From contig SUTA01000006.1 in assembly GCA_015063135.1 (NCBI GenBank), positions 1 to 64,000 of the forward strand: a stretch of 64,000 nucleotides of DNA, in the 5' to 3' direction. The stretch's first letter is position 1. The number at the start of each line of letters is the position of its first letter. The translations under genes and the position numbers were made by a program. This stretch comes from Thermoplasmata archaeon (lineage in GTDB: Archaea; Thermoplasmatota; Thermoplasmata; Methanomassiliicoccales; Methanomethylophilaceae). The notes beneath the pieces are model-generated. The model was not told where the DNA came from, made no database searches, and saw only the letters and a program-made list of their open reading frames with translations. Positions 1-64,000 of this stretch are shown one piece after another.

Positions 1-2
1 AT

Positions 3-110
3 GTCATGCGGGCCAGGGCCCGCATGACCGACGCCGCGGAGGCGGTACAGATGGTCAGAATCCTGAACATCTACAAGGAGTGCAGAATCTCAGCCAGGGG
101 GTCTGATCGA
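3..110 (+). CDS. C-terminal end of an unidentified gene (cut by window edge)
   Basis: A reading frame enters from the left edge and covers about 35 codons with the codon use of the other genes here (AGG, CGC, GTC, ATC). It ends with a serine-aspartate before a CGA codon at 108-110. After that codon the frame continues into AT-rich DNA and the tRNA promoter, reaching a TAA only inside the tRNA region, so I end it at CGA. The visible helix (a Met/Val/Glu/Ala-rich stretch followed by a Lys-Glu-Cys-Arg tail) is too short to assign a family. It may be the last helix of an AAA+ or MCM-type ATPase, but that is a guess. Confidence 0.4.
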
Positions 111-176
111 ATTACCGAACACAGTTGCGCCAGACCAAAGTTTTTAATACAACTCCCTCAATCGCCAAAACCACAA

Positions 177-252
177 GCCGCTGTAGCTCAGTAGGTAGAG
201 CGTGTGACTGTTAATCACAAGGTCCTCGGTTCAAATCCGTGTAGCGGCGCCA
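177..252 (+). tRNA. tRNA-Asn (GTT)
   Basis: A cloverleaf with a 7-bp acceptor stem (177-183 with 242-248, closing in a G-T pair), D arm GCTCAGTAGGTAGAGC, anticodon GTT in the loop CTGTTAA, and a T arm with GGTTCAAATCC. The discriminator is G249 and CCA is encoded at 250-252. A TATA-like box TTTTTAATA at 141-149 sits about 30 nt upstream, as expected for an archaeal tRNA promoter. No intron is seen. Confidence 0.95.
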
Positions 253-328
253 TATCCCCTTCTTCTCCATTCCCATCATCCGGGCCCCGCCATGGCTCCC
301 CGATTGCCAAGGCCCCGTCCCCTTCAAG

Positions 329-390
329 AAACCGTCCGTTAAATTGCAGTTTTTTACAATAAACCGTCCGTTAAATTGTAGCTATAAATA
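329..390 (+). promoter_or_regulatory. Promoter with an 18-bp direct repeat before the AAA+ ATPase gene
   Basis: AAACCGTCCGTTAAATTG occurs at 329-346 and again at 361-378, a spacing of 32 bp or about three helical turns. The second copy directly abuts a TATA box (GCTATAAATA, 381-390), which lies about 27 nt before the ATG at 413, so the mRNA is probably leaderless. The arrangement resembles a tandem activator or repressor site. No regulator is identified. Confidence 0.5.
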
Positions 391-412
391 TGTGCAATGT
401 ATATGCCAGCAT

Positions 413-1795
413 ATGCTGAGGCGCAAGGTGTACGATGCACTGATGGAATGGAAGGAGAATGGGGACAAGCCCTTGGTCGTCTATGGCCAGCGCCAAGTCG
501 GCAAGACCTTCATCGTGGACGAGTTCGCCAAGCGCAACTACCGCACGTACATCTACGCCAACCTCAACGAGGACCGGGCATTCAGATCCATATTCGAACA
601 GGAGGACAGGACCATCGGGAACATCCTCCTGTCCATGCGTGTAATCCGCGGCATCGACCACATGGACCCCGAAGACACCCTGATCTTCCTCGACGAGGTC
701 CAGGACTGCGAGGCCGCCCTCGGGGCCCTGAAGACATTCAGGGAGGACGGGCGCTATAAGGTCGTGGCCTCTGGCTCGATGCTCGGGGTCGACATCAATC
801 CCGGGAAGAGGGACGAGGGGCCCAGGCCATTGGTCCCTGTCGGGCAGGTCACCGAGATCCGCATGACCTCCTTGGATTTCGAGGAATTCCTCTGGGCCAA
901 CGGCATACCCCAGGACGCCATAGACGGCGTGAGGTCGAGGATAGCCGCCGGGAAACCCATAGGATCCGCCGTGCTGAACGAGTTCTCCAAGCTGTTCCGT
1001 ACATACCAGGTCGTGGGCGGCATGCCCGCGGCGGTCCGGAGATTCGTCGAGGACAGGACCACGTTCGCGGGTGCATTCAAAGAGCTCGACGACATCCTCT
1101 CCATGGTCAAGCGCGACATAACCAAGTACAGCACCCCCGAGAACGCCGCCAAGACGGCGGAATGCTTCGAATCCATCCCCGCCCAATTGGCCGAAACGAA
1201 CAAGAGGTTCCACTATTCCAGGATAGATCCGCTGGGAACGAAGGGGGGATCCCGCAGAGCGGCCGACAGGTACATGGGCAACCTGGTCTGGATCAAGCAG
1301 GCCGGATACGGCAACTTCTGCTACGCTCTGGAACAGATAGCCTCGCCCCTGACAGCACAGATTAAGAGGGACGTGTTCAGGGTCTACCTGTCTGACACCG
1401 GGATGCTGACGAGAATGTACGGCGATAGGACCGCAGCGGCCGTGTTCACATCCGACCCCGGGTTCAACAAGGGGGCCATCATGGAGAACGTCGTGGCCGA
1501 GTGCATGTACAAGTGCGGATTCCAGCCCTGCTACTACCTGAAGAACAACGGCGAAAACAGGATGGAGATCGACTTTGTGGTCGAGTTCTTCGGGGGGCCC
1601 GTGGCGATCGAGGTGAAATCCGGCAAAGACAGGAGCGCCCCGTCCATCTGGAAGGTCGCCGATCATTTCCGGGTCCATCGCAGGATAATGCTGGAAGACG
1701 GAGACGTCTGGATGGGGGAGGACGGCATAGAGCACTACCCCATCTTCGCAGCCGCGTTCATGGATTCCTTGGACCAGCGCCCCGGATTCCTGCGA
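413..1795 (+). CDS. AAA+ ATPase with DUF4143 domain
   Basis: Predicted 460-residue ATPase of the AAA_14/DUF4143 family, often accessory and of unknown cellular role. The N-terminus carries a Walker A (VVYGQRQVGKT, about residues 21-31), a Walker B (LIFLDEVQD, about 87-95) and a sensor segment ASGSMLG near 123. The second half has the DUF4143 signature VYLSDTGMLTRMYG and a PD-(D/E)XK-like patch, MEIDFVVEF...AIEVKSGKD. I chose ATG 413, not the earlier ATG at 344, because it lies at leaderless distance from the TATA box and begins the conserved region. The body has no CGA codon. The frame meets CGA at 1793-1795 and then runs 12 codons to TAA at 1829-1831, and that TAA is itself part of the next tRNA's TATA box. 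Confidence 0.85.
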
Positions 1796-1857
1796 GCCCC
1801 TGGAGTCGCGCCCATGACGATAGGTATTTAACCGTCCCGCATATTGTGGCAGCATAA

Positions 1858-1931
1858 GGGCTCGTAGCTTAGTTAGGTAGAGCGTCTGGCTCATAACCAG
1901 ATGGCCATCGGTTCAAATCCGGTCGGGCCCA
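1858..1931 (+). tRNA. tRNA-Met (CAT), elongator type
   Basis: Cloverleaf of 74 nt. Acceptor stem GGGCTCG pairs with CGGGCCC (one G-T pair), D arm GCTTAGTTAGGTAGAGC, anticodon stem TCTGG/CCAGA with CAT in the loop CTCATAA, and T arm GGTTCAAATCC. CCA is not encoded. The anticodon stem lacks the three consecutive G-C pairs of initiator tRNA, so it is elongator Met or the agmatidine-modified tRNA-Ile2, which sequence alone does not settle. A TATA box (GGTATTTAA, about 1823-1831) lies 30 nt upstream, at the end of the ATPase gene. Confidence 0.92.
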
Positions 1932-1962
1932 CTATGACCTTCTCAACATCCTGGCGGTCGAC

Positions 1963-3138
1963 ATGTCTGTGAAACGCTGGCTCCCGCTCATCGGCATCTT
2001 CGTCTGCGTGTTCGTGTTCAACATGTCGGAGTTCATGCCCGTCGGTCTGCTGACGAGCATCGCCGACGACCTCGGAGTCGGGGAGTCCGATGCCGGGATG
2101 CTCATTTCGGTCTACGCCTGGGCGGTCGCCATCCTGTCGCTGCCGATCATGCTGGTGCTGCGCAAGATGCAGTACCGCCCCATGCTCCTGATGTGCGTGG
2201 GCCTCTTCATCGCCTTCCAGGCAGCGTCCGCGCTGTCCGCCGACTACTGGACCCTCATGGCCTCCAGGATCGGCGTCGCCGTGGCCCACTCCGTCTTCTG
2301 GTCCATCGCATCCCCGCTGGCCGTCAGGGTCGTGGACCCGGGGTACCAGAGGCTGGCCATCAGCGCCGTGGCGCTGGGGACGTCCATGGCCATGATACTC
2401 GGGCTCCCCCTGGGCAGGGTCATCGGGCTGGCCCTCGGGTGGAGGATGACCTTCCTGTCCATCGCGGTGATCTCCCTGATGGTGCTCCTGCTGCTGATCG
2501 CCGTGTTCCCGAAGCTGCGGAACCCGGGGACGTTCACCGTCAGGAGGGTGCCGGAGATCTTCAGGGACCGCGTGATCGTGTCCATCTACGGCAGCCTGGT
2601 GGTCACGGTCGTCGGGATCTACTGCTGCTACAGCTACATCGAGCCCTTCCTGCTGGATTTCGCCGGGCTCTCCCCGGACATGGTCACCGTCTACCTGACG
2701 GCGTACGGCGTAGCCGGGATCCTGGGGAGCTACATCTTCACCAAGGTCTACGGCACCAGGAGGTTCCCCTTCCTGGCCGCCTCCTTCCTGGGCGGGGCCC
2801 TGGCCATGGTCCTGCTGAACCCCTCCGCCCCGCACCACTGGATCCTGCTGGCGGACATGGCCTTCTGGGGCATCTGCATCACCGGGTTCAACGTCTCCTA
2901 CCAGAACGAGATCATCAGGGCGTCCCCCATCGATGCCGTCCCGATAGTCATGTCCCTGTTCTCCGGCCTGTTCAACGCCGGGATCGCCATGGGGTCCATG
3001 GCGGGCGGCTTCGTCACCGATTCCATCGGCGTGGAATGGATAGGCTACGTCGGCGGGATATCCATGGGCATAGCCGCGCTGTTCGTCTGCCTGGTCCTCA
3101 TCCGCCTGCTGAGGCGCCAGTCGCCGCGCGTGGGATAA
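1963..3138 (+). CDS. MFS transporter of the DHA1 / sugar-efflux type
   Basis: 391-residue inner-membrane transporter with about 12 hydrophobic segments. The first loop region SEFMPVGLL (residues 22-30) matches the [ST]EF-x-[PVI]-x-GLL signature of AraJ/SotB/Bcr-type proton-coupled drug and sugar efflux proteins. The motif GLPLGRVIG near 147-155 is the motif-C region of helix 5. The substrate cannot be read from sequence. The gene starts 31 nt after tRNA-Met without a clear Shine-Dalgarno and ends at a true TAA. It may be co-transcribed with the next membrane protein, 25 nt downstream. Confidence 0.85.
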   Translation: MSVKRWLPLIGIFVCVFVFNMSEFMPVGLLTSIADDLGVGESDAGMLISVYAWAVAILSLPIMLVLRKMQYRPMLLMCVGLFIAFQAASALSADYWTLMASRIGVAVAHSVFWSIASPLAVRVVDPGYQRLAISAVALGTSMAMILGLPLGRVIGLALGWRMTFLSIAVISLMVLLLLIAVFPKLRNPGTFTVRRVPEIFRDRVIVSIYGSLVVTVVGIYCCYSYIEPFLLDFAGLSPDMVTVYLTAYGVAGILGSYIFTKVYGTRRFPFLAASFLGGALAMVLLNPSAPHHWILLADMAFWGICITGFNVSYQNEIIRASPIDAVPIVMSLFSGLFNAGIAMGSMAGGFVTDSIGVEWIGYVGGISMGIAALFVCLVLIRLLRRQSPRVG

Positions 3139-3163
3139 GTACACCGTCAACGATATCCATCAT

Positions 3164-3835
3164 ATGTCCATCGTGGAGGAGGCCATCGGGGAGAACGCGG
3201 GGAGGCGCACCGCCCTCATGCTGGCAGGCCTCGTCGTGATGGCCTACGGCACCGCCCTCTCCGCCCACGCGGGCCTGGGGGCCACGCCCATCTCCACCCT
3301 ACCGTTCGTCCTGTCCGAGGGGCTGCCCTTCTCCTTCGGCGCATGGGTCTTCATCTTCAACTCCGTGCTCCTCCTGGCGCAGATAGCCATCAGGCGCACG
3401 ATCGACGCCAACATAACCCTCCAGATCCCGGTCCTCATCCTGTTCAGCTTCATGTGCGACGTGGCCTACTGGACCACGGGGTTCGCCGAGGGCGAGACCT
3501 ATCTGGAATCATGGGTCATCACGCTGATCAGCATCGCGGTCATGGGCCTGGGCATCGCCCTCACCCTCAGGGGGAACGTGTCTTTCCGCCCGGCGGACGG
3601 GTTCACCGAGGCGGTGGCGATGCGCTTCCACGGGGACTACGGCACGTTCAAGCTGGTGATCGACATGTCCGTCATCCTGCTGGCGTGCATCGCATCCGTC
3701 TGCCTGTTCGGCGAGCTCTACGGCGTGAGGGAGGGCTCCATCGCGGCCATGCTCCTCACCGGCCCCGCGGAGAAGTTCATATCCAGGCACCTGGGGTTCG
3801 TGAACGGCTGGGCCGACGAGGACGCGCCGCTGCGA
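3164..3835 (+). CDS. YczE/YitT-like integral membrane protein
   Basis: 223-residue protein with five or six hydrophobic helices. The N-terminal LVVMAYGTALSAHAGLGATPISTLP pattern (helix, then Gly-Leu-Gly-Ala-x-P) is typical of the YczE/YyaS/YitT (DUF6198) family, whose transport function is unknown. It follows the MFS gene by 25 nt on the same strand. The frame reaches CGA at 3833-3835 after GCG CCG CTG. The following codons (AGT GCA GAA TAT GGT AGA) are unlike the gene, contain the TATA box of the next gene (CATTTTATCC, about 3863-3873) and end in TAG at 3877. I take CGA as the end. Confidence 0.75.
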
Positions 3836-3900
3836 TCCAGTGCAGAATATGGTAGAGTCAGCACCATTTTATCCTAGCATTTGTTGGCATAGCCGATACC

Positions 3901-5019
3901 ATGGCGATACTCGGATTCGGACTTATGCGCCTGCCCCTGAAGGACCCCGCCGACCAGTCGAGCGTCGACGTCGAACAGACGAAGAGGATGGTCGACATGT
4001 ACCTGGAGGCCGGCCTCGACTACTTCGACACCGCCTACATGTACCACAACAACCAGAGCGAGAAGGCCATAAAGGAGGCCCTTGTCGACCGCCATCCGCG
4101 CGACAGCTACAGGATCGCCACCAAGCTGCCCATAATGATGGTCTCCGACCCGAAGAAAGCGGAGGAGATCTTCGACGAGCAGCTGGAGAAGATCGGGGTC
4201 GACTACTTCGACTACTACCTCATCCACAACATCTGCTCCGAGTTCCTGCCCAATGCCGAGTCCTGCAAGGCGTTCGACCTCGTGAAGAGGAAGAAGGCCG
4301 AGGGGAGGATCAGGAGGATCGGGTTCTCCTTCCACGACAGCCCCGAACTGCTGGACAAGGTCCTCACCGAGCATCCGGAGATGGAGTTCGTGCAGCTGCA
4401 GGTCAACTACCTGGACATGGACAACGCCAGCATCGCGTCCAGGGCGAACCTCGAGGTCGCGAGGAAGCACGGCATCCCGGTCATCGTCATGGAGCCCGTC
4501 AAGGGCGGCATCCTCGCCGACATCCCGGAGGAGGCCGAGAGGATCCTCCGCGATGCGGATCCGGACCTCAGCCCGGCCGCATGGGCGCTCAGATTCGCGA
4601 TGAGCCAAGACGGAGTGGAGATAGTCCTCTCGGGCATGTCGTCCATCGGGCAGATGGAAGACAACCTCAGGGCATGCAAGGGCTTCGGCAGGATGTCCCC
4701 GGAGGAGGTCGCCACCGTGGAGAGGGCTGCGAAGATTATCAGCTCCAACATCGCCATCCCCTGCACCAAGTGCAGGTACTGCATGAAGACCTGCCCCCAG
4801 GACGTCCTCATCGCCGATTACTTCGAGCTGTACAACGCGGAGAAGGCCAACCCGGCCAAGGGCTGGTCCGTCCCGGGGATGTACTACAGCAACAGGTCCA
4901 AGGGCCACGGGAAGGCCTCCGACTGCATCGGATGCGGGAACTGCGAGGAGCAGTGCCCCCAGCACCTGAAGATAATCGACCTGCTGAAGGATGTGGCGGG
5001 GCTGTTCGAGAAGAACTGA
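3901..5019 (+). CDS. Aldo/keto reductase with C-terminal 2x[4Fe-4S] domain
   Basis: 372-residue oxidoreductase. It opens with LGFGLMRLP, keeps the AKR catalytic Asp and Tyr in YFDTAYMYHNN (about residues 39-49), the Lys in ATKLP and the His in IHN near residue 103. The C-terminus has two cysteine clusters, CTKCRYCMKTCP and CIGCGNCEEQCP, characteristic of the ferredoxin-like tail of this AKR subfamily in anaerobes. Substrate is unknown; electrons presumably pass between ferredoxin and a carbonyl compound. TATA at about 3865 puts transcription at or just before the ATG, so translation is probably leaderless. True TGA stop. Confidence 0.88.
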   Translation: MAILGFGLMRLPLKDPADQSSVDVEQTKRMVDMYLEAGLDYFDTAYMYHNNQSEKAIKEALVDRHPRDSYRIATKLPIMMVSDPKKAEEIFDEQLEKIGVDYFDYYLIHNICSEFLPNAESCKAFDLVKRKKAEGRIRRIGFSFHDSPELLDKVLTEHPEMEFVQLQVNYLDMDNASIASRANLEVARKHGIPVIVMEPVKGGILADIPEEAERILRDADPDLSPAAWALRFAMSQDGVEIVLSGMSSIGQMEDNLRACKGFGRMSPEEVATVERAAKIISSNIAIPCTKCRYCMKTCPQDVLIADYFELYNAEKANPAKGWSVPGMYYSNRSKGHGKASDCIGCGNCEEQCPQHLKIIDLLKDVAGLFEKN

Positions 5020-5086
5020 CCCCTTTCAGGAACTTACAAGGGATGCTCCCAAAAGATTTAAGAAAAATACATTGTATTTTCCAATC

Positions 5087-5308
5087 ATGACTCTGACAAT
5101 GAGGGCAACACCAGAAGAGGCTGAACTCATCAAAAATTACGCTGATGTGCATGGTATGAGCGTCTCAGATGCCCTCCGTAATGCCATCTTCTCAGTAATC
5201 GAGGAGGAAATTGACATCGAAACTGGCAAGATTGCCTTACTTGAGTACCGCAGAAATCCTGTATCGCACAGCCTGGAGGAAATAGAGAAGAAATACGGGA
5301 TAGAATGA
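5087..5308 (+). CDS. relB: RelB-type antitoxin
   Basis: 73-residue protein with an N-terminal ribbon-helix-helix pattern (MTLTMRATPEEAELIKNYAD) followed by a helix and a charged tail that would wrap the toxin. A TATA-like AAAGATTTAAG at 5052-5062 stands about 28 nt before ATG 5087, favouring this start over an upstream GTG/ATG at 4991. Its TGA stop overlaps the toxin start as ATGA (5305-5308). An imperfect palindrome ATTG-TATTTT-CCAAT just before the start (about 5071-5085) could be the autoregulatory site. Codon use is more AT-rich than its neighbours (AAT, ATT, CGT, AGA), suggesting recent acquisition. Confidence 0.85.
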   Translation: MTLTMRATPEEAELIKNYADVHGMSVSDALRNAIFSVIEEEIDIETGKIALLEYRRNPVSHSLEEIEKKYGIE

Positions 5309-5571
5309 GCTATCACGTCAGATTCTCGGAAATTGCCGAGAGAGACCTCGATAAGATGGATCCCCCGGTCAGGGAATATATAATCAGATGGATCCGTAAA
5401 AACCTCGAAGGCATAGATAACCCTCGGAGGATTGGCAAAGCGCTACAGGGTGACCTTTCCGGCCTCTGGCGGTACAGAGTCGGTAAATACAGAATCATTA
5501 TTGAAATCCAAGATGATGACCTGATTATCATGACTCTGCATATAAGATTCAGGAAAAACGCATACAGGTAA
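5305..5571 (+). CDS. relE: RelE/ParE-family toxin
   Basis: 88 residues with the RelE fold order: an N-terminal strand YHVRFSEIAERDLDKMD, two helices, then GLWRYRVGKYRIIIEI and a C-terminal strand ending RFRKNAYR. The Arg-Tyr-Arg-Val-Gly-x-Tyr-Arg block and the terminal Arg/Tyr are the usual substrate-binding residues of mRNA interferases of this family. Translationally coupled to the antitoxin by a 4-nt overlap. Like the antitoxin it has low-GC codons. Stop is TAA. Confidence 0.88.
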   Translation: MSYHVRFSEIAERDLDKMDPPVREYIIRWIRKNLEGIDNPRRIGKALQGDLSGLWRYRVGKYRIIIEIQDDDLIIMTLHIRFRKNAYR

Positions 5572-5575
5572 ATGG

Positions 5576-5597
5576 GCGGCGGGGCGGACCCCGCCGC
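5576..5597. terminator. GC hairpin between convergent genes
   Basis: GCGGCGGGG (5576-5584), loop CGGA, CCCCGCCGC (5589-5597): a perfect 9-bp stem between the toxin gene and the convergent flavodoxin gene. It could serve both transcripts. No long U tract follows on either side. Confidence 0.5.
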
Positions 5598-5609
5598 GTT
5601 TGACAGAAT

Positions 5610-6158
5610 TCAGAACTTCTTCGCGATGGCGGCGCACTGGGCCTTCACGTCGTCGCTCTTCTCGGCATAGTCCATTGCGTTGCCGGTGACCATGGCGATC
5701 TTGCCGACGGGCTCGAACTTGAAGTAGTTCTTGAGGACACCGAGCATCTTGTCGGCGAGCACGTCGGCGCCCGCGGTGCCCGCGGCGGTGACGGCCACGG
5801 CCTTCTTGCCGGGCTGGAGGCTGCAGCTGAAGTCCGCCTTGAGGAAGCCGAACATCCTGTCCTCGAACAGCCTGTACTGCCCGCAGGCCTCGCCGAAGTA
5901 GACGGGGGCCGAGACGACGACCGCGTCTGCGTCCCTGACGGCCTCCAGGACGGGGGTCAGGTCGTCCTTGACGACGCAGGACCCGCCGTTCTTCTTGCAC
6001 CCGTTGCAGGCCTGGCAGCCCTTGCGGTTGGCCATGGGGTTGATGTAGAAGACCTGGACGTCCTTCCCGTCCGCTTTCGCGGCATCGAGGATGGCGTTCA
6101 CGGCATATGCGGTGGGTCCGTTCTTGTGCGGGCTGGAGATGATTCCAACGATTGTCAT
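5610..6158 (-). CDS. Flavodoxin-fold NADPH-dependent FMN reductase family protein
   Basis: About 182 residues. The N-terminal IVGIISSPHKNGPTAYAV is the FMN phosphate-binding loop (S-x-x-x-x-x-T). GCQACNGCKKNGGSCVVKDD is the cysteine-rich segment found in iron-sulfur flavoproteins and related multimeric flavodoxin proteins, and SAPVYFGEACGQ is the flavin-ring loop. With the compact CxxCxxC cluster it may hold a [4Fe-4S] centre like Isf of methanogens. I chose ATG at 6158 because a TATA box (GATATAC, about 6183-6189) then gives a leaderless transcript; a TTG at 6179 is possible. True TGA stop. Confidence 0.82.
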   Translation of the reverse strand: MTIVGIISSPHKNGPTAYAVNAILDAAKADGKDVQVFYINPMANRKGCQACNGCKKNGGSCVVKDDLTPVLEAVRDADAVVVSAPVYFGEACGQYRLFEDRMFGFLKADFSCSLQPGKKAVAVTAAGTAGADVLADKMLGVLKNYFKFEPVGKIAMVTGNAMDYAEKSDDVKAQCAAIAKKF

Positions 6159-6213
6159 GAGGGGCGGATGCATTTGCAAGGTATATCAATAGGAATGTTA
6201 CACGGATGTAACC

Positions 6214-7374
6214 TCGCTCCCTCACGTACCTCGCGGAGCGGGTGCTGCCCTCGGATTTGCGGATCCTGCCCTCCTTCCTGAGGCTCTGCAGCACATTCGT
6301 GGCCATGACCAGGGACTGCTCCTCGGTCACCGGCCTCACGGACCTCAGCATCTCCGCCACCTCCGACCTGGTGACCGACCCGCGGAGGTCTATCAGCGAC
6401 ATAACGGCCTCCCTGGCATCTCCCCTGAACATCGAGGGGGATTCAGGTTCCGCCACGATGACCGGGACGCCCCCGGCGATCTCCATCAGCCCCTGGGAGC
6501 ACAGCTCCGATATCCTCCTGTCCGGGAGGTACCTCCCCTTGGAAAAGCGGTCCAGGTCCATTATGTCGGCGATCCCGATGTCGTCCCTGACGTCCAGCAG
6601 CCTCGCGTAGGCCCCCTGGCGCCTCCCGTGGAACGTGACGGAGACGGTGCCGTCCCCCGTGTCGAAGGTCGGCATCGGGAACCTCCTGAACGCCTGGGAC
6701 AGGTACATCCCCCTGATTCCGGACCTGCTGCCCGGCACCAGCCCCACCGATGCCATGCACCTGCGGAGGCAGGCGTTCCTGTCGTCCCTGAACGACGGCC
6801 TCCCCAGCGCGAACTCCTCCGGGGCGACGTCCGGGAAGGTCCCGCTGTTCACCACCTCCACGGACTCCGCCTCCCTCTCTATCAGCTCTATGGTCCCGCC
6901 GGCCTCGTAGTCCTGGAACGCCACGGCGTTCATCAGGGCCTCCGTCAGGGACTGGATCCTGTATGTCGACACGGACCTCCTGCGGTCCCCGGAGCCGACC
7001 TGCACGGTGGGGTTCCTCACGACCGACACGGCGCTCCTCACCGACAGTGCCAGAGGGCATCCGAGGATCCTCGAATCCTCCAGCTTCCCGTCCACCCCGT
7101 AGAGCCTCCACCTGATGCAGACGGACCTCGGCAGGAGGTCCTCGGTGCCCTTCCCGAGGAGCACGAGCGCGGCGTTGGTGAGCTTCCCCCTCTTGGTGAA
7201 CCCGGTCTCGGCGAGGAACCTCTCGTCGTCCCACTCCGCGGACTCCGCCTCCCTCGCGGGATCCACCGATAGGTACTGCGCCCTGACGGAGCGCACGGCC
7301 CCGATGTCGAGGTCGCGTATGGTCGCTGAGGGGACCACGTTCCCGGTCCAGTCGTCGTACTTCCCGGTGGCCAT
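6214..7374 (-). CDS. ATP-binding protein of the AlbA_2/Schlafen-type family, missing its N-terminal AlbA_2 domain
   Basis: 386 residues that match the middle and C-terminal parts of the large family of AlbA_2 ATP-binding proteins: WDDERFLAETGFTKRGKLTNAALVLLGK, then a GHKL-like segment (SLTEALMNAVAFQDY, SVEVVNSG) and a C-terminal winged-helix region. The usual N-terminal AlbA_2 (divergent AAA_4) domain of about 150 residues is absent: an in-frame stop lies just before ATG 7374 and a TATA-like box (TTATATCC, about 7393-7401) sits at leaderless distance. It is either a functional shortened gene or a 5'-truncated remnant. The frame ends at CGA 6214-6216 (…YVRE), then runs on through the flavodoxin gene to 5443 in another frame. 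Confidence 0.6.
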
Positions 7375-7532
7375 GCCCTATCAATCCGCGAGGTAGGATA
7401 TAATCTCATTTATTCTCATTTGCCTCGGCGCGCATGCATGGTTACCGGCCCCTCCGCCCGTCAACCATTATATAGGGAGGAAAGGTGGCATGCACATTCG
7501 CGCGACCCGTCGCGCCAAAAGAGGTTAAGATT

Positions 7533-8759
7533 ATGGCAATGCCCAAAGCGCCCAAACCGGATCTCATCAAGCTGCCCCGCGTGCAGAAGGAGATCACCGC
7601 CTGCCTGCAGTGCGGATACTGCATCGACGTCTGCGAAGCCCACAACCAGACCCCGTGGGAGTCCGTCACCCCCAGGGGTAAGATCTACTACATCACCCAG
7701 ATGGACCAGAAGGCCCTGGGCGTCGTGGACGGGATGCTCAGCAGGGAGATCGCCCTGAGCCCCGAGTTCGTCGATGCCATGTACAAGTGCACCGGCTGCG
7801 GCAACTGCGAGGTCGTCTGCCACGCCAAGATCCACCTCGTGGACCTGTGGGAGAAGATGAGGGACTGGATCGTCGCCAACGGCGCCGGGCCCCTCCCCGC
7901 GCACAAGGGAATCGCCAAGAACATCTCCGCCAAGCACAACTCCTTCGGGGAGGACCCCAAGAAGAGGGATGCCTGGTGGCCCGAGGAGGTCCCCCGCGCC
8001 AAGGTGCCCGATGTGATCTTCTTCGCCGGATGCACCGGATCCTACAGGATGCAGCAGGTCCCCAGGGCCGGAGTCACCGTCCTGCACAGGGCCGGCGTCA
8101 AGATGAACTGCCTGGGAGAGAAGGAGTACTGCTGCTCCTCGCCCCTGCTGAGGACCGGGAACCCCTCCCTGTCCCTCGAGTGCGCCGAGGCCGTCGTCGA
8201 GAAGGCCGACGGCGTCGGGGCCAAGGACATGGTCATGACCTGCTCCGGATGCTACAAGACCGTCTCCACCGACTTCGGCAGGTTCTACGCCAAGGTCGGC
8301 CAGAACGTCTACCACTTCTCCCAGTACGTCGAGAAGCTCATCGCCGAGAGGAAGCTCCCCCTGAACAACGAGTTCAACCACAAGGTCACCTACCACGACC
8401 CCTGCCACATGGGCAGGCACATGGGCGTCTACGACCCGCCGAGGAACGTCCTCAAGAAGATCAAGGGCATCGAGTTCGTCGAGATGGAGAAGTCCAGGGA
8501 GAACTCCAGGTGCTGCGGAGCCGGAGGAGGCTACAAGAGCGCCTTCGGCGACTTCGCCGTCAACGTTGCGGTCGAGAGGATCAGGGACGCCGAGGCTACC
8601 GGCGCCGACGTCCTCGTCACCTGCTGCCCCTTCTGCGTGCTCAACCTGACCCAGGGAGCCAAGAAGATCGGCTCCAAGATCCAGGTCATGGACCTGTCCC
8701 AGGTCCTGCTGCAGGTCACCGCCCCCAAGGTGGAGGCCCCTGCACCGGCAAAAGAGTGA
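7533..8759 (+). CDS. hdrD: HdrD-like heterodisulfide reductase subunit (two ferredoxin clusters plus two CCG domains)
   Basis: 408 residues. CLQCGYCIDVCEA (about 23-35) and CTGCGNCEVVCHA (about 84-96) bind two [4Fe-4S] clusters. Two CCG domains follow: FFAGCTGS…EYCCSS and YHDPCHMG…CCGAGGGYKSAF…CCPFC, the noncubane cluster site of HdrB/HdrD. Length and order are those of HdrD, which reduces CoM-S-S-CoB at the end of methanogenesis. In Methanomassiliicoccales HdrD homologues are thought to work with an Fpo-like complex. A glycolate-oxidase GlcF-like role cannot be excluded. TATA (ATTATATAG, about 7467-7475) and a GAGGT Shine-Dalgarno (7521-7525) select ATG 7533 over the ATG at 7485. True TGA stop. 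Confidence 0.85.
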   Translation: MAMPKAPKPDLIKLPRVQKEITACLQCGYCIDVCEAHNQTPWESVTPRGKIYYITQMDQKALGVVDGMLSREIALSPEFVDAMYKCTGCGNCEVVCHAKIHLVDLWEKMRDWIVANGAGPLPAHKGIAKNISAKHNSFGEDPKKRDAWWPEEVPRAKVPDVIFFAGCTGSYRMQQVPRAGVTVLHRAGVKMNCLGEKEYCCSSPLLRTGNPSLSLECAEAVVEKADGVGAKDMVMTCSGCYKTVSTDFGRFYAKVGQNVYHFSQYVEKLIAERKLPLNNEFNHKVTYHDPCHMGRHMGVYDPPRNVLKKIKGIEFVEMEKSRENSRCCGAGGGYKSAFGDFAVNVAVERIRDAEATGADVLVTCCPFCVLNLTQGAKKIGSKIQVMDLSQVLLQVTAPKVEAPAPAKE

Positions 8760-8772
8760 AAACAGCTACACA

Positions 8773-8789
8773 GGGGGGTCTGACCCCCC
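8773..8789 (+). terminator. GC hairpin after hdrD
   Basis: GGGGGGTC-T-GACCCCCC, a near-perfect inverted repeat 13 nt after the hdrD TGA and 15 nt before the next start codon. It fits a transcription terminator or attenuator between the two genes. Confidence 0.45.
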
Positions 8790-8804
8790 ATCCCTTCTTC
8801 CGAC

Positions 8805-11552
8805 ATGCCATTCCCAGGTCTCTCCCCCGCGCTCGTAGAATCCCTGGCGTGCAGGGGGATAACCGAGCCCACCCCTCCGCAGGCCGATGTCATACCCAGG
8901 ATAGCCAAGGGTGGCCACCTCCTGCTGGTCGCCCCCACCGGTATCGGGAAGACCGAGGCGGCCATGCTGCCCATCCTCGACGCGATATACCGCGAGGGGG
9001 ACGGGTCCAAGGGCATCAGGTGCATCTACGTCACCCCCCTCAGGGCCCTCAACAGGGACATGCTCCGCAGGATGGAGCAGTACGGAGAGGACCTGGGCAT
9101 AAGCGTCGGCGTGAGGCACGGGGACACCCCCCAGGCCGAGAGGAACCGCCAGTCCCTCCACCCGCCGCAGATCCTCATCACCACCCCTGAGACGCTGCAG
9201 GTCCTGTTCACCGGCAAGCGCCTTGTCCAGCACCTGAAGAACGTGAGATGGCTGGTCATCGACGAGATCCACGAGCTCTCGGACACCGAGAGGGGCGCCC
9301 AGCTCTCCGTCGCCATGGAGAGGCTCTCCATGCTAGCCGGCGAGTACCAGAGGATCGGGCTATCCGCGACCGTGGGCAACATCGACGACGTCGCCGGGTT
9401 CCTCTCCGGGGTAGGCAGGGAGCTGACGGTGAGGAAGCACGACACCCGCCGCGACTTCGACATCACCGTCGAGAGCCCCGTGCCCGACGAGGACGACAAG
9501 GTCCTGCAGGACAGGCTGCAGAGCGACCCGGACATCCTGGCCGTCATGAAGAGGGCCAGGGAGATCATCGAGGGCGGCAGGAGCACCCTGTTCTTCGTCA
9601 ACACGAGGGAGACCGCCGAATGGCTGGCCGCCCGCTACCACCTGTGGGACGAGTCCATATCCGTGGAGGTCCACCACGGCTCCCTCTCCAAGGAGAACAG
9701 GATGGAGATGGAGGAGAGGTTCAAGGCCGGCGAGGTGAAGTCCCTGATCTGCACCTCGTCCCTGGAGCTCGGCATAGACGTCGGATCCACCGACATGGTC
9801 ATACAGTACAACTCCCCGAGGCAGGTCTCGCGCATGATCCAGCGCGCGGGCCGCGCCGGCCACAGGATAGGGGAGACCATAAGAGCCAGGATACTCGCCA
9901 CCGCCCCCGATGAGGTCGCCGAGTCCCTGGTCGTGGCCAAGAGGAGCAGCACCAAGGAGCTGGAGCACTTCTCCGGCAGGGAGTGCCCCCTGTCCGTCGT
10001 GGCGAACCAGCTGATCGCCATGACCATGATGGGCTCGGTCACCAAGGACCAGGCCTTCCGCGCGTTCTCCCGCGCCCACCCCTTCAGGAACCTGAAGAGG
10101 ACCGACATGGAGGACGTGCTGGCACAGCTGGAATCCATCAAGATGGTCTTCGTCGACGGCGACTCCTTCAAGAGGTCCCGCAAGGGCATGAACTACTTCT
10201 ACGCCAACATCTCCATGATCCCCGACGAGCGCACCTACGCCGTCAGGGACATCGGCACCAGGGCCGTCATCGGCACCCTGGACGAGAGCTTCGTCGCCTC
10301 CTTCGCGGAGGAGTACGCCATGTTCATCGCCAAGGGCAGGACCTGGAGGATCGTCGAGATGCGCGAGGACGAGATCCTCGTGGAGGAGGTCAGGGACGTC
10401 GGGTCCGTGCCCAACTGGGTCGGCTCGGACATCCCCGTGCCCTACGAGGTCGCAATGGAGGTCGGCAGGCTCAGGAGGCTGAGGAACTTCGGCGATTATC
10501 CTGGCGACGAGGGCTGCCGCAGGGTCCTGGAGAGGTACTTCGCCGACCAGGACGAGAGGTCCGAGATGCCCACCGACAGGACCGTCACTGTGGAGTTCGG
10601 CGACCGCCTGGTCATAGTAAACCAGTGCTTCGGGACCAAGGTCAACGAGACCCTAGGCAAGCTGTACGCCGCCCTCCTCACGGCCAGGCTCGGGGAGTCC
10701 GTCGGCATGACCGCGGACCCCTACAGGTGCATCCTGGAGCTCCCCCGGAACGTCAAGCGCGACGTGGTCATGGCCACGATAGAGTCGGTGAAGCCGGGGA
10801 CCGTGGAGGCGCTCACCCGCATGACCATCACCAACTCGTCGTTCCTCAGGTGGAGGTTCGTATTCGTGGCCAAGAAGTTCGGCATCATCGAGAAGGAGGC
10901 GGACCACCGCTTCATGAACTTCCAGAGGCTCTTCGACATGCACAAGGACACCCCCGCATACAGGGAGGCGGTGAACAAGGTGCTCTGGGAGGACCTCGAC
11001 ATCCCCAACGCCGAGAGGTGCGTCTCGATGATCCACAGCGGCGAGATCCGGATCGTCCAGGGCACGGTCTCCGCGATCGGCCTGGAGGGCATAGTCAGGT
11101 CCAAGGAGCTGATGCAGCCGGTCAGGGCCGACCACTCGATCCTCATGGCCATGAAGAAGAGGCTGGAGGACGAGGTCCTGTTCGCCTCCTGCCTGTTCTG
11201 CAGGTCCCAGTGGAGGTTCAGGTGCGGGGACGCCCCCCGGAGGTTCAAGTGCCCCCATTGCGGGGGGGTCATGGTGGCCGTCCTCAAAGGCTACGAGAGG
11301 GACGTCATCAAGATCAGAAGGGACGACGAGCTCTCCGCGCAGGAGAAGAACGACCTCCAGAGGCTATCCAGGAACGCCAATCTGGTGAACGAGTACGGCT
11401 CCAGGGCGGTGCTCGTGCTGGCCGCCAGGGGCGTCGGCCCGGACACTGCGTCCAGGATCCTCAGGAGCATGTACGCCGACGAGGACGACTTCCTCAGGGC
11501 CATCATGAACGCCGAGATCCTCTACGCGAAGAACAAGAGGTTCTGGGACCGA
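8805..11552 (+). CDS. lhr: Lhr-type superfamily 2 DNA helicase
   Basis: 915 residues. Helicase motifs in order: Q-like PTPPQADVIP, Walker A APTGIGKTEA (about 44-53), PLRALNRDM, motif II DEIH (about 153-156), SAT (motif III), then in the second RecA domain SLELGIDVGSTD and QRAGRAGHRIG (motif VI). The C-terminal third carries a CxxC…CxxC zinc-binding segment (CLFCRSQWRFRCGDAPRRFKCPHC), as in the archaeal Lhr-like DEAD-box family involved in DNA repair. The protein ends KNKRFWD, a common family end, before CGA at 11550-11552. A further 42 codons to TAG 11681 have alien codon use and contain the operator and TATA box of the next gene, so they are not counted. Confidence 0.9.
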
Positions 11553-11601
11553 TCCGCATGCTGGTACATCGTTCCAACCGCCGATTGTGCCCCGATTCCA
11601 G

Positions 11602-11618
11602 TTGGATTGACTGTCCAA
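11602..11618 (+). promoter_or_regulatory. 17-bp palindromic operator before the surface-protein gene
   Basis: TTGGATTGACTGTCCAA, a TTGGA/TCCAA inverted repeat with a 7-nt centre. The same pattern precedes the small membrane protein at 43.7 kb and both ABC-importer binding-protein genes. Here it lies just upstream of the TATA box, a position suited to activation or to blocking TBP/TFB. Confidence 0.6.
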
Positions 11619-11631
11619 TGTCGTTGGTTTT

Positions 11632-11650
11632 CCTTATTTTATTTATATGC
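11632..11650 (+). promoter_or_regulatory. Strong promoter of the surface-protein gene
   Basis: The AT-rich tract CTTATTTTATTTATATGC contains a good TATA box (TTTATAT, about 11642-11648). Transcription should begin near 11670, leaving a leader of about 20 nt that carries AGGAGG at 11680-11685, one of the few perfect Shine-Dalgarno sequences in the window. Confidence 0.65.
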
Positions 11651-11692
11651 TGGAAACCTTAACAACTCCCGAAAACCCTAGGAGGAATATAC

Positions 11693-14600
11693 CTGAATTC
11701 GAAATACGCAATTCTGGCCATCGCACTGATGGCTGCAGCGGCTTTCGCCGCCGTCCCCTTCGTGGCGGACGACAGCGCAGCCGATGGGGACCTCCTTATC
11801 GCCCCTCTCATCGGAGACGACGATATGGAGGAGTACGAACTCCCCGCCGCAATCACCGGCGAGATAACCATCCCTGCCGGGTACTACGTCACACCCGACA
11901 AAGACTTCACCATGGCTAGCTTGGGCGGCATGTCCTCCATCACCTTCTCCGCTGGATCCCAGCTGAGGATCGACGCCATGACGCCCTTCAGCATCGATGC
12001 CATCGCCGGTTTCTTCTACTTCGAGCCCGGCTCGTCCGTCGCCATGACCATCCTCGGCGGTGGCTTCAACCAGATCGTCAAGGAGAGGGTCGCCACCATC
12101 CTCGATGGTAAGATCGTCTACGACATCCAGATGGGCACCGGAGCGTACATGATGTTCGATGCGAACCTGACCATCTGCGACGGCGCCATGATCACCTACA
12201 ACAAGCAGGACCTCTTCTTCAACGGCGACACCACCTTCACCGCGAAGATCAACGTCGAGGTCAACATGGAGGACATCGAGGACATCAACGAAGTCCCCGC
12301 GCACGTCCTGATCGACGCCAAGCTGACCTGCGGAGAGATGATCTTCTACCCCGACGGAGACCACGATGAGGCCTTCGTCACCGTCGTCAAGGGCTCCTAC
12401 CAGAGCTTCTTCCTCGAGGTCTCCAACCCCGCATACCTGAAGGAGAACAAGTACACCATCGACGTGGATGGCTCCGGAAAGTTCGTCCTCGACATCGACG
12501 GAACCGAGGCCACCATTACCGACGAGGCCGACCTCAGCATCGTCATCAAGACCGGCGACAAGCTCGAGGACCTCGACGTCGACGTCACCGGCAACACTTC
12601 CTTCGAGCTCGACGTCGACGACTACACCGGCGATATCCTGACCATCAGGGACATCGTCATCTCCTCCACCGCCACGATCGACAACGAGAACGTCAGCTAC
12701 GAGGACAACTTCCAGATCGACGAGCTCACCGTCGTCACCCCCAACGCCAGCTTCAGTATCAAGGGATTCGACTACTCCGACAGCATGACCTTCGAGGCGA
12801 ACAGCCTCAGCGACCTCTTCAGCCTGCAGAACATCCTGAAGGAGTACGGCTACCTGGCGCAGTTCAACCCCGCGGAGGCCAAGAACTATATCATGGCCTG
12901 CACCGGCGCCATGATCGAGGTCTACTTCGGTAGCGAGATGGCCGCGGACTTCGCCGAGCTCCTCGACCAGATCCCCCCTCAGGTCCTGAACGTCCTCGGA
13001 TTCGAGGATGGCTACATCCTCAGCTGCGTCCCCGTCGGAACCACCCTCAAGGACCAGTTCCAGAGGATCTACAACGGCCTCGGGCAGGACCCCGACTTCC
13101 TCGACTTCCTCGACGGATGCACCGACTACATCCTCAAGGTCGCCTACGGCATCGACGAGTTCGTCGCCCCGGTGCTCGAGTTCACCGAGAACCTGTCTCT
13201 GGACTACCTGATGTTCGACACCTACCTCTACGACCTCGAGGTCAGCGGCATCCAGCTCAGCACCAACACCATCTACGGAGAGGGCTACGAGTCCGAGACC
13301 GAGTCCTCCTACGACGGCGCCACTGCCACGCTCAAGTTCCCGACCTCGGCATTCGAGATCGAGCTCCCCGCGATGAGCAACTACACCTTCGTCGACGGCA
13401 ACGGAATCACCGAGAAGATGACCGTCGAGGGAGACCTCTCCATCTACGCCATCACCGCTGAGATGAAGGAGTACTACCTGTCCTTCTCCGTCGATGCCGT
13501 GGACAACATGTTCATGAACTACGACGGGCTCATAACCGCCAACGCCAACGACAAGATCACCGACTTCTTCCTGTCCGGCTCCAATGTTGTCGTCAGCGCC
13601 GACTCCCTCAGGTACAAGGTTGATGTCGAGATCCAGATCAACGACATCGACTTCCCCGAGTACAAGGACATCGATGTCGCCGGACTCGCCAACATGGTCA
13701 AGGCCAACGACCTCACCCTCAGCAACTTCCTCGCAGGAGACAGCTTCCTCCTCGATGAGAACTTCCTCGCAGGAGACAACTTCCTCCTCGCCGATGACTC
13801 CTTCGAGGGCGACAACTTCCTCGCCGACAACCTCCTGAAGCCGCCCATGCCTGACATCCAGATCGATGCCGATGTGTCGATCGACGCCTACGCCAGCATG
13901 AAGGGGGCCCTCCTCAACGTGAACGGATACAGAGGCATGTACTACACCGTCACCTTCGACGAGTTCGAGTCCGATGTCGATGCCTCCTTCGCCGATGACA
14001 ACCTCGACGCCACGGCCAGCCTCTCCTACGAGAACCTCTACGCCAGAGCCTACAACCCGATGGTAGACTACAGCACCATCACCTACAGCGCCGACAAGAT
14101 ACAGATGGAGGGCGATGTCATCGCCGACAACATCATGGCAGTCGACGTGACCGGGGACCTATGCATCACCAGGGGCAACGCATCCGATGTCGCAGAGGTC
14201 TACATCTACGACGACCTGAAGGCCGGCATGGACTACGACATCGAGGACCGCACCGCGGAGCTCAACGCCCTCAGCTTCGACTTCAAGGTCATCGACACCG
14301 GAATCACCATCGACTTCGGCACCGTCGCCTGCGACGTCGACGAGATGAGCTTCCACTCCGACATGGTCGAGATCAGCGGAATATACCTCTCCAAGGGCTC
14401 CCCGCTCTACTCCATGGGTGGAACCGTCGAAAATGTCGACATGGTCTTCGACGGGCTCTACCCCCAGTCCTACAGGATCTCCGCCGCTGACATCACCTTC
14501 ACCGGAACCAACGGATACCTGGTCTGGAAGCAGACCGTCGACGGCAACGGCAACTACGTCAACTGCGAGGTCGACGGAACCTTCCTGATGGACCGCGTCG

Positions 14601-15670
14601 AGGAGGTGCCCGTCGTCTACAACATGATCACCCCCGTCATCCTCGGAGGCCAGGACCACTACTCCTTCACCGGAGAGGGAATGGCCGTCACCGGAGAGGC
14701 CGACTTCTCCGAGTTCGGAGGAACGGAGATGGCCGGAACCGCCTACGTCAACAAGAAGTACACCGAGGGAGACGAGCTCAGCCTGGACCTCGTGTTCCAC
14801 GGATGCGCCCTCGGATTCGACGCCAGAGGATTCCTGACCATCAGGGCGATGGCCGGATTCACCCTCGACCCCACCACCTACGACGGCTTCACCGTCAACA
14901 GCGACGGATACGTCATCATCGACCCGGAGATCGTCGAAGCCGGAGAGGGAGTTCTCTCCGCCTCGGCAACCGGTGATGTGTTCAACCTGACCATCGACGG
15001 CGTCACCAAGCCCGTCCACTACGGAGCCTTCATCAACATCCCGCAGGACGACAACTTCCTCGGAATGTTCAACGAGAACGGAGATGCCGTCGGAGACGTC
15101 GTCCTGAACGACTGGTGCTATTACTACTACTACCTCGGCGACATGACCCTGACCTCCGCCACCACCGTGACCGTCACCGCCACCCCCGACGAGGTAGTCA
15201 AGCTCACCACCGACAAGTTCAACTTCGTCGTCCCCGAGACCGAGTTCACGTACATCTCGTACGACCTGCCCTCCGGAATGATCGTGTCGTTCGCCTCCGA
15301 GGACCTCGTTTCCGGCGAGACCGTCCGCGCCGCCATCGAGGAGACCAAGTATGAGGGCAAGGATGCGTTCATGATCCACAGCGACCACGACATGTCCATC
15401 GAGTACCCTGTGAGCGGAACCGACGTCACCCTCTACCACGTCATGAGGGGCATCCCCGTTCCGATGAGCTGCATGTACTACGTCGATGAGAACGGACAGA
15501 CCTACGCCGTCGCCGAGCTCACGAGCTACTCCACCTACTACTTCGACGAGAAGGGCAGCGATGGAAGCAAGGACAACACCTACTTCTACCTCGCAGCGAT
15601 CGCCATCGCCATCATCGTGGTTGCGGCTCTCTGCGTGCCCCTCTACCTCAAGAAGAAGAGGACGGCCTGA
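11693..15670 (+). CDS. Large secreted, membrane-anchored surface (S-layer/adhesin-like) protein with CTG start
   Basis: 1325 residues. Translation from CTG 11693, 7 nt after AGGAGG, gives a classic signal peptide (short N-SKYA head, hydrophobic LAIALMAAAAFAAVPF core, AxA-like end before DDSAADGD). The first ATG (11729) would delete half of it. The body is acidic, Thr/Asp/Tyr-rich and beta-strand-like, with a phage-tail-fibre look but no catalytic motif. Around residues 680-715 there is a degenerate repeat built on FLAGDSFLL/NFLAGDNFLL units. The C-terminus has one transmembrane helix (LAAIAIAIIVVAALCVPLYL) and a KKKR stop-transfer tail, so the protein is anchored by its C-terminus outside the cell. 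High expression is suggested by its promoter and Shine-Dalgarno. TGA stop followed by a UUCG hairpin. Confidence 0.75.
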   Translation: MNSKYAILAIALMAAAAFAAVPFVADDSAADGDLLIAPLIGDDDMEEYELPAAITGEITIPAGYYVTPDKDFTMASLGGMSSITFSAGSQLRIDAMTPFSIDAIAGFFYFEPGSSVAMTILGGGFNQIVKERVATILDGKIVYDIQMGTGAYMMFDANLTICDGAMITYNKQDLFFNGDTTFTAKINVEVNMEDIEDINEVPAHVLIDAKLTCGEMIFYPDGDHDEAFVTVVKGSYQSFFLEVSNPAYLKENKYTIDVDGSGKFVLDIDGTEATITDEADLSIVIKTGDKLEDLDVDVTGNTSFELDVDDYTGDILTIRDIVISSTATIDNENVSYEDNFQIDELTVVTPNASFSIKGFDYSDSMTFEANSLSDLFSLQNILKEYGYLAQFNPAEAKNYIMACTGAMIEVYFGSEMAADFAELLDQIPPQVLNVLGFEDGYILSCVPVGTTLKDQFQRIYNGLGQDPDFLDFLDGCTDYILKVAYGIDEFVAPVLEFTENLSLDYLMFDTYLYDLEVSGIQLSTNTIYGEGYESETESSYDGATATLKFPTSAFEIELPAMSNYTFVDGNGITEKMTVEGDLSIYAITAEMKEYYLSFSVDAVDNMFMNYDGLITANANDKITDFFLSGSNVVVSADSLRYKVDVEIQINDIDFPEYKDIDVAGLANMVKANDLTLSNFLAGDSFLLDENFLAGDNFLLADDSFEGDNFLADNLLKPPMPDIQIDADVSIDAYASMKGALLNVNGYRGMYYTVTFDEFESDVDASFADDNLDATASLSYENLYARAYNPMVDYSTITYSADKIQMEGDVIADNIMAVDVTGDLCITRGNASDVAEVYIYDDLKAGMDYDIEDRTAELNALSFDFKVIDTGITIDFGTVACDVDEMSFHSDMVEISGIYLSKGSPLYSMGGTVENVDMVFDGLYPQSYRISAADITFTGTNGYLVWKQTVDGNGNYVNCEVDGTFLMDRVEEVPVVYNMITPVILGGQDHYSFTGEGMAVTGEADFSEFGGTEMAGTAYVNKKYTEGDELSLDLVFHGCALGFDARGFLTIRAMAGFTLDPTTYDGFTVNSDGYVIIDPEIVEAGEGVLSASATGDVFNLTIDGVTKPVHYGAFINIPQDDNFLGMFNENGDAVGDVVLNDWCYYYYYLGDMTLTSATTVTVTATPDEVVKLTTDKFNFVVPETEFTYISYDLPSGMIVSFASEDLVSGETVRAAIEETKYEGKDAFMIHSDHDMSIEYPVSGTDVTLYHVMRGIPVPMSCMYYVDENGQTYAVAELTSYSTYYFDEKGSDGSKDNTYFYLAAIAIAIIVVAALCVPLYLKKKRTA

Positions 15671-15680
15671 AACCTTTAAC

Positions 15681-15721
15681 GGGGCCTTCGGGCCCCCCCA
15701 AACAACCGCCCGTAGGGGCGG
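15681..15721 (+). terminator. Two consecutive GC hairpins after the surface-protein gene
   Basis: GGGGCC-TTCG-GGCCCC (15681-15696, a UUCG tetraloop) and CCGCCC-GTAG-GGGCGG (15706-15721). The first starts 10 nt after the TGA. Confidence 0.6.
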
Positions 15722-15790
15722 GGCCTTACCCCCATTCTTCAGACGATTCGGAAAAACGCGATGCATCCTCCCGCGGATGCGTGCATCGAT

Positions 15791-15862
15791 CGAGACGGTC
15801 TCCGAGCGTTCGGGACCTCTGCATCAGAGGCCTATGCAGCATTATGGAATAATCCCCGAACG
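15791..15862. other. Intergenic multi-stem inverted-repeat block
   Basis: The 210 nt between the surface-protein terminator and the convergent Rpn gene hold no gene. They do contain nested stems: an outer pair CGTTCGGG (15807-15814) / CCCGAACG (15855-15862) enclosing CCTCTG-CAT-CAGAGG (15816-15830) and ATTAT-GGA-ATAAT (15841-15853), preceded by GAGAC-G-GTCTC (15792-15802). As RNA this could form a three-way junction. It may be a small RNA, a compound terminator or the end of a decayed element. Confidence 0.3.
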
Positions 15863-15931
15863 GAGGTGACAAAGGGGTTTCAAAACCGGAGTTCGGCCCC
15901 TGGTATCTTCACAGCCTGTTCATTGCAAAAA

Positions 15932-16894
15932 TCGTTCTGACCCGTTCAAACGGGAAACCACCTTGGAGCGGTAATCGTCGGGACATGCGATGTCCAGGGC
16001 CTCATCCTGGGTGAAGCCACGAGACATGAGCCTGCGGACGATTTCAACCATGCCTTCCACGCGTCCTTCCTCACGTCCTTCCTCACGGCCGATCTTCTTG
16101 CCGATCTCGATGCCCTCTTCGATGTAGTTCAGCCTGAACTGCTCTGCCAGTGTCTCCATGTTCTCCATTCCCCTAATCAACAACGGAGTCGCATCTATAT
16201 CGTACTTTGCCAACTCCTCAACACGAGATTCCACCGTCCTCTTGTCGTTCAACAAGACGTTCAGCATATCCAATAGACGATTGCCGGTAGATGCCGAGCC
16301 GCAGCGGAGGCCGATATAAGTCACTGTCATCAGCCCCGGATCATGCAGAATGGCATCCGGTCCGCCAATCAAATTCTCATATCTCATCCTGCCGTGGAAC
16401 AGCGAATTCCTGTTCGCCTCGATCGGATTCACGTCTATCCATATCACCCTGGTCCTGCGGAGATCCCGGTATTTGGAGAGCCCCATGGGAGCCTGGGCCG
16501 AATACGTCTTCGCACAATACATCATCAGCCTCGGCAACAGGTCATCCGTCGGGAGCCTGCGACCTTGCAGGTCCAAGGCGACGATCATGCGCTCGTCTCC
16601 ACCGGGGGCCTCTATATCGAACACATTGTCCAGCAGCGCCCTCTTCTCCCCCGGGACATCAAGGACGGGATCTATGGTGGCAGCTATGGGGCCGTCACCG
16701 GGTATGCACCTCTCCACCTCATCCCTGTCCATCCCCCTGAACTCATCCACCGTGCCTATGAGCACCTCGGCTAGGATCTGCTTGATCCTCATGGTGAACT
16801 TGGCCCTCTGGTCGGTCGTGAGCCTGTCCCAGTTCTTCAGCCAGTACTGCTCGTCGCCGTGCCTGTAATCCGGCTCCTGCACCCCATCGTCCAT
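15932..16894 (-). CDS. Rpn-family PD-(D/E)XK nuclease / transposase-like protein
   Basis: 320 residues. The core PGEKRALLDNVFDIEAPGGDERMIVALDLQG gives the Asp and Glu/Asp-x-Gln positions of the PD-(D/E)XK fold seen in Rpn (RpnA-E, recombination-promoting nuclease) proteins. The C-terminus has the family's charged coil with repeated G-R-E-E-G units and a final helix. A GGAGGAG sequence lies before ATG 16894; the ORF extends further upstream but that part has no family features. It ends at CGA 15932-15934, three codons before a TGA at 15920, and the intervening TTT TTG CAA looks like a T-rich 3' end. Role: DNA nuclease of mobile or defence-like character, not demonstrated here. Confidence 0.7.
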
Positions 16895-17164
16895 GGGGGC
16901 TCCTCCGATTGCGAGTATTTGAATAATGTACCGTGCGGTCACACAACGGCCCGCCGAGGGGCCTGGAAGGGGCTTTCCAGCGGCCGTATGACCATCAGAT
17001 GATGGGATTCCCGCATCGGGATTCGGAAATAAGCGGTTCCGCGAAGTCTCCATCGGAAATCGTGGATCGTTTCTTACGTGCAGAACCATCGGGAAGGGCA
17101 TTAAACGGCCACCTCCGCTTCTACTGGAACCTTCGGTCCCGCACCTTGCACGGCCCATCGATGC

Positions 17165-18640
17165 TCATGCGAGCATCCACATGAGCCTGGAGACGGCCAT
17201 GCGGATCCTCATCATCACGGTCCTGGAGTCGTGCTCCTCGCAGGTGTACTGCGAGGACTTCTCCAGGTCCTCCAGGAACTGCCCCGCGACCTGCTCCGTG
17301 AGCCTCCTGGAGTAGAGGACGGTGTTGGTCTCGAAATTCAGGGTGAGGGACCTGTAATCTAGATTCGCGGACCCTATGGAGCAGCATCTGCCGTCGATCA
17401 CGATGGCCTTCTCGTGGATGAAGCCGTCATGGTAGCGGTAGACCTTTACCCCGGCCTTCATGAGCTCGTTGGCGAAGGTCAGGTTGTTCCAATAGAGGAA
17501 GATGTGGTCCTTCTTGTCCGGCATGAGTATCCTGACGTCCACTCCGGACTGCGCTGCATACATCAGGGCGGCCTTGGTGGACTCGTCGGGATCCAGGTAG
17601 GGGGTGGTGATGAACACCCTCTCCTTGGCGTTCTGGATCATCGCGAGGTACTGCATCGGGACCTGGTTGTTCGGCATGGTGTCGGGGCCGCCGGAGACCA
17701 GCTGCATTCTGTCCTGGCCAGGGTTGTCCCTGATGGCGGGGTCCAGGTACTCCCAGGTGTGGCGCAGCGGGTCCTTCTTCTCGGTGTACCTCCAATCCTC
17801 TGCGAAATTCATGTACATGGGGATGATCCCGTCGCCCACGACGCGGATGGAACCGTCCCTCCAATGTCCCAGGGGCCCCTCTCCCCTGTACTCGTCGCCG
17901 ATGTTGAACCCGCCGCAGAACGCGACCTTCCCGTCCACGATGGCGATCTTCCTGTGGTTGCGGTGGCTCTTCTTGGGGCTGAGGAACAGCTTGAGCCAGT
18001 AGTGGAATACCGCGTAGTGCCCGCCTGCCTTCTTGAACTCCTTGATGGCCTTGGTGGGTCCCTTCTTGATACCGAAGCCGTCGGCCATGAGGCGGACCTC
18101 CACCCCGTCCCTCACCTTGCCGGTGAGGATGTCCATCAGCTCGTTCCCGTCCTTGTCGTCACGGATGATGTAGTACTCGATCAGGATGGACCTCTCGGCA
18201 GCGCGCATGGCCTCGAACATGTCGTCCCTGAGCTCGGTGCCGTCGGTGTAGACCTTGATGTCGTTGTTCCTGGTGTAGGTGTCCGCACCTGCTTTGGCGA
18301 GGACGTTGGCTACCCACAGGGAGTCGCGGTAGTCCTCGGATTCGCGCATGTCCGCCTCCAGGTCCTCGCGTGACGTCTCGAGCTTGGACCTCCAGAACGA
18401 GGGGTCGTTGTAGACGCCGGTGTGCCAGTATGTGGTGCGCCCGAGGTACAGGTACAGTATGAACCCAACGGGGGGCACGAAGAGCAGCACTATGATCCAG
18501 GCGACGAAGGACCTGGGATCGCAGCGCTCCATGAACATCAGGATGATGATGAACACGATGTCCAGGATGACCAGGAGCATGACGAAGTCGGCTATGTAGT
18601 TGGTCCAACCCAGGAAATCGTCTATTATCTTCATCCTCAT
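17165..18640 (-). CDS. cls: Cardiolipin synthase-type phospholipase D, catalytically complete
   Basis: 491 residues, the normal length of a Cls. Two N-terminal transmembrane helices are followed by two PLD domains with intact HKD motifs: HRNHRKIAIVDGKVAFCGGFNIGDEY and HEKAIVIDGRCCSIGSANLDYRS. Expected to condense archaeal phosphatidylglycerol-type lipids into (glyco)cardiolipins, as shown for the archaeal Cls of Methanospirillum. A conventional ORF joins it to the upstream gene as one 934-residue protein, but the join is a single CGA (18644-18646), directly followed by GGG and ATG 18640 (or ATG 18634). I regard these as two genes with a stop/start overlap. TGA stop. Confidence 0.85.
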   Translation of the reverse strand: MRMKIIDDFLGWTNYIADFVMLLVILDIVFIIILMFMERCDPRSFVAWIIVLLFVPPVGFILYLYLGRTTYWHTGVYNDPSFWRSKLETSREDLEADMRESEDYRDSLWVANVLAKAGADTYTRNNDIKVYTDGTELRDDMFEAMRAAERSILIEYYIIRDDKDGNELMDILTGKVRDGVEVRLMADGFGIKKGPTKAIKEFKKAGGHYAVFHYWLKLFLSPKKSHRNHRKIAIVDGKVAFCGGFNIGDEYRGEGPLGHWRDGSIRVVGDGIIPMYMNFAEDWRYTEKKDPLRHTWEYLDPAIRDNPGQDRMQLVSGGPDTMPNNQVPMQYLAMIQNAKERVFITTPYLDPDESTKAALMYAAQSGVDVRILMPDKKDHIFLYWNNLTFANELMKAGVKVYRYHDGFIHEKAIVIDGRCCSIGSANLDYRSLTLNFETNTVLYSRRLTEQVAGQFLEDLEKSSQYTCEEHDSRTVMMRIRMAVSRLMWMLA

Positions 18641-18643
18641 CCC

Positions 18644-19969
18644 TCGGTTGAACAGCATCATGAACCTGGACAGGGCTATCTTGACCCTCTGCCCGAAGGT
18701 CCTCTCGCCATAATCGCCGGCTGCGAGCTCTTTCGAATGCGACATCAGCTCCTCGAGGCGCGACATCATCTGGGACGACAGCTCCTCTGAGTCCGCCACT
18801 ACGGATGTATGGAAGTCCTGGAGCATGGCCCTGCCGTTGAACGGCGCCATCCCCAGGGCGCAACGCCTGCCGTCCACGACCATCAGGCTGTCGGTGAACC
18901 TGTCGAGGCACATGAAAACCCTGACCCCGGAGTCCACCAGGGACGAGGAGGCCGAAGCGGTGTTCCAGCGCTGGTACCAGCGGATCCCGCGCACTGGCAC
19001 TATTACCTTGACCTCCACGCCGGACAGCGCGGAGAGCTTCAGGAAGTTGTAGACGTTCTCGTCCGGGACCAGGTACGGCTCGGACAAGACTATCGACCGC
19101 TCCGCGCCCTTGACCATGGACACGTACTCGGCCATGGAGGGGTTCAGGTCCTCCCCCAGGTCCGGCCCGGAGGAGACCACCTGCATGGTGATGTCCCCGG
19201 CCGGCTCCGCCGCAGGGACCTGCTCCGGCCTCCTGCCGACGGCGAACGACCAGTCGGCCAGGAAGCGGGCCTCCATCCTGGAGGCCACCGGCCCAGCGGT
19301 CCTGAGGACCGAATAATCGCCGGTGTACGCGACCCTGCCGTCCACCACCATCATGACGCGACGATTCCTGAAGCGGAACGTGGTGGCCACCAGGGCGAAA
19401 AACCTCCTGTGGAACGTCCTGAACTGCACGCCCGCGCTGTGCATGCGCCTGAGGTGCATGATGGTCCTCGGGAGGCCCCTCCCCATCAGGACCCTTATGT
19501 CGAGGCCCTGAGAGGCCTTCTCGCAGATCGCATCGACGAAAGGGGAGATGTCCTCCTGGGGGAGCCTGTAGATCTCGATATGCACCGACCTCTCCGCCTT
19601 GGAGAGGTCCGTCACGACGTCCCTGAGGGCCATGGACATATTCCCGTAGAAGCGGCCGTCGTTGCCGTCGGTGGGCAGGTCCGCGCCCCTGATGCGGGGG
19701 TCGTCCATTATGCCCATCTCCCTGTCGCCGCCGAACTTCCGGCCGAATATGCTTATGGAATAGAGGGTGCAGCCGTACACCAGGTACAGCGCGAACCCTA
19801 TGAACGGGAAGACTATGATTATGACTATCCAGAAGGCGAAGGACCTGGGGTCCATCTTCTCCTTGAAGATCAGCAGGAATATCGCTATGATATCTATTAC
19901 GACGACTAGCGGCAGGACGTCCCAGAAGAATTCAACCAGCGCGAAGAACGGCCGGGTGAAATAGGACAT
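18644..19969 (-). CDS. Cardiolipin synthase paralogue lacking both HKD catalytic motifs
   Basis: 441 residues. Same architecture as the downstream Cls: two transmembrane helices and two PLD-like domains. In domain 1 the HKD histidine is replaced (FRNRRVMMVVDGRVAYTGDYS). In domain 2 both His and Lys are missing (DRFTDSLMVVDGRRCALGMAPFNGR). It therefore cannot use the phosphohistidine mechanism. A regulatory or scaffolding partner of the active Cls is plausible. It starts 6 nt after aIF5B ends and is likely the fifth distal gene of the L7Ae operon. The frame ends with …MMLFN before CGA 18644-18646. Confidence 0.8.
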
Positions 19970-19975
19970 ACCTTA

Positions 19976-21724
19976 TCACATTCCCCAGAACGGGTCCTCG
20001 AGCCTCTTGATGGCTATGGTCTCGTCCATGGCCATCTTCTCGTCCTCGTTAAGGTCCAGCTCCCTGAGCTGCTTGATGGCCGAGCCGATGAGGTCGACGT
20101 AGATGACGTCCTCCTCATTGATCTGCCTGCCTGCGGTCACTCCCTCTATGGCCACGGCGACCTCGTCGCCCTGCTTGGCCTCCTTGAGGGCGTCCTCGCC
20201 CGTGTGGATGCTCTTGATCCTGCCGCAGTCGCGGCCGTCCGGGCCTATCAGGTTCTCGCCCGGGCGTATGCGGCCTGCCAGGACCCTCACTCCGACGATG
20301 GCGGGCTTGCTCACGCGGAAGGTGCAGTTCGGCAGTATCCTGAACTTGGCGGGGAAGGAGAACTCCGAGCGCTTGTCGGTGTCCGTCTGCCTCTTGCTGT
20401 CGTCCACCCACTCGACGTAATCCTCGATGAGCTGGTAGACGATCTGGTTGGTCATGACCTTGAGCTCCTCGTGGTTCGCGAGCTCGGCCTCGGCATCCTT
20501 GGAGAGGCTGACGTTGAACCCGAGGATGACGCTGTTCTTCTTGTCGCCGTAGGCCGCCTCGACGATGTCCCTGCGGGTGATCTCGCCGACCCCGTACTTG
20601 CGGATGGGGATGTCGTTGGCCTTGGCCTCGAACGCCAGCGCCTCCAGGGAGCCGATGGCGTCCGCTTTGATCGTTATGCCCTTCTCCTGCACCTCGATCT
20701 TGATGCTGGATTCCTCCACGAGGGTCTGGATGGCGGGGTCGTTGGGCCCCTTCACGACGAGGATGGGGGCTCCCGCGATGACCCCCTCGGAGTTCTGGCA
20801 GGAGATCTTGACACCGGCCGCGGCGTGGAGCTCCTTGACGGAGTCGAAGCGGTCGCGGGGGTCGCGGATCTCGTCCAGCGGCTTGGGCTTGAGGATGGCC
20901 TTTATCTTAGTGACGACGGGCTGGCCCCTGGTTCCCAGGGCGACGGTGTCGCCCTTCTTCAGGGTGCCCGAGTAGAGGATCATGTCCAGGGTCTTCCCGA
21001 GGCCGCGCTCCTCCTTGATCTCGAGGATGGTCCCCTTGCCGGGGCCCTCGCTCTTGGCGAGCTGACTCTCCAGGAACCTCTGCGCCAGTCCGATGAGCAC
21101 GAGCAGGAGGTCGGGGACCCCCTCGCCCTCCTTGGCGCTGATGGGGACCAGCGCGACGGCCTTGGTGAAGTCGTCGATGCGGTCGTACCTGTCCGCGGAG
21201 ATGCCCTCGTTGGCCAGCTGGCCCATGATGTTGTACAGGCGCTCGTTGAACGCGTCGAGGGTGTGCTGCTGCTGGACCTTCTCCGAGAGGATGAAGGGCC
21301 TGCCGTCCTCGCACTGCCATCCCTGGATGGTGTCGACCTTGTTCAGGGCGATCACGAAGGGCGTCTTGTACTGCCTGAGGATATGGATCGACTCGATGGT
21401 CTGCGGCATCAGGCCCTCGCGTATGTCTATGACCAGGACGGCGAGGTCCGCTAGAGACCCTCCCCTGGCGCGCAGAGTGACGAAGGAGTGGTGGCCCGGG
21501 GTGTCGATGAAGAGGAGTCCCGGGACGTCGAACTTCTTCTGCCCGATGAGCTTGGAGCAGACCTTGTAGATGTGCTCTATCGGCACCTCGGTGGCGCCGA
21601 TATGCTGGGTGATGGCTCCGGCCTCCCTCGCCTGGACGGAAGTCCCCCTGATACGGTCGAGGAGCTTCGTCTTTCCGTGATCGACGTGTCCGAGGACGCT
21701 TACAACGGGCTGCCTTATCGCCAT
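19976..21724 (-). CDS. infB: Translation initiation factor aIF5B
   Basis: 582 residues, typical of archaeal aIF5B. GTPase motifs: G1 GHVDHGKT (about 12-19), G3 DTPGH, G4 NKVD, with switch regions between. Domains II, III and the C-terminal IV follow (SVILGFNVSLS…, CTFRVSKPAIVGVRVLAG). It promotes subunit joining and Met-tRNAi positioning. ATG 21724 is preceded by GGTGG and begins MAIRQPVVSVLGH, the family start. True TGA stop overlapping the next gene's leader. Confidence 0.95.
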   Translation of the reverse strand: MAIRQPVVSVLGHVDHGKTKLLDRIRGTSVQAREAGAITQHIGATEVPIEHIYKVCSKLIGQKKFDVPGLLFIDTPGHHSFVTLRARGGSLADLAVLVIDIREGLMPQTIESIHILRQYKTPFVIALNKVDTIQGWQCEDGRPFILSEKVQQQHTLDAFNERLYNIMGQLANEGISADRYDRIDDFTKAVALVPISAKEGEGVPDLLLVLIGLAQRFLESQLAKSEGPGKGTILEIKEERGLGKTLDMILYSGTLKKGDTVALGTRGQPVVTKIKAILKPKPLDEIRDPRDRFDSVKELHAAAGVKISCQNSEGVIAGAPILVVKGPNDPAIQTLVEESSIKIEVQEKGITIKADAIGSLEALAFEAKANDIPIRKYGVGEITRRDIVEAAYGDKKNSVILGFNVSLSKDAEAELANHEELKVMTNQIVYQLIEDYVEWVDDSKRQTDTDKRSEFSFPAKFRILPNCTFRVSKPAIVGVRVLAGRIRPGENLIGPDGRDCGRIKSIHTGEDALKEAKQGDEVAVAIEGVTAGRQINEEDVIYVDLIGSAIKQLRELDLNEDEKMAMDETIAIKRLEDPFWGM

Positions 21725-21774
21725 GATTACCACCTGTCGAATGGATGTAAGGGGTTTGGGGGAAGGGGTTTGAA

Positions 21775-22230
21775 TCACTCGTAGATCCACTTGTCCGCGG
21801 TCCTGTCGTAGGAGACGAGGTCCTCGGGCTTGAAGAAGATGGAGATCTCCCTCTTGGCGGACTCGACGGAGTCGCTGCCGTGGATGATGTTGCATCCGGT
21901 GACCATGGCGTAGTCGCCGCGGATGGTTCCGGGGGCGGACTCGGCCGGGTTGGTCTTTCCCATGAGGTTCCTGCACACGGAGACGGCGTTCTCGCCCTCC
22001 AGCACCATCGCGAGGACGGGGCCGGACGTGATGTAGGAGATCAGGGAGGGGAAGAAGGGCTTGCCCTTGTGCTCGCCGTAGTGGTTCTCGGCGGTCTCCT
22101 TGGGGATGACCATCATCTTCATGGCGACGATCTTGAGCCCCTTCTTCTCGAAGCGGGACAGGATCTCGCCGCACAGGCCGCGCTGGACGCCGTCGGGCTT
22201 GACCATGAGGTAGGTCTGCTCCATAGCCAT
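21775..22230 (-). CDS. ndk: Nucleoside diphosphate kinase
   Basis: 151 residues. [19 protein letters not shown] is the N-terminal NDK signature and the active-site histidine lies in NIIHGSDS (about residue 117). ATG 22230 is the family start; a GTG at 22239 overlapping the L24e stop is also possible. It balances NTP pools by phosphate transfer from ATP. Its place between L24e and aIF5B is the conserved archaeal order. TGA stop. Confidence 0.95.
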
Positions 22231-22235
22231 GTGGC

Positions 22236-22457
22236 TCACTCCTTCTTCTCTGCCGCCTTAATGCGGGCTGCCTTCTCGACGGCGGCCTTCTCGGTCCAGG
22301 CGGTGGTCCTCGGGACCCTCTTGAGCTCGATCATGTTCTTGTAGCACTTGTTGGCGTCGAAGAACAGGACGGTTCCGTCCTTCTTCACGTACATGCTGCC
22401 GGTTCCGGGCTCGATGGACTTGCCGCAGAAGGAGCATTTCCTGGTAGTGTCGACCAT
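22236..22457 (-). CDS. rpl24e: Ribosomal protein eL24 (L24e)
   Basis: 73 residues with one zinc ribbon: [11 protein letters not shown] near the N-terminus and the C-terminal half of the pair in NKCYKN (the second position is shifted from the usual C-x3-C). GAGGTG lies 7 nt before ATG 22457. Large-subunit protein. The downstream ndk start nearly overlaps the TGA. Confidence 0.93.
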
Positions 22458-22462
22458 TCGAT

Positions 22463-22675
22463 TCACCTCATACCGAGCTTGCGGGCCTCTCTGGACGTCT
22501 CCCTCAGCATGAGGATGTCGCCCATCCTAACGGGACCCATGATGTTCCTTGTGATGATCCTTCCCTTGTCGCGGCCGTCGAGGACACGGACCTTGACCTG
22601 GGTTGCCTCCCCGGTCATTCCGGTCCTTCCGATGATCTCGACAACCTCGGAGGGGATGCTGTCAGTGTCAACCAT
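22463..22675 (-). CDS. rps28e: Ribosomal protein eS28 (S28e)
   Basis: 70 residues with the S1-like OB fold and the C-terminal family signature [12 protein letters not shown]. Preceded by GAGGTG before ATG 22675. Its TGA (in ATGAGGTGA) overlaps the Shine-Dalgarno of L24e, so the two are coupled. Confidence 0.96.
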
Positions 22676-22685
22676 TCGAAACACC

Positions 22686-23051
22686 TCAGTTCTTGAGGCC
22701 GGCGACTGCCTGGGCGATCTCCTCGCAGACGGCCTTGCCCTTTCCGACATCGACGATGGCGATGGAAGCGGTGGGCTTGTCGAGGCCGATGGCGGCTCCG
22801 AGCTCGACCTTGCTGGGGACGTAGACGTAGGGGACCTTCCTCTCGTCGCACAGGGCGGGCATGTGGGCGAGGATCTCCGGGGGCTCGACATCGACGGCCA
22901 TGATGACCATGGCAGCGGCGCCGCGCTCGACGGCCTTGGTGACCTCGTTGGTTCCCTTCTTGATCTTTCCGCCGTCCCTGGCCATCTCGGCGAGGGTGTA
23001 GGCTTTGTCCGACAGCTCCTTGGGAGTCTCAAACTTCACAAATACAGACAT
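22686..23051 (-). CDS. rpl7ae: Ribosomal protein L7Ae, kink-turn binding protein
   Basis: 121 residues. [13 protein letters not shown] (about 32-44) is the RNA-binding signature of L7Ae, followed by [25 protein letters not shown]. It binds kink-turns in 23S rRNA, box C/D and H/ACA guide RNAs and RNase P. ATG 23051 with GAGGT at 23059-23063 is preferred to an upstream in-frame ATG at 23096, which would lie inside the structured leader. First gene of the L7Ae-S28e-L24e-NDK-aIF5B operon. TGA stop. Confidence 0.96.
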
Positions 23052-23058
23052 TTCAATT

Positions 23059-23091
23059 ACCTCTTTCCGGCACGCGAAGGTGCCGTCATCA
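23059..23091 (-). promoter_or_regulatory. Candidate kink-turn in the L7Ae mRNA leader overlapping the Shine-Dalgarno
   Basis: In the transcript, stem CGGCAC (23085-23080) / GUGCCG (23073-23068) is closed by loop CUUCGC. Its base is flanked on the 5' side by GAU-GA and on the 3' side by GA. This gives a 3-nt bulge plus tandem G·A/A·G pairs next to the non-canonical stem, the kink-turn layout. The 5' strand also reads AUGAUGA, a box C sequence. The canonical stem below is weak (one U-A pair visible). The 3' GA is separated from the GAGGU Shine-Dalgarno by two nucleotides, so bound L7Ae would block ribosomes. Confidence 0.55.
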
Positions 23092-23111
23092 TTCATCGGC
23101 TCTGAATTGAG

Positions 23112-23141
23112 CGACCGTCGCTAGCGGTCGGTGGTATATAT
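23112..23141 (-). promoter_or_regulatory. Promoter of the L7Ae operon with adjacent palindrome
   Basis: TATA box (TATATACC on the minus strand, 23135-23141). Between it and the expected transcription start (about 23111) lies CGACCG-N7-CGGTCG (23112-23130), a 6-bp palindrome placed where a repressor would block initiation. Confidence 0.6.
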
Positions 23142-23147
23142 TGGTTA

Positions 23148-23182
23148 CCCTCGTTCCCTTTATAATATATTAGGGACGAGGG
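23148..23182 (-). terminator. Hairpin at the end of cobS
   Basis: CCCTCGTTCCCT (23148-23159) pairs, with one bulge, with AGGGACGAGGG (23172-23182). The AT-rich loop contains the cobS TAA stop. It separates cobS from the promoter of the L7Ae operon on the same strand. Confidence 0.5.
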
Positions 23183-24020
23183 ACAGGACGAGGCCCATCG
23201 CGATGAGCACGGCGGGCCTGGAGAGCTCGTTCGTCGCGCCCAGGACGTCCCCGTTGACGAAGCCGAAATCCCTGTTGGCCTTGCGGGCCACGAGCACGCC
23301 CATGGCGGCTGCGGCGACGGCTGCGGCGATGAGTGCCAGCAATCCGTATTTCATCGATGTTCCGAGATCTGCCCCGAGCCACAGGTCGGCTATGAGGCAA
23401 CCCAGGGCCATGAGCACGGCGGACAGGATGATCCCGAGGACGAGGGCCTTGGCGGCGGATGCCTTGGTGGTCTGGGACACCTGCCTGGCGGCCATGCCGT
23501 TGCTGGGCTCGCCGTAGGCGGCCGCGAACACCATGGCCACCTTCAGGAAGACTTCCGACATGGGGATGGCCACGAGCACGTACTCGTAGGGGACCGTGAA
23601 GCAGGAGCAGAAGGAGATCATGACGACCGCTACCGCGGTCCCGACGCCCCCGGCGCCGACCAGGGTGTCCTTCAGGGCCCTGATATGGTCCTCCCTCGTG
23701 CCGGAGACCACCGTGCCGTCGCCGAAATCCGTCAGCCCGTCGAAGTGCAGAAACCTGCTGCCGAAGTAGGCGCAGCCCATGCAGACGGCGGGGATCATGA
23801 TGATCCAGAGGCCGTTGTTGCCGTTCTCGATGACGAACGTCACGGCCATGAGGAGCACAAGTGCCAGCAGCCCGTAGATCATGCCAACTACGGGCACGAG
23901 GTGGAACTTCCTCTCCATCTCGTCTATGTCGGCCTGGACCAGCTCGAAGTGCTTGATGGTGAAGAACGACACCAGCGCCCTGAGCGCGCTGCCCTTCCTC
24001 TCCGCCGTTCCGTCCGACAT
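23160..24020 (-). CDS. cobS: Adenosylcobinamide-GDP ribazoletransferase (cobalamin synthase)
   Basis: 286 residues, polytopic membrane enzyme joining adenosylcobinamide-GDP and alpha-ribazole in the last step of cobamide synthesis. Family motifs: FLHFDGLTDFGDG (about 79-91) for Mg/substrate binding and FGFVNGDVLGATNELSRP near the C-terminus. Cobamides are required by the methyltransferases of methylotrophic methanogens. ATG 24020 lies about 24 nt after a TATA box (TTTTAAATT, about 24039-24047), so the mRNA is leaderless. TAA stop. Confidence 0.93.
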   Translation of the reverse strand: MSDGTAERKGSALRALVSFFTIKHFELVQADIDEMERKFHLVPVVGMIYGLLALVLLMAVTFVIENGNNGLWIIMIPAVCMGCAYFGSRFLHFDGLTDFGDGTVVSGTREDHIRALKDTLVGAGGVGTAVAVVMISFCSCFTVPYEYVLVAIPMSEVFLKVAMVFAAAYGEPSNGMAARQVSQTTKASAAKALVLGIILSAVLMALGCLIADLWLGADLGTSMKYGLLALIAAAVAAAAMGVLVARKANRDFGFVNGDVLGATNELSRPAVLIAMGLVLSLVPNIL

Positions 24021-24108
24021 GACGGGCTGATTCCCGCGGGAATTTAAAACAATATCGAAAATCAACGGTTAACCTTATTAGAGAGGGGCGTATGGCCTAC
24101 ACAAGGTC

Positions 24109-25581
24109 GTGGGTAAATTGCTGGTTCGCAATTTCACTTTCAAGGTCTCATCCCAGCTGCTGGCGGCGATAATGGCGTTCGTCTCACTGCTGGTTATGAT
24201 CAGGTACGTGGCGGACCAGTACGGGCTGATGATCTGGGCCCTCGCCCTGGTCACCCTGGTCAACACCGTGGCGGACCTGGGGTTCAACACGGCCAACCTG
24301 AAGTTCATCTCGAGGGAGGACCACGACCGCTCCGCCTGCTTCAGCACCTACATGGTCATCAAGCTGGCCCTGACCGGCGTGATGGTTCTGTGCACATTCA
24401 TCACCGTCTATTCCATGCGCCTGACCGGCGCCATCGACGACGAAGCGGTGAAGGTATGCCTCGTGTTCGTGATCTACCAGATCATCTCGAACGTCCAGTT
24501 CGCCATCTACTACACCCTCGACGGCATGAAGCTGAGCGGGAAGAGCTCCATACTCACCATCGTCGAGTGCGGGATCAGGAACGCGGTGCTCATAGGTATG
24601 GCGCTCTACGAGGTGAACGCGACCACCCTGGCCAACGCCTACGTCATCGCCACCACGATCTCGCTGTTCCTGAGCTTCTACATGGCGCACCAGGTCGGCC
24701 TGAGGCCGGTGAAGCCGAAATATCTCAGGGAGTACACCGTGTTCGCGCTGCCCCTGGCGGCCGCGCTGATCCTCACCGCCGTGGTCACGAACCTGGACAA
24801 GGTCATCGTCGGACTGTTCTACGAGAGCATCGAGGTCACGTACTACAGCACCGCCGTGGGCCTGATAGCGACCTTCACGGCCGTCGGGGTGTCGCTGAAC
24901 AACGTCCTGCTGCCCCACCTCTCATCGAGGAACATCATCAGGGACAGGGTCACCGAGCGCACCCTCTGGGGGCTCGAGAAGGGCCTGTGCATCCTGCTGC
25001 TGCCGTTCGTGGCGTTCTTCCTGGTCTTCGGCCCCCAGGTCGCCGAGACGCTGTTCGGCCCCGGTTTCAGCCCCAGCGGCGAGATGACCGCCATCCTGTC
25101 CATCCAGATCATCCCGTTCGTCATCGCCGGGATCATGACGCAGGTCCTCTACGCGATAAACAGGGGCATCTCCTACCTGAGGGCGTCCACGATCATGTGC
25201 ATCATCGCCGTCGGAGGGTTCCTGCTGCTGATCCCCAACACCACCATCCCCTTCAGCCAGGGATGGGGAGGCATGGGCGCCGCGGTCTCCGTCAGCGCCG
25301 CCTACATAGTCTTCTGCATCATCCTCTGCTGGATGGTCCGCAGGTACACCAACATCAGGCTCTACCCCAAGCTCTGGAGGGTCTTCATCGCGTTCGTGCT
25401 GAGCGCCCTCGCCCTGTGGGGGATCGGTCAGGTCGTGGATGTATCCGGCTTCCTATGGCTCGCGATCGTCGGATTCGCCTGCGAGGCCATCTTCATCGGC
25501 ATACTGATGGCCACCAAGGTGCTGAAGGTCAGCGAGATCAAGACCGTCCTCCGCATGTTCATAAAGGACGAGGACGACCGA
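24109..25581 (+). CDS. Oligosaccharide flippase (Wzx/MATE-like)
   Basis: 490 residues with about 14 transmembrane helices. The N-terminal RNFTFKVSSQLLAAIMAFVSLLVMIRYVADQYG pattern is typical of polysaccharide biosynthesis (Wzx) flippases of the MOP superfamily. It would move a lipid-linked glycan across the membrane. Start is GTG 24109, about 28 nt after the TATA box CCTTATTA; no ATG fits. First gene of the surface-glycan region. It ends at CGA 25579-25581, directly convergent with LicD. Two further codons lead to TAG 25590. Confidence 0.85.
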
Positions 25582-25582
25582 A

Positions 25583-26368
25583 TCGCTTAGGCAGATCGTT
25601 GCGGCACAGCCTCTTGTGCTTCACGATGCCGCTCTCGTCCTCGAGATAGTCCTCCAGGAGGCTGTACGGGAATCCCTGCGCCCCTCCCCTCTGATCCTCT
25701 GGCGGCGGCGTCATGTAGTCGCCGTAGAACTCGGTGAGGACCTTGTCGTAGTTGCATGGGACCGGGATCCTGGTGTCCTCGAAGTCGAACATGACGGGTT
25801 CCCCGAAATCGACCCTCTCCCACGAGTTGCCCATGATGTCCACCGCCCTGATGCAGATGCGGCTGGAATCCGGGGTGGATAGCATGCGGGTCATCTTGCG
25901 GGAAATGCGCATGATGCCGTAGAACAGGCCTCCGATGACCCTCCCGTGCTCCCTGATCATCTTGTGGGACAGTAGCTCGAACCCGATGAACGGGTACGAG
26001 AGCTTCCTGCGGATGCCGGAGTCGGGGTAGTCCAGGAGGAGGAAGATGTCGATGAAGGAGACCTTCCAGTCGGCCATGTCCTTCTCGAATTCGGGGGTCC
26101 TGATGACGACGTGGGGGTGGCTGTCCGCACTGGGGACGTGGTAGTAGTACACATCCTAATCCAGGTGCTTGCAGAGCGCCTCGTTGACCCTGTCGAGGTC
26201 GGCGCCGTAGACCGCAAGATCCAGGTCGTCGTCCCAGGGGATGATGCCGTTGTGCCTGACGGCCCCGATCGCGGTGCCGTACGCCGCGTAGTAGGTGATC
26301 CCCTCCTTCTCCAGGATAGCGGAGATGTCCTTGTACGCCTGCAGGAGCGCCGCGTGATTGTCGCTCAT
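25583..26368 (-). CDS. LicD-family phosphotransferase with one internal TAG codon
   Basis: 261 codons. GTAIGAVRHNGIIPWDDDLDLAV (about 31-53) is the LicD nucleotidyltransferase-fold signature, with the metal-binding Asp residues in WDDDLDL. Codon 71 is TAG (26156-26158) between CAC-CTG-GAT and GAT-GTG-TAC, and the frame and codon use continue unchanged for 190 codons. LicD proteins transfer phosphocholine or related groups from CDP/CMP donors to glycans. Next to PepM, Ppd and PntC the donor is probably CMP-2-aminoethylphosphonate. The frame ends at CGA 25583-25585, 1 nt from the flippase's CGA on the other strand; a TGA follows at 25559. Confidence 0.75.
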
Positions 26369-26401
26369 CTGAATGCTCGATAGGGGAGCGCGTATGTAAA
26401 C

Positions 26402-27682
26402 TTAGGCATTGGCGGAAGCGCAGCCGGCGAGACCCGCGCGGTAGATCTTGAGCAAGTGCCAGAGCAGGATGATCGTGGCGACCCCCTTGAGCGCATCGGC
26501 CAGGATGTACACGACACTGATGTGGTCGGTGGCATCCTGCATGCAGAGGACGGTCAGCAGGGACGCGGCGCAGAGGAACACTATGTAGTGGAGCATGCGC
26601 CCCCTGTCCACCCCCAGCTTTGTGCAGGCCCAGACCATCAGCGGGTACAGGATCGCGACCCACATCACGTACTGGGCGCAGAATACCTTGTTGAAGGCCA
26701 TGAACAGCATCAGCGTGATCGCGCAGGCCAGGACGGTGAGCGCGAAGGTCCTCTCCCAGTCCGGGCGGAGCTTCCACATCTTCACCAGGAAGTGCAGCAT
26801 GAACAGCAGCATTATGCCGAACGTGAGCGGCATGATGTACGGCGCCACGCCCTCGGCCACCGGGCCGAACAGGTCCCAAGACTCGTCCATGCCGACGTAC
26901 ACCAGGCTGGGGTCGATCAGCCCGATTATCATCAACGGCACCGCGAACAAGCTCTCTATCTCGACGCCCCTCCCGGAATGCTGGGTCAGGTAGCTGAAAG
27001 CGGTGGACGGGTCGGCAATCAGGAACGGCAGCTCGATGACGAAGCAGACGCCCGCGCATACGATGCCGAAGAGGAAGAAGTGCTTCCAGTCCCTCTGCGC
27101 GAAGAACGGTATCAGCAGCACCGGCAGCAGGAATATCGGGTAGATCTTGGTCATGATGCCCAGCGCCAGCAGCACGAAGGCCACTGCGAACTTCCTCTCG
27201 GAGTAGAACAGGATGCAAAGAAGGACGAACACCGTGGTGATGGTGTCGTTCCTGGCGATGAGGAAGTTGTTCAGGCCCAGGATCAGCAGCAGGAAGGTGA
27301 TGTAGACGTACTTGTGGTCCACCCCGCGCCTGTCGCAGAACTTGAACGTGAAGTGTATCGCGATGATCGTGAACAGGTACGTGAACATCGCGAACGAGTA
27401 ATGGAACCCGGTCTCGCTGGACAGGAAGAAGTACGGTATCAGGTAGATGACGAACGAGAAGGGAGGATAGGCCGTGTCGAAGTCCTGGTAAGGCATCAGC
27501 CCGTCCATGATGTCGCGTGCGTGCTCCCAGTAGAAGTAGACGTCGTACCAGGCGTAGTTGTTGCCGACGACGCCGTTCATGACGTCGGACAGGCCTATGA
27601 CGAACAGGTAGAGCGCGGTGTAGACGATGTAGAACCTGATGTCAGGCTCCTGCAGCTTCCTCCTGAACCCGTCCGCGTCCAC
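26402..27682 (-). CDS. Polytopic membrane glycosyltransferase (GT-C type)
   Basis: 426 residues with about ten transmembrane helices and the first-loop pattern YDVYFYWEHARDIMDGLMPYQDFDTAYPP, typical of DUF2029/GT87-like lipid-dependent mannosyltransferases with an early Asp. Start GTG 27682 follows GAGGGGAT within the end of pntC. Conventional translation fuses it to PntC, but the two are separated by CGA at 27692-27694. It probably adds sugars from a polyprenyl-phosphate donor outside the membrane. TAA stop. Confidence 0.75.
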   Translation of the reverse strand: MDADGFRRKLQEPDIRFYIVYTALYLFVIGLSDVMNGVVGNNYAWYDVYFYWEHARDIMDGLMPYQDFDTAYPPFSFVIYLIPYFFLSSETGFHYSFAMFTYLFTIIAIHFTFKFCDRRGVDHKYVYITFLLLILGLNNFLIARNDTITTVFVLLCILFYSERKFAVAFVLLALGIMTKIYPIFLLPVLLIPFFAQRDWKHFFLFGIVCAGVCFVIELPFLIADPSTAFSYLTQHSGRGVEIESLFAVPLMIIGLIDPSLVYVGMDESWDLFGPVAEGVAPYIMPLTFGIMLLFMLHFLVKMWKLRPDWERTFALTVLACAITLMLFMAFNKVFCAQYVMWVAILYPLMVWACTKLGVDRGRMLHYIVFLCAASLLTVLCMQDATDHISVVYILADALKGVATIILLWHLLKIYRAGLAGCASANA

Positions 27683-27691
27683 GCGATCCCC

Positions 27692-29515
27692 TCGCAGCGT
27701 CTTCATGTACTGGCCCAGGAGGACGGTGAACCTCTCCATCTCCTCCGGGCGGATGTCGCCGATGTTGGCGATCCTGAACGTCTTCGCGTCGCTGAGCTTG
27801 CCCGGGTAGATGGTGAACCCGTACTCCCTCGAAAGGTCGTGCATCTCGTCGAAGCTGTACCTGGGGCTCTCCGGGTCCATGAACGTGACGATGAGATGGG
27901 ACTGCTCCGACTCCGGGACGGCCATCCTCAGCCCGATCCTCTTCGCCGCGGCGACGAGGACCTCCCAGCACGCGGTGTACCTGGCGTACCTCCCCTCGAT
28001 GGTCTCTATCTTCGTCTCGAGAATCGCCTGCCTGAGGGCGTAGGCGGTCTGGACGGGGGGCGTGAAGCGCATCTGGTTCTTGTCCTTGTAGTACTTGTGC
28101 TGGTCGTAGACGTTCAGGTAGTAGTTGCGCATCGGATAGTCCTTGATGGCCTCCAGCGCCTCCTTCCTGCAGAAGACGAAAGCCAGACCTGCCATCCCCT
28201 GGATGTTCTTGTTGGAGGTGCTGGACATGAAGTCGATGCAGTCGCGGTCCATGTCGATGGGGATGGCTGCGAACGCGCTGACCGCATCGACGATCGTGAC
28301 TATGCCGTGCTCGCGGCAGAACCTGCAGACCTCCGGGACGGGGTTGAGTATCCCGGTGGTGGTCTCGTGGTAGACGATGGCCATGTGGGTGAACTTCCCG
28401 TCGACCAGCTCCTTCTCCAGGGCCGGGACGTCAATGCGGCTCACGCCATCCGATTTGAACGTGGCGTAATCGATGCCGTAGATGCCGGCCATCTTGGCCA
28501 TGCGCTTCCCGTATGCCCCGTTATCGACGATCAGTAGCTTCCCGTCCTGCGGGACGCAGGAGGAGATCATCGCCTCGTCGGCCGCCGTGCCGGATCCCCC
28601 GAACAGGACTGTCTCCACCCTGCCGGGTTCCCCGACCATGAGCGACAGCTCCCCGGAGATCCATCCCATGACGTCCCCGAACTCGTTCTCCCTGGGGCAG
28701 ATGTCCGCCTGGACCTGCGCGTACTTCACGCTGTCCGTGGTGGTCGCCGGGCCGGGGTTCAGGAGCACCTCGCGGCGGATGCCGCGGATGTCCTCGTTCT
28801 CCGCGATGCGTGGGTAGACCTGCTCCACGGCCCTCTTCAGATGGCTCTCGTCGTCGATCTCGCACCACGTGTAGTACTCGACCTTGCGAACGGCTATGCC
28901 GTTCCCGGCGCAGGACACCGCCTGCATGGCGGCCTCGTACTCCATCTTGGGGTTGCCCTGCCTCCGGATCTCCTCGGCCATCAGGTCCAGGGTCTCCTTC
29001 CTAAGCTTGGTGATTCCGACGAGCTCGGAGTATACCGAATCCAGCTGGTCGGCGTGCTTGGACTGCCTCACCAGGCTGCCCTGCGAGTCCACCTGCAGCC
29101 AGACCTCGTCCCCCGAGCCGGTCCTGCCCGACGACAGGATCACGTCCCTGCGGGGGTCGTTGATCAGGACATGGAGGCCTATGGAGTCGTACAGCAGGTC
29201 CGATTCCAGGAGGAGGAAGTCCCCTTTGACCAGCGGGGCGCAGGCGGCCAGGGTCGCCATGCTCCCCGTGCTGGCGTAATCAGCGTTGTGGGCCAGCCTG
29301 ATGCACGGGTACCTCCCCGCCAGCTCCTGGTACCACTCGGCGTGGTAGCCGGTGCCGATGATTATCTCCTCGACGCCCGCCGCTATTAGCTTCTCGATCG
29401 ACTGGACGATTATCGGCTTGCCGCCGACCTCCAGGAAGCCCTTCGGCATGTCCTTCGTCCTGCTCCCGAGCCTGGAACCCAGGCCCCCTGCCATGATGAC
29501 CGCCTGCGCTATCAT
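27692..29515 (-). CDS. pntC: Bifunctional 2-aminoethylphosphonate cytidylyltransferase / aminotransferase
   Basis: 607 residues. Residues 1-240: nucleotidyltransferase with GGLGSRLGSRTKDMPKGFLEVGGKP and an acidic metal site (LLESDLLYD). Residues 250-600: class V aminotransferase with PLP lysine in STSNKNIQG and the N-terminal LLNPGPAT of AEP:pyruvate transaminases. The order and length match PntC of Treponema, which makes 2-aminoethylphosphonate and activates it to CMP-AEP. It lies 4 nt from ppd. No CGA occurs at the internal junction, so this fusion is genuine. The end is CGA 27692-27694 inside the Shine-Dalgarno of the next gene. Confidence 0.9.
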
Positions 29516-29519
29516 CGGA

Positions 29520-30638
29520 TCATATCCCTATATTGCCCATCAGGGCCGCTTTGTTCTCGGCCGGGGTGGACTTGGGCCTCCCCAGGTCCTTCCTCGCCCC
29601 GCGGTGGACCATGACCTGCACGAACGCGGGCCCGTCCCTTGCCTTCAGCGCCCCCCTGAGCCCCTCGGGGGTGCTCACGGTGGTGACGCTCCTGTATCCC
29701 ATCGCCTCGGCGATGGAGTGCACGTCGATCTCCCTGGAGACCGTCGGCTGGCCGCCCACCGAATCGTGGACGCCGTTGTTTATCATGATGTGGATGAGGT
29801 TCGCGGGGGCCTGCGTGGCTATGGTGGCCATCCCGCCCATGTGCATTATCACGGCGCCGTCGCCGTCGATGCATACGATCCTCCTGCCGGGGAGGCTCAG
29901 CGCCATGCCCAGGGCTATCTGGGAGGAGTGCCCCATGGAGCCCACCGTCAGGAAGTCCCTGTCGTGGGGCTCGCCCCTGGCGTCCCTGATCTCGTAGAGC
30001 TCCCTGGACGCCATGCCGGTGGTGGAGACGAAAAGCGCGTCTGGAAGCTCCTCGGATATTATCGAGATGGCCTCCTCGCGGCTCATCGGGTACGCTTCCT
30101 CCGATGCCTTGTTCTTAGGCGCGTAATCGGCGAATGCGCCCTTCCTGACGACTATGGCGTACGGGGACCCCTCGTTGGCAAGATGCCTCCCGCATGCCTC
30201 GACCGCCACGGCGCAGCCCTCCTCGTCCCCGGATATGACCGAGTACGGGATGCCCATCGTCTCCAGGAGCGTGCACGTGACCTTCCCCTGCTTGACGTGC
30301 TGGGGCTCGTCGTGGACCCCGGGCTCCCCGCGCCACCCTATGAGCAGCACCATGGGGATGCGGTAGACGTCCTCGTCGGCCAGGGACAGCAGCGGGTTGG
30401 TGGCGTTGCCCATGCCCGAGTTCTGCATGTAGACCAGCGGGACCCTGCCGGTGGCCAGGTGGTACCCCGCGGCGAGGCCCACCGCGCAGCCCTCGTTGGC
30501 CGCGATGATGTTCCTCTCGTCGGGGACGTTGTCCTTGAGGTAGGCGCAGAACTGCTTCAGGAGGGAGTCCGGGACGCCGGTGAAGAACCCGACGCCTATC
30601 CCCTCGAGCTGCGCATGGAACGCTGATGCCTCCACCAT
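29520..30638 (-). CDS. ppd: Phosphonopyruvate decarboxylase
   Basis: 372 residues, thiamine diphosphate enzyme. GFFTGVPDSLLKQFC and NEGCAVGLAAGYHLATG (with the catalytic Glu) form the N-terminal domain; CIDGDGAVIMHMGGMATIA…MINNGVHDS is the GDG-N30-N TPP/Mg motif. It converts phosphonopyruvate to phosphonoacetaldehyde, pulling the PepM equilibrium forward. ATG 30638 lies 4 nt beyond the CGA of pepM, with GAGG as Shine-Dalgarno. True TGA stop. Confidence 0.93.
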   Translation of the reverse strand: MVEASAFHAQLEGIGVGFFTGVPDSLLKQFCAYLKDNVPDERNIIAANEGCAVGLAAGYHLATGRVPLVYMQNSGMGNATNPLLSLADEDVYRIPMVLLIGWRGEPGVHDEPQHVKQGKVTCTLLETMGIPYSVISGDEEGCAVAVEACGRHLANEGSPYAIVVRKGAFADYAPKNKASEEAYPMSREEAISIISEELPDALFVSTTGMASRELYEIRDARGEPHDRDFLTVGSMGHSSQIALGMALSLPGRRIVCIDGDGAVIMHMGGMATIATQAPANLIHIMINNGVHDSVGGQPTVSREIDVHSIAEAMGYRSVTTVSTPEGLRGALKARDGPAFVQVMVHRGARKDLGRPKSTPAENKAALMGNIGI

Positions 30639-30642
30639 GCGA

Positions 30643-31947
30643 TCGCCTCAGGTCCGGGATCAGGGTGAGGATCTCCTTGATGGGCATGCACATCTCGTTG
30701 GCCTCCAGGGACCTCTCGTTCTCCAGGATGCAGTTCGCGACCTTCACCATGGCGGGGTAGGAGGCCCTCAGCATATGGTTGGCGTAGATGATGATGTTGG
30801 CGCCCCAGTCCTGGAGCTCCTTCTCCTTGAACTGGTTGTACGTGGTGGGCACCAGTACTATGGGCACCTTGGGGTACTCCTTCCTGAACCTGGTGCAGAA
30901 CTCCTTGATGTCCATCCCGGACTTCTCCTTGCTGTGGATCATAACGCCGTCCGCTCCGGCCGCGATGTACGCCCTGGCGCGCTCCAGCGCCTCGTCCACG
31001 GAGTGCCCTGCAATGATGCTCTCCAGGCGGGCGATGATCATGAACTCCTTGGTGACCTGGGCGTTCTTCCCGGCGCGGATCTTCTCGCAGAAGTCCTCCA
31101 CGGGGGCCAGGGTCTGCTCCACATCGGTTCCGAAGAGGGAGTTCCTCTTGAGGCCCATCTTGTCCTCGATGATGACCGCGGATATCCCGTTGCGCTCGAG
31201 GGTGCGCACGGTGAACACGAAGTGCTCCGGCCTGCCGCCGGTGTCCCCGTCGTAGATCAGGGGCTTGGTGGTGCACTCCAGGATGTTGGCCAGGTCCTGC
31301 ATGCGGGTGGTGAGGTCCACCGCCTCGATGTCGGGCTTGCCCTTGCTGGTGGAATCGGTGAGGCTGGAGGACCACATGCCGTCGAAGTAGTGCAGGCCGT
31401 CCTCCTTCTCGATCTCGGCATGCTCCACGATGAGTCCGGAGATCCCCGAGTGGACCTCCATGATCCTGATCAGCGGCTTGGCCTCCACCAGCCTCCTGAG
31501 GGCCATGAGCCTCAGCTCGGGGGTGGTGCCGAACTCGCGCCTGTTGGTGCTGATCACGGACGAGTTGATGCCGTGGGTGTACGGGACGTCGACGACCTCC
31601 CCTCCCCACTCCTTCAGTATCTCCGCCGTCCTAGTCCTCACGGGGCTGAGGGAGTTGCTGACCCAATCGTCCCCGTGGACAACGTACCTGGGCTTGTACT
31701 CCCTGAGGTTGTCCTCGCCGCACCAGTCGTCCTGGGGGACCACCCTGGACACTCCCTTGATGCTCTTTATGATGACCTCCCTCTGCTCGTACGTGAGGTA
31801 AGGGGGGTGCTCCCTGGAGACTATGGCCCTGTCGGTCAGGAGGCCGACCATGACCTCCCCCAGCTTGCAGGCCTCGGCGATTATGTTCAGGTTCCCGGGG
31901 TGGACGACATCCCCGACCATGGTGACGTAAGCAAGTTGCGATTCCAT
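30643..31947 (-). CDS. pepM: Phosphoenolpyruvate mutase with N-terminal cytidylyltransferase-like domain
   Basis: 434 residues. N-terminal 150 residues resemble cytidylyltransferases (MVGDVVHPGNLNII…VGLLTD), with HPGN in place of the usual HxGH, so activity is uncertain. The C-terminal PEP mutase has the diagnostic IEDKMGLKRNS (EDK-x5-NS) and DGDTGG metal site. It rearranges PEP to phosphonopyruvate, the entry step of phosphonate synthesis. The frame ends with …LIPDLR before CGA 30643-30645. The conventional ORF would continue 175 codons out of frame through ppd to TAA 30115. Confidence 0.92.
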
Positions 31948-32081
31948 GATAACACTGCTACCCTGCGAATCGCCCCCTAGGTTATATTATTAGCGCGGGC
32001 ACGCCCAGTTAAGATTTAAACGCTGTATGGCGTTCTCTCCCCAAACATCACATCGCCAGCAGCGGCGGAGGGAGCGGTAGT

Positions 32082-33380
32082 TTGAGGTCGTGGAGCGAAT
32101 TGGACAGCGTCCAGAGGTGGGAGGTCATCCTGTCCGCGGGCCTGGCCGTCGCGTTCGCCTGCTACTTCGCCGTGATATTCCTCACGAACCTGGACACCGA
32201 GGTGAACCTCTATCGCTGGCAGAACGCGGAGGACCTCTGGAGCGGGAATGTCCCGATCATGGAGTATCCCCCGCTGGCACTCCTGTTCTTCGCGATCCCG
32301 CGCATCTTCGCGGACACCCCCATGGGCTACAACCTCTTCTACGTCGCCGAGACCTACGTGTTCACCATCGTCGGCCTCTTCCTGGTCCGCCGGATCGCCG
32401 AGCGCCTGGGAGCGAACCAGATCAGGGCGATGACGGCCTATGCCGTCCTGATGCTGATGTTCCTCCAGTTCGTGGCCGACCGCTACGACATCTTCCCGGC
32501 GGTCCTGACCATCGCATCCTTCTACTTCCTGCTCGAGAAGAAGTACCACTGGGCCTTCATCATCCTCGCCGTGGCGACGCTGACCAAGCTGTACCCGGCC
32601 ATGTTCTTCCCGATATTCCTCGTCCCGCTCCTGCTGGACAGGGACTGGAGGGGCGCGTTCACGGGCTTCGCGCTGTACGCCGCAGTGGGCGCGGCGGTCG
32701 TCGGCGTGTGCTGGGCCATCGACCCGGAGCTCATCCTGAACTTCCTACACTACCACTCCGACCGCCCCCTGGAGATAGGGTGCGTGGCGGCCACGCTCAT
32801 CTACCCGTTCTCCATGCTCGGCCTGACCGACACGTGGATCCTGCCCGCCACCGACCCCGGCAGCTTCGGCTCCGACGACCTCATGGGGGCGGTGCCGGAC
32901 GCCGTCGCCCCGCTGCTGACACCGCTCATGGTGGGCGTGGTAATTGCCTGCATCGCGTACTACTGGCTGATAAGGAAACACGCAGGGGAGACCGACGACA
33001 GGGTTGTCCTCATCCTGGGCGCGGCGATATGCGTGATGCTGGCGTTCATGATATTCGGGAAGGTGTTCTCCTCCCAGTACCTCATATGGGTGGTCCCGTT
33101 CGTCGCGCTCATAGTGGCGGTTTCTCCCGACGAGCAGTTCGACAAGCGCCTGCTCTGGCTCTTCATAGCCATGTTCGCGCTGACCCAGGTCAACTTCGCC
33201 TACATCTACGGCTTCCTCGGCGGCGGGACCAGCATCAACGACATCACCATGATCTCTATGCTCGTCCGCAACCTGATGGTCATCGGGGCCATAGTCCTCG
33301 TGCTGAAGGAGATGGGACGCATATCCAGGGACTACACTGGGCGCCTGCTGCCCAGGATAGTCAAGCCGCACGGCGAGCGA
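32082..33380 (+). CDS. Polytopic membrane glycosyltransferase (DUF2029/GT87-like)
   Basis: 432 residues, about ten transmembrane helices. Early loop LYRWQNAEDLWSGNVPIMEYPPLALLFFAIPR is the GT-C first-loop pattern with acidic residue and YPP. Likely a polyprenyl-phosphate-sugar dependent transferase of the glycan region. It starts at TTG 32082; no ATG fits. It is divergent from pepM. The frame ends at CGA 33378-33380 (…KPHGE). The next codons contain a TATA box and run into the separate coiled-coil gene, which conventional translation would fuse on. Confidence 0.75.
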
Positions 33381-33428
33381 ACTGGTTCCTTATTTATATC
33401 GCATACACGCATGCAATTCCTCGATAAC

Positions 33429-33887
33429 ATGAGCTTTATGGACAAAGCCATCTACAAGACAAAATCCTTCACTCAGAACACCCAGAGCAAAGCGAGCGAA
33501 TCTGCTGCCACCAACAAGCTCAACTCCCAGATAAAGGACGAGAAGAAGAAGGTCAAGGACCACTTCGCCATGATCGGGAAGGAGTACTACAGGTACGCCG
33601 GCGACCAGGACAAGACCCACCTCGACGAGATGGACCGCCTGGTCGACGAGGTCAACGACAGCAGGAAGAAGATCGAGGAGCTCGAGGCCGAGATCGAGGA
33701 GATCAAGGCGAAGGCGGAGGCCGAGAGGGAGGAGTCCAAGAGGATCGCCGAGGAGAGGATCCGCAGGCGCCAGGAGCTCGATGCCATGGAGAAGGAGGAA
33801 GACAGGGCCAGGAAGGCCGGTTCCTCCACGAAGCCCTCATCCAAGCCCGCAGAGGAAGAGGAAGACGACGACGAGGACCTGTTCTGA
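33429..33887 (+). CDS. Small charged coiled-coil protein
   Basis: 152 residues with no membrane segment. Residues 1-70 are Ser/Asn/Lys-rich with KEYYRYAGDQDKTHLDEMD; residues 75-125 form an uninterrupted Glu/Lys coiled coil; the tail is acidic (EEEEDDDEDLF). A TATA box (CTTATTTATATCGC, 33388-33401) gives a start near 33420, so ATG 33429 (or 33438) is preferred; ATG 33411 is also in frame. Function unknown; resembles short coiled-coil proteins seen in Thermoplasmata. True TGA stop. Confidence 0.6.
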   Translation: MSFMDKAIYKTKSFTQNTQSKASESAATNKLNSQIKDEKKKVKDHFAMIGKEYYRYAGDQDKTHLDEMDRLVDEVNDSRKKIEELEAEIEEIKAKAEAEREESKRIAEERIRRRQELDAMEKEEDRARKAGSSTKPSSKPAEEEEDDDEDLF

Positions 33888-33944
33888 AACGCTAGCATCG
33901 GGGGATGGCAAGATTATTATGCCATCCCCCTCTCACGAACCTCC

Positions 33945-34547
33945 ATGGAATCAGGGAGACCCCTAGCATCCGTCGCGACCGCCCTGTCGGCCGCCTCGCT
34001 CGCCTGCTCCGCATGGTACAGCGACTGGATCGGTGCCGGGGTCGCCGTCTTCGCGCTGGTCTTCTCGGCCATCGCCGTGCTGAAATGCGGCCCCAGGGCC
34101 GCGATGTTCTGCCTGGCCGCATCCGCCGTCTCCCTCGTGGGCACCGCCGTGATATCGTTCTGGTTCACCGAGGAGCTTGTGAACGACGGCACCATCTCGC
34201 GCACGGTCTGGAACTTCGGCTGCGCGTTCATCCACGCGGCGCCGCTGCCCCCTCTGTCCATCGCCGCGTTCTACTGCATCGCCGCGGTGTTCAACGCATC
34301 GTTCAACTGGGCACTCACCTTCAGTCTCTGCCCGTTCGTCGGGCTGGGGATGCTCGTCCCGGGCTTCGTCATGGAGTACATCGACGAGATGCTCGGGGCC
34401 CCGGAGCTCCCGAACAACGCCTACGCCGTGACCTGTCTGGCGGTGGGACTGGTCATCATGGCGATCACCGGGGTGATCGTCCGCAGGGTCATGAAGCCCA
34501 ACATGTACCTCATCCGCGCATCCGGAAGGGAGGTCAGGGACCCATGA
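33945..34547 (+). CDS. Membrane protein of unknown function
   Basis: 200 residues, five or six hydrophobic helices, basic C-terminal tail. No family recognised. Its TGA overlaps the ATG of the next gene (ATGA at 34544-34547), so the two membrane proteins are coupled. Confidence 0.6.
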   Translation: MESGRPLASVATALSAASLACSAWYSDWIGAGVAVFALVFSAIAVLKCGPRAAMFCLAASAVSLVGTAVISFWFTEELVNDGTISRTVWNFGCAFIHAAPLPPLSIAAFYCIAAVFNASFNWALTFSLCPFVGLGMLVPGFVMEYIDEMLGAPELPNNAYAVTCLAVGLVIMAITGVIVRRVMKPNMYLIRASGREVRDP

Positions 34548-35221
34548 CCCCCGAGGAGGATGCGAAGCAGCGCAGGCTGGCCAAGATTGTCCTGATAGCA
34601 TGCCCGGTCTCATTCATGGCGGTGTTCGCCGCCGTGACCATGGGCTGGGACCCCGGAATAAAGGCCGGGCACCCCCTAGAGTACCTCCAGGCTACCTGCT
34701 TCCTCTGGGCGCTCATCTCCACCGTCCTGCCCATACTCCGCCTGCTGAGGATCTTCTCGCTGCCCTACTGGTTCGCCGCCATCATCTACGGCGACATGTA
34801 CCTCTACGTGCTCTCGCTGTGCTCGGGGATGTACCTGAACATCAGCTGGTGGGGAGACCTCACCCACATCCTTTCCTCGATCATCGTGTCCGGGATCGTC
34901 TTTATGGTCCTGGGCCTGATGCACAGCAGGCTGCCCCCGCACGCCTCCTTCGGCGGCAGGGGAGGGTTCACCGCCGTCCTGTTCCTTGTGTCCTTGAGCT
35001 TCGGGGGCATCTGGGAGATCATGGAGGGCATGACAGACCTCATCTCCGGCCAGTCGTACATGGTGTACGGAGCGAAGGACACCCTGGGCGACCTCACCGC
35101 GGATCTCGTCGGGGTGACCATCCTGAGCATCGCGGCATACATCGCCATGGGCAGGATCCCCGTCGAGAGGATAATCGACGGCCTCAGGTTCGGCAAGGGC
35201 TCCTTCAAGACGGATGCACGA
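34544..35221 (+). CDS. DUF2238/YjdF-like membrane protein
   Basis: 225 residues with six or seven helices. The segment GGIWEIMEGMTDLISGQSYMVYGAKDTLGDLTADLVGV recalls the E-x8-D…DT-x2-D-x3-D pattern of DUF2238/YjdF proteins, whose function is unknown. Coupled by ATGA overlap to the gene before. The frame ends …FKTDA before CGA 35219-35221, with continuation to 35332 overlapping the convergent gene and rich in CGG/CGA. Confidence 0.6.
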
Positions 35222-35240
35222 TCGCCTCGGAAGCGGCGAT

Positions 35241-36248
35241 TCGCAGATCCGTGCGGACGCCGTACACCGGGTAGAAGCCCCCGAAGTGGATGTAGACGAA
35301 ATCGGCCCCGTCTACGGACATCGAGCCCCTGAGGGTCCCGTGGACGGTGCCGTTCTTAATGTCTAGGAGGGTGCTGAGATGGCTGATCCCCGATGCGACT
35401 ATCTGGGCCAGGTCGCTGCGCTGGTTGTTGGAGAACTCCCCTCCCAGCACGCAGACCATGCCGTCGCCGAGGCCGGCCATGCAGACGCTGCTGTACGTGC
35501 CGTCGGTGTATCCGATCTCCCTGTGGACGGCTCCGTCGGGGAGGAGACCGGGTGCGACCGCGTACCTCATCCTGTTGTTCTGGAGGCAGAGCTCCTGGCA
35601 CATATCCGCCATGGAGAACGCGTAGCCGTTCTCGTCCGAGCCGTTGAGGCATTCGGACCCGAGGAACCTGCTACATCCGTTCTCAATCGTCGAGACGGTC
35701 TCCCCGTCAGAGGAATACGCTCCGAGCGAGTTACCTGCCCAGTACAGCCTGCCGCCCGCCTCTATCCAGCGGATTATCAGGTCCTCATCCTCGCCGTACA
35801 CGGTGGACGGGAGGGATCCGGACAGCACTATCACGGCGTCGGTGTTGCCGCCGATGCCGCCGGACATTAACGCGGCCATGGCCTCGGCATCGATTATGGA
35901 TGCCTCCACCGAACGGAACTTCAGGGCCTTTACCAGCTGCTCCACGTAGTACTCCTCGTCGAGCTCGCGGGCGCCGGTCGCTATGTCCGGGTTCACATAG
36001 TACGATGCGTACCCGGGATCCATGTAGATGCTCACCGACGAGTTCGGGTCGAATCCCCCGTCGTCGAATGCCATCACGGAATACGTCTCCGCGGGCCCGG
36101 ATTCCAGCTCGTACGTCAGAGCGCCGTCGTACCGGGCATCGGCGCTGAAATGGTCGCTCCCCGAGAATACGCGGACCTCCCCGATCACGACCGCCGCGAT
36201 GATGACCGCGACTATGATCAGCATCGGGACATCCTTCCTGTAGTTCAT
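35241..36248 (-). CDS. Secreted/anchored protein with a GATase-like Rossmann region, function unknown
   Basis: 335 residues. One N-terminal transmembrane helix (MLIIVAVIIAAVVIGEV) then an extracytoplasmic domain. VIVLSGSLPS…DLIIRWIEAGGRLYWAG looks like the DUF4350/class-I-GATase-type fold used in surface glycan proteins. Its ATG overlaps the stop of the upstream glycosyltransferase (ATGA, 36245-36248), implying joint function. The frame ends …GVRTDL before CGA 35241-35243; a TGA at 35205 follows after 11 codons. Confidence 0.6.
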
Positions 36249-37582
36249 GATGCCGCCCTCCTTCTGAACAGGATGCGCCTTAAGGGCCCCTCCAGTATTA
36301 TCACCAGCGCCAGGACGATGCCGGCGTACTCGAATATGTTCCCCAGGTTGGTTCCTATGGTGAATATGCTCTCGCTGCCGATTATCGGCTCCGTGTAGTC
36401 GTATATCCAATCCACCACCGTCGCCGGATCCATCAGGCCGAGATTCACCGAGGCTCCGACGAGCATCCCCGGGAACTGCGATGCAGCGGCGGCGAACAGG
36501 CCCCCGACGGCCACGATTATCGCCGCCTTCTTCAGCCTGCCATCGTATGCCATGGCGCAGACTATGAGCAGCGGCAGGACCACCAGGACGTATTGCGCCG
36601 TCGTCGATAGGCAGACGGCGCACAGCAGGGCGCCGGTGATGCAGATGATGAAGCCCTTGTCCAAGTCCGCCCCGGGCTTCCTCCACATCATGTACGAGAA
36701 GCATATCATGCCGCCGAGGGCGACGCAGGCGCCTATCGCGATATTCAAGATGTACCACACGTCGCTGTTCCCGGCTCTGGCGAGCATGAAGGACAGGGAG
36801 TCCATGAACGTGCCGTCGAGGATCTCCGGGATGTAGATGACGACCGCGGCGATCCCGGCGCCGAGGACCATTAGCAGGACATCCCTTGGGGCTGTCCCCC
36901 TCTCCCTGCCCTTGTAGACCACGTAGATCAGCAGCACGAAGATGGCGAACAGCGGGAAGAATTTGAGGAGGGCGGCGATGGAGAAGAGGACTCCCGGGAG
37001 GAACCTGTAGCCCCTTATGAGGAGCAGGACGACCAGGATCATCAGCATCCCGTTGATCGGGTCGAACATTGCCTGGATCCCGCTCATGTAGATGACCAGG
37101 GGGCCGAGCATCCAGATGGCTGCGCCGATGCAGGCCTTCCTGTCGTCGCCGCCCAGGTCCCTTATCAGGGTGAAGATGAGGTAGGCGGTCACGGCATCGA
37201 CGATGATCAGCGGGACCTTCATGGCGATGTTGAACGCCGTGGTGGTGACCGTGGCGGAGTGCCCTATGGCATCGGCCGCCTCTATCCCCAGCATCTCCTC
37301 GTACCTGTAGCCGAAGGCGTCGAGGGACTCGATGGGCGCCAGGTATATCGATTCGGCCCCGAGGAAGTACCCCCAGACCGGGGTGTAGTAGTAGCCGGCC
37401 ATGCCGTAGAGCCCGTTGCCGGTGCGAATGTTCTCTAGAATGACTCCCCAGTGGTAGATGTCGTAATCATACGTCAGGAGCGGAGCGACGGCCAGGCGCA
37501 ACGCCACCCCTATGAGTATGATGATGGCAAGACCCTTGACGCCCGTCATCCAATCGAAGCGCACGCCAGGGAGACATATCAT
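36245..37582 (-). CDS. Polytopic membrane glycosyltransferase (GT-C type)
   Basis: 445 residues, about eleven transmembrane helices. Opening loop TYDYDIYHWGVILENIRTGNGLYG is the donor-binding loop style of GT39/GT87-like enzymes, with paired Asp. Third member of this class in the glycan region. True TGA stop, overlapping the next gene's ATG. The 160 nt between this gene and gtrA are a divergent promoter region with nothing else visible. Confidence 0.72.
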   Translation of the reverse strand: MICLPGVRFDWMTGVKGLAIIILIGVALRLAVAPLLTYDYDIYHWGVILENIRTGNGLYGMAGYYYTPVWGYFLGAESIYLAPIESLDAFGYRYEEMLGIEAADAIGHSATVTTTAFNIAMKVPLIIVDAVTAYLIFTLIRDLGGDDRKACIGAAIWMLGPLVIYMSGIQAMFDPINGMLMILVVLLLIRGYRFLPGVLFSIAALLKFFPLFAIFVLLIYVVYKGRERGTAPRDVLLMVLGAGIAAVVIYIPEILDGTFMDSLSFMLARAGNSDVWYILNIAIGACVALGGMICFSYMMWRKPGADLDKGFIICITGALLCAVCLSTTAQYVLVVLPLLIVCAMAYDGRLKKAAIIVAVGGLFAAAASQFPGMLVGASVNLGLMDPATVVDWIYDYTEPIIGSESIFTIGTNLGNIFEYAGIVLALVIILEGPLRRILFRRRAAS

Positions 37583-37745
37583 GGGGCGTTGATGTTGGTT
37601 ATGATTAAAAAATCATCTGCCAGCGTCCGTTCGATGCCCCGGATGGGCTTCTCAGTCCGATGGGCATGATTGCCGCCAAGAGCCTGAGGAAAACGCGTCA
37701 TCCCGCGAGTGCACGTTTTATTTAGGTTGACCCCGCTCACCCAGC

Positions 37746-38195
37746 ATGGGCCTCGTGAAGGATCTGATGCAGACGCACCGCGAGGCCATAGCCTATGTTT
37801 TCTTCGGCGGCCTCACCACGCTTTTCACCTGGGGGTCCTATTCGCTGTTCACCTACCTCGGATGGGGCATGAACCCGTCCAACATCCTGTCGTGGGTGTG
37901 CGGGGTGAACTTCGCCTTCGTGGTGAACAAATGGTACGTCTTCCAGAGCAGGTCCCTCAAGAAGGGCAGGATCGCCAAGGAGTACACATCCTTCATCGGC
38001 TCCAGGATCCTGACCGGCGTCGTCGCCTGGGTGCTGTTCCCCATACTGCTCTGGATGGGGCTGGACTTCAGGTTCCTCAGCATCGACGGATTCGTCGCCA
38101 AGATAATCGTCAGCATCGTTGAGATAGTGCTGAACTGGGTGCTGAGCAAGTACTTCGTCTTCAAGATGAGGGAAGAGCTGAACAACGAGATCCGA
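37746..38195 (+). CDS. gtrA: GtrA-family membrane protein
   Basis: 149 residues, four helices, with YVFFGGLTTLFTWG and NFAFVVNKWYVFQ, both typical of GtrA. These proteins are thought to flip undecaprenyl- or dolichyl-phosphate sugars. Convergent with a GT2 polyprenol-phosphate sugar synthase, the usual partner. The frame ends …EELNNEI before CGA 38193-38195; TGA follows at 38216. Confidence 0.85.
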
Positions 38196-38196
38196 A

Positions 38197-38934
38197 TCGG
38201 ACGTCGATGTGCTTGACCTTGGCGTAGACCTTGGCGAGCGCGCGGCCCACGCATCCGCACTGGTGGAAGGTGGTGTAGACGACCTTGTTGCTGATGTGCG
38301 ACTCGCCTACCTCCCTCTTGTTGAAGATATAGTGCACGCTGGTGATCTTCAGGTCCCTGGGGCCGAACTTCAGGAGATCGAGCAGAACCTTCCAGCCCTG
38401 CATCTCGAGCTGGTCCCAGTTGTCCTTGATGACGGGGATGAAGACGTCGGTCCTTCCCGCGATGAGGCCGCTCATGACGTCCTTGGAGATGGGCTTCCTG
38501 TGCCACATGAGGAACAGGTCGGCGAAGATGGTGAACACCCAGGAGCCTGCCCAGCGGGTGAATCCCATGGCGGTCCTGTCGTCCCTGGTCCCGATGCAGA
38601 GGTCGCAGCCCTTCTCCATCTCCTCGTACATGCCCTTGAGGACCTCCGGCGGGTGCTGGAAGTCGCAGTCGAAGGTCATGAAGTAGTCGGTGCCGCACTC
38701 GAGGATGCCCTGGAAGACACTGGCCGCGAGGCCCCTCTCCTCTGGCTTCCTGACGATCATGATGGTTAGGGGATCGTTGAGCGCATCGATCAGCTCCTTG
38801 GAGCGGTCGGTGGAGTTGTCGTCCATGAACATGACCTTGAAGTCGGGGTACATCTCCCTGAGGGTCTTCGCCATGTTCACTACGTTGTTCTCCTCGTTGA
38901 GGGTGGGGATGACGACTGTGCATGTTCCGGGCAT
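38197..38934 (-). CDS. GT2 polyprenyl/dolichyl-phosphate sugar synthase (DPM1-like)
   Basis: 245 residues. VVIPTLNEENNV (nucleotide-binding start), MDDNSTDRS and FDCDFQHPPE (DXD) are the GT2 DPM1/GtrB signatures. No C-terminal membrane helices, so it is a soluble/peripheral enzyme. It supplies lipid-linked sugar to the GT-C transferases nearby. The frame ends …VKHIDV before CGA 38197-38199, separated by one base from the gtrA CGA on the other strand; TGA follows at 38161. Confidence 0.85.
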
Positions 38935-38980
38935 TCGGATCGGCTCCTAATCTGCATTGGGTATAAGATAAATTGGTGGT

Positions 38981-39000
38981 CGGAGGGGCCTCCCCCTCCG
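38981..39000 (-). terminator. GC hairpin after the BCAT gene
   Basis: CGGAGGGG-CCTC-CCCCTCCG, an 8-bp perfect stem 6 nt beyond the aminotransferase stop. Confidence 0.55.
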
Positions 39001-39006
39001 GCCGGT

Positions 39007-39945
39007 TCACTCGACGTAGTCCAGCCAGGCGTCGTACTTGGGGTCCTTGCCGGTCGCGATGTCCACGAACTTCTTGTGGATCTCGGTGGCGACCTTCCCG
39101 ACCTTGCCGTCGCCGATGACGCGGCCGTCGATCATGGTGACGGGGCCGATCTCGGCTGCGGTTCCGGTCATCCAGACCTCGTCCGCGGAGATGAGCTCGG
39201 ACCTGGTGATCTCCTTCTCGACGACGGTGTACCCGAGGTCCCTTGCTACGGTGATAATGGAGTCCCTGGTGATGCCCTCGAGGATGCACTCGGAGACGGC
39301 GGGGGTGTAGATGACGCCCTTGCGGTAGATGAAGATGTTCTCTCCGGTGCACTCCGCGACATGGCCGACGGAGTTCAGCATGACGGCCTCGTCGCATCCC
39401 TGGCGGAGGGCCTCCCTCTTGGCGAGGGTGGAGGTGACGTAGGTCCCGTTGACCTTGGCGCCTGCGGGGGCGCAGAGGTTGTCGGGCCTGTGCCAGGAGG
39501 ATGTGATCAGCTTGGCGCCTGCGGAGGCGTCCTCGCCGAGGTAGGATCCCATGTAGATGCAGCAGATGGACAGGGAGGAGGGGACCTTCGTGGGGTTGAG
39601 ACCGACCTCCTCTCCGGAGAGGAACACGGTGGGCTTGATGTAGTCGGTGGTGAAGCCCAGCTTCTGGTTCTCCCTGATGATGGTCTTGTGGGCCTCGATG
39701 ATGTCCTGGGCGGTCATCATCTTGCCGTTGACCTTGGGCTCGATCCCCATGATCTTGCAGCCGTCCATCAGCCTCTTGACGTGGTCCTTCAGCCTGAAGA
39801 CCGCGGGGCCCTTGGGGGTGTTGTAGACCCTGATGCCCTCGAAGACGCCGGTTCCGTAGTTGAGGCAGTGGCAGAGGACGTGGACCTTCGCGTCCTCCCA
39901 GTTGATGATGTTACCGTCCAGCCAGATCTTCTTTGCCTTCTGCAT
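39007..39945 (-). CDS. ilvE: Branched-chain amino acid aminotransferase
   Basis: 312 residues, class IV PLP enzyme. FEGIRVYNT with downstream GTYVTSTLAKREA (PLP lysine in the latter region) and the C-terminal EITRSELISADEVWMTGTAAEIGPV are the BCAT signatures. It interconverts Val/Leu/Ile with their keto acids. ATG 39945 follows AGAGGAATCACA. True TGA stop. The upstream 190 nt separate it from purH on the same strand and include its terminator. Confidence 0.93.
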   Translation of the reverse strand: MQKAKKIWLDGNIINWEDAKVHVLCHCLNYGTGVFEGIRVYNTPKGPAVFRLKDHVKRLMDGCKIMGIEPKVNGKMMTAQDIIEAHKTIIRENQKLGFTTDYIKPTVFLSGEEVGLNPTKVPSSLSICCIYMGSYLGEDASAGAKLITSSWHRPDNLCAPAGAKVNGTYVTSTLAKREALRQGCDEAVMLNSVGHVAECTGENIFIYRKGVIYTPAVSECILEGITRDSIITVARDLGYTVVEKEITRSELISADEVWMTGTAAEIGPVTMIDGRVIGDGKVGKVATEIHKKFVDIATGKDPKYDAWLDYVE

Positions 39946-40098
39946 TGTGATTCCTCTTGATGCGCGGCAGCGCGCATAGGGGTTCCTGCGCTGCCGTAAC
40001 TGATGCGCGCACACTCGTGCGTTTATAGATAACTTTCGCAGAATCCTCCCATATACCAGCGGGATTCGGATGGATCGGATGAAAATGAGGGGAAAATG

Positions 40099-40125
40099 GA
40101 GGGGCCGCATCCTCGGCGGCCCCTC
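40099..40125 (-). terminator. GC hairpin after purH
   Basis: GAGGGGCCGC (40099-40108), 7-nt loop, GCGGCCCCTC (40116-40125): 10-bp perfect stem 14 nt beyond the purH TGA. Confidence 0.6.
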
Positions 40126-40138
40126 GGATAGGAAGGTT

Positions 40139-41692
40139 TCAGTGCCTGAACACGCGGCATCCGGTGAAGACCATCGCCATGCCGTGCTCGTTGGCGGCCT
40201 GGATGACCTCCTCGTCCCTGATGCTGCCGCCGGGCTGGATGATGGCGGTGACGCCCGCGGCCGCGGCCTCGTCCACGCCGTCCCTGAACGGGAAGAACGC
40301 GTCCGATGCCATGACGCAGCCCTGGGTGGGCTCGTTGGCCTTCATGCTGGCAATCTTGGCGGAATCGACGCGGCTCATCTGGCCGGCGCCGATGCCGACG
40401 GCGCGCTCGCCCCTGACGTACACGACGGCGTTGGAGGTGACGTGCTTGGCCAGCTTCCAAGCGAACAGGAGGGAGTGGATCTCCTCCTCGGTGGGTGCCC
40501 TGTTGGTGACGACCTTGAGGTTCTTGGGGTCGATGACTACGTCCTCGTCGGTCTGGACGAGCATCCCGCCCTGGACCCTCTTCATCTTGCACTCCCTCTT
40601 GCGGTACTGCGGGCCGATGGGGGCGTTGGTCCTCAGGAGGCGGATGTTCTTCTTGACCTCCATGATCTCGATGGCCCCGTCCTCGTAGGAGGGGCAGATG
40701 ACCGCTTCCACGAAGTGCTGGGATATCTCCTCCGCGACCTGCTTGGTGCAGGGCCTGTTGAGGCAGATGACGCAGCCGAAGGCGGACAGCGGGTCGACGT
40801 TGTAGGCGGTCATGAAGGCGTCGTAGATGTTATCGGCGGAGGCCAGCCCGCAGGGGTTGGTGTGCTTCATGACGACGGCGGTGGGCTTCTCGAAGTCCAT
40901 GCAGATGTCCAGGGCCTTGTCCAGGTCCAGGATGTTGTTGTAGGACAGCTGCTTGCCGTGGTCGATGAGCTCCGCGTTGGCCACGGAGTTGCCGGGGGTG
41001 AAGGGGTCCCTATAGAACGCGGCCTTCTGGTTGGGGTTCTCCCCGTACCTGAGGTCCTCGACCTTCTCCAGCGGGATGGGGTAGGAGGACGGGAATCCCT
41101 CGATGAACCTGGCGGACATCTGGGATGCGATCATGGCGTCGTAGTTGGCGGTGGTCACGAAGGCCTGCGCCATGAGCCTCTCGTGGAGGCCGGCGTCCAG
41201 CTCGCCCTTGGACTTGAGCTGGTCCAGGATCTCGGCGTACTGGGACGGGTCGGTGACGACGGCGACCGACTGGTAGTTCTTGGCGGCGGCGCGGATCATG
41301 CTGGGGCCGCCGATGTCGATGTTCTCGACGATGTCCTCGAAGGATACGCCGGGCTTCAGGACGGTCTGCTTGAAGGGGTAGAGGTTGATGACCACCATGT
41401 CGATGGGCTCGATGCCCTTCTCCCTGATGGCATCCATGTGCTCCTTGACGTCCCTGCGCGCCAGGATACCCGCGTGCACCTTGGGGTGCAGGGTCTTGAC
41501 GCGGCCGTCGAGCATCTCGGGGAAGCCGGTGAGCTCGGAGACCTCGGCGACCTTGATGCCGTTCTCTTTCAGAAGCTTGTAGGTGCCGCCGGTGGAGATG
41601 ATCTCAACACCTGCGGAGGACAGTCCCTTGGCGAAATCCACAATTCCGGATTTGTCGGAGACGCTGATGATTGCCTTCTTGATCTTTGCCAA
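40139..41692 (-). CDS. purH: Bifunctional AICAR transformylase / IMP cyclohydrolase
   Basis: 517 residues, full length. N-terminal MGS-like IMP cyclohydrolase (AIISVSDKSGIVDFAKGL, STGGTYKLL) and C-terminal transformylase (MKHTNPCGLA, RYGENPNQKAAFY, IQPGGSIRD). It performs the last two steps of IMP synthesis. Start is TTG 41692; the longer ORF to 41794 crosses the promoter (TTATATACG, about 41748-41756). Many archaea use PurP/PurO instead, so this bacterial-type enzyme is worth noting. TGA stop. Confidence 0.94.
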   Translation of the reverse strand: MAKIKKAIISVSDKSGIVDFAKGLSSAGVEIISTGGTYKLLKENGIKVAEVSELTGFPEMLDGRVKTLHPKVHAGILARRDVKEHMDAIREKGIEPIDMVVINLYPFKQTVLKPGVSFEDIVENIDIGGPSMIRAAAKNYQSVAVVTDPSQYAEILDQLKSKGELDAGLHERLMAQAFVTTANYDAMIASQMSARFIEGFPSSYPIPLEKVEDLRYGENPNQKAAFYRDPFTPGNSVANAELIDHGKQLSYNNILDLDKALDICMDFEKPTAVVMKHTNPCGLASADNIYDAFMTAYNVDPLSAFGCVICLNRPCTKQVAEEISQHFVEAVICPSYEDGAIEIMEVKKNIRLLRTNAPIGPQYRKRECKMKRVQGGMLVQTDEDVVIDPKNLKVVTNRAPTEEEIHSLLFAWKLAKHVTSNAVVYVRGERAVGIGAGQMSRVDSAKIASMKANEPTQGCVMASDAFFPFRDGVDEAAAAGVTAIIQPGGSIRDEEVIQAANEHGMAMVFTGCRVFRH

Positions 41693-41825
41693 ATGCGAAC
41701 CCCCATGAGAGCCGCATACCGACGTATGCGTGTGCTGTATCGGGTGCCCGTATATAAGCGGTCGGAACCTACCCGCGCGCCCCGGCCCGGGCAATCAAAT
41801 TAAAGCATCCGCCCCATTATCATCC

Positions 41826-42425
41826 ATGGCCCTGAGGAGGAAGGAGCTGGAGATGGCCCTGCAGAAGGTCCGCAATTTCGATGACCCAGATCCCTCCCTC
41901 GAGCAGTACATGACCCCCGCATGGATGGCCTCCGAGATCCTGTTCGAGGCCTACCGCCTCGGGGACGTGGAGGGGATGAAGGTCATCGACCTCGGATGCG
42001 GCACCGGCATGTTCTCCATCGGAGCCTGGCTCATGGGTGCCGGGATGGTCAGGGGGTTCGATGCGTCGGAGAAGGCCCTCTCAGTGGCGGTGCTCAACGC
42101 GGAGGATCTGGGCGCGGAGGTCGATTTCGTCCAATGCGACGTGTCCCGGGTCTCCGAGGGCGCCGACACCGTGTTCATGAACCCGCCGTTCGGCTGCCAG
42201 ACCCGCAGGGCGGACCGCCCGTTCCTGGACAAGGCCCTGGAATGCGCGGAAGTCGTCTACTCCATCCACATGGCCAACTCCCTGGACTTCGTCAGGGAGT
42301 ACGTGGAATCCAAGGGCCGCCGTATCGACTCCTCTATAACTTATAAGTACGAAATCCCTCATACTTTCGCGTTCCATAAGAGGACGAAGATGGCGGTCGA
42401 TGTCGCGGCCGTCCGCATAAGGTGA
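41826..42425 (+). CDS. METTL5-like SAM-dependent N6-adenine methyltransferase
   Basis: 199 residues. SAM motif I VIDLGCGTGMFSIGA (about 54-68) and the catalytic NPPFG (about 119-123) of N6-adenine methyltransferases. Length and C-terminal FHKRTKMAVDVAAVRIR agree with the archaeal METTL5-like/COG2263 group, which modifies rRNA. It starts at ATG 41826 and is followed at 6 nt by the exosome subunit, so the RNA-related genes form an operon. TGA stop. Confidence 0.88.
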   Translation: MALRRKELEMALQKVRNFDDPDPSLEQYMTPAWMASEILFEAYRLGDVEGMKVIDLGCGTGMFSIGAWLMGAGMVRGFDASEKALSVAVLNAEDLGAEVDFVQCDVSRVSEGADTVFMNPPFGCQTRRADRPFLDKALECAEVVYSIHMANSLDFVREYVESKGRRIDSSITYKYEIPHTFAFHKRTKMAVDVAAVRIR

Positions 42426-42431
42426 ATCATC

Positions 42432-42992
42432 ATGTCTAACACAGAGCTCGTTTTCCCCGGCCAGGAGGTCGCAATCGAAGAGGAGTACCTCGGCGGGGAG
42501 GGCACATTCGCGGAGGACGGAATCGTCTACGCATCCCAGATAGGCGTACTGGAGCTCGACGACGCGGAGTGCGTCGCCAGGGTCATCGCCTGCAACCCCC
42601 CCAACGTCCTCAAGATCGGGGACATAGTCTTCGGCGTCGTCGCCGACATCAGGAGCACCATGGCCACCGCCGACGTCGTCGGCAAGGAGGGGTGCGACAG
42701 GACGCTGGGAGGCGACACCTACGCCACGATCCACGTCTCCAAGATCTCATCCAAATACACCGACGACGTGTCCAAGGAGATGAGGAAGGGGGACTTCATA
42801 CGCGCCAGGGTCACGGCCATCAAGCCCGCCCTCCAGCTCACGACCAAGGACGACCACCTCGGCGTCATCCGCTCCCAGTGCTTCCACTGCAAGACCGAGA
42901 TGGTCAGGAAGGGCAACGAGCTGATGTGCCCCGAGTGCAGGACCAAGGTCACCAGGAAGCTGGCGGACGACTACGGCGACGTCAAGTTCTGA
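42432..42992 (+). CDS. csl4: Exosome RNA-binding subunit Csl4
   Basis: 186 residues. N-terminal beta domain (FPGQEVAIEEEYLGGEGTF), S1 domain (KIGDIVFGVVADIR…ATIHVSKI) and C-terminal zinc ribbon CFHCKTEM…CPECRTKV. It caps the archaeal exosome and recruits RNA and DnaG. TGA stop, 3 nt before the next ATG. Confidence 0.93.
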   Translation: MSNTELVFPGQEVAIEEEYLGGEGTFAEDGIVYASQIGVLELDDAECVARVIACNPPNVLKIGDIVFGVVADIRSTMATADVVGKEGCDRTLGGDTYATIHVSKISSKYTDDVSKEMRKGDFIRARVTAIKPALQLTTKDDHLGVIRSQCFHCKTEMVRKGNELMCPECRTKVTRKLADDYGDVKF

Positions 42993-42995
42993 GCC

Positions 42996-43619
42996 ATGAA
43001 GCTAGTCTCCCTGATGTCCAACGGGATCGACTCCCCCGTGGCCTCGTACATCATGAGCCGCGCAGGCGCCGATGTCATTCTGCTCCACATGGACAACCGC
43101 CCGTTCACGGACGACCGCTCCATGGAGAACGTGAGGGCCCTCGCCGAGAAACTTAGGGAGGCCACCGGCAAGGACATCCCCTTATACTCCGCCCCCCACG
43201 GGGAAAACCAGAAGGCAATCTCCGAGGGCTGCGACTCCAACTACCAGTGCGTGATGTGCAAGATCGTCATGCAGAGGACGGCGGTGGAGCTGGCCAAGAG
43301 GCTCGGGGCCTCCGGCGTCATCATGGGCGACTCCCTGGGACAGGTCGCATCGCAGACCCTCAGGAACATCCGCGCCGAGAGCATAGGGCTGGACCTCCCC
43401 ATCGTGAGACCGCTCATAGGCATGGACAAGACCGAGATCGTGAGCCTCGCCAGGGAGATCGGGACCTTCGACATCTCCATCCGCCCCACGGACGGGTGCC
43501 TGGCGCTGCCCCCGAAGGTCGTCGTCGACGCCGATCCCGAGAAGAGCCACGATTTCATGCAGGCCATCGACGTCAGGGCGCTGGCCAAGCGCACCGCGGA
43601 TGCCGCGGTGCTCCTGCGA
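42996..43619 (+). CDS. ThiI-like PP-loop sulfurtransferase/adenylase domain protein
   Basis: 207 residues. LMSNGIDSPVASYIMSRAG is the ThiI PP-loop (usually SGGIDSPVA; Asn replaces the first Gly here), and CVMCKIVMQRTA plus MGDSLGQVASQTL are the ThiI-type continuation. The THUMP and NFLD domains of full ThiI are absent, so it is a stand-alone adenylation/thiolation domain, perhaps for tRNA s4U8 or thiazole synthesis. Follows csl4 by 3 nt. The frame ends …ADAAVLL before CGA 43617-43619; a TGA at 43637 follows and lies within the next operator. Confidence 0.8.
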
Positions 43620-43630
43620 ATGCGGGATTA

Positions 43631-43647
43631 TTGGTGAATACATCCAA
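43631..43647 (+). promoter_or_regulatory. 17-bp TTGG-N9-CCAA operator before a small membrane protein
   Basis: TTGGTGAATACATCCAA, joined to the promoter AATTAAATAGG (43646-43656). Same half-sites and spacing as the sites at 11602, 44244 and 48152. Confidence 0.5.
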
Positions 43648-43676
43648 TTAAATAGGTCCGATACGGTCATCTGCCC

Positions 43677-44168
43677 ATGGCTTATGGATCCAACAACTCC
43701 GGCATGGCAGTGGTCCTCGTAGGCCTCATGCTGATAGGGTCTCTGGCATTCTTCCTCTTCGCCCAGACCTGGACGTCCCTCAATCCCGATCCTGCGGAGG
43801 ACCCCCACGAGTACGCGGTGACTGGTACCATCGGCGGCGAGGTGTGCACCGGGGCCGGGAGCTCCGAGTACAGGCACGAATCCTCCAACGTGTACACCTA
43901 CCAGTTCGTCTACGAGGTCTCATCCCCCTCCCAGACCGTCAAGGGGGATTTCGGCCTCATATGCGATAGGGACGGCACCCCCATCTCCGACCTGTACACC
44001 TATGTCGGGAGCGGCGAGATCGACGGCACACCTGTGACCGTATGGAAATGGTCGGAGCACGGCAAGGATTACAGAATCTGGATAGCCTCCGAGTGCAAGG
44101 TCATGGAGTTTCTGGTCCAGGGCGGGGATCTGGACATCCGCGGGGACCTTCTCGCAGAGGGCAGCCGA
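43677..44168 (+). CDS. Small membrane-anchored extracytoplasmic protein, unknown function
   Basis: 163 residues. One N-terminal transmembrane helix (AVVLVGLMLIGSLAFFLFAQ), then a beta-rich outer domain (YTYQFVYEVSS…TPVTVWKWSEHGKDYRIWIASECKVMEFLVQGG). No family recognised. It lies directly before the first ABC importer and shares its operator, so a part in the same uptake function is inferred. The frame ends …LLAEGS before CGA 44166-44168; what follows is T-rich and includes the next promoter, to TAG 44243. Confidence 0.6.
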
Positions 44169-44243
44169 CCCCTCCCTTTTTCACTCCACCTTCCATCCGA
44201 CTCGATTTTAAGTGCACCTAATCAATTAAATAGGGCGAACTAG

Positions 44244-44260
44244 TTGGATTAATGGTCCAA
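44244..44260 (+). promoter_or_regulatory. 17-bp TTGGA-N7-TCCAA operator before the first importer
   Basis: TTGGATTAATGGTCCAA lies between the TATA region (AATTAAATAGGG, 44224-44235) and ATG 44274, covering the expected transcription start, a position typical of repression. Confidence 0.65.
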
Positions 44261-44273
44261 TTAAGGTGTTCAG

Positions 44274-45713
44274 ATGGGTTGGGGCAAGATAGCAGCCGTC
44301 CTGGCATCAGCCGTCGTAATAGCCGTAACGGCCGCCGCCCTCATGGGGAGCAGCTTCGAGGCCGAGACGGAAGGCGATCTCAACAAGTCCGCCCTGGATT
44401 CCTATCTGAAAAACCAATACGACAACGCGGACAGCTACCCGACCCGCCTGTTGATCCTCGGCAATGCCGACATGGACGATGACTTGGACGAGGACGATAT
44501 GGCCCTCATCGAGCTCACCGCATCCGCTCAGTACGACTACGTCTCGAGCTACTTCTGCGATGCCAACTACGACGGGGTCATCGACTCCCTGGACGCGGAC
44601 ATGGTGCGCGAGCTCATGGACCTGGACTACGCCGGGACCGTGAACTACCTCAACTGCGACTTCAAGATACGCAGCTACGACATGGGCATGCCGCTCAGGA
44701 CCTCGAACATCCTCACCCAGACCCTCGAGATGCTCTGCGTCCTCTGCCCCGAGTCCGTCGTAGCCGTGGACGACAGGTGCTCCGAGACCGGCATACAGGG
44801 CCAGTACTGGAAGGAGTTCGCATCCGTCCTGGATTACGGCAAGATGGGGCATGTGGGCTCCCACAAGGCCCCCAGCGCCGAGAAGTACCTGATGGTCGCC
44901 AAGGAGTACGGCGACGGGTACCTGACCGCGGTCATGAACTCCGAGTACGCGCAGAGCACCGGATACATGGAGAAGCAGCTGTCCAACACCACCGTGCAGA
45001 TCGTCCGCATCCCCTCCTGGGAGAGGGGAGGCATCTGCTGCGGGATGCTCACCCTCGGCTACATGTTCCACAGCTACGGGACGGCCGTGGACTGGGTCGC
45101 ATGGCACGACAGCTACTACGATGACATAATGGACAGGGTGTCCAAGCTGGCCGACGACCAGAGGAAGAAGGCGGTCGTATCGGTCCTGGGCGACACCGAC
45201 ATCTCTAGCCTGGACAAGTTCCAGATCAATTTCACGACCTCCGGGGAATACCAGAACCTGGTCCGCATGGGCGTCATCGACGTGGGCGGGCAGTACCTGA
45301 GAGACAAGGGCCTGGCCGGGGCCCAGTGGGAGGTCGAGATCAGCAGGGAGAGCTTCATCGCGATGTACACCGACTACGGCATCGACTGCCTCATAGGCAC
45401 CATCCCGGGGCCGTACAACGTCTCCCCCCTGAACCCCAAGAACCCCTCGGCTCAGGACAACTACGTCAAGGTCGAGAAGTTCCTGGACGACTACTGCGGC
45501 GGAATACCCCTGCAGGTCATCGGCTGGGAGTACGCCACCGGGCCGATGGAGATAACCTACCTGGCGATGCTGGCCGGGGCCCTCTACGGATGGGAGTACG
45601 ACATAGAGTCGATGGTCAACGAGGGGCTGCAATGGATGCACGTCTACGGCACAGGGGAGGGCCAGTGGACGTACGAGACGATCAAGGATACCTTCCTGTG
45701 CCCGGTGCTCCGA
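44274..45713 (+). CDS. ABC importer substrate-binding protein with dockerin-like EF-hand module
   Basis: 479 residues. Signal/anchor helix (IAAVLASAVVIAVTAAALM), then a dockerin-like pair of Ca-binding repeats, LGNADMDDDLDEDDMALIE and DANYDGVIDSLDADMVRELM, then a BtuF/FepB-like binding domain. The two downstream genes are its FecCD-type permease and ATPase. Ligand may be an iron chelate, haem or corrinoid; sequence does not decide. Fusion of a dockerin-like module to a binding protein is unusual. It is preceded by the palindromic operator. The frame ends …FLCPVL before CGA 45711-45713; TGA 45728 follows five codons later. Confidence 0.8.
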
Positions 45714-45732
45714 GGCCGACGGCGGTGAGTGA

Positions 45733-46878
45733 ATGTCTAAGCTGAAGATCAGAACCAAGGTTGCGGAGCTCGGGAAGGGGGTGCGCCTGTCCAACGTCGC
45801 ATCCCGCAAGTACCGGGACTCCGACACCGCCACGGCCTCGCAGAGGGCCGTCGCCGACTACAAGGCGTACAGGTACGCCAAGACCCTGATGCTCATCGTG
45901 GTCGCACTGCTGTGCCTGGTGGCCCTCGGAGTGGACATAGGGCTGGGACCGTACCACATAGACTTCCTGGACGTCTACCGGGCGATATTCGACCGCCTGG
46001 GCGACTGGGGAGGCACGATGACCACCGACGAGAAGGTCGTGTGGGACCTCAGGATGCCCCGCGTGCTGACCGCGCTGTTCGCCGGGATGGGCCTGGCGAT
46101 GGCCGGTGCGGCCATGCAGAGCATGATGAAGAACCCCCTGGCGGACCCGTACACCACGGGCATATCCTCGGGTGCGGCGCTGGGCGCCACCCTGGCGATG
46201 ACGATGGGGATCTTCCTCATCCCGGGGACCTTCGGGACAGTCGTGAACGCCTTCGTGTTCGCGCTCATCCCCGCCGGGTTCATAATCGCCATGTCCGTCT
46301 ATCGCAAGCCCTCGCCGGCGATGATCATCCTGTCCGGGATATCGCTGATGTACATCTTCAACGCCATCCAGTCGTACCTCATGCTGGTGGCAGACCCGAA
46401 CGCCGCATCCAGCGTGTACGCATGGACCATCGGCTCGTTGAACCAGGCCTCCTGGGACAACCTGCCGTTCATATTCTGCGTTTCCCTGCTGGGGGGCATC
46501 GCCCTGATGTACATGGCCAGGGTGCTGAACACCATGAACTCCGGGGACGCCTACTCCAAGAGCATCGGGATAAACGTCAACAGGGCCCGCATCATCGTCC
46601 TGGTGACCATCTCGGTGGTCGCTGCGGGGATAGTGTCGTTCACCGGGATCATCGGCTTCATCGGGCTGGTGGGGCCGCACATCGCCCGCATGTTCGTGGG
46701 ATCGGACAACAAGATCCTGATCCCCGCCGCGGGGCTGATGGGCGCCGGGCTAATGCTGCTGGCGGACTGCGTGGTGCAGACCGTGGCCGAGACCATGCCC
46801 ATAGGGATAATCACATCGATCATCGGAGGGCCGGTGTTCATGCTGCTGATCCTCAGGCAGAAGAGGGAGGTCTGGTGA
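45733..46878 (+). CDS. FecCD/BtuC-family ABC permease
   Basis: 381 residues, about ten transmembrane helices. Family motifs RMPRVLTALFAGMGLAMAGAAMQ, NPLADPYTTGISSGAALGA and IGFIGLVGPHIARM (coupling helix) are all present. Long N-terminal cytoplasmic extension of about 55 residues before helix 1. Starts 19 nt after the binding-protein stop; TGA stop adjoining the ATPase start. Confidence 0.93.
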   Translation: MSKLKIRTKVAELGKGVRLSNVASRKYRDSDTATASQRAVADYKAYRYAKTLMLIVVALLCLVALGVDIGLGPYHIDFLDVYRAIFDRLGDWGGTMTTDEKVVWDLRMPRVLTALFAGMGLAMAGAAMQSMMKNPLADPYTTGISSGAALGATLAMTMGIFLIPGTFGTVVNAFVFALIPAGFIIAMSVYRKPSPAMIILSGISLMYIFNAIQSYLMLVADPNAASSVYAWTIGSLNQASWDNLPFIFCVSLLGGIALMYMARVLNTMNSGDAYSKSIGINVNRARIIVLVTISVVAAGIVSFTGIIGFIGLVGPHIARMFVGSDNKILIPAAGLMGAGLMLLADCVVQTVAETMPIGIITSIIGGPVFMLLILRQKREVW

Positions 46879-46879
46879 C

Positions 46880-47665
46880 ATGACCGTCCGCATCACGGCA
46901 GAGAACCTCGGGGCGGCGTACGGGGGCAACGTCATCTGGAAGGGCATAAACCTGGACATGGGCGAGCCCGGGCTGATAAGCATCCTGGGACCCAATGGAG
47001 CCGGGAAATCCACGTTCATGTACATGGTCAACAAGATACTGGAGCCCGCCGAGGGAAGGGTCCTGATCAACGGCGAGGACATCATGGACCTCACGTTCAA
47101 GGACATAGCCAAGCTGATCGCCTATGTCCCGCAGGCGTCTGGCGAGACGTTCGCCATGACCGTCATGGACACCGTCCTCATGGGCAGGTACCCCCACTCC
47201 GGGTACGCGCTGACGGAGGAGGACCTGGAGATCGCGGCGGACTGCTTGGAGAAGATGCACATGGCGGAGTTCGCCATGAGGAACTTCAACGAGCTCTCCG
47301 CGGGCCAGCACCAGAGGGTGATGATAGCCAGGGGCCTGGCGCAGGAGCCGGAGCTCCTGATGCTGGACGAGCCCACCTCCAACCTGGACATATACCACCA
47401 GATCCGCACGATGAGGCTCCTGAGGGACATCGCCCATCAGAAGGGCATCATGGTCCTGGTGATCTGCCACGACCTGAACATAGCCGCGAAGTTCTCCGAC
47501 AGGATCATAATGTTCCAAAAAGGCAGCATATATGCCGACGGCACCGCCGCCGAGGTGCTGACGGCCAAGACCATCAAGGATGTGTACAACGTCGACGCGG
47601 ACGTCATCGAGGTCAAGGGGCGCCCGTACGTGATATACCACAACGAGGGCGACGCGGACGAGCGA
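46880..47665 (+). CDS. FecE/BtuD-family ABC ATPase
   Basis: 261 residues. Walker A GPNGAGKST (about 37-45), Q-loop VPQ, signature LSAGQHQR, Walker B LLMLDEPTSNLD, H-loop ICHD. Forms the importer with the two genes before it. The protein ends …GDADE before CGA 47663-47665. The conventional ORF adds 155 residues antisense to the small convergent gene, ending at 48130, which has no support. Confidence 0.92.
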
Positions 47666-47725
47666 TCCTTAACGCCGAGTGCCTCCCCCGCGTCTCGGCA
47701 CTCCACGGCCTGGCTATCGGCGGTT

Positions 47726-47995
47726 TCGGTAGTACCTGCGGGGATAGAATGCAGGGCAGGAGTCGATCTCCTCCTGGTCGTAGACCATGTCGATTGTGAC
47801 CCTGCTGATGTACATGGACTGCACGCGGGAGATGTACAGGAAATGATCGCCCACCGGAATCTTGATGTCGCTCTCCTTCGGGGGCTTGACCGATGTCGGG
47901 ACGAGGGCGGGGCCCATACAGGCGGTGCAGACTCTGTAGTCGCAGCCCTGCTCGATGATGAGCTTCTTCACATCGTCGTCCACGGTGATTTCCAT
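47726..47995 (-). CDS. Small conserved-looking protein, function unknown
   Basis: 89 residues, soluble, with one CxxC (CTACMGPAL) and alternating basic/hydrophobic strands (DIKIPVGDHFLYISRVQSMYISRVTIDMVY). ATG 47995 is chosen because a strong TATA (TTTTATATAC, about 48016-48025) gives a leaderless start; an upstream GTG at 48061 would place the promoter inside the gene. No family recognised. The frame ends …RRYY before CGA 47726-47728, then AAC CGC CGA TAG. It lies between the two importers and diverges from the second. Confidence 0.6.
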
Positions 47996-48151
47996 GCCTG
48001 GGCGATGGAACGGCTTGTATATAAAAGACCCATAGCGACCCTTCTCTTTGACATAATCCACGCGTGTTCATTAAGTAACGGATGGCTTTTTTATTTTATA
48101 TTTAAGATTATGCATTTACTTATAATATGAGAACGTCAATGTGGATGGTAA

Positions 48152-48168
48152 TTGGATTTATCATCCAA
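48152..48168 (+). promoter_or_regulatory. 17-bp TTGGAT-N5-ATCCAA operator in the promoter of the second importer
   Basis: TTGGATTTATCATCCAA, extended by one pair on each side to ATTGGAT…ATCCAAT (48151-48169). The TATA-like centre (ATTTATC) lies inside the palindrome, so a bound protein would exclude TBP. Confidence 0.68.
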
Positions 48169-48219
48169 TATGAGTGATACAATGGATAAACAGCAGACAA
48201 TGATCTCGCGGCTGTCGCG

Positions 48220-49563
48220 GTGGTTGCGATCGTCGCCATCGCGGCGATCGTGATCGTCAACCCGTTCAAAGGCGGGAGCAGCAGCGGTGGCGATGACGAC
48301 GATGACCTGAGATGCCTTCTCAGGGTCTACGGAAACGCCGACATGAACAACTACCTCGATAACGACGACCTCGCCTTCATCAAGGAGATCCTCGATGGCA
48401 AGAACGCCTGGGACCCCGTCAACAACCCCCTCGCGGATGCCGACTGCGATGACAAGATCACACAGAACGACTACAACCTCGTCAGTAAGTTCCTCAACGG
48501 CCAGAAGGCCACCATGTACTACCTGGACTGGGACGACGAGGTCGCGTCCGTCGACTACCCCCTCGGCAACCAGCTGGCCGGCGCCAACGGCATAGCCGTC
48601 AGCTTCACCACCGGCCTGGACATCTTCCGCATCCTCGGATACTTCGATGATGTCACCATGATGACCAACTCCGATATCGCGGTCGCTGACATCGACCCCG
48701 AGCTGTACCCCGGCATCGAGGACGTCAAGGCATACTCCGCCCCCAGGATGAGGCACACCGCGGACACTTACGAGATGTTCCTCGAGAACAATGTCAAGGT
48801 GTTCCTCTCCGAGAAGAAGTTCCTGGACGAGACCTTCATCACCGCCGTGGAGGAGGACTTCGACACCCACCACTTCAACCTCATCAAGCTGCCCACCAAC
48901 AGGTACATGGACGGCATCTGCTGGGAGGACACCCTCGTGACCCTCGGGGTCATGCTCAATGCCCAGGACAAGACCGCGCCGTACATCGAGTACCTCGAGA
49001 AGATGGATGAGAAGATCGCCGACGTCACCAAGGAAGTCGCCAATAAGAGCTGCCTCATCCCCTACTTCGCCGACGGATACGACCTCAGCCCCCTGTACCT
49101 CGACACGCACGGAACCAGCGGGGTCTACACCGCGGACGTCTACACCACCGAGCTCCTGCCCCTCGTCAGCGCCATCGACCTGAAGACCGCCGACGGATTC
49201 GGGGAGGCCGATGTTGAGCAGATCATCGCGAAGAACCCCGACTGCCTCGTCGTAGCAGCATTCGGATACGCCACCTCCAAGAGCTGGACCGAGGATGCCT
49301 ACAAGGCGCAGGTCTCCGAGATGTGCGCCCAGTTCAGGGCCCTCGGATACAACAAGCCCATCTACGTCCTGCCCTTCGAGAGCTGCGTCCTCGCCGGACC
49401 CGCCTTCGCCCTCGTCACCGCATCGATGATCTGGGACGATTCGATCAGCTCCGACAAGGCCTGGAAGGAGTTCCACAGCTTCTTCAAGGACTTCATGGAC
49501 TACGAGGGAAGCCTCGACGACCTGAAGAGCTCCAAGTTCGCGCCCTGGCAGTACACCGCCTGA
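48220..49563 (+). CDS. ABC importer substrate-binding protein with dockerin-like module (second copy), N-terminus frameshifted
   Basis: 447 residues as read from GTG 48220. Residues 30-95 contain a dockerin-like pair: YGNADMNNYLDNDDLAFIKEIL and DADCDDKITQNDYNLVSKFL. A BtuF/FepB-type binding domain follows. The likely true start is ATG 48182 (leaderless from the promoter at about 48155): MDKQQTM, then one base appears to be missing near 48204, after which LAAVAVVAIVAIAAIVIV completes the signal helix in the open frame. Either a one-base deletion in this sequence, an assembly indel, or real use of GTG. Paralogue of the 44274 gene. TGA stop. Confidence 0.75.
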   Translation: MVAIVAIAAIVIVNPFKGGSSSGGDDDDDLRCLLRVYGNADMNNYLDNDDLAFIKEILDGKNAWDPVNNPLADADCDDKITQNDYNLVSKFLNGQKATMYYLDWDDEVASVDYPLGNQLAGANGIAVSFTTGLDIFRILGYFDDVTMMTNSDIAVADIDPELYPGIEDVKAYSAPRMRHTADTYEMFLENNVKVFLSEKKFLDETFITAVEEDFDTHHFNLIKLPTNRYMDGICWEDTLVTLGVMLNAQDKTAPYIEYLEKMDEKIADVTKEVANKSCLIPYFADGYDLSPLYLDTHGTSGVYTADVYTTELLPLVSAIDLKTADGFGEADVEQIIAKNPDCLVVAAFGYATSKSWTEDAYKAQVSEMCAQFRALGYNKPIYVLPFESCVLAGPAFALVTASMIWDDSISSDKAWKEFHSFFKDFMDYEGSLDDLKSSKFAPWQYTA

Positions 49564-49569
49564 GCCGAT

Positions 49570-49589
49570 GCCGGCCCCTCGGGGCCGGC
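49570..49589 (+). terminator. GC hairpin after the second binding-protein gene
   Basis: GCCGGCCCC-TC-GGGGCCGGC, a 9-bp perfect stem 6 nt after the TGA. It would make the binding protein more abundant than the permease that follows. Confidence 0.55.
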
Positions 49590-49607
49590 AAACCACTTCC
49601 CTTTACC

Positions 49608-50747
49608 ATGACCGACAACACAATCGAAAACGACAGGATCCTGAGCAGCGACGTCGTGAGTTCGGTTAAGGAATGGTCTTCGGACCTGTCCGGCGACTCC
49701 GGGTTCTCCGAGACCGTCAAGACCTTCAACTCGTCGATCAAGTTCAAGGTCCTGTTCATCCTCGCCAGCGTCGCCATCATCATCATCGCCACCAGCTACG
49801 CGGTCACCGTCGGCGCCCTGAGCATCGGGTTCCTCGAGGTCTACGAGATCATCTTCGACCACCTCACCGGGAACATCACGTCCTCATTCGATTACATCGT
49901 GTGGAACGTCAGGCTGCCTAGGGTCGTCGCTGGTATCATCGGCGGAGCCGGCCTAGCCGTGTGCGGTGCCATAATGCAGAGCGTCCTGAAGAACCCCATG
50001 GCCGACCCGTACACCACCGGAGTCTCGTCCGGTGCAATGTTCGGCGCCACCATCGGGATGACCCTCGGGTTCGCTGCCGCGCTGGGCGACAACTCCGTCG
50101 TCATCCTGGCGTTCATATTCTCCCTCGTGCCCACGCTCGTGATCGCGGGGATGTCGAAGTTCGCCAACACGACGCCCACCACCGTGATCATGGCCGGTAT
50201 CGGCATCATGTACATCTTCAACGCGTTCACCACCGTCCTGATGCTCAACGCGGATTCCAGCGACCTCAACAGGATATTCTACTGGCAGACCGGATCGCTC
50301 TCGCTCATCAACGGATGGAGCTCCATCCCCGTGATGTTCGTTCTGGTCGCCGCCGGCCTGGTGATATCCATGTTCCTGTCGGGGAAACTCAACGTCCTCG
50401 CCACGGGCGACGACAGCGCGAAGGCGCTCGGGATCAACGCCGACAGGATGAGGCTCATCTGCCTGGTCCTCGTCGGTCTCGTGAGCGCGTCCATCGTGAG
50501 CTACACCGGGCTGATAGGATTCGTCGGATTGGTGTGCCCCCACATCGTGAGGATGTTCATCGGCGCCGACAACAGGTACCTCATACCGGCGGTCGCCCTC
50601 TTCGGAGGCGCGCTGATGCTCATAGCCGATGTCATCGGAAAGGTCGTCATATCCCCCAGCGTCCTGCCCGTGGGAGTGGTCATGTCGTTCATCGGCGGAC
50701 CCGTGTTCCTGTGGATGGTCCTGAGGCGCAGCGACAAGGCCTGGTGA
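49608..50747 (+). CDS. FecCD/BtuC-family ABC permease (second importer)
   Basis: 379 residues. Motifs RLPRVVAGIIGGAGLAVCGAIMQ, NPMADPYTTGVSSGAMFGA and IGFVGLVCPHIVRM match the permease at 45733. N-terminal cytoplasmic tail of about 45 residues. True TGA stop, 4 nt before the ATPase start. Confidence 0.93.
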   Translation: MTDNTIENDRILSSDVVSSVKEWSSDLSGDSGFSETVKTFNSSIKFKVLFILASVAIIIIATSYAVTVGALSIGFLEVYEIIFDHLTGNITSSFDYIVWNVRLPRVVAGIIGGAGLAVCGAIMQSVLKNPMADPYTTGVSSGAMFGATIGMTLGFAAALGDNSVVILAFIFSLVPTLVIAGMSKFANTTPTTVIMAGIGIMYIFNAFTTVLMLNADSSDLNRIFYWQTGSLSLINGWSSIPVMFVLVAAGLVISMFLSGKLNVLATGDDSAKALGINADRMRLICLVLVGLVSASIVSYTGLIGFVGLVCPHIVRMFIGADNRYLIPAVALFGGALMLIADVIGKVVISPSVLPVGVVMSFIGGPVFLWMVLRRSDKAW

Positions 50748-50751
50748 TACC

Positions 50752-51555
50752 ATGACGGACATAGTCATCAAGGATGTGGACTTCGGGTACAGCGAGGACC
50801 GCATAGTCCTCCACGACATCAACCTGGAGATCCACGAGCCCGGGCTCTACTGCATCATCGGGCCGAACGGCGTCGGGAAATCCACCATGGTCAAGTGCGT
50901 CAGCAAGATCATAGAGCCCCTGAGGGGACAGGTCCTGCTCGACGGGGAGGATGTCGCCAAGATGCACCACAAGGACGTCGCCAAGAAGGTCGGCTTCGTG
51001 CCGGCGTTCTCCCAGGACGCGTTCTCCATGAGCGTCATCAACACCATCCTCATCGGGAGGTACAACCACCAGAAATGGGGGTCCCGCCAGAAGGACCTGG
51101 AGATGGTCTACAAGACCATGAAGCTGCTGCATATAGAGAACCTCGGCATGAGGAACTACAACGCCCTGTCGGCCGGTCAGCACCAGAAGGTGTCGATCGC
51201 CAGGGGATTGGTGCAGGAGCCCGCCGTCCTCATCCTGGACGAGCCCACCGCGAACCTGGACGTCAAGTATCAGGTGTACGTGATGGAGATGCTCAGGGCC
51301 ATCGCCATTGAGAAGGGCATGGTGATCATGACGATCTGCCATGACCTGAACATCACGGCGAAGTACGCCCACCAGGTCATCATGCTGGCGAGGCCCGGCA
51401 GGATCCATGCCGTGGGCCCTCCGGACGAGGTCCTCACCGAGGAGAACATCCGCGAGGTCTACGGCATCAACTGCAGGATAGTCAGGGACGAGGAGATGGA
51501 CATCCCCTACATCATCCTGGGCTCCGCCATCATGGGCGCCGCCGAGGATTACCGA
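50752..51555 (+). CDS. FecE/BtuD-family ABC ATPase (second importer)
   Basis: 267 residues. Walker A GPNGVGKST, signature LSAGQHQK, Walker B LILDEPTANLD, H-loop ICHD. The protein ends …MGAAEDY before CGA 51553-51555. The 60 codons beyond it, to TGA 51735, include a C-rich hairpin-like stretch and the next promoter, and are not coding. The following 185 nt hold only the promoter of the next gene (TTTATAAATA, about 51687-51696). Confidence 0.92.
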
Positions 51556-51740
51556 AACCCTTCGAACGGGGCCCCGGCCCCTTCCTTCACCCTCCCCCTC
51601 ATATACGGGGAGGGGGTATACCCATCCAACATCAATGCCAACATACAGTATATTGTATGGATTCAAATCGTCTGGGGCATATCTCCATTTATAAATACCT
51701 TTAAGAACACGCGCAAGGACTGTTTATATCGGTGATATAA

Positions 51741-52238
51741 ATGGACGCGGAGATTTGGTTCAGCGATATTATCGGGAGGAACGTTGCAGGGGAGCCTCTG
51801 GAGCCGGCTCGCGAATGGGTCTCCGGGGACTGCCGCACCGTCATAGACGGGCACACGGTCCGCGTCTACATGCGCGACAGGGTCCAGATCTTCGCCGTCA
51901 GGAGGCCGGAGGAGCTGGCCCGCAGGCTGGACCTCGGCGAGGTCCCCGAGGACCGCTGGAGGGACGAGGAGGGCAACCGCGTGTGCTACGGCAACGCCGT
52001 GCCCTACGGCCCCGACGGGCAGCCCTACACCTGGGGCATGGTGATCGGCAACGTGGACGGCGTGGAGAAGGCCGAGTGCTTCGAGACGGAGCAGGAGGCC
52101 AAGGGCGCCGGCGCGGAGGCTTGGGAGTCCATGTCCGAGGACGAGAAGAGGCCCAGGTACCTGCTGGTGGGCCTCATCGACCCCAGGTTCATGATAAGCA
52201 AGTCCCTCGAGCCCATGTGGTGGCCCGGAACATTCCGA
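51741..52238 (+). CDS. Hypothetical soluble protein
   Basis: 165 residues, acidic, rich in Trp, Arg and Glu, no signal peptide or membrane helix. Segments such as NAVPYGPDGQPYTWGMVIG and FETEQEAKGAGAEAWESM suggest a compact alpha/beta protein, with no family recognised. A TTTATATC element at 51722-51729 lies close before ATG 51741. The frame ends …MWWPGTF before CGA 52236-52238, directly facing the CGA of the convergent helicase; TGA 52367 would follow. Confidence 0.55.
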
Positions 52239-52239
52239 T

Positions 52240-54111
52240 TCGCCCTGAGAAGAAAGCCCTCACGGCTGCCGGGATGTCGTCGCAAGCTTCTGCGTCCACA
52301 TCCGGCAGCACGTGCACCCTCTTGTCGAAGATCGCCGCGACGCCGCGGTCGGTCTCCGACCTTATGAGCCTGCCCATGGCCTGGCGCATCTTCCTGGATG
52401 CCGGGATGTACACCGTGTACAGCGTGCCGTCGCCGGTCATGTGGTCGTAATAGCGCTGCATCGCCCTGGCCTTCGCCGTCGGCTTGGGGAACGGTATCCC
52501 GATGAGCACCGCGAGCTCCAGCGTCTTGTCGGGGAAGTCCAATCCCTCGCTGATCCTCCCGCCCGTCACGCAGAACAGCACGCCGCCCTCCGACATCCTG
52601 AACCTCTCGAAGGCGTCCATCAGCTCCGCCTGCTGCATGCCCCTGCGCTCGTAGAAGATCTCCCTGCTCAGGCGCTCCTCCAGGCCGTCCGCGATCATCC
52701 TGTCCATCATCTGATAGGACGGGAAGAACACGGCGGTGTTGACCCTCACCGCGTTCACCGTTCCCACGACACCGTCCATGAGCATGCGGTAGTTCTCCTC
52801 GAGGAACCTCTCGTCGTACTTCATGGTGACCTTGTCGCAGTACAGCTTCAGCAGGTTGCCCACGGGGAACTGCGATGTCATCATCAGCTTGGCGGGATCC
52901 TCCACGCCGAGCTCCCTCGCGTACTCGTCGAGGGGCGCGAGCGTGCCGGACATCAGCACGGCGGAGCGGCAGTCCCTCAACGGGCCGGCTGCGCCGGACG
53001 GGTCCATGCAGTAGGTCTGCAGCTTGTGGTTGCCCTCCTCGCCCACGATGAGCTGCACATAGGTCAGCTCGTCGGCCATGGACCAGAAGTTCAGGAAAGC
53101 GGCCAGGTGGCCGACGTATGTCCGGGGCAGCTTCCTCCTCGCCTTGCGCTTCTCCTCCACCATGGACCCGAAGTCCTCCATGGCCTTGCAGATCCTCCTG
53201 ATGGCGATGGACGACACTCCGAGGCGGGTCATCAGCTCGTCCTCCAGGAAGTATGGCGGCAGGAGGCCGTCGTCGTCCATGAGATACTCCTTCCCTGCGT
53301 AGCGGATGATCTCCTCCACCACGGCTATCACATCGGTGAGCTTGATGTCCTCGTGCATGTCGGGGTCGCCGTACTCCCTCGCCTCCTTGTCGGCGCGGGC
53401 CAGCGAGCGCATGCCGAGCTCGGCGGTCTGGACGTCCCTGAGGTAGTCGGGGAGGTTGTGGGCCTCGTCCACCACGAGGACGGTCCTGGACAGGGGCGTC
53501 CCGGTCCACTGAACGAAGTGGTCGAGGATCTGCGGGATGAACACGAACGGGTACGGGGCGCATATGACGTCGGCCTTGGGCAACAGGAGCTTCTGCAGCT
53601 CGTAGGGGCACACCCCCTCGGCCTCGCACCTGTCCGCGAACTCCTCGGGCCCCAGGTGCTCCGTGCGGATGACCGACTCCCAGCGGTCGAGGTCGGCCGT
53701 CTCGACGTTGTCGAAGAACGAGCAGTGCCTGCAGCCGTTGGAGTCGCGCTTCTTGTACTCGGAGCAGAGCTTCGATATCTCCTCTGGCGTCCCCGATGAG
53801 AGCTCCGGATCGTCCCTCATCAGCGGGCACGACACCGAGGACCTGCCCTGTATCGCCACGCACAGCACATCGGCCTTGATCGCGGCGCACTCCCTGACGA
53901 TCTGCTTCTGCTGCGATTTGGTCCTGGTGAGGTACACGACCTTGCACCCGGACTCCATGGCGCACGGCAGCGTGCCGCACAGGGATGTTATGGTCTTGCC
54001 GGTCCCGGTCCCCGCCTCCACGACGGCGCGCCGGGATTCCCGGACCGAACGGTCCAGGAACCCGACCAGCTCGCGCTGGCCGGGCCTGTACTGGTATGGG
54101 AAGATGTCCAT
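52240..54111 (-). CDS. XPD/Rad3-family (DinG-like) Fe-S DNA helicase
   Basis: 623 residues. YQYRPGQREL, Walker A EAGTGTGKT (about 33-41), a cysteine group for the [4Fe-4S] cluster (CPLM…CSEYKKRDSNGCRHC…CEAEGVCPY), motif II VVDEAHNL, and the C-terminal motifs GGRISEGLDF and QAMGRLIR. 5'-3' helicase for repair. The ATG (54111) overlaps by one base the CGA that ends the upstream gene (CGATGG). The frame ends …FFSG before CGA 52240-52242; TGA follows at 52189. Confidence 0.92.
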
Positions 54112-54503
54112 CGCTGGTCTTCGCCGCCCCTGCGCCAGATGTCGTCGGGGAGGTCGTCGTAGACGGACGCCTCCTCGGCCTCCTGGACGGGGGCCTCCTC
54201 CCTCTCCTCGAGGAGCTTGTTGATCCTCTCCCTCCTGAACAGCCAGTAGTGGATCCTCCACTCCCTGCCGTCGTAGAGGGTGGTCTCCTCCCTCTCGGTG
54301 GTGAGGATGCCGGCGTCCTCCAACATGTAGAAGGCGTCCCTGTCCTCGGGCTCCAGGACGTTGTCGATGATCCTGTCGGAGTACCCGAAGAAGTTCAGGA
54401 CGTGGTGCGCCAGCATGTGCGCCTCCTCCTCGGCCATGTCGCGGCTCTCGTCGATGCCGTTCCTTATGGCCAGGGACAGGCTGTCCACGGTGATTATTCC
54501 CAT
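54111..54503 (-). CDS. DUF6015-type protein of Thermoplasmata
   Basis: 130 residues, alpha-helical, starting MGIITVDSLSLAIRNGIDESRDMAEEEAHMLA and including LEDAGILTTEREETTLYDGREWRIHYW, a winged-helix-like end. I recognise it as the DUF6015 kind restricted to Thermoplasmata; function unknown. It ends …RRGGEDQ before CGA 54111-54113, whose A starts the helicase ATG, the classic stop/start overlap (TGATG elsewhere). The conventional ORF would run 40 more codons, out of frame, to 53988. Confidence 0.75.
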
Positions 54504-54508
54504 GGGTA

Positions 54509-56089
54509 TCACTCGGTGAGGTCGATGAACTTCACTTTGCCGTCGCCGACGGCTGCGTTGATCTTGGCCACGGTCTCCTCGGGCACCCACTGGTCCACGG
54601 TGAGGACCATGAACGCCCTGCCCTCGGACCTGCCGACGGTCATCTGGCCGACGTTGACGTTGACGTCTCCCAGGGCCTTGCCGACGGTTCCGATCATGCC
54701 GGGGCCGTCCTTGTAGGAGAGCATCATCAGGTCGCCGGACATGATGATGTCGAACATGTAATCGTCGTACCCGACGAACCTGGCCTGGTCGCCCATGACG
54801 GTCCCGCGGATGGCGTGGGTCTCGTTGGCGTAGGAGAACTTCATCTCGACGACGCCGGCGTAGTCCTTGGCGGTGTCGCTGCTGGACTCGGTGATCTCGA
54901 TCCCCTTCTGCTTCGCGACGGGCAGGGCGTTGATGATGTTGGCCTCCCCGATGACCCCCTTGAGGTATCCGACGACGGCGGAGACGGTCAGGAGCTTGGT
55001 CTGCTTCTGGGCAAGGGACCCGCAGTAGGAGATCTCGAGCTTGTCCAGGGGGTGGTTGCCCACCAGCTGCTGCACCATGCGGCCCATGTTCTCGACGAGG
55101 GGCACGTAGGGCTCGGTCTCGGCGTCCAGCTTGCCGCGGGGCGCGTTGATGGCGTTGGAGATGATGCCGTCCTTCAGGTACATGACAGCGTGCTCGGCGA
55201 CCTCGACGGCGACCCTCTCCTGGGCCTCGACGGTGGAGGCTCCCAGGTGGGGGGTGGTGACCAGGTTGTCCAGCTCGAGGAGCTTCTTCTCGTCGTCGGT
55301 CAGGGGCTCGTTGCACCAGACGTCGAACGCGGCTCCGGCGATGACCTTCTCCTTCAGGGCGGTGTACAGGTCGTCCTCGTTGACGATGCCTCCGCGGGCC
55401 ACGTTGGCGATCCTCGCGTTGGGCTTCATCATCTTGAACTGCGGCATGGAGATCATGTTCCTGGTCTCGGGCAGCAGCGGCGTGTGGATGGTCATGAAGT
55501 CGGCCTTGGTGATGACCTCCTCGAGGGTGGTCAGCCTGACGCCCAGGCTGTCGGCGACGTCCTGGGGGAGGTACGGGTCGTACCCGATCATGGTCATGTT
55601 GAAGGCCTTCATCCTCTTGGCGACCTCTCCTCCGACGCGGCCGACGCCGATGATTCCCAGGACCTTGCCGTTCATCTCGACACCGGTGTACTTGGACCTC
55701 TTCCACTCGCCCTTGTGCATGGACTCGTGGGCGAAGGGGATGTTCCTGGCGAGGGCCAGGAGCATGGCGCAGGAGTGCTCCGCCGCGGACAGGATGTTCG
55801 CGGAGGGGGTGTTCATGACGAGGATGCCCTTGTCGGTGGCGTAGGGGACGTCGATGTTGTCCACGCCGACTCCGGCGCGGCCGATGACCTTCAGGTTCTT
55901 GGCGGCGTCCATGACCTTGGGGGTCACCTTGGTGCCGGACCTGATGATCAGGCAGTCGTAGTCGCCGATGATGGCGCAGAGCTCGTCCTCCGTGAGGCCG
56001 GGCTTCACGTCGACCGGGAATCCGGATGCTTTCAGAATCTCGAGACCCTCGTCGGAGAGGGGGTCGCTAACCAGAATCTTGCTTGCCAT
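54509..56089 (-). CDS. serA: D-3-phosphoglycerate dehydrogenase
   Basis: 526 residues, long form. NAD-binding GIIGVGRVGGEVAKRM (about 145-160), catalytic Arg in NVARGG, Glu in LDNLVTTPHLGAS region with the His of PHLGAS, then the intervening domain and a C-terminal ACT domain (DGPGMIGTVGKALGDVNVNVGQM). First step of serine synthesis. GGAGG with 7-nt spacing selects ATG 56089. It starts 2 nt after the aminotransferase stop. True TGA. Confidence 0.95.
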   Translation of the reverse strand: MASKILVSDPLSDEGLEILKASGFPVDVKPGLTEDELCAIIGDYDCLIIRSGTKVTPKVMDAAKNLKVIGRAGVGVDNIDVPYATDKGILVMNTPSANILSAAEHSCAMLLALARNIPFAHESMHKGEWKRSKYTGVEMNGKVLGIIGVGRVGGEVAKRMKAFNMTMIGYDPYLPQDVADSLGVRLTTLEEVITKADFMTIHTPLLPETRNMISMPQFKMMKPNARIANVARGGIVNEDDLYTALKEKVIAGAAFDVWCNEPLTDDEKKLLELDNLVTTPHLGASTVEAQERVAVEVAEHAVMYLKDGIISNAINAPRGKLDAETEPYVPLVENMGRMVQQLVGNHPLDKLEISYCGSLAQKQTKLLTVSAVVGYLKGVIGEANIINALPVAKQKGIEITESSSDTAKDYAGVVEMKFSYANETHAIRGTVMGDQARFVGYDDYMFDIIMSGDLMMLSYKDGPGMIGTVGKALGDVNVNVGQMTVGRSEGRAFMVLTVDQWVPEETVAKINAAVGDGKVKFIDLTE

Positions 56090-56091
56090 TT

Positions 56092-57156
56092 TCATTCCTC
56101 CAGGATGCCGTCCATGACGGAGAGAAGCTGTTTGATGCCCTCGGGGGTGGTGTCTCCCATGTGGCCAATCCTGAAGGTCTGCTCCTTCACCTGGCCGTAT
56201 CCGTTGGAGATCTCGTATCCCTTGGCTTTCAGTTTGGAATGGAACGCGTCGAAGTCGAGGTCGCCGCGGTTGATGACCCCGAGGGAGTTGGACTGGTATC
56301 CCTTCTCGGGGAAGATGCCCTGCATCTTCCTGTCCGCCCAGTCGCGGACGAGGTCGGCCATCTGCTGGTGCCTGGCGAACCTGGCGGGCATGGTCTCCTT
56401 GACGATGCGGTCCAGCTGGTAGTCGACTCCGTACATCAGGGAGACGGGGGGAGTCGTCAGGGCGTAGTTGACGTCGTTCTGCTTCTTGATCTTCAGCAGG
56501 TCGGTGTAGAATCCCCTGTTGGCCACGGTCATGGCCTTCTCCAGGAGCCTCTCGGAGCAGAGCATGATGGCGAGGCCGGGCGGGAGCGCCAGGGCCTTCT
56601 GGGTGCCGAACACGATGGCATCGGCGTCGATGTCCTTGACCTTGATGTCCATGGCATAGGCGGACGTGACCGCGTCGACCATGATCAAGGCGTCGGGGTT
56701 CTGGGCGCGGACCTCCTTGGCCAGCGCCACGGAGTCGCTGAACACCCCGGTGGAGGACTCGTTGCTCACCCAGTGGACTAGCTCGGTGTCCTTGGTGACC
56801 TTGCCGGCGATGTGCTCGGGCTTCATGGCCTTGCCCCAGGGGACCTGGACCTTCTCCACGGTCTTCCCGTTGAGCTCGGCGATCTCGATGGACCTGTCCC
56901 CGAACGACCCGTTGGTGATTCCGAGGGTCTTCTCGGAGGCGCCGTTCCTGATCGCGGCCTCGAGCATGATCGTGGCGGATCCGCCGACGAGGAAGACGTC
57001 CATATCGGTGTTGAGGGTCTTCTTGACCTTCTCGACGATGTTGCCGTGGAGCTCCTTGTACTCCTTGGACCTGTGTGTGATCATGGGTTTGGTCATGGAC
57101 TGGAGGGTGGCTTCCTCCACATGCACCGGACCGACTGTGTAAAGCATCCTGCTCAA
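56092..57156 (-). CDS. Class V aminotransferase (serine-pyruvate/alanine-glyoxylate type), probable phosphoserine aminotransferase
   Basis: 354 residues. MLYTVGPVHVEEATLQSM is the family N-terminus; DAVTSAYAMDIK holds the PLP-binding Asp and GTQKALALPPG the PLP lysine. In methanogens enzymes of this group act broadly as aspartate and phosphoserine aminotransferases; adjacency to serA supports the serine pathway. GAGGTCG lies 8 nt before TTG 57156; ATG 57147 is the alternative start. True TGA stop. Confidence 0.88.
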   Translation of the reverse strand: MSRMLYTVGPVHVEEATLQSMTKPMITHRSKEYKELHGNIVEKVKKTLNTDMDVFLVGGSATIMLEAAIRNGASEKTLGITNGSFGDRSIEIAELNGKTVEKVQVPWGKAMKPEHIAGKVTKDTELVHWVSNESSTGVFSDSVALAKEVRAQNPDALIMVDAVTSAYAMDIKVKDIDADAIVFGTQKALALPPGLAIMLCSERLLEKAMTVANRGFYTDLLKIKKQNDVNYALTTPPVSLMYGVDYQLDRIVKETMPARFARHQQMADLVRDWADRKMQGIFPEKGYQSNSLGVINRGDLDFDAFHSKLKAKGYEISNGYGQVKEQTFRIGHMGDTTPEGIKQLLSVMDGILEE

Positions 57157-57303
57157 GATGAACGACCTCTGCGTGCCTTTCGGCTGATGGTTGCCCTATC
57201 TTACATCCCATATAAGTAAGCGCGCGCTCAGCACGGGCGCGTGTAACGCCCGCCTGACGCCCGACGGGAACAGTTCAAGTGGTTGTTCGCTCTCCCTTGC
57301 ATA

Positions 57304-58289
57304 ATGCTCCAGCATCCGACGCCATCCGAAGAGGGCGCGACAACCCAGGCCAAACCGCCCCGCAACTCCAACCTGGAGATAGCCAGGATAGTCGCGATGC
57401 TGATGATAGTGACCTTCCATCAGGTGATCTTCACCGGCGGGAAGTTCCCAGACTCCCGGACATCAGCGTCATGACATACTCGTTCGGGAGCATGCTGGGA
57501 CTTGCCGGCGTCGTGGTCTTCATGCTGATCACCGGTTACTTCATGGCCAACCAGAAGATAACCGTCACCAAGATCCTCAAGCTCCTGCTGGAGGTCTGGT
57601 TCTTCTCGATAGCCATCAGGATCTGCGGGGTGCTCTTCATGGGCGAAACCTTGGACGTGGAGTACATCAAGGACATGCTCTTCCCGATCCTGTCGGACGA
57701 GCACTGGTTCGTCAGCTCCTATCTGATAGTCGTCATCCTCTCGCCGCTGATCAACCTGTGCCTCCACCACATATCGGCCGAGGCGCACCTGATGCTGTGC
57801 ATCGGCCTGCTGTTCGTCTCCTAGGGGCTGTTCTCCATCCACAACATCACCGTCGACGGGACGCCCGTGGTGTCCAAGCACCTGTCGCTGATAACGCTGT
57901 ACTGCATCGGCGCGTTCATCAGCCTCCACCCGCAGCCGATCATGAGCAGCGCGAGGACCAGCCGCGCCTTGCTGGCCTACGCGATAATAGCATCGCTGGC
58001 ACTGTCCGCCGCCGTGGCGTTCCTGGTGTACGACGGGGACCTCGGATGGGGCTGGCTCCTGTAGGTCGTCGTCCTCGCCGCATTCATCGCCGGGGCGCTG
58101 CTGTGCGCGACGGCGCCCGAAGGGAAGCTCTTCGACAGGCTATTCGTGTTCGCGGTCTGCCTGTTGATAGACAAGGCGAGGATATACCTGGTGTTCAAGC
58201 CCCTCGACAAGTACCTGCAGAGGTTCTACGACTGGACCGAGAAGGGGATCGCCAAGCTCGGCGAGAAGGCCGATGCGAGCCTCAAGCGA
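57304..58289 (+). pseudogene. Acyltransferase_3-family membrane protein, frameshifted, with two internal TAG codons
   Basis: Starts MLQHPTPSEEG, then NLEIARIVAMLMIVTFHQ, the acyltransferase_3 first helix with the catalytic His. Near 57450 one base appears lost: the frame used so far hits TGA at 57474, while the next helices (FGSMLGLAGVVVFMLITGYFMAN) continue in the −1 frame. In that frame TAG occurs at 57822-57824 (after GTC TCC) and 58062-58064 (after CTC CTG). Coding character and hydrophobic helices continue across both to …ADASLK before CGA 58287-58289; TGA 58328 follows. The family O-acylates surface glycans. If TAG is sense, only the single frameshift breaks it. Confidence 0.7.
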
Positions 58290-58379
58290 CGGGAATACAT
58301 ACGCTTCCATCGGTTTGAAACCGTATGAAAACGGGGTTTCCACGTCAATCTTTATATACAACATGGATGTACGGACGAT

Positions 58380-58413
58380 TACTTGTAGGAGAACCCGCGA
58401 GGGTTCGCAAGTA
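58380..58413 (+). promoter_or_regulatory. Structured leader of the L1 operon, possible L1 binding site
   Basis: Outer stem TACTTG (58380-58385) / CAAGTA (58408-58413), asymmetric internal loop (TAGGA against G), inner stem GAACCC / GGGTTC capped by GCGA. The TATA box (TTTATATAC, about 58350-58358) puts the transcript start at its foot, and GAGGAA follows at 58421. Archaeal L1 represses its own operon by binding a stem with an asymmetric loop; exact agreement with that consensus was not verified. Confidence 0.45.
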
Positions 58414-58431
58414 CTACGAGGAGGAATTGTA

Positions 58432-59070
58432 TTGGCAGAAAAGTCAACCGTAACAGCCGTGCAGAAAGCACTTGACGGTGCGAAGAAGCGCAATTTTACC
58501 GAGACGGTTGAGTTGGCCATCAATCTCAAGGACGTTGACCTCACGCTCCCCAAGAACCGTATCACGGAGGATATCATCCTCCCCGCCGGTCGCGGGAAGC
58601 AGGTCAGGGTCTGCGTGATTGGTGGTGGCGAACTTGCCTTGAAAGCCAAGGATGTGGCGGACCGCGTCATCACCCCCGAGGAGCTCGGGACGATCGCGGA
58701 CGACAAGAAGCAGGCCAAGAAGATCGCGAACAGCACCGATTACTTCATCGCCGAGGCCCCTCTGATGGCCGTCGTCGGTAAGAGGCTCGGTACCGTTCTC
58801 GGTCCCCGCGGAAAGATGCCCAAGCCGATCGCACCCGGTGCGGACCCGGCCCCGGTCATCGAGAACCTGCGCAAGTCTGTGACCATCAGGACGAAAGACA
58901 GGAAGACCTTCCACGCACCCGTGGGAACGGTCGACATGGACGCTGAGCAGATCGCCGAGAACGTCGATCTGATCCTGAAGCGTGTTGAGGGACACCTCGA
59001 GAAGGGAAAACACAACATCGCTTCCGTTTACGTCAAGACCACCATGGGTCCCAGCGAGAAGGTAATGTGA
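58432..59070 (+). CDS. rpl1: Ribosomal protein uL1 (L1)
   Basis: 212 residues. RNFTETVELAINLKDVDL at the N-terminus and GKRLGTVLGPRGKMPKP, the L1 signature, near 120-136. Start is TTG 58432, with GAGGAA nearby; longer in-frame starts would cover the leader. First gene of the L1-P0-P1 operon. TGA stop. Confidence 0.95.
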   Translation: MAEKSTVTAVQKALDGAKKRNFTETVELAINLKDVDLTLPKNRITEDIILPAGRGKQVRVCVIGGGELALKAKDVADRVITPEELGTIADDKKQAKKIANSTDYFIAEAPLMAVVGKRLGTVLGPRGKMPKPIAPGADPAPVIENLRKSVTIRTKDRKTFHAPVGTVDMDAEQIAENVDLILKRVEGHLEKGKHNIASVYVKTTMGPSEKVM

Positions 59071-59082
59071 GGAGGTTCTGAA

Positions 59083-60084
59083 ATGGCACACGTCGCAGCT
59101 TGGAAGAAGGACATGGTGAACGAGCTGGTACAGGATATGCGCGAGGCGCCTGTCGTCGCAGTCGTCGACATGGCTAACATCCCCGGTCAGCAGATCCAGT
59201 CCATGAGGGCAGGACTCAGGGCCCACGCGAAACTCAAGATGACCAAGAACAACCTTATGCTCCTGGCCATCGAGGAAACCGCGAAGGACAAGCCCGGTCT
59301 CGAGGCTCTCAAGGACGCGGTGCACGGACAGTGCGCGATTGTCACGACGGACATCAACCCCTTCAAGCTCTACAAGAAGCTTGAGGCCACGATGACCGCC
59401 GCCCCCGCCAAGGCGGGACAGCTCGCGCCCTACGACATCGTCGTACCCAAGGGACCGACCCCGTTCGGACCCGGCCCGATCATCGGTGAACTTCAGAAGA
59501 TAGGCCTTCCCGCAGCCATCGAGGCCGGGAAGATCGCAGTCAAGAAGGACACGACTCTCGTGAAAGCCGGCGAGCCCATACCCGGACCCGTCGCAGCTAT
59601 GCTCCCTAAGCTGGAGATCCTCCCCATGGTCGTTGGACTGGACGTCAGGTCCGTCTACGAGGATGGGGTCGTCTACGGCAAGGATGTTCTCGCTGTCCCC
59701 GATGACTATTACGCAACAATGTTCGCTACGGCCGCCCACAACGCTCTGGCACTCGGTGTCGAGATCGCCTTCCCCACGAAGGTCACGATCCCCATGCTGA
59801 TCGCCAAGGCGTTCAGACAGACGCTCAACCTGTCTGTCGAGGCCGCGATACCCACCACGGAAAACATCGACATCCTCATCTCCAAGGCAAACGCCCAGAT
59901 GCTGTCCGTCGCATCCGCTTGCGGATACACCAGCGACGCCATCGCGGCCGCTCTCAACAGCGCCGCAGCAGCAGCACCTGTCGCAGCAGCCCCCGCAGCG
60001 GCAGCCGCCGCCCCGGTCGAGGAGGAAGAGGAAGAGGTCAGCGAGGAGGAAGCCGCTGCTGGCCTTAGCGCATTATTCGGCTGA
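59083..60084 (+). CDS. rplP0: Ribosomal protein uL10 / P0
   Basis: 333 residues. [33 protein letters not shown]… is the L10 start; the tail has the Ala-rich hinge and the acidic [21 protein letters not shown] end shared with P1. GGAGG precedes ATG 59083. It anchors P1 dimers on the stalk. TGA stop. Confidence 0.96.
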
Positions 60085-60104
60085 ACAAAAAGGAGATGAA
60101 AAAC

Positions 60105-60416
60105 ATGGAGTACATCTACAGCGCAATGGTGCTCTACTCTGCTGGCAAGGACATCACCGAGGACGCAGTCAAAGCCGTCCTCACTGCCGCCGGAGTCGAC
60201 GCCGACGCCGCCAAGATCAAAGCACTGGTCGCTTCCCTCGAGGGAGTCAACATCGCCGACGCCATCGCGAACGCAGCTGTCGCTGCCGCGCCCGCCGCCG
60301 CTGCTGCTCCCGCCGCTGGCGCCGCCGCAGCTGCCCCCGCAGCCGCCGAGGAGCCCGAGGAGGAGACCGTCAGCGAGGAGGAGGCCGCCGCCGGTCTCTC
60401 CGCTCTGTTCGGATGA
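60105..60416 (+). CDS. rpl12: Ribosomal protein P1 / archaeal L12
   Basis: 103 residues: [22 protein letters not shown] dimerisation helices, Ala/Pro hinge and the [12 protein letters not shown] end that contacts translation factors. AGGAG with a 9-nt gap favours ATG 60105 over ATG 60096. TGA stop. Confidence 0.96.
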
Positions 60417-60481
60417 ACGCACAGTTCGCCTGAACACCCCCAAACCCTTTACCCTACCATTTCTTCTGCAGGCCCGATAGC

Positions 60482-61309
60482 ATGGATGGCGATACCCCCG
60501 CGACTTTGGACGACGTTGCATTCGTCGCCTGCGGCGGCGGCGCCAGGGCGCTCATCAACGATGCCGAGGACCGCCTCTACGCCGTCCCCGCCATCATCGA
60601 CTCCGTCGACAGCGACGTCCCGCTGGAGGGGGGCCCCGACGGCCCCCACTGGGACGAGAACATCGCATACGGCGTGGTCTCCGCGAACGCGGAAGCCGTG
60701 TCGAAGCTGTTCAAGGGGCGCAGGATCGCCCTGGTCTACTCCGAGATCGGAGGGGGCACCGCATCCGGCATGACGCCCGCGATAATCGAATGCGCCAGAT
60801 CCTCCGGCTGCAAGGTCGTCTCGGTGGTCAGCCTCCCCATGGAGTTCGAGGAGGCCCGCAGGGAGAGAGCCCTCAGGGTGCTCCCCGAGATCGTGGGGAA
60901 ATCCGACAGGACCTTCATCATGGACAGAGAGTCCCTCAACCGCCGCCCCCACCTCAAGGCCGTCAACCTGATGCAGATGACCATGCGCACCATGGTGTTC
61001 GTCATCAACAGCCTGCGCGAGCAATTAGAGGGGCCGTTCTTCAGCACGTTCTCCCAGGGCGCCTACACCTTCTCCTACCTGTCCAGCGACGACCCGGCGG
61101 AGATAGTGGAGGCGGCCGAGTCCACGGTGTTCGCCACGGACCCCAACGAGGGCAAGCTGATAATCCTGACCGGGTCCGGCTACGAGCTCGCCAAGCGCGA
61201 GCAGGTCCGCGACGCGGTCGTCGCCCAGAGCGGGATCCTCCCGGAGATCATCGCCAGGGGTGACCCCGACGACACCAAGTTCCTGGTCTACGCCTCGGTG
61301 AAGCTCCGA
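60482..61309 (+). CDS. Divergent FtsZ/tubulin-like protein
   Basis: 275 residues. ALVYSEIGGGTASGMTPAIIECAR holds a tubulin/FtsZ G-box (GGGTASG for GGGTG[ST]G), but the first glycine loop is reduced to VACGGGARALI and the synergy-loop region is not obvious. GTP binding is plausible, polymerisation uncertain. Separate from the normal FtsZ expected in the genome. The frame ends …VYASVKL before CGA 61307-61309. The conventional ORF adds 120 residues antisense to the convergent methyltransferase, to 61672. Confidence 0.72.
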
Positions 61310-61311
61310 GG

Positions 61312-62031
61312 TCGCTTCTTCTCCCAGGCCTTCCCGTACTTGATGATCTTCGACGCATCGCCGAAGACGCCCATGATGGTGTTGTACTCGTACTTGGTCG
61401 GGATCGCGCGGCCCATCATGCGCCTGAACATGACCGTGGTCATCTCGCGCCTGTTGTTCGGATACTCTATCGCGTCCAGCAGGTCGCCGAAGAAGTCGAA
61501 GAGCAGCGCCTTCTCGTGCGTGTCCGCGGGCTCGGGCCTGCGGGGGGTGTCCTCCGCCATGAAGAACTCGTACATCACGGTGTGCGCGGCGTGGGAGAGG
61601 TTCATGACCGGGTACTCGGCGCAGGTGGGTATGTGGATCAGCACGTCGCACATGTTGATCTCGTTCTGGTAGAGGCCGGTGTCCTCCCTCCCGAACACGA
61701 CGGCCACCTTCTCCGGGTAGCCCCTGCAGGAGTAGGCGAAGTCCCTCACGGAGACGGGGACCCTCGAGTAGTTCCTGTCGCCCTGGGTGGTGATCCCGCT
61801 GGTGCCGGCCACCAGGAAGCAGCCCTCCACGGCCTGCTCCAGCGTGTCCACGACGTGCACGTCGTCCAGGATGTCGGACCCGTGCTTCGCCCTGCGGTAC
61901 GCATCGTCGCCCAGCTCGCAGGGGCTCACGAGGTAGAGCTCCCTGAGCCCGAAGTTCGCCATGGACCTGGCTATTGCTCCGACATTGCCCTCGTACTTGG
62001 GGCCTACGACCACGATGCGTATCTCGGTCAT
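61312..62031 (-). CDS. trmJ: TrmJ-type SPOUT RNA methyltransferase
   Basis: 239 residues. IRIVVVGPKYEGNVGAIARSMANFGLRELYLV is the SPOUT N-terminus, VFGREDTGL motif 2 and NLSHAAHTVMYEF the SAM-binding knot. Probably 2'-O-methylates tRNA position 32, as TrmJ does. The frame ends …KAWEKK before CGA 61312-61314, facing the CGA of the FtsZ-like gene; next stop is TAG 61288. Confidence 0.87.
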
Positions 62032-62121
62032 GCGCCGACAATCGGGGTCATGCGCTTAACGGTATCGGTCGGCGTGCGCGGTTGTTATAACGGGACACGG
62101 AGTTGACGGTTCCGTGATCCC

Positions 62122-62646
62122 ATGAGGGCATACGCACCGCTCCTGGTCATCGCCGCCGTCCTCGCGGCATTCCTGGTACTCGATGCAGCCGCGCCCCTCC
62201 TGAGGCCGTTCGGCACGGTGCTGGGGCTGGACGGCTCCCCGGGGATCATAGACCATCCGGATCTCTGGTCGGGCATGGACCCCCTGTCAAAGGCGGCATA
62301 CTAGCTCGGCGACTTCTTCTGCCACCAGGACGAGGCCAGGACGCTGATCCTCAACGGGAACGAGATGCCGATATGCATCAGGGACGTTGCGCTCATGGCG
62401 TCCCTGGCCGCAGGGCTGGTTATCGCATCGCGGCTCTGGGATATCGCATCGCACATGAATAGCCGCATGATCCTCGCCTGCGCCCTCCTGGTCGCGGTCA
62501 CCCCCGTCGAGTGGGCGTTAGAGGGCGCCCTGGACATCGATTCCCCCGCGCTGCGCGTCATCGTGTCCGTCCCGACCGGGATCGGCGGCGCATTCCTGGT
62601 TGCGAGGCTCCTCGGCATGGAGCTCGGCCGCTCGAGCGCGATGTAA
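62122..62646 (+). CDS. DUF2085 membrane protein with one internal TAG codon
   Basis: 174 codons. Helix (LLVIAAVLAAFLVLDAAAPLL), then LGDFFCHQDEARTLILNGNEMPICIRDVALMASL, the CHQ-x-x-x-R…G-x-x-x-P-x-C-x-R core of DUF2085, then three helices. TAG (62302-62304) lies between GCG-GCA-TAC and CTC-GGC-GAC, just before the core, at a variable position of the family. Splitting at TAG leaves two meaningless halves, so the codon is read through or the gene is broken. True TAA stop. Function of the family unknown. Confidence 0.72.
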
Positions 62647-62680
62647 GAGGTTATCTACAACTACCCCCTACCCGTATATC

Positions 62681-63439
62681 GTGACAATACCTAAGGACCA
62701 TCCCAGATACAAATCGCTGATGACCAGGGAGCTCCTGGCGGAAATGGTCGAGAAGGGGCTGGTCACCCCCACCGGCCTCATATCCCACGGAAGGGGGGAG
62801 GCCTTCGACTACCTCATGGGCGAGAAGAGCCTCGAGCCTGCCCTCGAATCCGAGAGGGTCGCCGCCGCGTACCTCCTGAGCGCCAGGAACCCCGTCGTTT
62901 GCGTCAACGGCAACGCCGCCGCCCTGGACGCCGAGAACCTGATCAAGCTCGCGAGGACCGTGGGCGCCAAGATCGAAGTCAACCTGTTCCACAGGACGCC
63001 CGAGAGGATGGAGGGGCTGATCTCCTACCTCGAGTCCAAGGGCGCCGGAGAGGTGCTCGGGAGGAACCCCGAGTGCAGGATCCCCGGCCTCAACCACGAC
63101 CGCGCCCTGTGCACCAGGGAGGGCATCTTCGACTGCGATGTCATCCTCGTTCCGATCGAGGACGGCGACCGCGCCCAGGCCCTCGTGTCCATGGGCAAGG
63201 TGGTCATCTCCATCGACCTGAACCCCCTGTCCAGGACCTCCAGGGCCGCCACCGTGCCCATCTCCGACGAGATGACCAGGGCCCTCGAGAACATGATACG
63301 CTTCGCCGAGGAGCTCCCCGCGGACGCCGCGGTAATGTCTAAGATAAAGGATGGCTATTCCAGCAAGGACAACCGCCGCAAGATAATCGAGAGCATATGC
63401 GACTCCCTGATGGCGGAATTCGAGAAGGAGGACGATTGA
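62681..63439 (+). CDS. 4-phosphopantoate–beta-alanine ligase (archaeal phosphopantothenate synthetase)
   Basis: 252 residues. VVCVNGNAAALDAENLIKLARTVGAKIEVNLFHRTPERM is the COG1701 core. The enzyme joins 4-phosphopantoate and beta-alanine in the archaeal CoA pathway. Start GTG 62681 begins the family N-terminus (TIPKDHPRYKSLMTRELL) and lies at leaderless distance from TTATCTAC (about 62651-62658). Its TGA touches the next ATG (TGAATG). Confidence 0.92.
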   Translation: MTIPKDHPRYKSLMTRELLAEMVEKGLVTPTGLISHGRGEAFDYLMGEKSLEPALESERVAAAYLLSARNPVVCVNGNAAALDAENLIKLARTVGAKIEVNLFHRTPERMEGLISYLESKGAGEVLGRNPECRIPGLNHDRALCTREGIFDCDVILVPIEDGDRAQALVSMGKVVISIDLNPLSRTSRAATVPISDEMTRALENMIRFAEELPADAAVMSKIKDGYSSKDNRRKIIESICDSLMAEFEKEDD

Positions 63440-64000
63440 ATGGACCAGCTAGTCAAGCAGGGATCCCTCAGGCTGCATTGGGCAGCGACCCACATGCCCG
63501 TCCTGATGGACATAAGGAAACGCTTCATAGACGAGCAGCCGCTGGCCGGCCTCAAGGTCGGCATGGCGCTGCACACCGAGGCCAAGACCGGCATGCTGGC
63601 CGTGACCCTGGCGGACGCCGGCGCGAAGGTGCGCCTGGCGAGCTGCAACCCCCTGTCCACCGACGACTCCGTCGCAGCAGCGCTGAGGGAGGAGTACGGC
63701 CTCGAGGTCTACGCCAAGAAGTGGGAGTCCTCCGACGAGTACTACGCCAACCTCAACGCAGTAATGGACATGACCCCCGACTTCATCATCGATGACGGGG
63801 CGGACCTGATCGCCATGGCGCACACCACCAGGAAGGAGAAGCTCCCCAACGTGAAGGCCGCCAACGAGGAGACCACCACCGGCGTCGTCAGGCTCAGGGC
63901 AATGGCGAACGACGGCGCGCTGAAGTTCCCCGTGCTGGATGTGAACGACGCCAAGATGAAGTTCCTCTTCGACAACCGCTACGGTACCGGCCAGAGCGCG
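63440..64000 (+). CDS. ahcY: S-adenosylhomocysteine hydrolase (partial, cut by window end)
   Basis: First 187 codons, open at the right edge. LHWAATHMPVLMDIRKRF and MALHTEAKTGMLAVTLADAGAKVRLASCNPLSTDDSVAAAL are the AdoHcy hydrolase N-terminal substrate domain, and EETTTGVVRLRAM with LDVNDAKMKFLFDNRYGTGQS leads to the NAD domain. It removes the product inhibitor of SAM methyltransferases. ATG 63440 directly follows the TGA of the gene before. Confidence 0.94.
   Translation, partial: MDQLVKQGSLRLHWAATHMPVLMDIRKRFIDEQPLAGLKVGMALHTEAKTGMLAVTLADAGAKVRLASCNPLSTDDSVAAALREEYGLEVYAKKWESSDEYYANLNAVMDMTPDFIIDDGADLIAMAHTTRKEKLPNVKAANEETTTGVVRLRAMANDGALKFPVLDVNDAKMKFLFDNRYGTGQSA

Follow-up and report, generated by a model that had tools for sequence, protein, structure and literature searches.

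A predicted tandem kink-turn off switch that incorporates the Shine-Dalgarno sequence in archaeal l7ae leaders

The leader of the gene for ribosomal protein L7Ae (rpl7ae or l7ae) in an archaeon of the Methanomethylophilaceae is probably (at roughly 0.75) an L7Ae-responsive translational off switch of two tandem kink-turns, the outer of which uses the Shine-Dalgarno sequence. The leader lies in a stretch of 64,000 nucleotides, hereafter the window, from contig SUTA01000006.1 of the Thermoplasmata archaeon assembly GCA_015063135.1. The predicted inner kink-turn consists of GAU-GA opposite GA on a covarying stem-loop, and the outer kink-turn would consist of GCC-GAU-GA opposite GA-GGU, with its plain strand and C helix supplied by the Shine-Dalgarno. 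At low levels of free L7Ae, the outer part of the leader would be open and the ribosome would bind; when L7Ae is in excess, one or two copies would bind and fold the kink-turns, GAGGU would be buried and translation of L7Ae would stop. As the genes are closely packed, translation of S28e, L24e and NDK would probably be stopped as well.

The gene predicted to be regulated, which also encodes the presumed binding protein, comes first in the gene order l7ae-S28e-L24e-ndk-infB, which is already known (PMC10833476). The L7Ae protein carries the recognition-helix motif GTNExTK, and its closest relatives are from uncultured Methanomethylophilaceae of the ruminant gut and similar places, which places the window in Methanomassiliicoccales. 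An L7Ae/L30e-family paralogue (L30e-like) is encoded elsewhere in the same genome (G000:C21:16836-17087). The stop codons of l7ae and S28e overlap the Shine-Dalgarno of the next gene, and ndk starts 5 nt past the L24e stop. Because of this tight packing, translational coupling to S28e, L24e and NDK is plausible from the gene arrangement; the case for coupling to aIF5B is weaker, since infB starts 50 nt after ndk and has its own site.

The rpl7ae ATG is at 23051 on the minus strand and is preceded by a leader of about 61 nt. Read directly, the proximal leader is GAUGAAU-GAU-GA-CGGCAC-CUUCGC-GUGCCG-GA-AA-GAGGU-AAUUGAA-AUG and the full leader is GCUCAAUUCAGAGCC-GAUGA-AU-GAUGA-CGGCAC-CUUCGC-GUGCCG-GA-AA-GAGGU-AAUUGAA-AUG, with the tandem layout GCC-[GAU]-GA-AU-[GAU]-GA-stem-loop-GA-AA-GA-GGU (bulges in brackets). 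The initial annotation had marked 23059-23091 of the minus strand as a kink-turn beside the Shine-Dalgarno, and the 6-bp stem, GAU-GA / GA, the AUGAUGA strand and the two nucleotides before GAGGU are all present there. Its reading as a likely L7Ae autoregulatory site is well supported by the conservation of the leader and by published work in other archaea; it covers half of the element, which extends upstream to 23100, about 9 nt past the 5' edge given. The AAU versus AAG stem, regarded as weak and as the main doubt, is a 2-bp link to the outer kink-turn that contains the Shine-Dalgarno. The two predicted kink-turns would thus have the same orientation and be linked by two base-pair steps (AU/AA), with the non-bulged GA and C-helix strand of the outer one provided by the Shine-Dalgarno (Table 1).

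Table 1. Coordinates of the l7ae leader and operon in the window; kink-turn (k-turn) assignments are predictions.
Feature	Position	Strand	Basis or remark
TATA-like box TATATA, putative promoter	23135..23140	-	read directly
5' hairpin GCUC(AAUUCA)GAGC adjoining element	23099..23112	-	fold prediction; last C shared with outer C helix
Outer k-turn C helix, 5' strand GCC (partner GGU 23059-23061)	23098..23100	-	-1 and -2 both paired in 132/141 leaders
Outer k-turn bulge L1-L3, GAU	23095..23097	-	L1, L2 vary; L3 = U in all matches
Outer k-turn GA, bulged strand	23093..23094	-	130/137 leaders with inner module defined independently
Spacer AU	23091..23092	-	U:A23065 = outer 4b:4n = inner -1b:-1n; A opposite A23064 = outer 3b:3n
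Inner k-turn bulge GAU	23088..23090	-	leader comparison
Inner k-turn GA, bulged strand	23086..23087	-	invariant alignment columns
Inner NC stem-loop CGGCAC-CUUCGC-GUGCCG	23068..23085	-	compensatory changes in all six pairs
Inner k-turn GA, non-bulged strand	23066..23067	-	invariant alignment columns
Spacer AA, non-bulged strand	23064..23065	-	first A nearly invariant, second base variable
Shine-Dalgarno GAGGU = outer non-bulged GA + C-helix strand GGU	23059..23063	-	sequence and leader comparison
rpl7ae CDS (L7Ae, 121 aa)	22686..23051	-	Pfam PF01248; solved L7Ae homologues, E about 1e-41
rps28e	22675-22463	-	Pfam; junction sequence
rpl24e	22457-22236	-	Pfam; junction sequence
ndk	22230-21775	-	Pfam; junction sequence
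infB/aIF5B start	21724	-	junction sequence

From the TATA-like box and the usual spacing of such boxes from the start of transcription, the transcript is predicted to begin at 23112, give or take about 3 nt, and the 5' hairpin sits at about this position. Most of the order has a GCUCU..AGAGC form of the hairpin, which is missing in one family (L044-L047, L052, L055-L057). A role for a GCUCUU hairpin as an anti-Shine-Dalgarno against AAGAG, possible in many relatives, is rejected: the window has GCUCAA and one family has no hairpin.

The tandem layout is widespread among l7ae leaders. The window leader was compared with 277 further records of l7ae leaders in Thermoplasmatota, Halobacteriota and the phylum containing Hadarchaeum, giving 229 distinct leaders in total. 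The consensus is a C-helix strand, NNU, GA, two bases, NNU, GA, a stem-loop, GA, two bases, GA and GGU. A descriptor of this layout matches 139 of 227 distinct leaders compared to 14 of 11,350 shuffles that retain the Shine-Dalgarno, and has a single match across both strands of the window. By lineage, and with leaders of related genomes being non-independent samples, the layout is found in all 94 distinct leaders from Methanomassiliicoccales and their near relatives, 20/29 of Halobacteriota, 13/25 of the phylum with Hadarchaeum and 21/78 of other Thermoplasmatota; in this same set it is missing from some Halobacteriota and many other Thermoplasmatota leaders. Within a set of 21 relatives sharing the same geometry, identity reaches 97% over the 15-nt strand GCCGAUGAAUGAUGA, compared to 32% for the promoter region and 86% for the first 60 nt of the coding sequence. 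Variants of the layout include L118 and L120, in which the inner stem-loop is larger, having an 11-bp stem and a long loop, and both kink-turn modules are retained; L158-L160 (Methanoperedens), in which the tandem GA layout is retained, GGAAGU takes the place of the usual Shine-Dalgarno and pairing of the outer C helix is lost; and the Methanosarcina-like leader L340, in which the layout is present with only one outer pair.

In the related genomes the element is specific to l7ae. A covariance model (R1), trained on 56 leaders of which six are from Halobacteriota, finds the l7ae leader of the window at 61.3 bits (E 9.5e-16; next best E 0.14). In 39 of 41 related genomes R1 has exactly one strong site (E 1e-10 to 1e-15), always the l7ae leader; the two genomes without a site are 61% and 66% complete, and no true l7ae was located in either. 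No other target of the tandem element is detected in these 41 genomes (next-best E 0.05 or worse). Among Halobacteriota, R1 matches 83 of 148 genomes at E 0.01 or better, and where l7ae was located independently the match is directly upstream on the same strand in 39 of 41 cases. The 101 genomes of Thermoproteota (the phylum of a Bathyarchaeota locus) yield five weak matches, none at an l7ae leader.

The inner module follows kink-turn rules: the GA dinucleotides are invariant, L1/L2 and 3b:3n are variable, and -1b:-1n and the NC helix are paired. As judged from sequence and invariance, the leader has the three-nucleotide bulge followed by tandem G-A / A-G that is expected of an l7ae-leader kink-turn. 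The initial annotation looked to covariation among relatives for support, and this is borne out in the 56-leader alignment, in which all six inner NC pairs have compensatory changes. The inner stem has 97 cells changed on both sides compared to 35.5 in shuffles (0 of 500 shuffles reach 97), and control structures slid along the alignment have 5 to 15. NC pairs 4b:4n and 5b:5n are standard in 141/141 leaders, a count to be read with the selecting descriptor, which required at least three stem pairs.

The outer module obeys the same rules, with GA fixed, L3 fixed as U, L1/L2 variable and -1b:-1n paired; the tandem G·A positions, whose conservation the initial annotation had singled out, are invariant in both modules. 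With the inner module defined independently, nearly all leaders carry the outer GA at its exact offset (Table 1), and GA at other offsets is found in 0-5 leaders, apart from two offsets that are the motif's own GAU and GAGCC. The spacer pair U:A is present in 138/141 leaders, and the adjacent outer 3b:3n position varies freely (A:G, A:A, A:U, U:G, U:A, A:C, G:G, C:G and others). Pairing of the outer C helix is retained despite other letters in some lineages (AAUC/GGUU, AUAUC/GGUAU and ACC/GGU). Covariation in this helix, as assessed in a reduced set, is modestly above permutation at -2 and -3 (p 0.003 and 0.035) and no better than permutation at -4 and -5; it is weak because the plain strand doubles as the Shine-Dalgarno and is conserved anyway. 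Invariant G-A pairs leave no room for covariation, so the case for the outer kink-turn is made by its invariance, the exactness of its spacing, the complementarity of its helix strands and its modular loss; its G-A pairs are presumed to be sheared.

Modular loss is seen in one group of Thermoplasmatota that has the outer module without the inner: the leader is GCCUAUGA-UAG-GAGGC with a three-base loop, and other genomes carry the complete inner module at this position (GCCUAUGA-AUAAUGAUGGUAAAACCAGAAG-GAGGC). The minimal leader GCC-UAU-GA-UAG-GA-GGC is noted in L074, L077, L083, L168, L170, L175, L177, L187 and L191. An outer-only leader, GAGCC-GAU-GA-UGGA-GA-GGUGA, also occurs in Halobacteriota (L254, genome G187), apparently by independent loss of the inner module. 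Certain other Thermoplasmatota (L169, L173, L174, L178, L179, L182 and L186) have a different conserved l7ae leader, (A)UCGAUGAAAGCUCU..AAAGGAGGCU, which is possibly another kink-turn arrangement.

Secondary structure prediction by ViennaRNA recovers the inner stem alone, not the k-turns or outer part, and the total fold is modestly stable (z -1.7). The inner C helix has one pair and the outer three. Leaders of this kind are expected to be open in the absence of protein. An alternative ViennaRNA pairing downstream of the Shine-Dalgarno (CGAU:AUUG) is seen by eye in part of the family, is not order-wide and is rejected.

An unlikely alternative to the tandem arrangement, corresponding to the initial annotation, is that the inner kink-turn functions alone and that conservation of the upstream GAUGA has some other cause. 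Only a single kink-turn is drawn for each leader in published work (PMC5539422, PMC6298567), and strong covariation is confined to the inner module. However, an inner kink-turn acting by itself would have a C helix of one real pair in most leaders (-2 is paired in 28/141), and this reading does not account for the exact offset of the outer GA or for the several lineages that retain the outer module alone. A register that mixes the modules, with the outer bulged strand opposite the inner plain strand and the second GAUGA in the terminal loop, is very unlikely. This register is drawn for Archaeoglobus (A.) fulgidus, where it matches the published FRET strands (the first GAUGA and the first GA following the loop, which places C:A at -1) and where a modified version crystallised as a kink-turn (PMC6298567). 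The construct had -3n and 5n changed to gain pairing (PMC6298567); across the leaders, the mixed register pairs C-helix -1 and -2 together in 8/141 compared to 132/141 for the tandem register, forms both NC pairs in 1/141 and disrupts the covarying inner stem. The locus L324 encodes a protein identical to PDB 1RLG over 119 residues and matching 6HCT; thus, it represents either the A. fulgidus gene itself or one identical to it. The L324 leader, GCC-GAU-GA-AU-GAU-GA-UUUGAU-GA-AG-GA-GGU, cannot alone decide the register, as its inner stem is almost absent. Comparison with the other leaders suggests that the native A. fulgidus leader adopts the tandem register; the crystal establishes that kink-turn formation is possible for the modified mixed duplex and does not show native use of that register.

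Readings in which the leader is not a regulatory site of the message are scarcely credible. A coding extension from the upstream ATG (23096) is in frame in the window and many relatives (19 protein letters), yet the frame is lost via length changes or stops in others (e.g., L003, L010 and L023), the stem shows compensatory changes around a loop of variable length, and L7Ae homologues align from about residue 3-4 of MSVFVKFE. Similarly improbable is a box C/D guide RNA or other sRNA encoded in the leader: AUGAUGA fits box C, yet there is no box D (CUGA), with CGGA in the window and NGA of variable N in relatives at that place; the stem-adjacent sheared GA is the second one, not that of the box C register; the leader has no C'/D' pair; and no Rfam family matches it at E values up to 5.

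The tandem arrangement, if correct, replaces a vague class of leaders drawn by hand with a precise element of fixed spacing and defined register, which a model can locate in whole genomes. Hiding of the ribosome binding site would follow from the Shine-Dalgarno being part of the protein's own binding site, and a tandem element would allow two-to-one stoichiometry and a steeper response. The proposed register challenges the one drawn for the only leader with a crystal structure. A broader proposal, held tentatively and at somewhat less than even odds, is that l7ae was ancestrally regulated, across much of Euryarchaeota, by a tandem kink-turn to which two L7Ae bind cooperatively and in which the Shine-Dalgarno forms the outer sheared G-A pairs; if true, the off switch would be sharper and the single-kink-turn register of A. 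fulgidus would need revision. A natural tandem kink-turn with modules two steps apart may also serve as a part for sensitive switches.

Two adjacent kink-turns in one RNA are reportedly known from euryarchaeal RNase P RNA, in which Lai et al. are said to have described (in 2017) a double kink-turn module with L7Ae as ligand. The l7ae leader resembles this module in its two adjacent predicted kink-turns, and differs in being an mRNA leader rather than a catalytic RNA. Among the RNase P RNAs of this order, 10 were compared and none gives a clean match to the tandem pattern of the leader, and RNase P mimicry is rejected on this basis. A designed double k-turn duplex forms two kink-turns that each bind one L7Ae in crystals, with ten base pairs between them (PMC5058347). 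That duplex is artificial and head-to-head with loops on opposite strands (PMC5058347), whereas in the l7ae leader both predicted bulges are on one strand, in the same orientation and two steps apart. Yeast L30e, which belongs to the L7Ae family, is reported to recognise a kink-turn within its own pre-mRNA and to affect splicing as well as translation (as cited in PMC5539422 and PMC6298567); the leader studied here likewise places a predicted kink-turn in the message of an L7Ae-family protein, and the yeast system is unlike it in being eukaryotic and in acting on splicing also.

The basic idea, autoregulation of L7Ae by a kink-turn in its leader, has been published before and is thus not new. 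L7Ae of Sulfolobus acidocaldarius represses translation of its own message through a leader kink-turn, to which it binds, and such leaders were found by manual inspection to be conserved in most archaea, several euryarchaeal leaders being tested by reporter (Daume et al. 2017; PMC5539422). Likewise, reporter assays, gel shifts and probing have shown that L7Ae acts on other l7ae leaders (PMC5539422, PMC6298567). The supposition that such control had been described in Sulfolobales alone thus does not stand, nor does the expectation that finding it before the whole operon would be new, as both the autoregulation and gene order are on record (PMC5539422, PMC10833476). What appears new is a variant of the single-kink-turn description, namely, the tandem layout with the Shine-Dalgarno inside the predicted outer kink-turn; no prior report of the tandem element was found in Rfam or in the main texts of the openly licensed literature. 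The leader is like the system of Daume et al. in having a predicted kink-turn in the l7ae 5' UTR beside the Shine-Dalgarno, where L7Ae exerts negative feedback in the published system (PMC5539422) and would do so here, and unlike it in that the published system has a single Kt-b/Kt-n pair instead of two in tandem with the outer built from the Shine-Dalgarno. For A. fulgidus, a modified kink-turn with L7Ae was solved (Huang, Ashraf and Lilley 2019; PDB 6HCT), and the native leader stays open in the absence of L7Ae, whose binding hides the ribosome binding site (PMC6298567). The leaders share the GAU bulge and tandem G-A pairs, and the opening without protein and Shine-Dalgarno occlusion reported there (PMC6298567) are those proposed here; the tandem register differs from the published one in that GCC would pair with GGU and the GA of the Shine-Dalgarno would be used.

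Follow-up and report, generated by a model that had tools for sequence, protein, structure and literature searches.

The arginine codon CGA is almost certainly a stop codon in the genome studied here, as judged from where it stands in the genes and where it does not. The genome belongs to a gut methanogen of the Methanomethylophilaceae (GTDB genus UBA71, ca 61% GC), which a phylogenetic tree places as sister to all other members of the genus. The assembly is 1.86 Mb in 40 contigs and 87% complete, and the window is the stretch of 64,000 nucleotides at positions 1-64000 of one contig. Codons and gene ends were counted base by base in a sample of ca 0.96 Mb of this genome and in a minor part of the relatives' genomes, while the searches covered the window's genome completely. 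Frames of this genome and of its relatives were paired by homology, and antisense shadow frames were filtered out by a test of the GC content at the codon positions. Hundreds of apparent in-frame CGA codons, obtained with mechanical longest-ORF references, were found to be such shadow frames of high-GC genes and were gone after the filter, and seven interior CGA codons in one comparison vanished once one set of short-flank references had been excluded.

A sequence-only reading of the window had described convergent genes that terminate at facing CGA codons, and all of its coordinates for them agree with the sequence. The polysaccharide flippase gene (24109-25581, + strand; Pfam PF13440/PF01943) ends with CGA at 25579-25581, and opposite to it a LicD-like gene (25583-26155, - strand; PF04991) ends with a CGA that is read as TCG at 25583-25585 on the + strand, leaving a gap of 1 nt. 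The same gap is found at 38193-38199, between GtrA (37746-38195, +; CGA at 38193-38195; PF04138) and a GT2 glycosyltransferase (38197-38934, -; TCG at 38197-38199; PF00535), and at 52236-52242, between a hypothetical gene (51741-52238, +; CGA at 52236-52238) and an XPD/rad3-family helicase (52240-54120, -; TCG at 52240-52242; matched in Pfam and by NCBIfam TIGR00604). The hypothetical gene has an open frame with a coding-like codon composition and no Pfam match. At 61307-61314 the gap is 2 nt, between an FtsZ/tubulin-like gene (60482-61309, +; CGA at 61307-61309; PF00091) and the TrmJ methyltransferase (61312-62031, -; TCG at 61312-61314; NCBIfam TIGR00050). A looser pair, with a gap of 19 nt, is formed by a membrane-protein gene (34544-35221, +; CGA at 35219-35221) and an opposite gene that ends with CGA at 35241-35243 (-).

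These facing CGA codons are the stop codons of tail-to-tail genes. The idea that they stand where TGA would give ordinary pairs is borne out by the orthologous junctions in relatives, which carry TGA/TCA. At the flippase/LicD junction, the CGA-A-TCG of the window corresponds to TGATCA in G003, where TGA ends either gene, and in G013, G012 and G003 the TGA of the LicD-like orthologue is at most two codons from the end of the window gene. The TrmJ/FtsZ-like junction reads TGATCA in G018, TGATCG in G001, CGATCG in G002 and CGAGGTCG in the window. The TrmJ orthologues have their TGA within a few codons of the window gene's end, with CGA instead in G001 and G002, and the FtsZ-like orthologues end in TGA, in G002 in CGA. 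For XPD, the homologues have TGA or TAA as their stop, at the position of the window gene's CGA or close to it. Homologues that share the sequence past the CGA were looked for and not seen.

The symmetry of the pairs is also beyond chance, as had been proposed. Convergent pairs with a gap of -4 to 12 nt have CGA at 51 of 52 ends in the ca 0.96 Mb, compared to 66 of 170 at wider spacing (Fisher p=3e-16). One possibility is that the near-exclusive use of CGA/CGA at the tightest junctions reflects CGA being the stronger stop in this genome. Some 24 more junctions resembling the one at 25579-25585 were observed in the same sample, while relatives have TGA/TGA or mixed ends at such spacing. The genome-wide change of the code, the missing tRNA and the CGA inside the aRF1 gene of relatives, all discussed below, are not part of the sequence-only reading.

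We now turn to the genome-wide use of the codon. Called genes end in CGA in 25 of 55 cases in the window; a first count in its long real genes had found CGA to be nearly absent except in the last codons, and when CGA was added to the three standard stops, it terminated 23 of the 50 longest non-overlapping frames. The 638 gene ends called without homology in the sample comprise 320 TGA, 267 CGA, 35 TAA and 16 TAG. Among 71 homologous gene ends in this genome there are 33 TGA, 31 CGA and 4 TAA (3 unresolved), while 95 such ends in the standard-code sister G014 give 84 TGA, 5 TAA and only 2 CGA (4 unresolved); the difference, 31/71 against 2/95, has p=4e-12. At the exact position of the homologue's stop, CGA was found 13 times, and the next-best of the 61 sense codons tested twice. 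In 27 of 34 cases the frame continues for more than 6 codons beyond the CGA before a standard stop is reached. Interior CGA was not found in 24,679-27,285 homology-aligned codons in the ca 0.96 Mb. It is important to note that this interior absence alone proves little, since CGA is rare inside genes throughout the genus. Out of frame, CGA is common in these genes: the two remaining frames contain it 3,180 and 13,160 times in 204,432 codons. This means that its avoidance is a matter of decoding and not of DNA; avoidance of the trinucleotide as such is ruled out. The pelota gene of this genome also ends in CGA (...RYRME-CGA), as do, in the window, an Lhr-like helicase (8805-11552, +) and an ABC transporter ATPase (46880-47665, +), both named from sequence motifs.

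The surroundings of the stops indicate where they came from. When the stop overlaps the ATG of the next gene as ATGA, it is TGA in 62 of 62 cases and CGA in none. Overlaps of the form TGATG/CGATG, in which the T is not part of the ATG, have CGA in 11 of 12 cases. An A at position -1 precedes 97 of 320 TGA stops but only 20 of 267 CGA stops (p=1e-12). Taken together, the sparing of ATGA, the bias at CGATG and the contrast at -1 show that the CGA stops arose from TGA by mutation. The mechanism that we favor is one in which aRF1, the single archaeal release factor, would accept C besides U ahead of GA, at the first codon position. CGA would first have become very rare in the family, and with the loss of tRNA-Arg(UCG) in the lineage of this genome it would have been harmless for a TGA at the end of a gene to mutate to CGA, such that these transitions could accumulate, except where the T belongs to the ATG of the next gene. 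In the rest of UBA71, CGA would likewise be a stop, at low frequency. Taken as a whole, that is, termination at CGA by aRF1, an origin from TGA and a switch within the aRF1 gene in the rest of the genus (see below), this is very probably the right explanation.

The tRNA complement was examined next to the codon counts. The genome gives 43 tRNA matches, among which the arginine anticodons are TCT, CCT, GCG and CCG. The tRNA-Arg(UCG) that would read CGA was not found by a tRNA family search, by ARAGORN or by a pattern search in the 87% complete assembly; a gene with an intron, or one in the missing ca 13%, could have escaped these searches. The same pattern matches 19 sibling genomes. It has no match in a lower-GC group (G003, G007, G009, G012, G013, G019, G023, G025 and G030), some of which are single-contig, nor in the incomplete assemblies G016 and G017. 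The pattern also matched tRNA-Pro(CGG) (TTCGGGAG...), which was set apart.

CGA stops are not confined to this genome. At exact homologous ends they occur with low frequency in G001, G002, G007, G008, G009, G017, G021, G026 and G027. G008 and G021, which long open frames had suggested to be full CGA-stop genomes, use TGA at the majority of their gene ends. In Methanomethylophilus-like genomes, cmk ends with CGA just before the ATG of a cbf5-like gene in seven assemblies (genes named from sequence), and the end of cmk is GCA TGA in the close relative L347 and GCA CGA in L338 and L341. The two genes lie in one frame with CGA-NNN-ATG between them in L326, L327, L331, L334, L338, L341 and L352, and the CGA could be a leaky stop that yields a Cmk-Cbf5 fusion. 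The tRNA-Arg(UCG) is retained in the relatives G001, G021 and G027 and in the Methanomethylophilus-like genomes, all of which have CGA stops. Since the tRNA is present and some genes end in CGA, the decoding of this codon may be ambiguous there. It is rather probable that in the whole family CGA is a (weak) stop, read by aRF1, and has been used to make aRF1 self-limiting, with a competition from tRNA-Arg(UCG) that varies by lineage, from ambiguous decoding to complete reassignment in the species of the window.

The release-factor gene itself was analyzed in some detail. The aRF1 of this genome scores 539 bits against the NCBIfam equivalog TIGR03676 (cut-off 235) and has NIKS at 57-60 and the YxCxxxF motif as YRCDSTF at 121-127. 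Its gene closes with ...RYKVS-CGA, an end that overlaps the ATG of the argS-like gene that follows. The aRF1 genes of relatives end in TGA, TAA or, in G034, TAG, the exception being G031 with CGA followed immediately by TAG. The tandem CGA TAG is the aRF1 end in L314, a horse-faeces MAG of a relative with 37% GC. Among the aligned aRF1 sequences, only that of this genome carries the two adjacent substitutions K65N and N66H, which immediately follow NIKS-K-T-T-M; as the change in the release factor that might underlie recognition of CGA, they are only a lead. G001 has NIRS in place of NIKS.

In the siblings, the codon of Arg77 in aRF1 is almost the sole true interior CGA. It is CGA in 20 of the 20 other UBA71 loci examined in which the codon was readable, within the context xCT CGA CTH, which is fixed down to the synonymous positions and in which GCT or TCT precedes and CTC, CTA or CTT, never CTG, follows. 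For comparison, GCT and TCT make up 7% and 5% of the Ala and Ser codons, CTG makes up 41% of the Leu codons, and a single codon is kept in only 8 of 129 invariant four- or six-fold aRF1 columns of the UBA71 loci. G007, G019, G030 and their sisters, which are near-complete (G007 and G030 single-contig), keep CGA77 although tRNA-Arg(UCG) was not detected in them. In other genera, most of the CGA-avoiding genomes also have CGA in their aRF1 gene, at different arginines (24, 49, 122 and 326). Lineages whose CGA usage is ordinary may have none. The Methanomethylophilus-like group has 0 CGA among ca 1,835 Arg codons elsewhere, yet at least one in every aRF1. As these sites are related by descent, the counts overstate their independence.

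From this conservation and position we infer that aRF1 may limit its own synthesis. Plentiful aRF1 would terminate at its own CGA77, and when the factor is scarce an arginine tRNA would read through the codon, so that more aRF1 is made. The genome of the window has CGC at position 77 and is thus without the switch. A known counterpart is the autoregulatory frameshift in the gene of bacterial RF2 (prfB), which uses UGA and a +1 shift. In both cases, by this reading, the gene of the factor carries a codon that the factor takes as stop, and scarcity lets translation continue. The putative aRF1 switch would act like that of RF2 without being a member of its class, because instead of a frameshift past the stop the frame is maintained, with a conserved Arg77, and a codon that is formally arginine would be read through.

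Other explanations for the CGA-ended genes were also considered. The failure to find tRNA-Arg(UCG) in this genome would fit a codon that is simply unassigned, at which ribosomes stall and are cleared by a rescue of the Pelota/ABCE1 type rather than by aRF1. However, the relatives that keep this tRNA have CGA-ended genes too, the near-universal choice of CGA at the tightest junctions does not resemble a tolerated defect, and a conserved CGA is located within the aRF1 gene, which makes this option improbable. Editing of C to U in the mRNA, turning CGA into UGA, is compatible with DNA data, as CGA replaces TGA exactly, but the editor would have to sense the frame or the gene ends, given how common CGA is in the other two frames, and we consider it very unlikely. 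If CGA were an ordinary arginine codon, the proteins would extend to the next standard stop, and isolated cases in relatives with such a stop a few codons on could indeed be stop-loss extensions. This is still less likely for the present genome, where CGA accounts for 44% of the homologous ends and is absent inside genes, and where the tails are often long, run antisense into the facing gene and have no homology past the CGA. The least credible option is an error of sequencing or assembly that converts TGA to CGA. The genome is a draft, like the metagenome assemblies of the relatives, but both strands and many contigs show the changes, which are located at stops and spare the ATGA overlaps, and CGA stops are also found in the independent assemblies G001, G002, G008, G021, G026 and G027.

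A separate question is whether the CGA in the aRF1 gene of relatives has anything to do with termination. It could be a slow-codon attenuator or an RNA element, and the conservation of its context is by itself silent on which machinery reads the codon. Compared to this, a link to termination is in better agreement with the facts that this very codon terminates genes within the genus, that it lies in the gene of a termination factor, that other genera carry their aRF1 CGA at other arginines, and that it is kept in complete genomes in which tRNA-Arg(UCG) is not detectable. We regard the attenuator as unlikely, while giving it more weight than any of the options of the previous paragraph.

Changes from sense to stop have been described for UCA and UCG in green-algal mitochondria (PMC6821328) and for UUA and UCA in peDinoflagellate plastids, the latter termed the first such change outside mitochondria (PMC12574857). 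As in the present genome, the former amino acid codon is missing inside genes, lacks a cognate tRNA and ends genes. The organelle cases concern small genomes with RF1/RF2-type factors, whereas the present genome is that of a cellular archaeon, in which hundreds of genes end in CGA and the factor is of the aRF1 type; the codon is CGA, with C in place of U at the first position. AGA and AGG are found as termini in vertebrate mitochondria (PMC12574857). Like CGA here, these are arginine codons at gene ends. They terminate two genes of one organelle, while CGA makes up ca 42% of the gene ends in the present genome. A Codetta screen covered 250,000 genomes, with new stop codons lying beyond the detection of the method according to its authors (PMC8629427). 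The bacterial reassignments of CGA and CGG (PMC8629427) resemble the present case in that rare arginine codons change meaning and tRNA-Arg(UCG) is lost in some, but they are to other amino acids and in low-GC genomes, while here the new meaning is stop at ca 61% GC. The literature search gave no paper on CGA acting as a stop in the family or the order, and according to the literature searched this would be the first reassignment from sense to stop in a cellular genome, outside organelles.

A CGA stop implies an aRF1-type factor that would accept C at the first stop position, a position generally regarded as restricted to U in this class. The relatives differ in whether the tRNA is present or lost and in whether CGA stops are rare or common, and as living intermediates they allow the course of a code change to be tested. 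Since the family has cultured members (Methanomethylophilus), it is open to such tests.

For annotation, the consequence is that protein predictions made with the standard code in UBA71 contain false C-terminal tails and false fusions. Two pairs of separate genes in the window, at 17165-19972 and 26402-29527, are merged across CGA by standard-code ORF calling. In the former, a phospholipase-D-like gene (18644-19972, -) ends in CGA with a second PLD-like gene (17165-18640) directly after it, and the standard code joins the two into one 934-aa frame. In the latter, a nucleotidyltransferase/aminotransferase-like gene (27692-29527, -; named from sequence) ends in a CGA beyond which the same frame leads into the next gene (26402-27682).

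Follow-up and report, generated by a model that had tools for sequence, protein, structure and literature searches.

The window analysed here is a 64,000-nt stretch of a Thermoplasmata genome (assembly of 1.86 Mb in 40 contigs, 87% complete; labelled G000) from a genus within the Methanomethylophilaceae. On its minus strand a gene for a DUF6015 protein runs into a gene for an XPD helicase:

54111..54503, minus strand: DUF6015 gene, from ATG at 54503 to a predicted stop CGA at 54113-54111 (Pfam PF19479 at 54105-54494)
54109..54113, minus strand: CGATG overlap of the DUF6015 CGA and the XPD ATG
52240..54111, minus strand: XPD helicase gene by frame reading, from ATG at 54111 to a predicted stop CGA at 52242-52240

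The DUF6015 protein reads ...PDDIWRRGGEDQ-CGA (EDQ-CGA) at its minus-strand C-terminus, and the XPD ATG (54111-54109) begins with the final A of this CGA (junction CAG-CGATGG), so the overlap reported in the preliminary description was confirmed in the sequence. If the CGA were not a stop, the DUF6015 frame would extend into XPD by ∼40 codons whose sequence is unrelated. Beyond its own CGA the XPD frame has 17 non-homologous codons; XPD homologues from congeners finish within 6 residues of the CGA end. Comparison of the gene pair in these relatives showed the conserved DUF6015 tail PDDIWxRGG followed at the same point by TGA or TAA, with an exact TGATGG overlap (GAG-TGATGG) in congeners G019 and G030. 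The earlier proposal that ribosomes terminate at the DUF6015 CGA is strongly supported on comparative grounds, and CGA marks gene ends throughout the genome (see below). Synthesis of DUF6015 would then be finished at 54109-54113, and the geometry of the overlap suggests that translation may restart at the XPD AUG in the manner of a UGAUG junction.

To locate gene ends independently of stop codons, we trained a six-frame model of codon usage that gave no score to TAA, TAG, TGA or CGA, making it blind to all four. The model decoded the window and 21 further stretches, in total 450 kb or 24% of the G000 genome. Gene ends in the window comprised 26 CGA and 23 TGA codons; occurrence of CGA at gene ends is far beyond chance. 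Besides the two genes above, the following features of the window bear on CGA:

18644..19969, minus strand: first cls (cardiolipin synthase) gene, predicted stop CGA at 18646-18644
17165..18640, minus strand: second cls gene, stop TGA, in frame with the first cls (TIGR04265, full length)
27692..29515, minus strand: nucleotidyltransferase/AEP transaminase gene, predicted stop CGA at 27694-27692 (TIGR03301)
26402..27682, minus strand: glycosyltransferase (GT87-like) gene, GTG at 27682
30643..30645, minus strand: predicted stop CGA, 4 nt before the ppd ATG (30638)
25579..25585: convergent gene pair with facing predicted CGA stops, CGA-A-TCG
38193..38199: convergent gene pair with predicted CGA stops, CGA-A-TCG
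52236..52242: predicted CGA stops of convergent XPD (minus strand) and the 51741 gene (plus strand), CGA-T-TCG
61307..61314: convergent gene pair with predicted CGA stops, CGA-GG-TCG
11550..11552, plus strand: predicted stop CGA of an Lhr-type helicase gene (ATG 8805)
1793..1795, plus strand: CGA gene end (stop-blind model)
3833..3835, plus strand: CGA gene end (stop-blind model; a homologue also ends there)
6214..6216, minus strand: CGA gene end (stop-blind model)
33378..33380, plus strand: CGA gene end (stop-blind model)
43617..43619, plus strand: CGA gene end; homology halts at the CGA
44166..44168, plus strand: CGA gene end
45711..45713, plus strand: CGA gene end
47726..47728, minus strand: CGA gene end; a homologue, 73% identical, ends at the same residue
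51553..51555, plus strand: CGA gene end

The ATGA overlaps at 5305, 34544 and 36248-36245 (minus strand), as well as the CGA codons 4 nt upstream of ppd (30645-30643), 9 nt before the glycosyltransferase GTG and 3 nt before the second cls (ATG 18640), were all found as previously described. Under the standard code both cls genes fall into one ORF with two PLDc_N domains; the glycosyltransferase is fused in frame to the AEP transaminase only if CGA is a sense codon. Near-palindromic shared stops of the form CGA(N)TCG were seen between convergent genes at 25579, 38193, 52236 and 61307 of the window, at 8678 of L061 and in other places. Abutting convergent genes have CGATCG in G000, TGATCA in G014, and CGATCG or the hybrid CGATCA in G021.

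Across the 375 coding stretches of the 450-kb sample, the first terminator met at the 3′ end was TGA in 176 cases, CGA in 167, TAA in 17 and TAG in 3. (The near absence of TAG, 3 of ∼360 ends, is in keeping with the use of pyrrolysine in this order.) Within six codons of the model end we counted 135 CGA and 137 TGA, compared with 36 CGG and 21 CGT as controls; the distance-to-end distribution had a sharp peak for CGA, as for TGA, while the controls were spread with no peak. Eight codons (CGG, CGT, AGA, TCA, CCA, GGA, CAA and TGT) were tried as sham terminators and none gave a comparable peak. Within genes CGA is as rare as a true stop (0.28 per 1000 versus 0.36 for TGA). The ∼34 CGA codons interior to model-called coding stretches all resemble junctions of two same-frame genes, and none was spanned by genuine homology.

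Homologues with at least 35% identity from CGA-poor congeners were available for 34 CGA-ended genes. The homologue ended at the CGA in 25 of the 34 and the alignment stopped short in eight; in the remaining one (L069) an apparent run-through of homology past the CGA was in fact a different downstream gene. In one example, a homologue 85% identical over 884 residues ends 2 residues before the CGA, where read-through would add 148. Curated full-length models also end just before CGA: TFS (100/101), (d)CMP kinase (168/169) and AEP transaminase (353/355). Reading CGA through would fuse TFS with PCNA, (d)CMP kinase with Cbf5, and the two cardiolipin synthases with each other.

Could CGA be an ordinary rare Arg codon, the proteins being longer or fused and the junctions coincidental? 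The standard code assigns CGA to Arg, and other genera of the Methanomethylophilaceae use it inside genes. In G000, however, the peak of CGA at gene ends equals that of TGA and is missing for CGG, CGT and AGA, full-length models and homologues end at CGA, and none of 1,301 conserved Arg columns contains CGA. The end peak, the homologue ends and the interior census rule this reading out, leaving it a negligible probability. We consider it nearly certain, judging from these sequence comparisons, that CGA works as a stop codon in the G000 genome.

C-to-U editing of mRNA, turning CGA into UGA before translation, would also agree with the presence of CGA where congeners have TGA, and CGA-to-UGA editing occurs in plant organelles. 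We know of no C-to-U editing of archaeal mRNA. Hundreds of genes would need to be edited. The only context shared by the sequences around CGA stops consists of third-position composition and the CGAT that comes with overlaps and palindromes. Editing would, moreover, leave the tRNA loss and release factor changes described below unaccounted for, and we regard it as very improbable.

Among 43 tRNA genes detected in G000 are those for tRNA-Arg with anticodons GCG, CCG, TCT and CCT. A gene for tRNA-Arg(UCG) was not found by tRNA reading and pattern searches in the genome, although at 87% completeness a gap could hide one tRNA; such a gene was found in ∼18 relatives. If tRNA-Arg(UCG) is missing, CGA should have no elongator tRNA that decodes it well. 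Its loss is not required for CGA ends, since intact-looking tRNA-Arg(UCG) genes were present in G001, G002 (by pattern only), G021, G008 and G004 despite their CGA ends. In G021 and G008 this tRNA (L182 14317-14390 and L186 287-360) has U32/C38 in its anticodon loop, most others having C32/A38.

CGA ends are unevenly spread in the genus, which is probably UBA71 as a UBA71 record matches G028 in sequence around the aRF1 CGA site discussed below. A profile scan with aRF1 recovered named relatives; one for close relatives with XPD gave none. The share of CGA among gene ends is 53% in G002, 34% in G021, 33% in G001, 24% in G008, 21% in G026 and 18% in G004, and perhaps 11-12% in G029 and G018, several of these samples being small. 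In G014, G020, G027 and G028 it does not differ from the controls, and it approaches zero in a clade of nine genomes with lower GC (G003, G007, G009, G012, G013, G019, G023, G025 and G030), which also apparently lack tRNA-Arg(UCG); in G030, of whose 43 tRNAs 30 were read, a pattern search found no TCG tRNA. In a tree of six proteins and aRF1, G000 is the earliest branch of the genus, and G004, G008 and G021 form a separate clade. In G021, T follows 67% of the CGA ends and A follows 2%, partly owing to CGATG overlaps and CGATCG palindromes.

The single aRF1 of G000 has 400 residues, three of them unique in comparison with 78 relatives. Two of the three, K69N and N70H (numbered as in human eRF1 from an alignment), come directly after the NIKS motif and may bear on codon recognition; otherwise NIKS, YxCxxxF and GGQ are canonical. 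Sites of eRF1 proposed to govern stop recognition include G31 and S70 (PMC4698671). The CGA users G021 and G008 carry G31S, and G001 has K63R within NIKS; G001 was picked for sampling by its K63R and then showed its 33% of CGA ends. In G006 (L331, L340-L344) aRF1 likewise has NIRS (K63R), yet no CGA enrichment at gene ends was seen, so K63R alone is insufficient. A single aRF1 change shared by all CGA users was sought and there is none: the lineages each differ. The link between aRF1 substitutions and CGA use, drawn from sequence comparison, is suggestive. The aRF1 gene of G000 itself (L131, G000:C35) ends in a CGA overlapping the next ATG (CGATG); the gene downstream of it looks like argS.

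A different possibility is that CGA is simply unassigned, so that ribosomes stall for want of a cognate tRNA and are rescued by a Pelota/ABCE1-type system, with no reading by aRF1. The missing tRNA-Arg(UCG) gene, the mostly canonical motifs of G000 aRF1 and the weaker aRF1-family matches of aPelota type present in nearly all genomes would agree with this. But CGA stands at about half of the gene ends, including that of the aRF1 gene, and a stall at each would be costly. Furthermore, congeners with tRNA-Arg(UCG) also have CGA ends, lower-G+C congeners lacking it do not, and unusual aRF1 residues go with CGA use. We find this explanation unlikely. The CGG codon of Mycoplasma capricolum is unassigned, avoided and not a gene end; CGA in G000 resembles it in being avoided in genes and having no cognate tRNA, but differs in being used, at 167 gene ends in 450 kb.

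Direct reading of CGA by aRF1 is the mechanism we prefer, and we think it probable, because CGA and UGA differ in the first base alone, because only YGA is affected and not CAA, and because aRF1 changes accompany CGA use. (CAA is not a stop in G000, and the Gln tRNA for CAA is retained.) In full, we propose with high confidence that CGA changed from Arg to stop, probably in three steps, leaving gene ends as UGA or CGA and rarely UAA. First, CGA would have nearly vanished from gene interiors throughout the genus, tRNA-Arg(UCG) being missing in G000. Second, aRF1 would have come to tolerate a first-base C where UGA has U, making the stops effectively YGA. Third, G+C pressure would have converted many UGA stops to CGA.

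In alignments of the genus covering 350,000 codons and ∼13,000 conserved arginines, the conserved Arg columns contained AGG 7336 times, CGC 3803, AGA 1039, CGT 725, CGG 142 and CGA only 7 times. The seventh of these CGAs (in G016) was rejected as a sense codon, as it sits after a TGA; the other six are one and the same codon of aRF1. This codon, the R of IDSIA[AS]-R-LKT at about codon 80, is CGA in 25 of the 26 congeners checked, including those without tRNA-Arg(UCG), in the context NCT-CGA-CTN (e.g. L119 of G014, L128 of G021 and L144 of G030). Elsewhere in the order the codon varies, and eight of 51 further aRF1 sequences have CGA there. The base after the internal CGA is C in 23 of 23 cases, versus 12-14% after CGA at gene ends. 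No +1 frameshift is needed at this site, the frame being in register with homologues that have no CGA, and consensus folding showed nothing special in the way of RNA structure around it. G000, the first branch of the genus in the tree, has CGC here and lacks both the internal CGA and tRNA-Arg(UCG). G030 and eight related genomes retain the aRF1 CGA, although they appear to use CGA neither as a sense codon nor as a stop.

The internal CGA of the relatives may serve as an RF2-like feedback valve in the zero frame, a reading of the sequence to which we give about even weight. Ample aRF1 would halt its own synthesis at the CGA; when aRF1 is scarce, the CGA would instead be decoded by tRNA-Arg or by a near-cognate tRNA. 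The wider statement, that CGA is a fourth stop genus-wide read by aRF1 and in addition a zero-frame valve in the aRF1 gene, we hold to be evenly balanced. In RF2 genes a stop-like codon followed by C is conserved across a clade, 3′ C making termination weak (PMC5009743); the aRF1 CGA of the relatives is similar in being a stop-like codon followed by C, conserved in a clade and located in a release factor gene. Autoregulation of RF2 differs in using +1 frameshifting, the aRF1 CGA being read in the zero frame. According to a review, no RF2 or RF1 gene is known to have the zero-frame arrangement (PMC5009743). If the proposal is true, the valve would represent a simple self-sensing stop of the kind that was once envisaged for RF2 and never found.

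Changes of sense codons to stops have been described in organelles: UCA/UCG and UUR in green-algal mitochondria (PMC6821328), UUA/UCA in peDinoflagellate plastids (PMC12574857) and, as a further case, AGA/AGG in vertebrate mitochondria. The plastid case was presented in 2025 as the first outside mitochondria (PMC12574857). As in these organelles, the codon in G000 is gone from gene interiors and stands at gene ends, and the cognate tRNA is missing (PMC6821328, PMC12574857). A release factor altered in parallel is part of the organelle cases, and K69N/N70H of G000 aRF1 may be a counterpart. The organelle systems have few genes and bacterial-type release factors, whereas G000 is a cellular archaeon with an Arg codon affected and an omnipotent factor of the eRF1 type.

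Among the 2,309 archaea that it covered, the Codetta survey reported no sense change; by its own statement, new stop codons are undetectable to it (PMC8629427). The bacterial reassignments of CGA, CGG and AGG that it described also involve Arg codons, including CGA, but there the codon becomes another amino acid, and the CGA/CGG cases are from low-GC genomes (PMC8629427). Pyrrolysine at UAG in Methanomassiliicoccales belongs to the same order as G000, with the change in the opposite direction, a stop gaining an amino acid. A search of open-access full texts turned up neither CGA used as a stop nor a sense-to-stop change of any kind in a cellular genome, though priority is uncertain. CGA in G000 looks like the first sense codon seen to act as a normal stop outside mitochondria and plastids. 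As far as we could find, described cellular genomes use only UAA, UAG and UGA as stops, and outside organelles stops were lost, never gained.

A gut methanogen with about half of its genes ending in an Arg codon would mean that a genome close to 2 Mb in size can turn a sense codon into a stop. The genus offers a graded natural series, from 0 to ∼50% CGA stops, in which tRNA-loss-first and release-factor-first orders of events could be compared, and the CGA users point to aRF1 residues that may set first-base specificity. Standard-code gene callers and Codetta would miss CGA stops, so annotations in this genus probably contain proteins that are wrongly extended or fused. Finally, candidate tRNAs with introns were noted in L029 and at 1148-1319 of L015 (a Met-type tRNA with CAT, and Trp).
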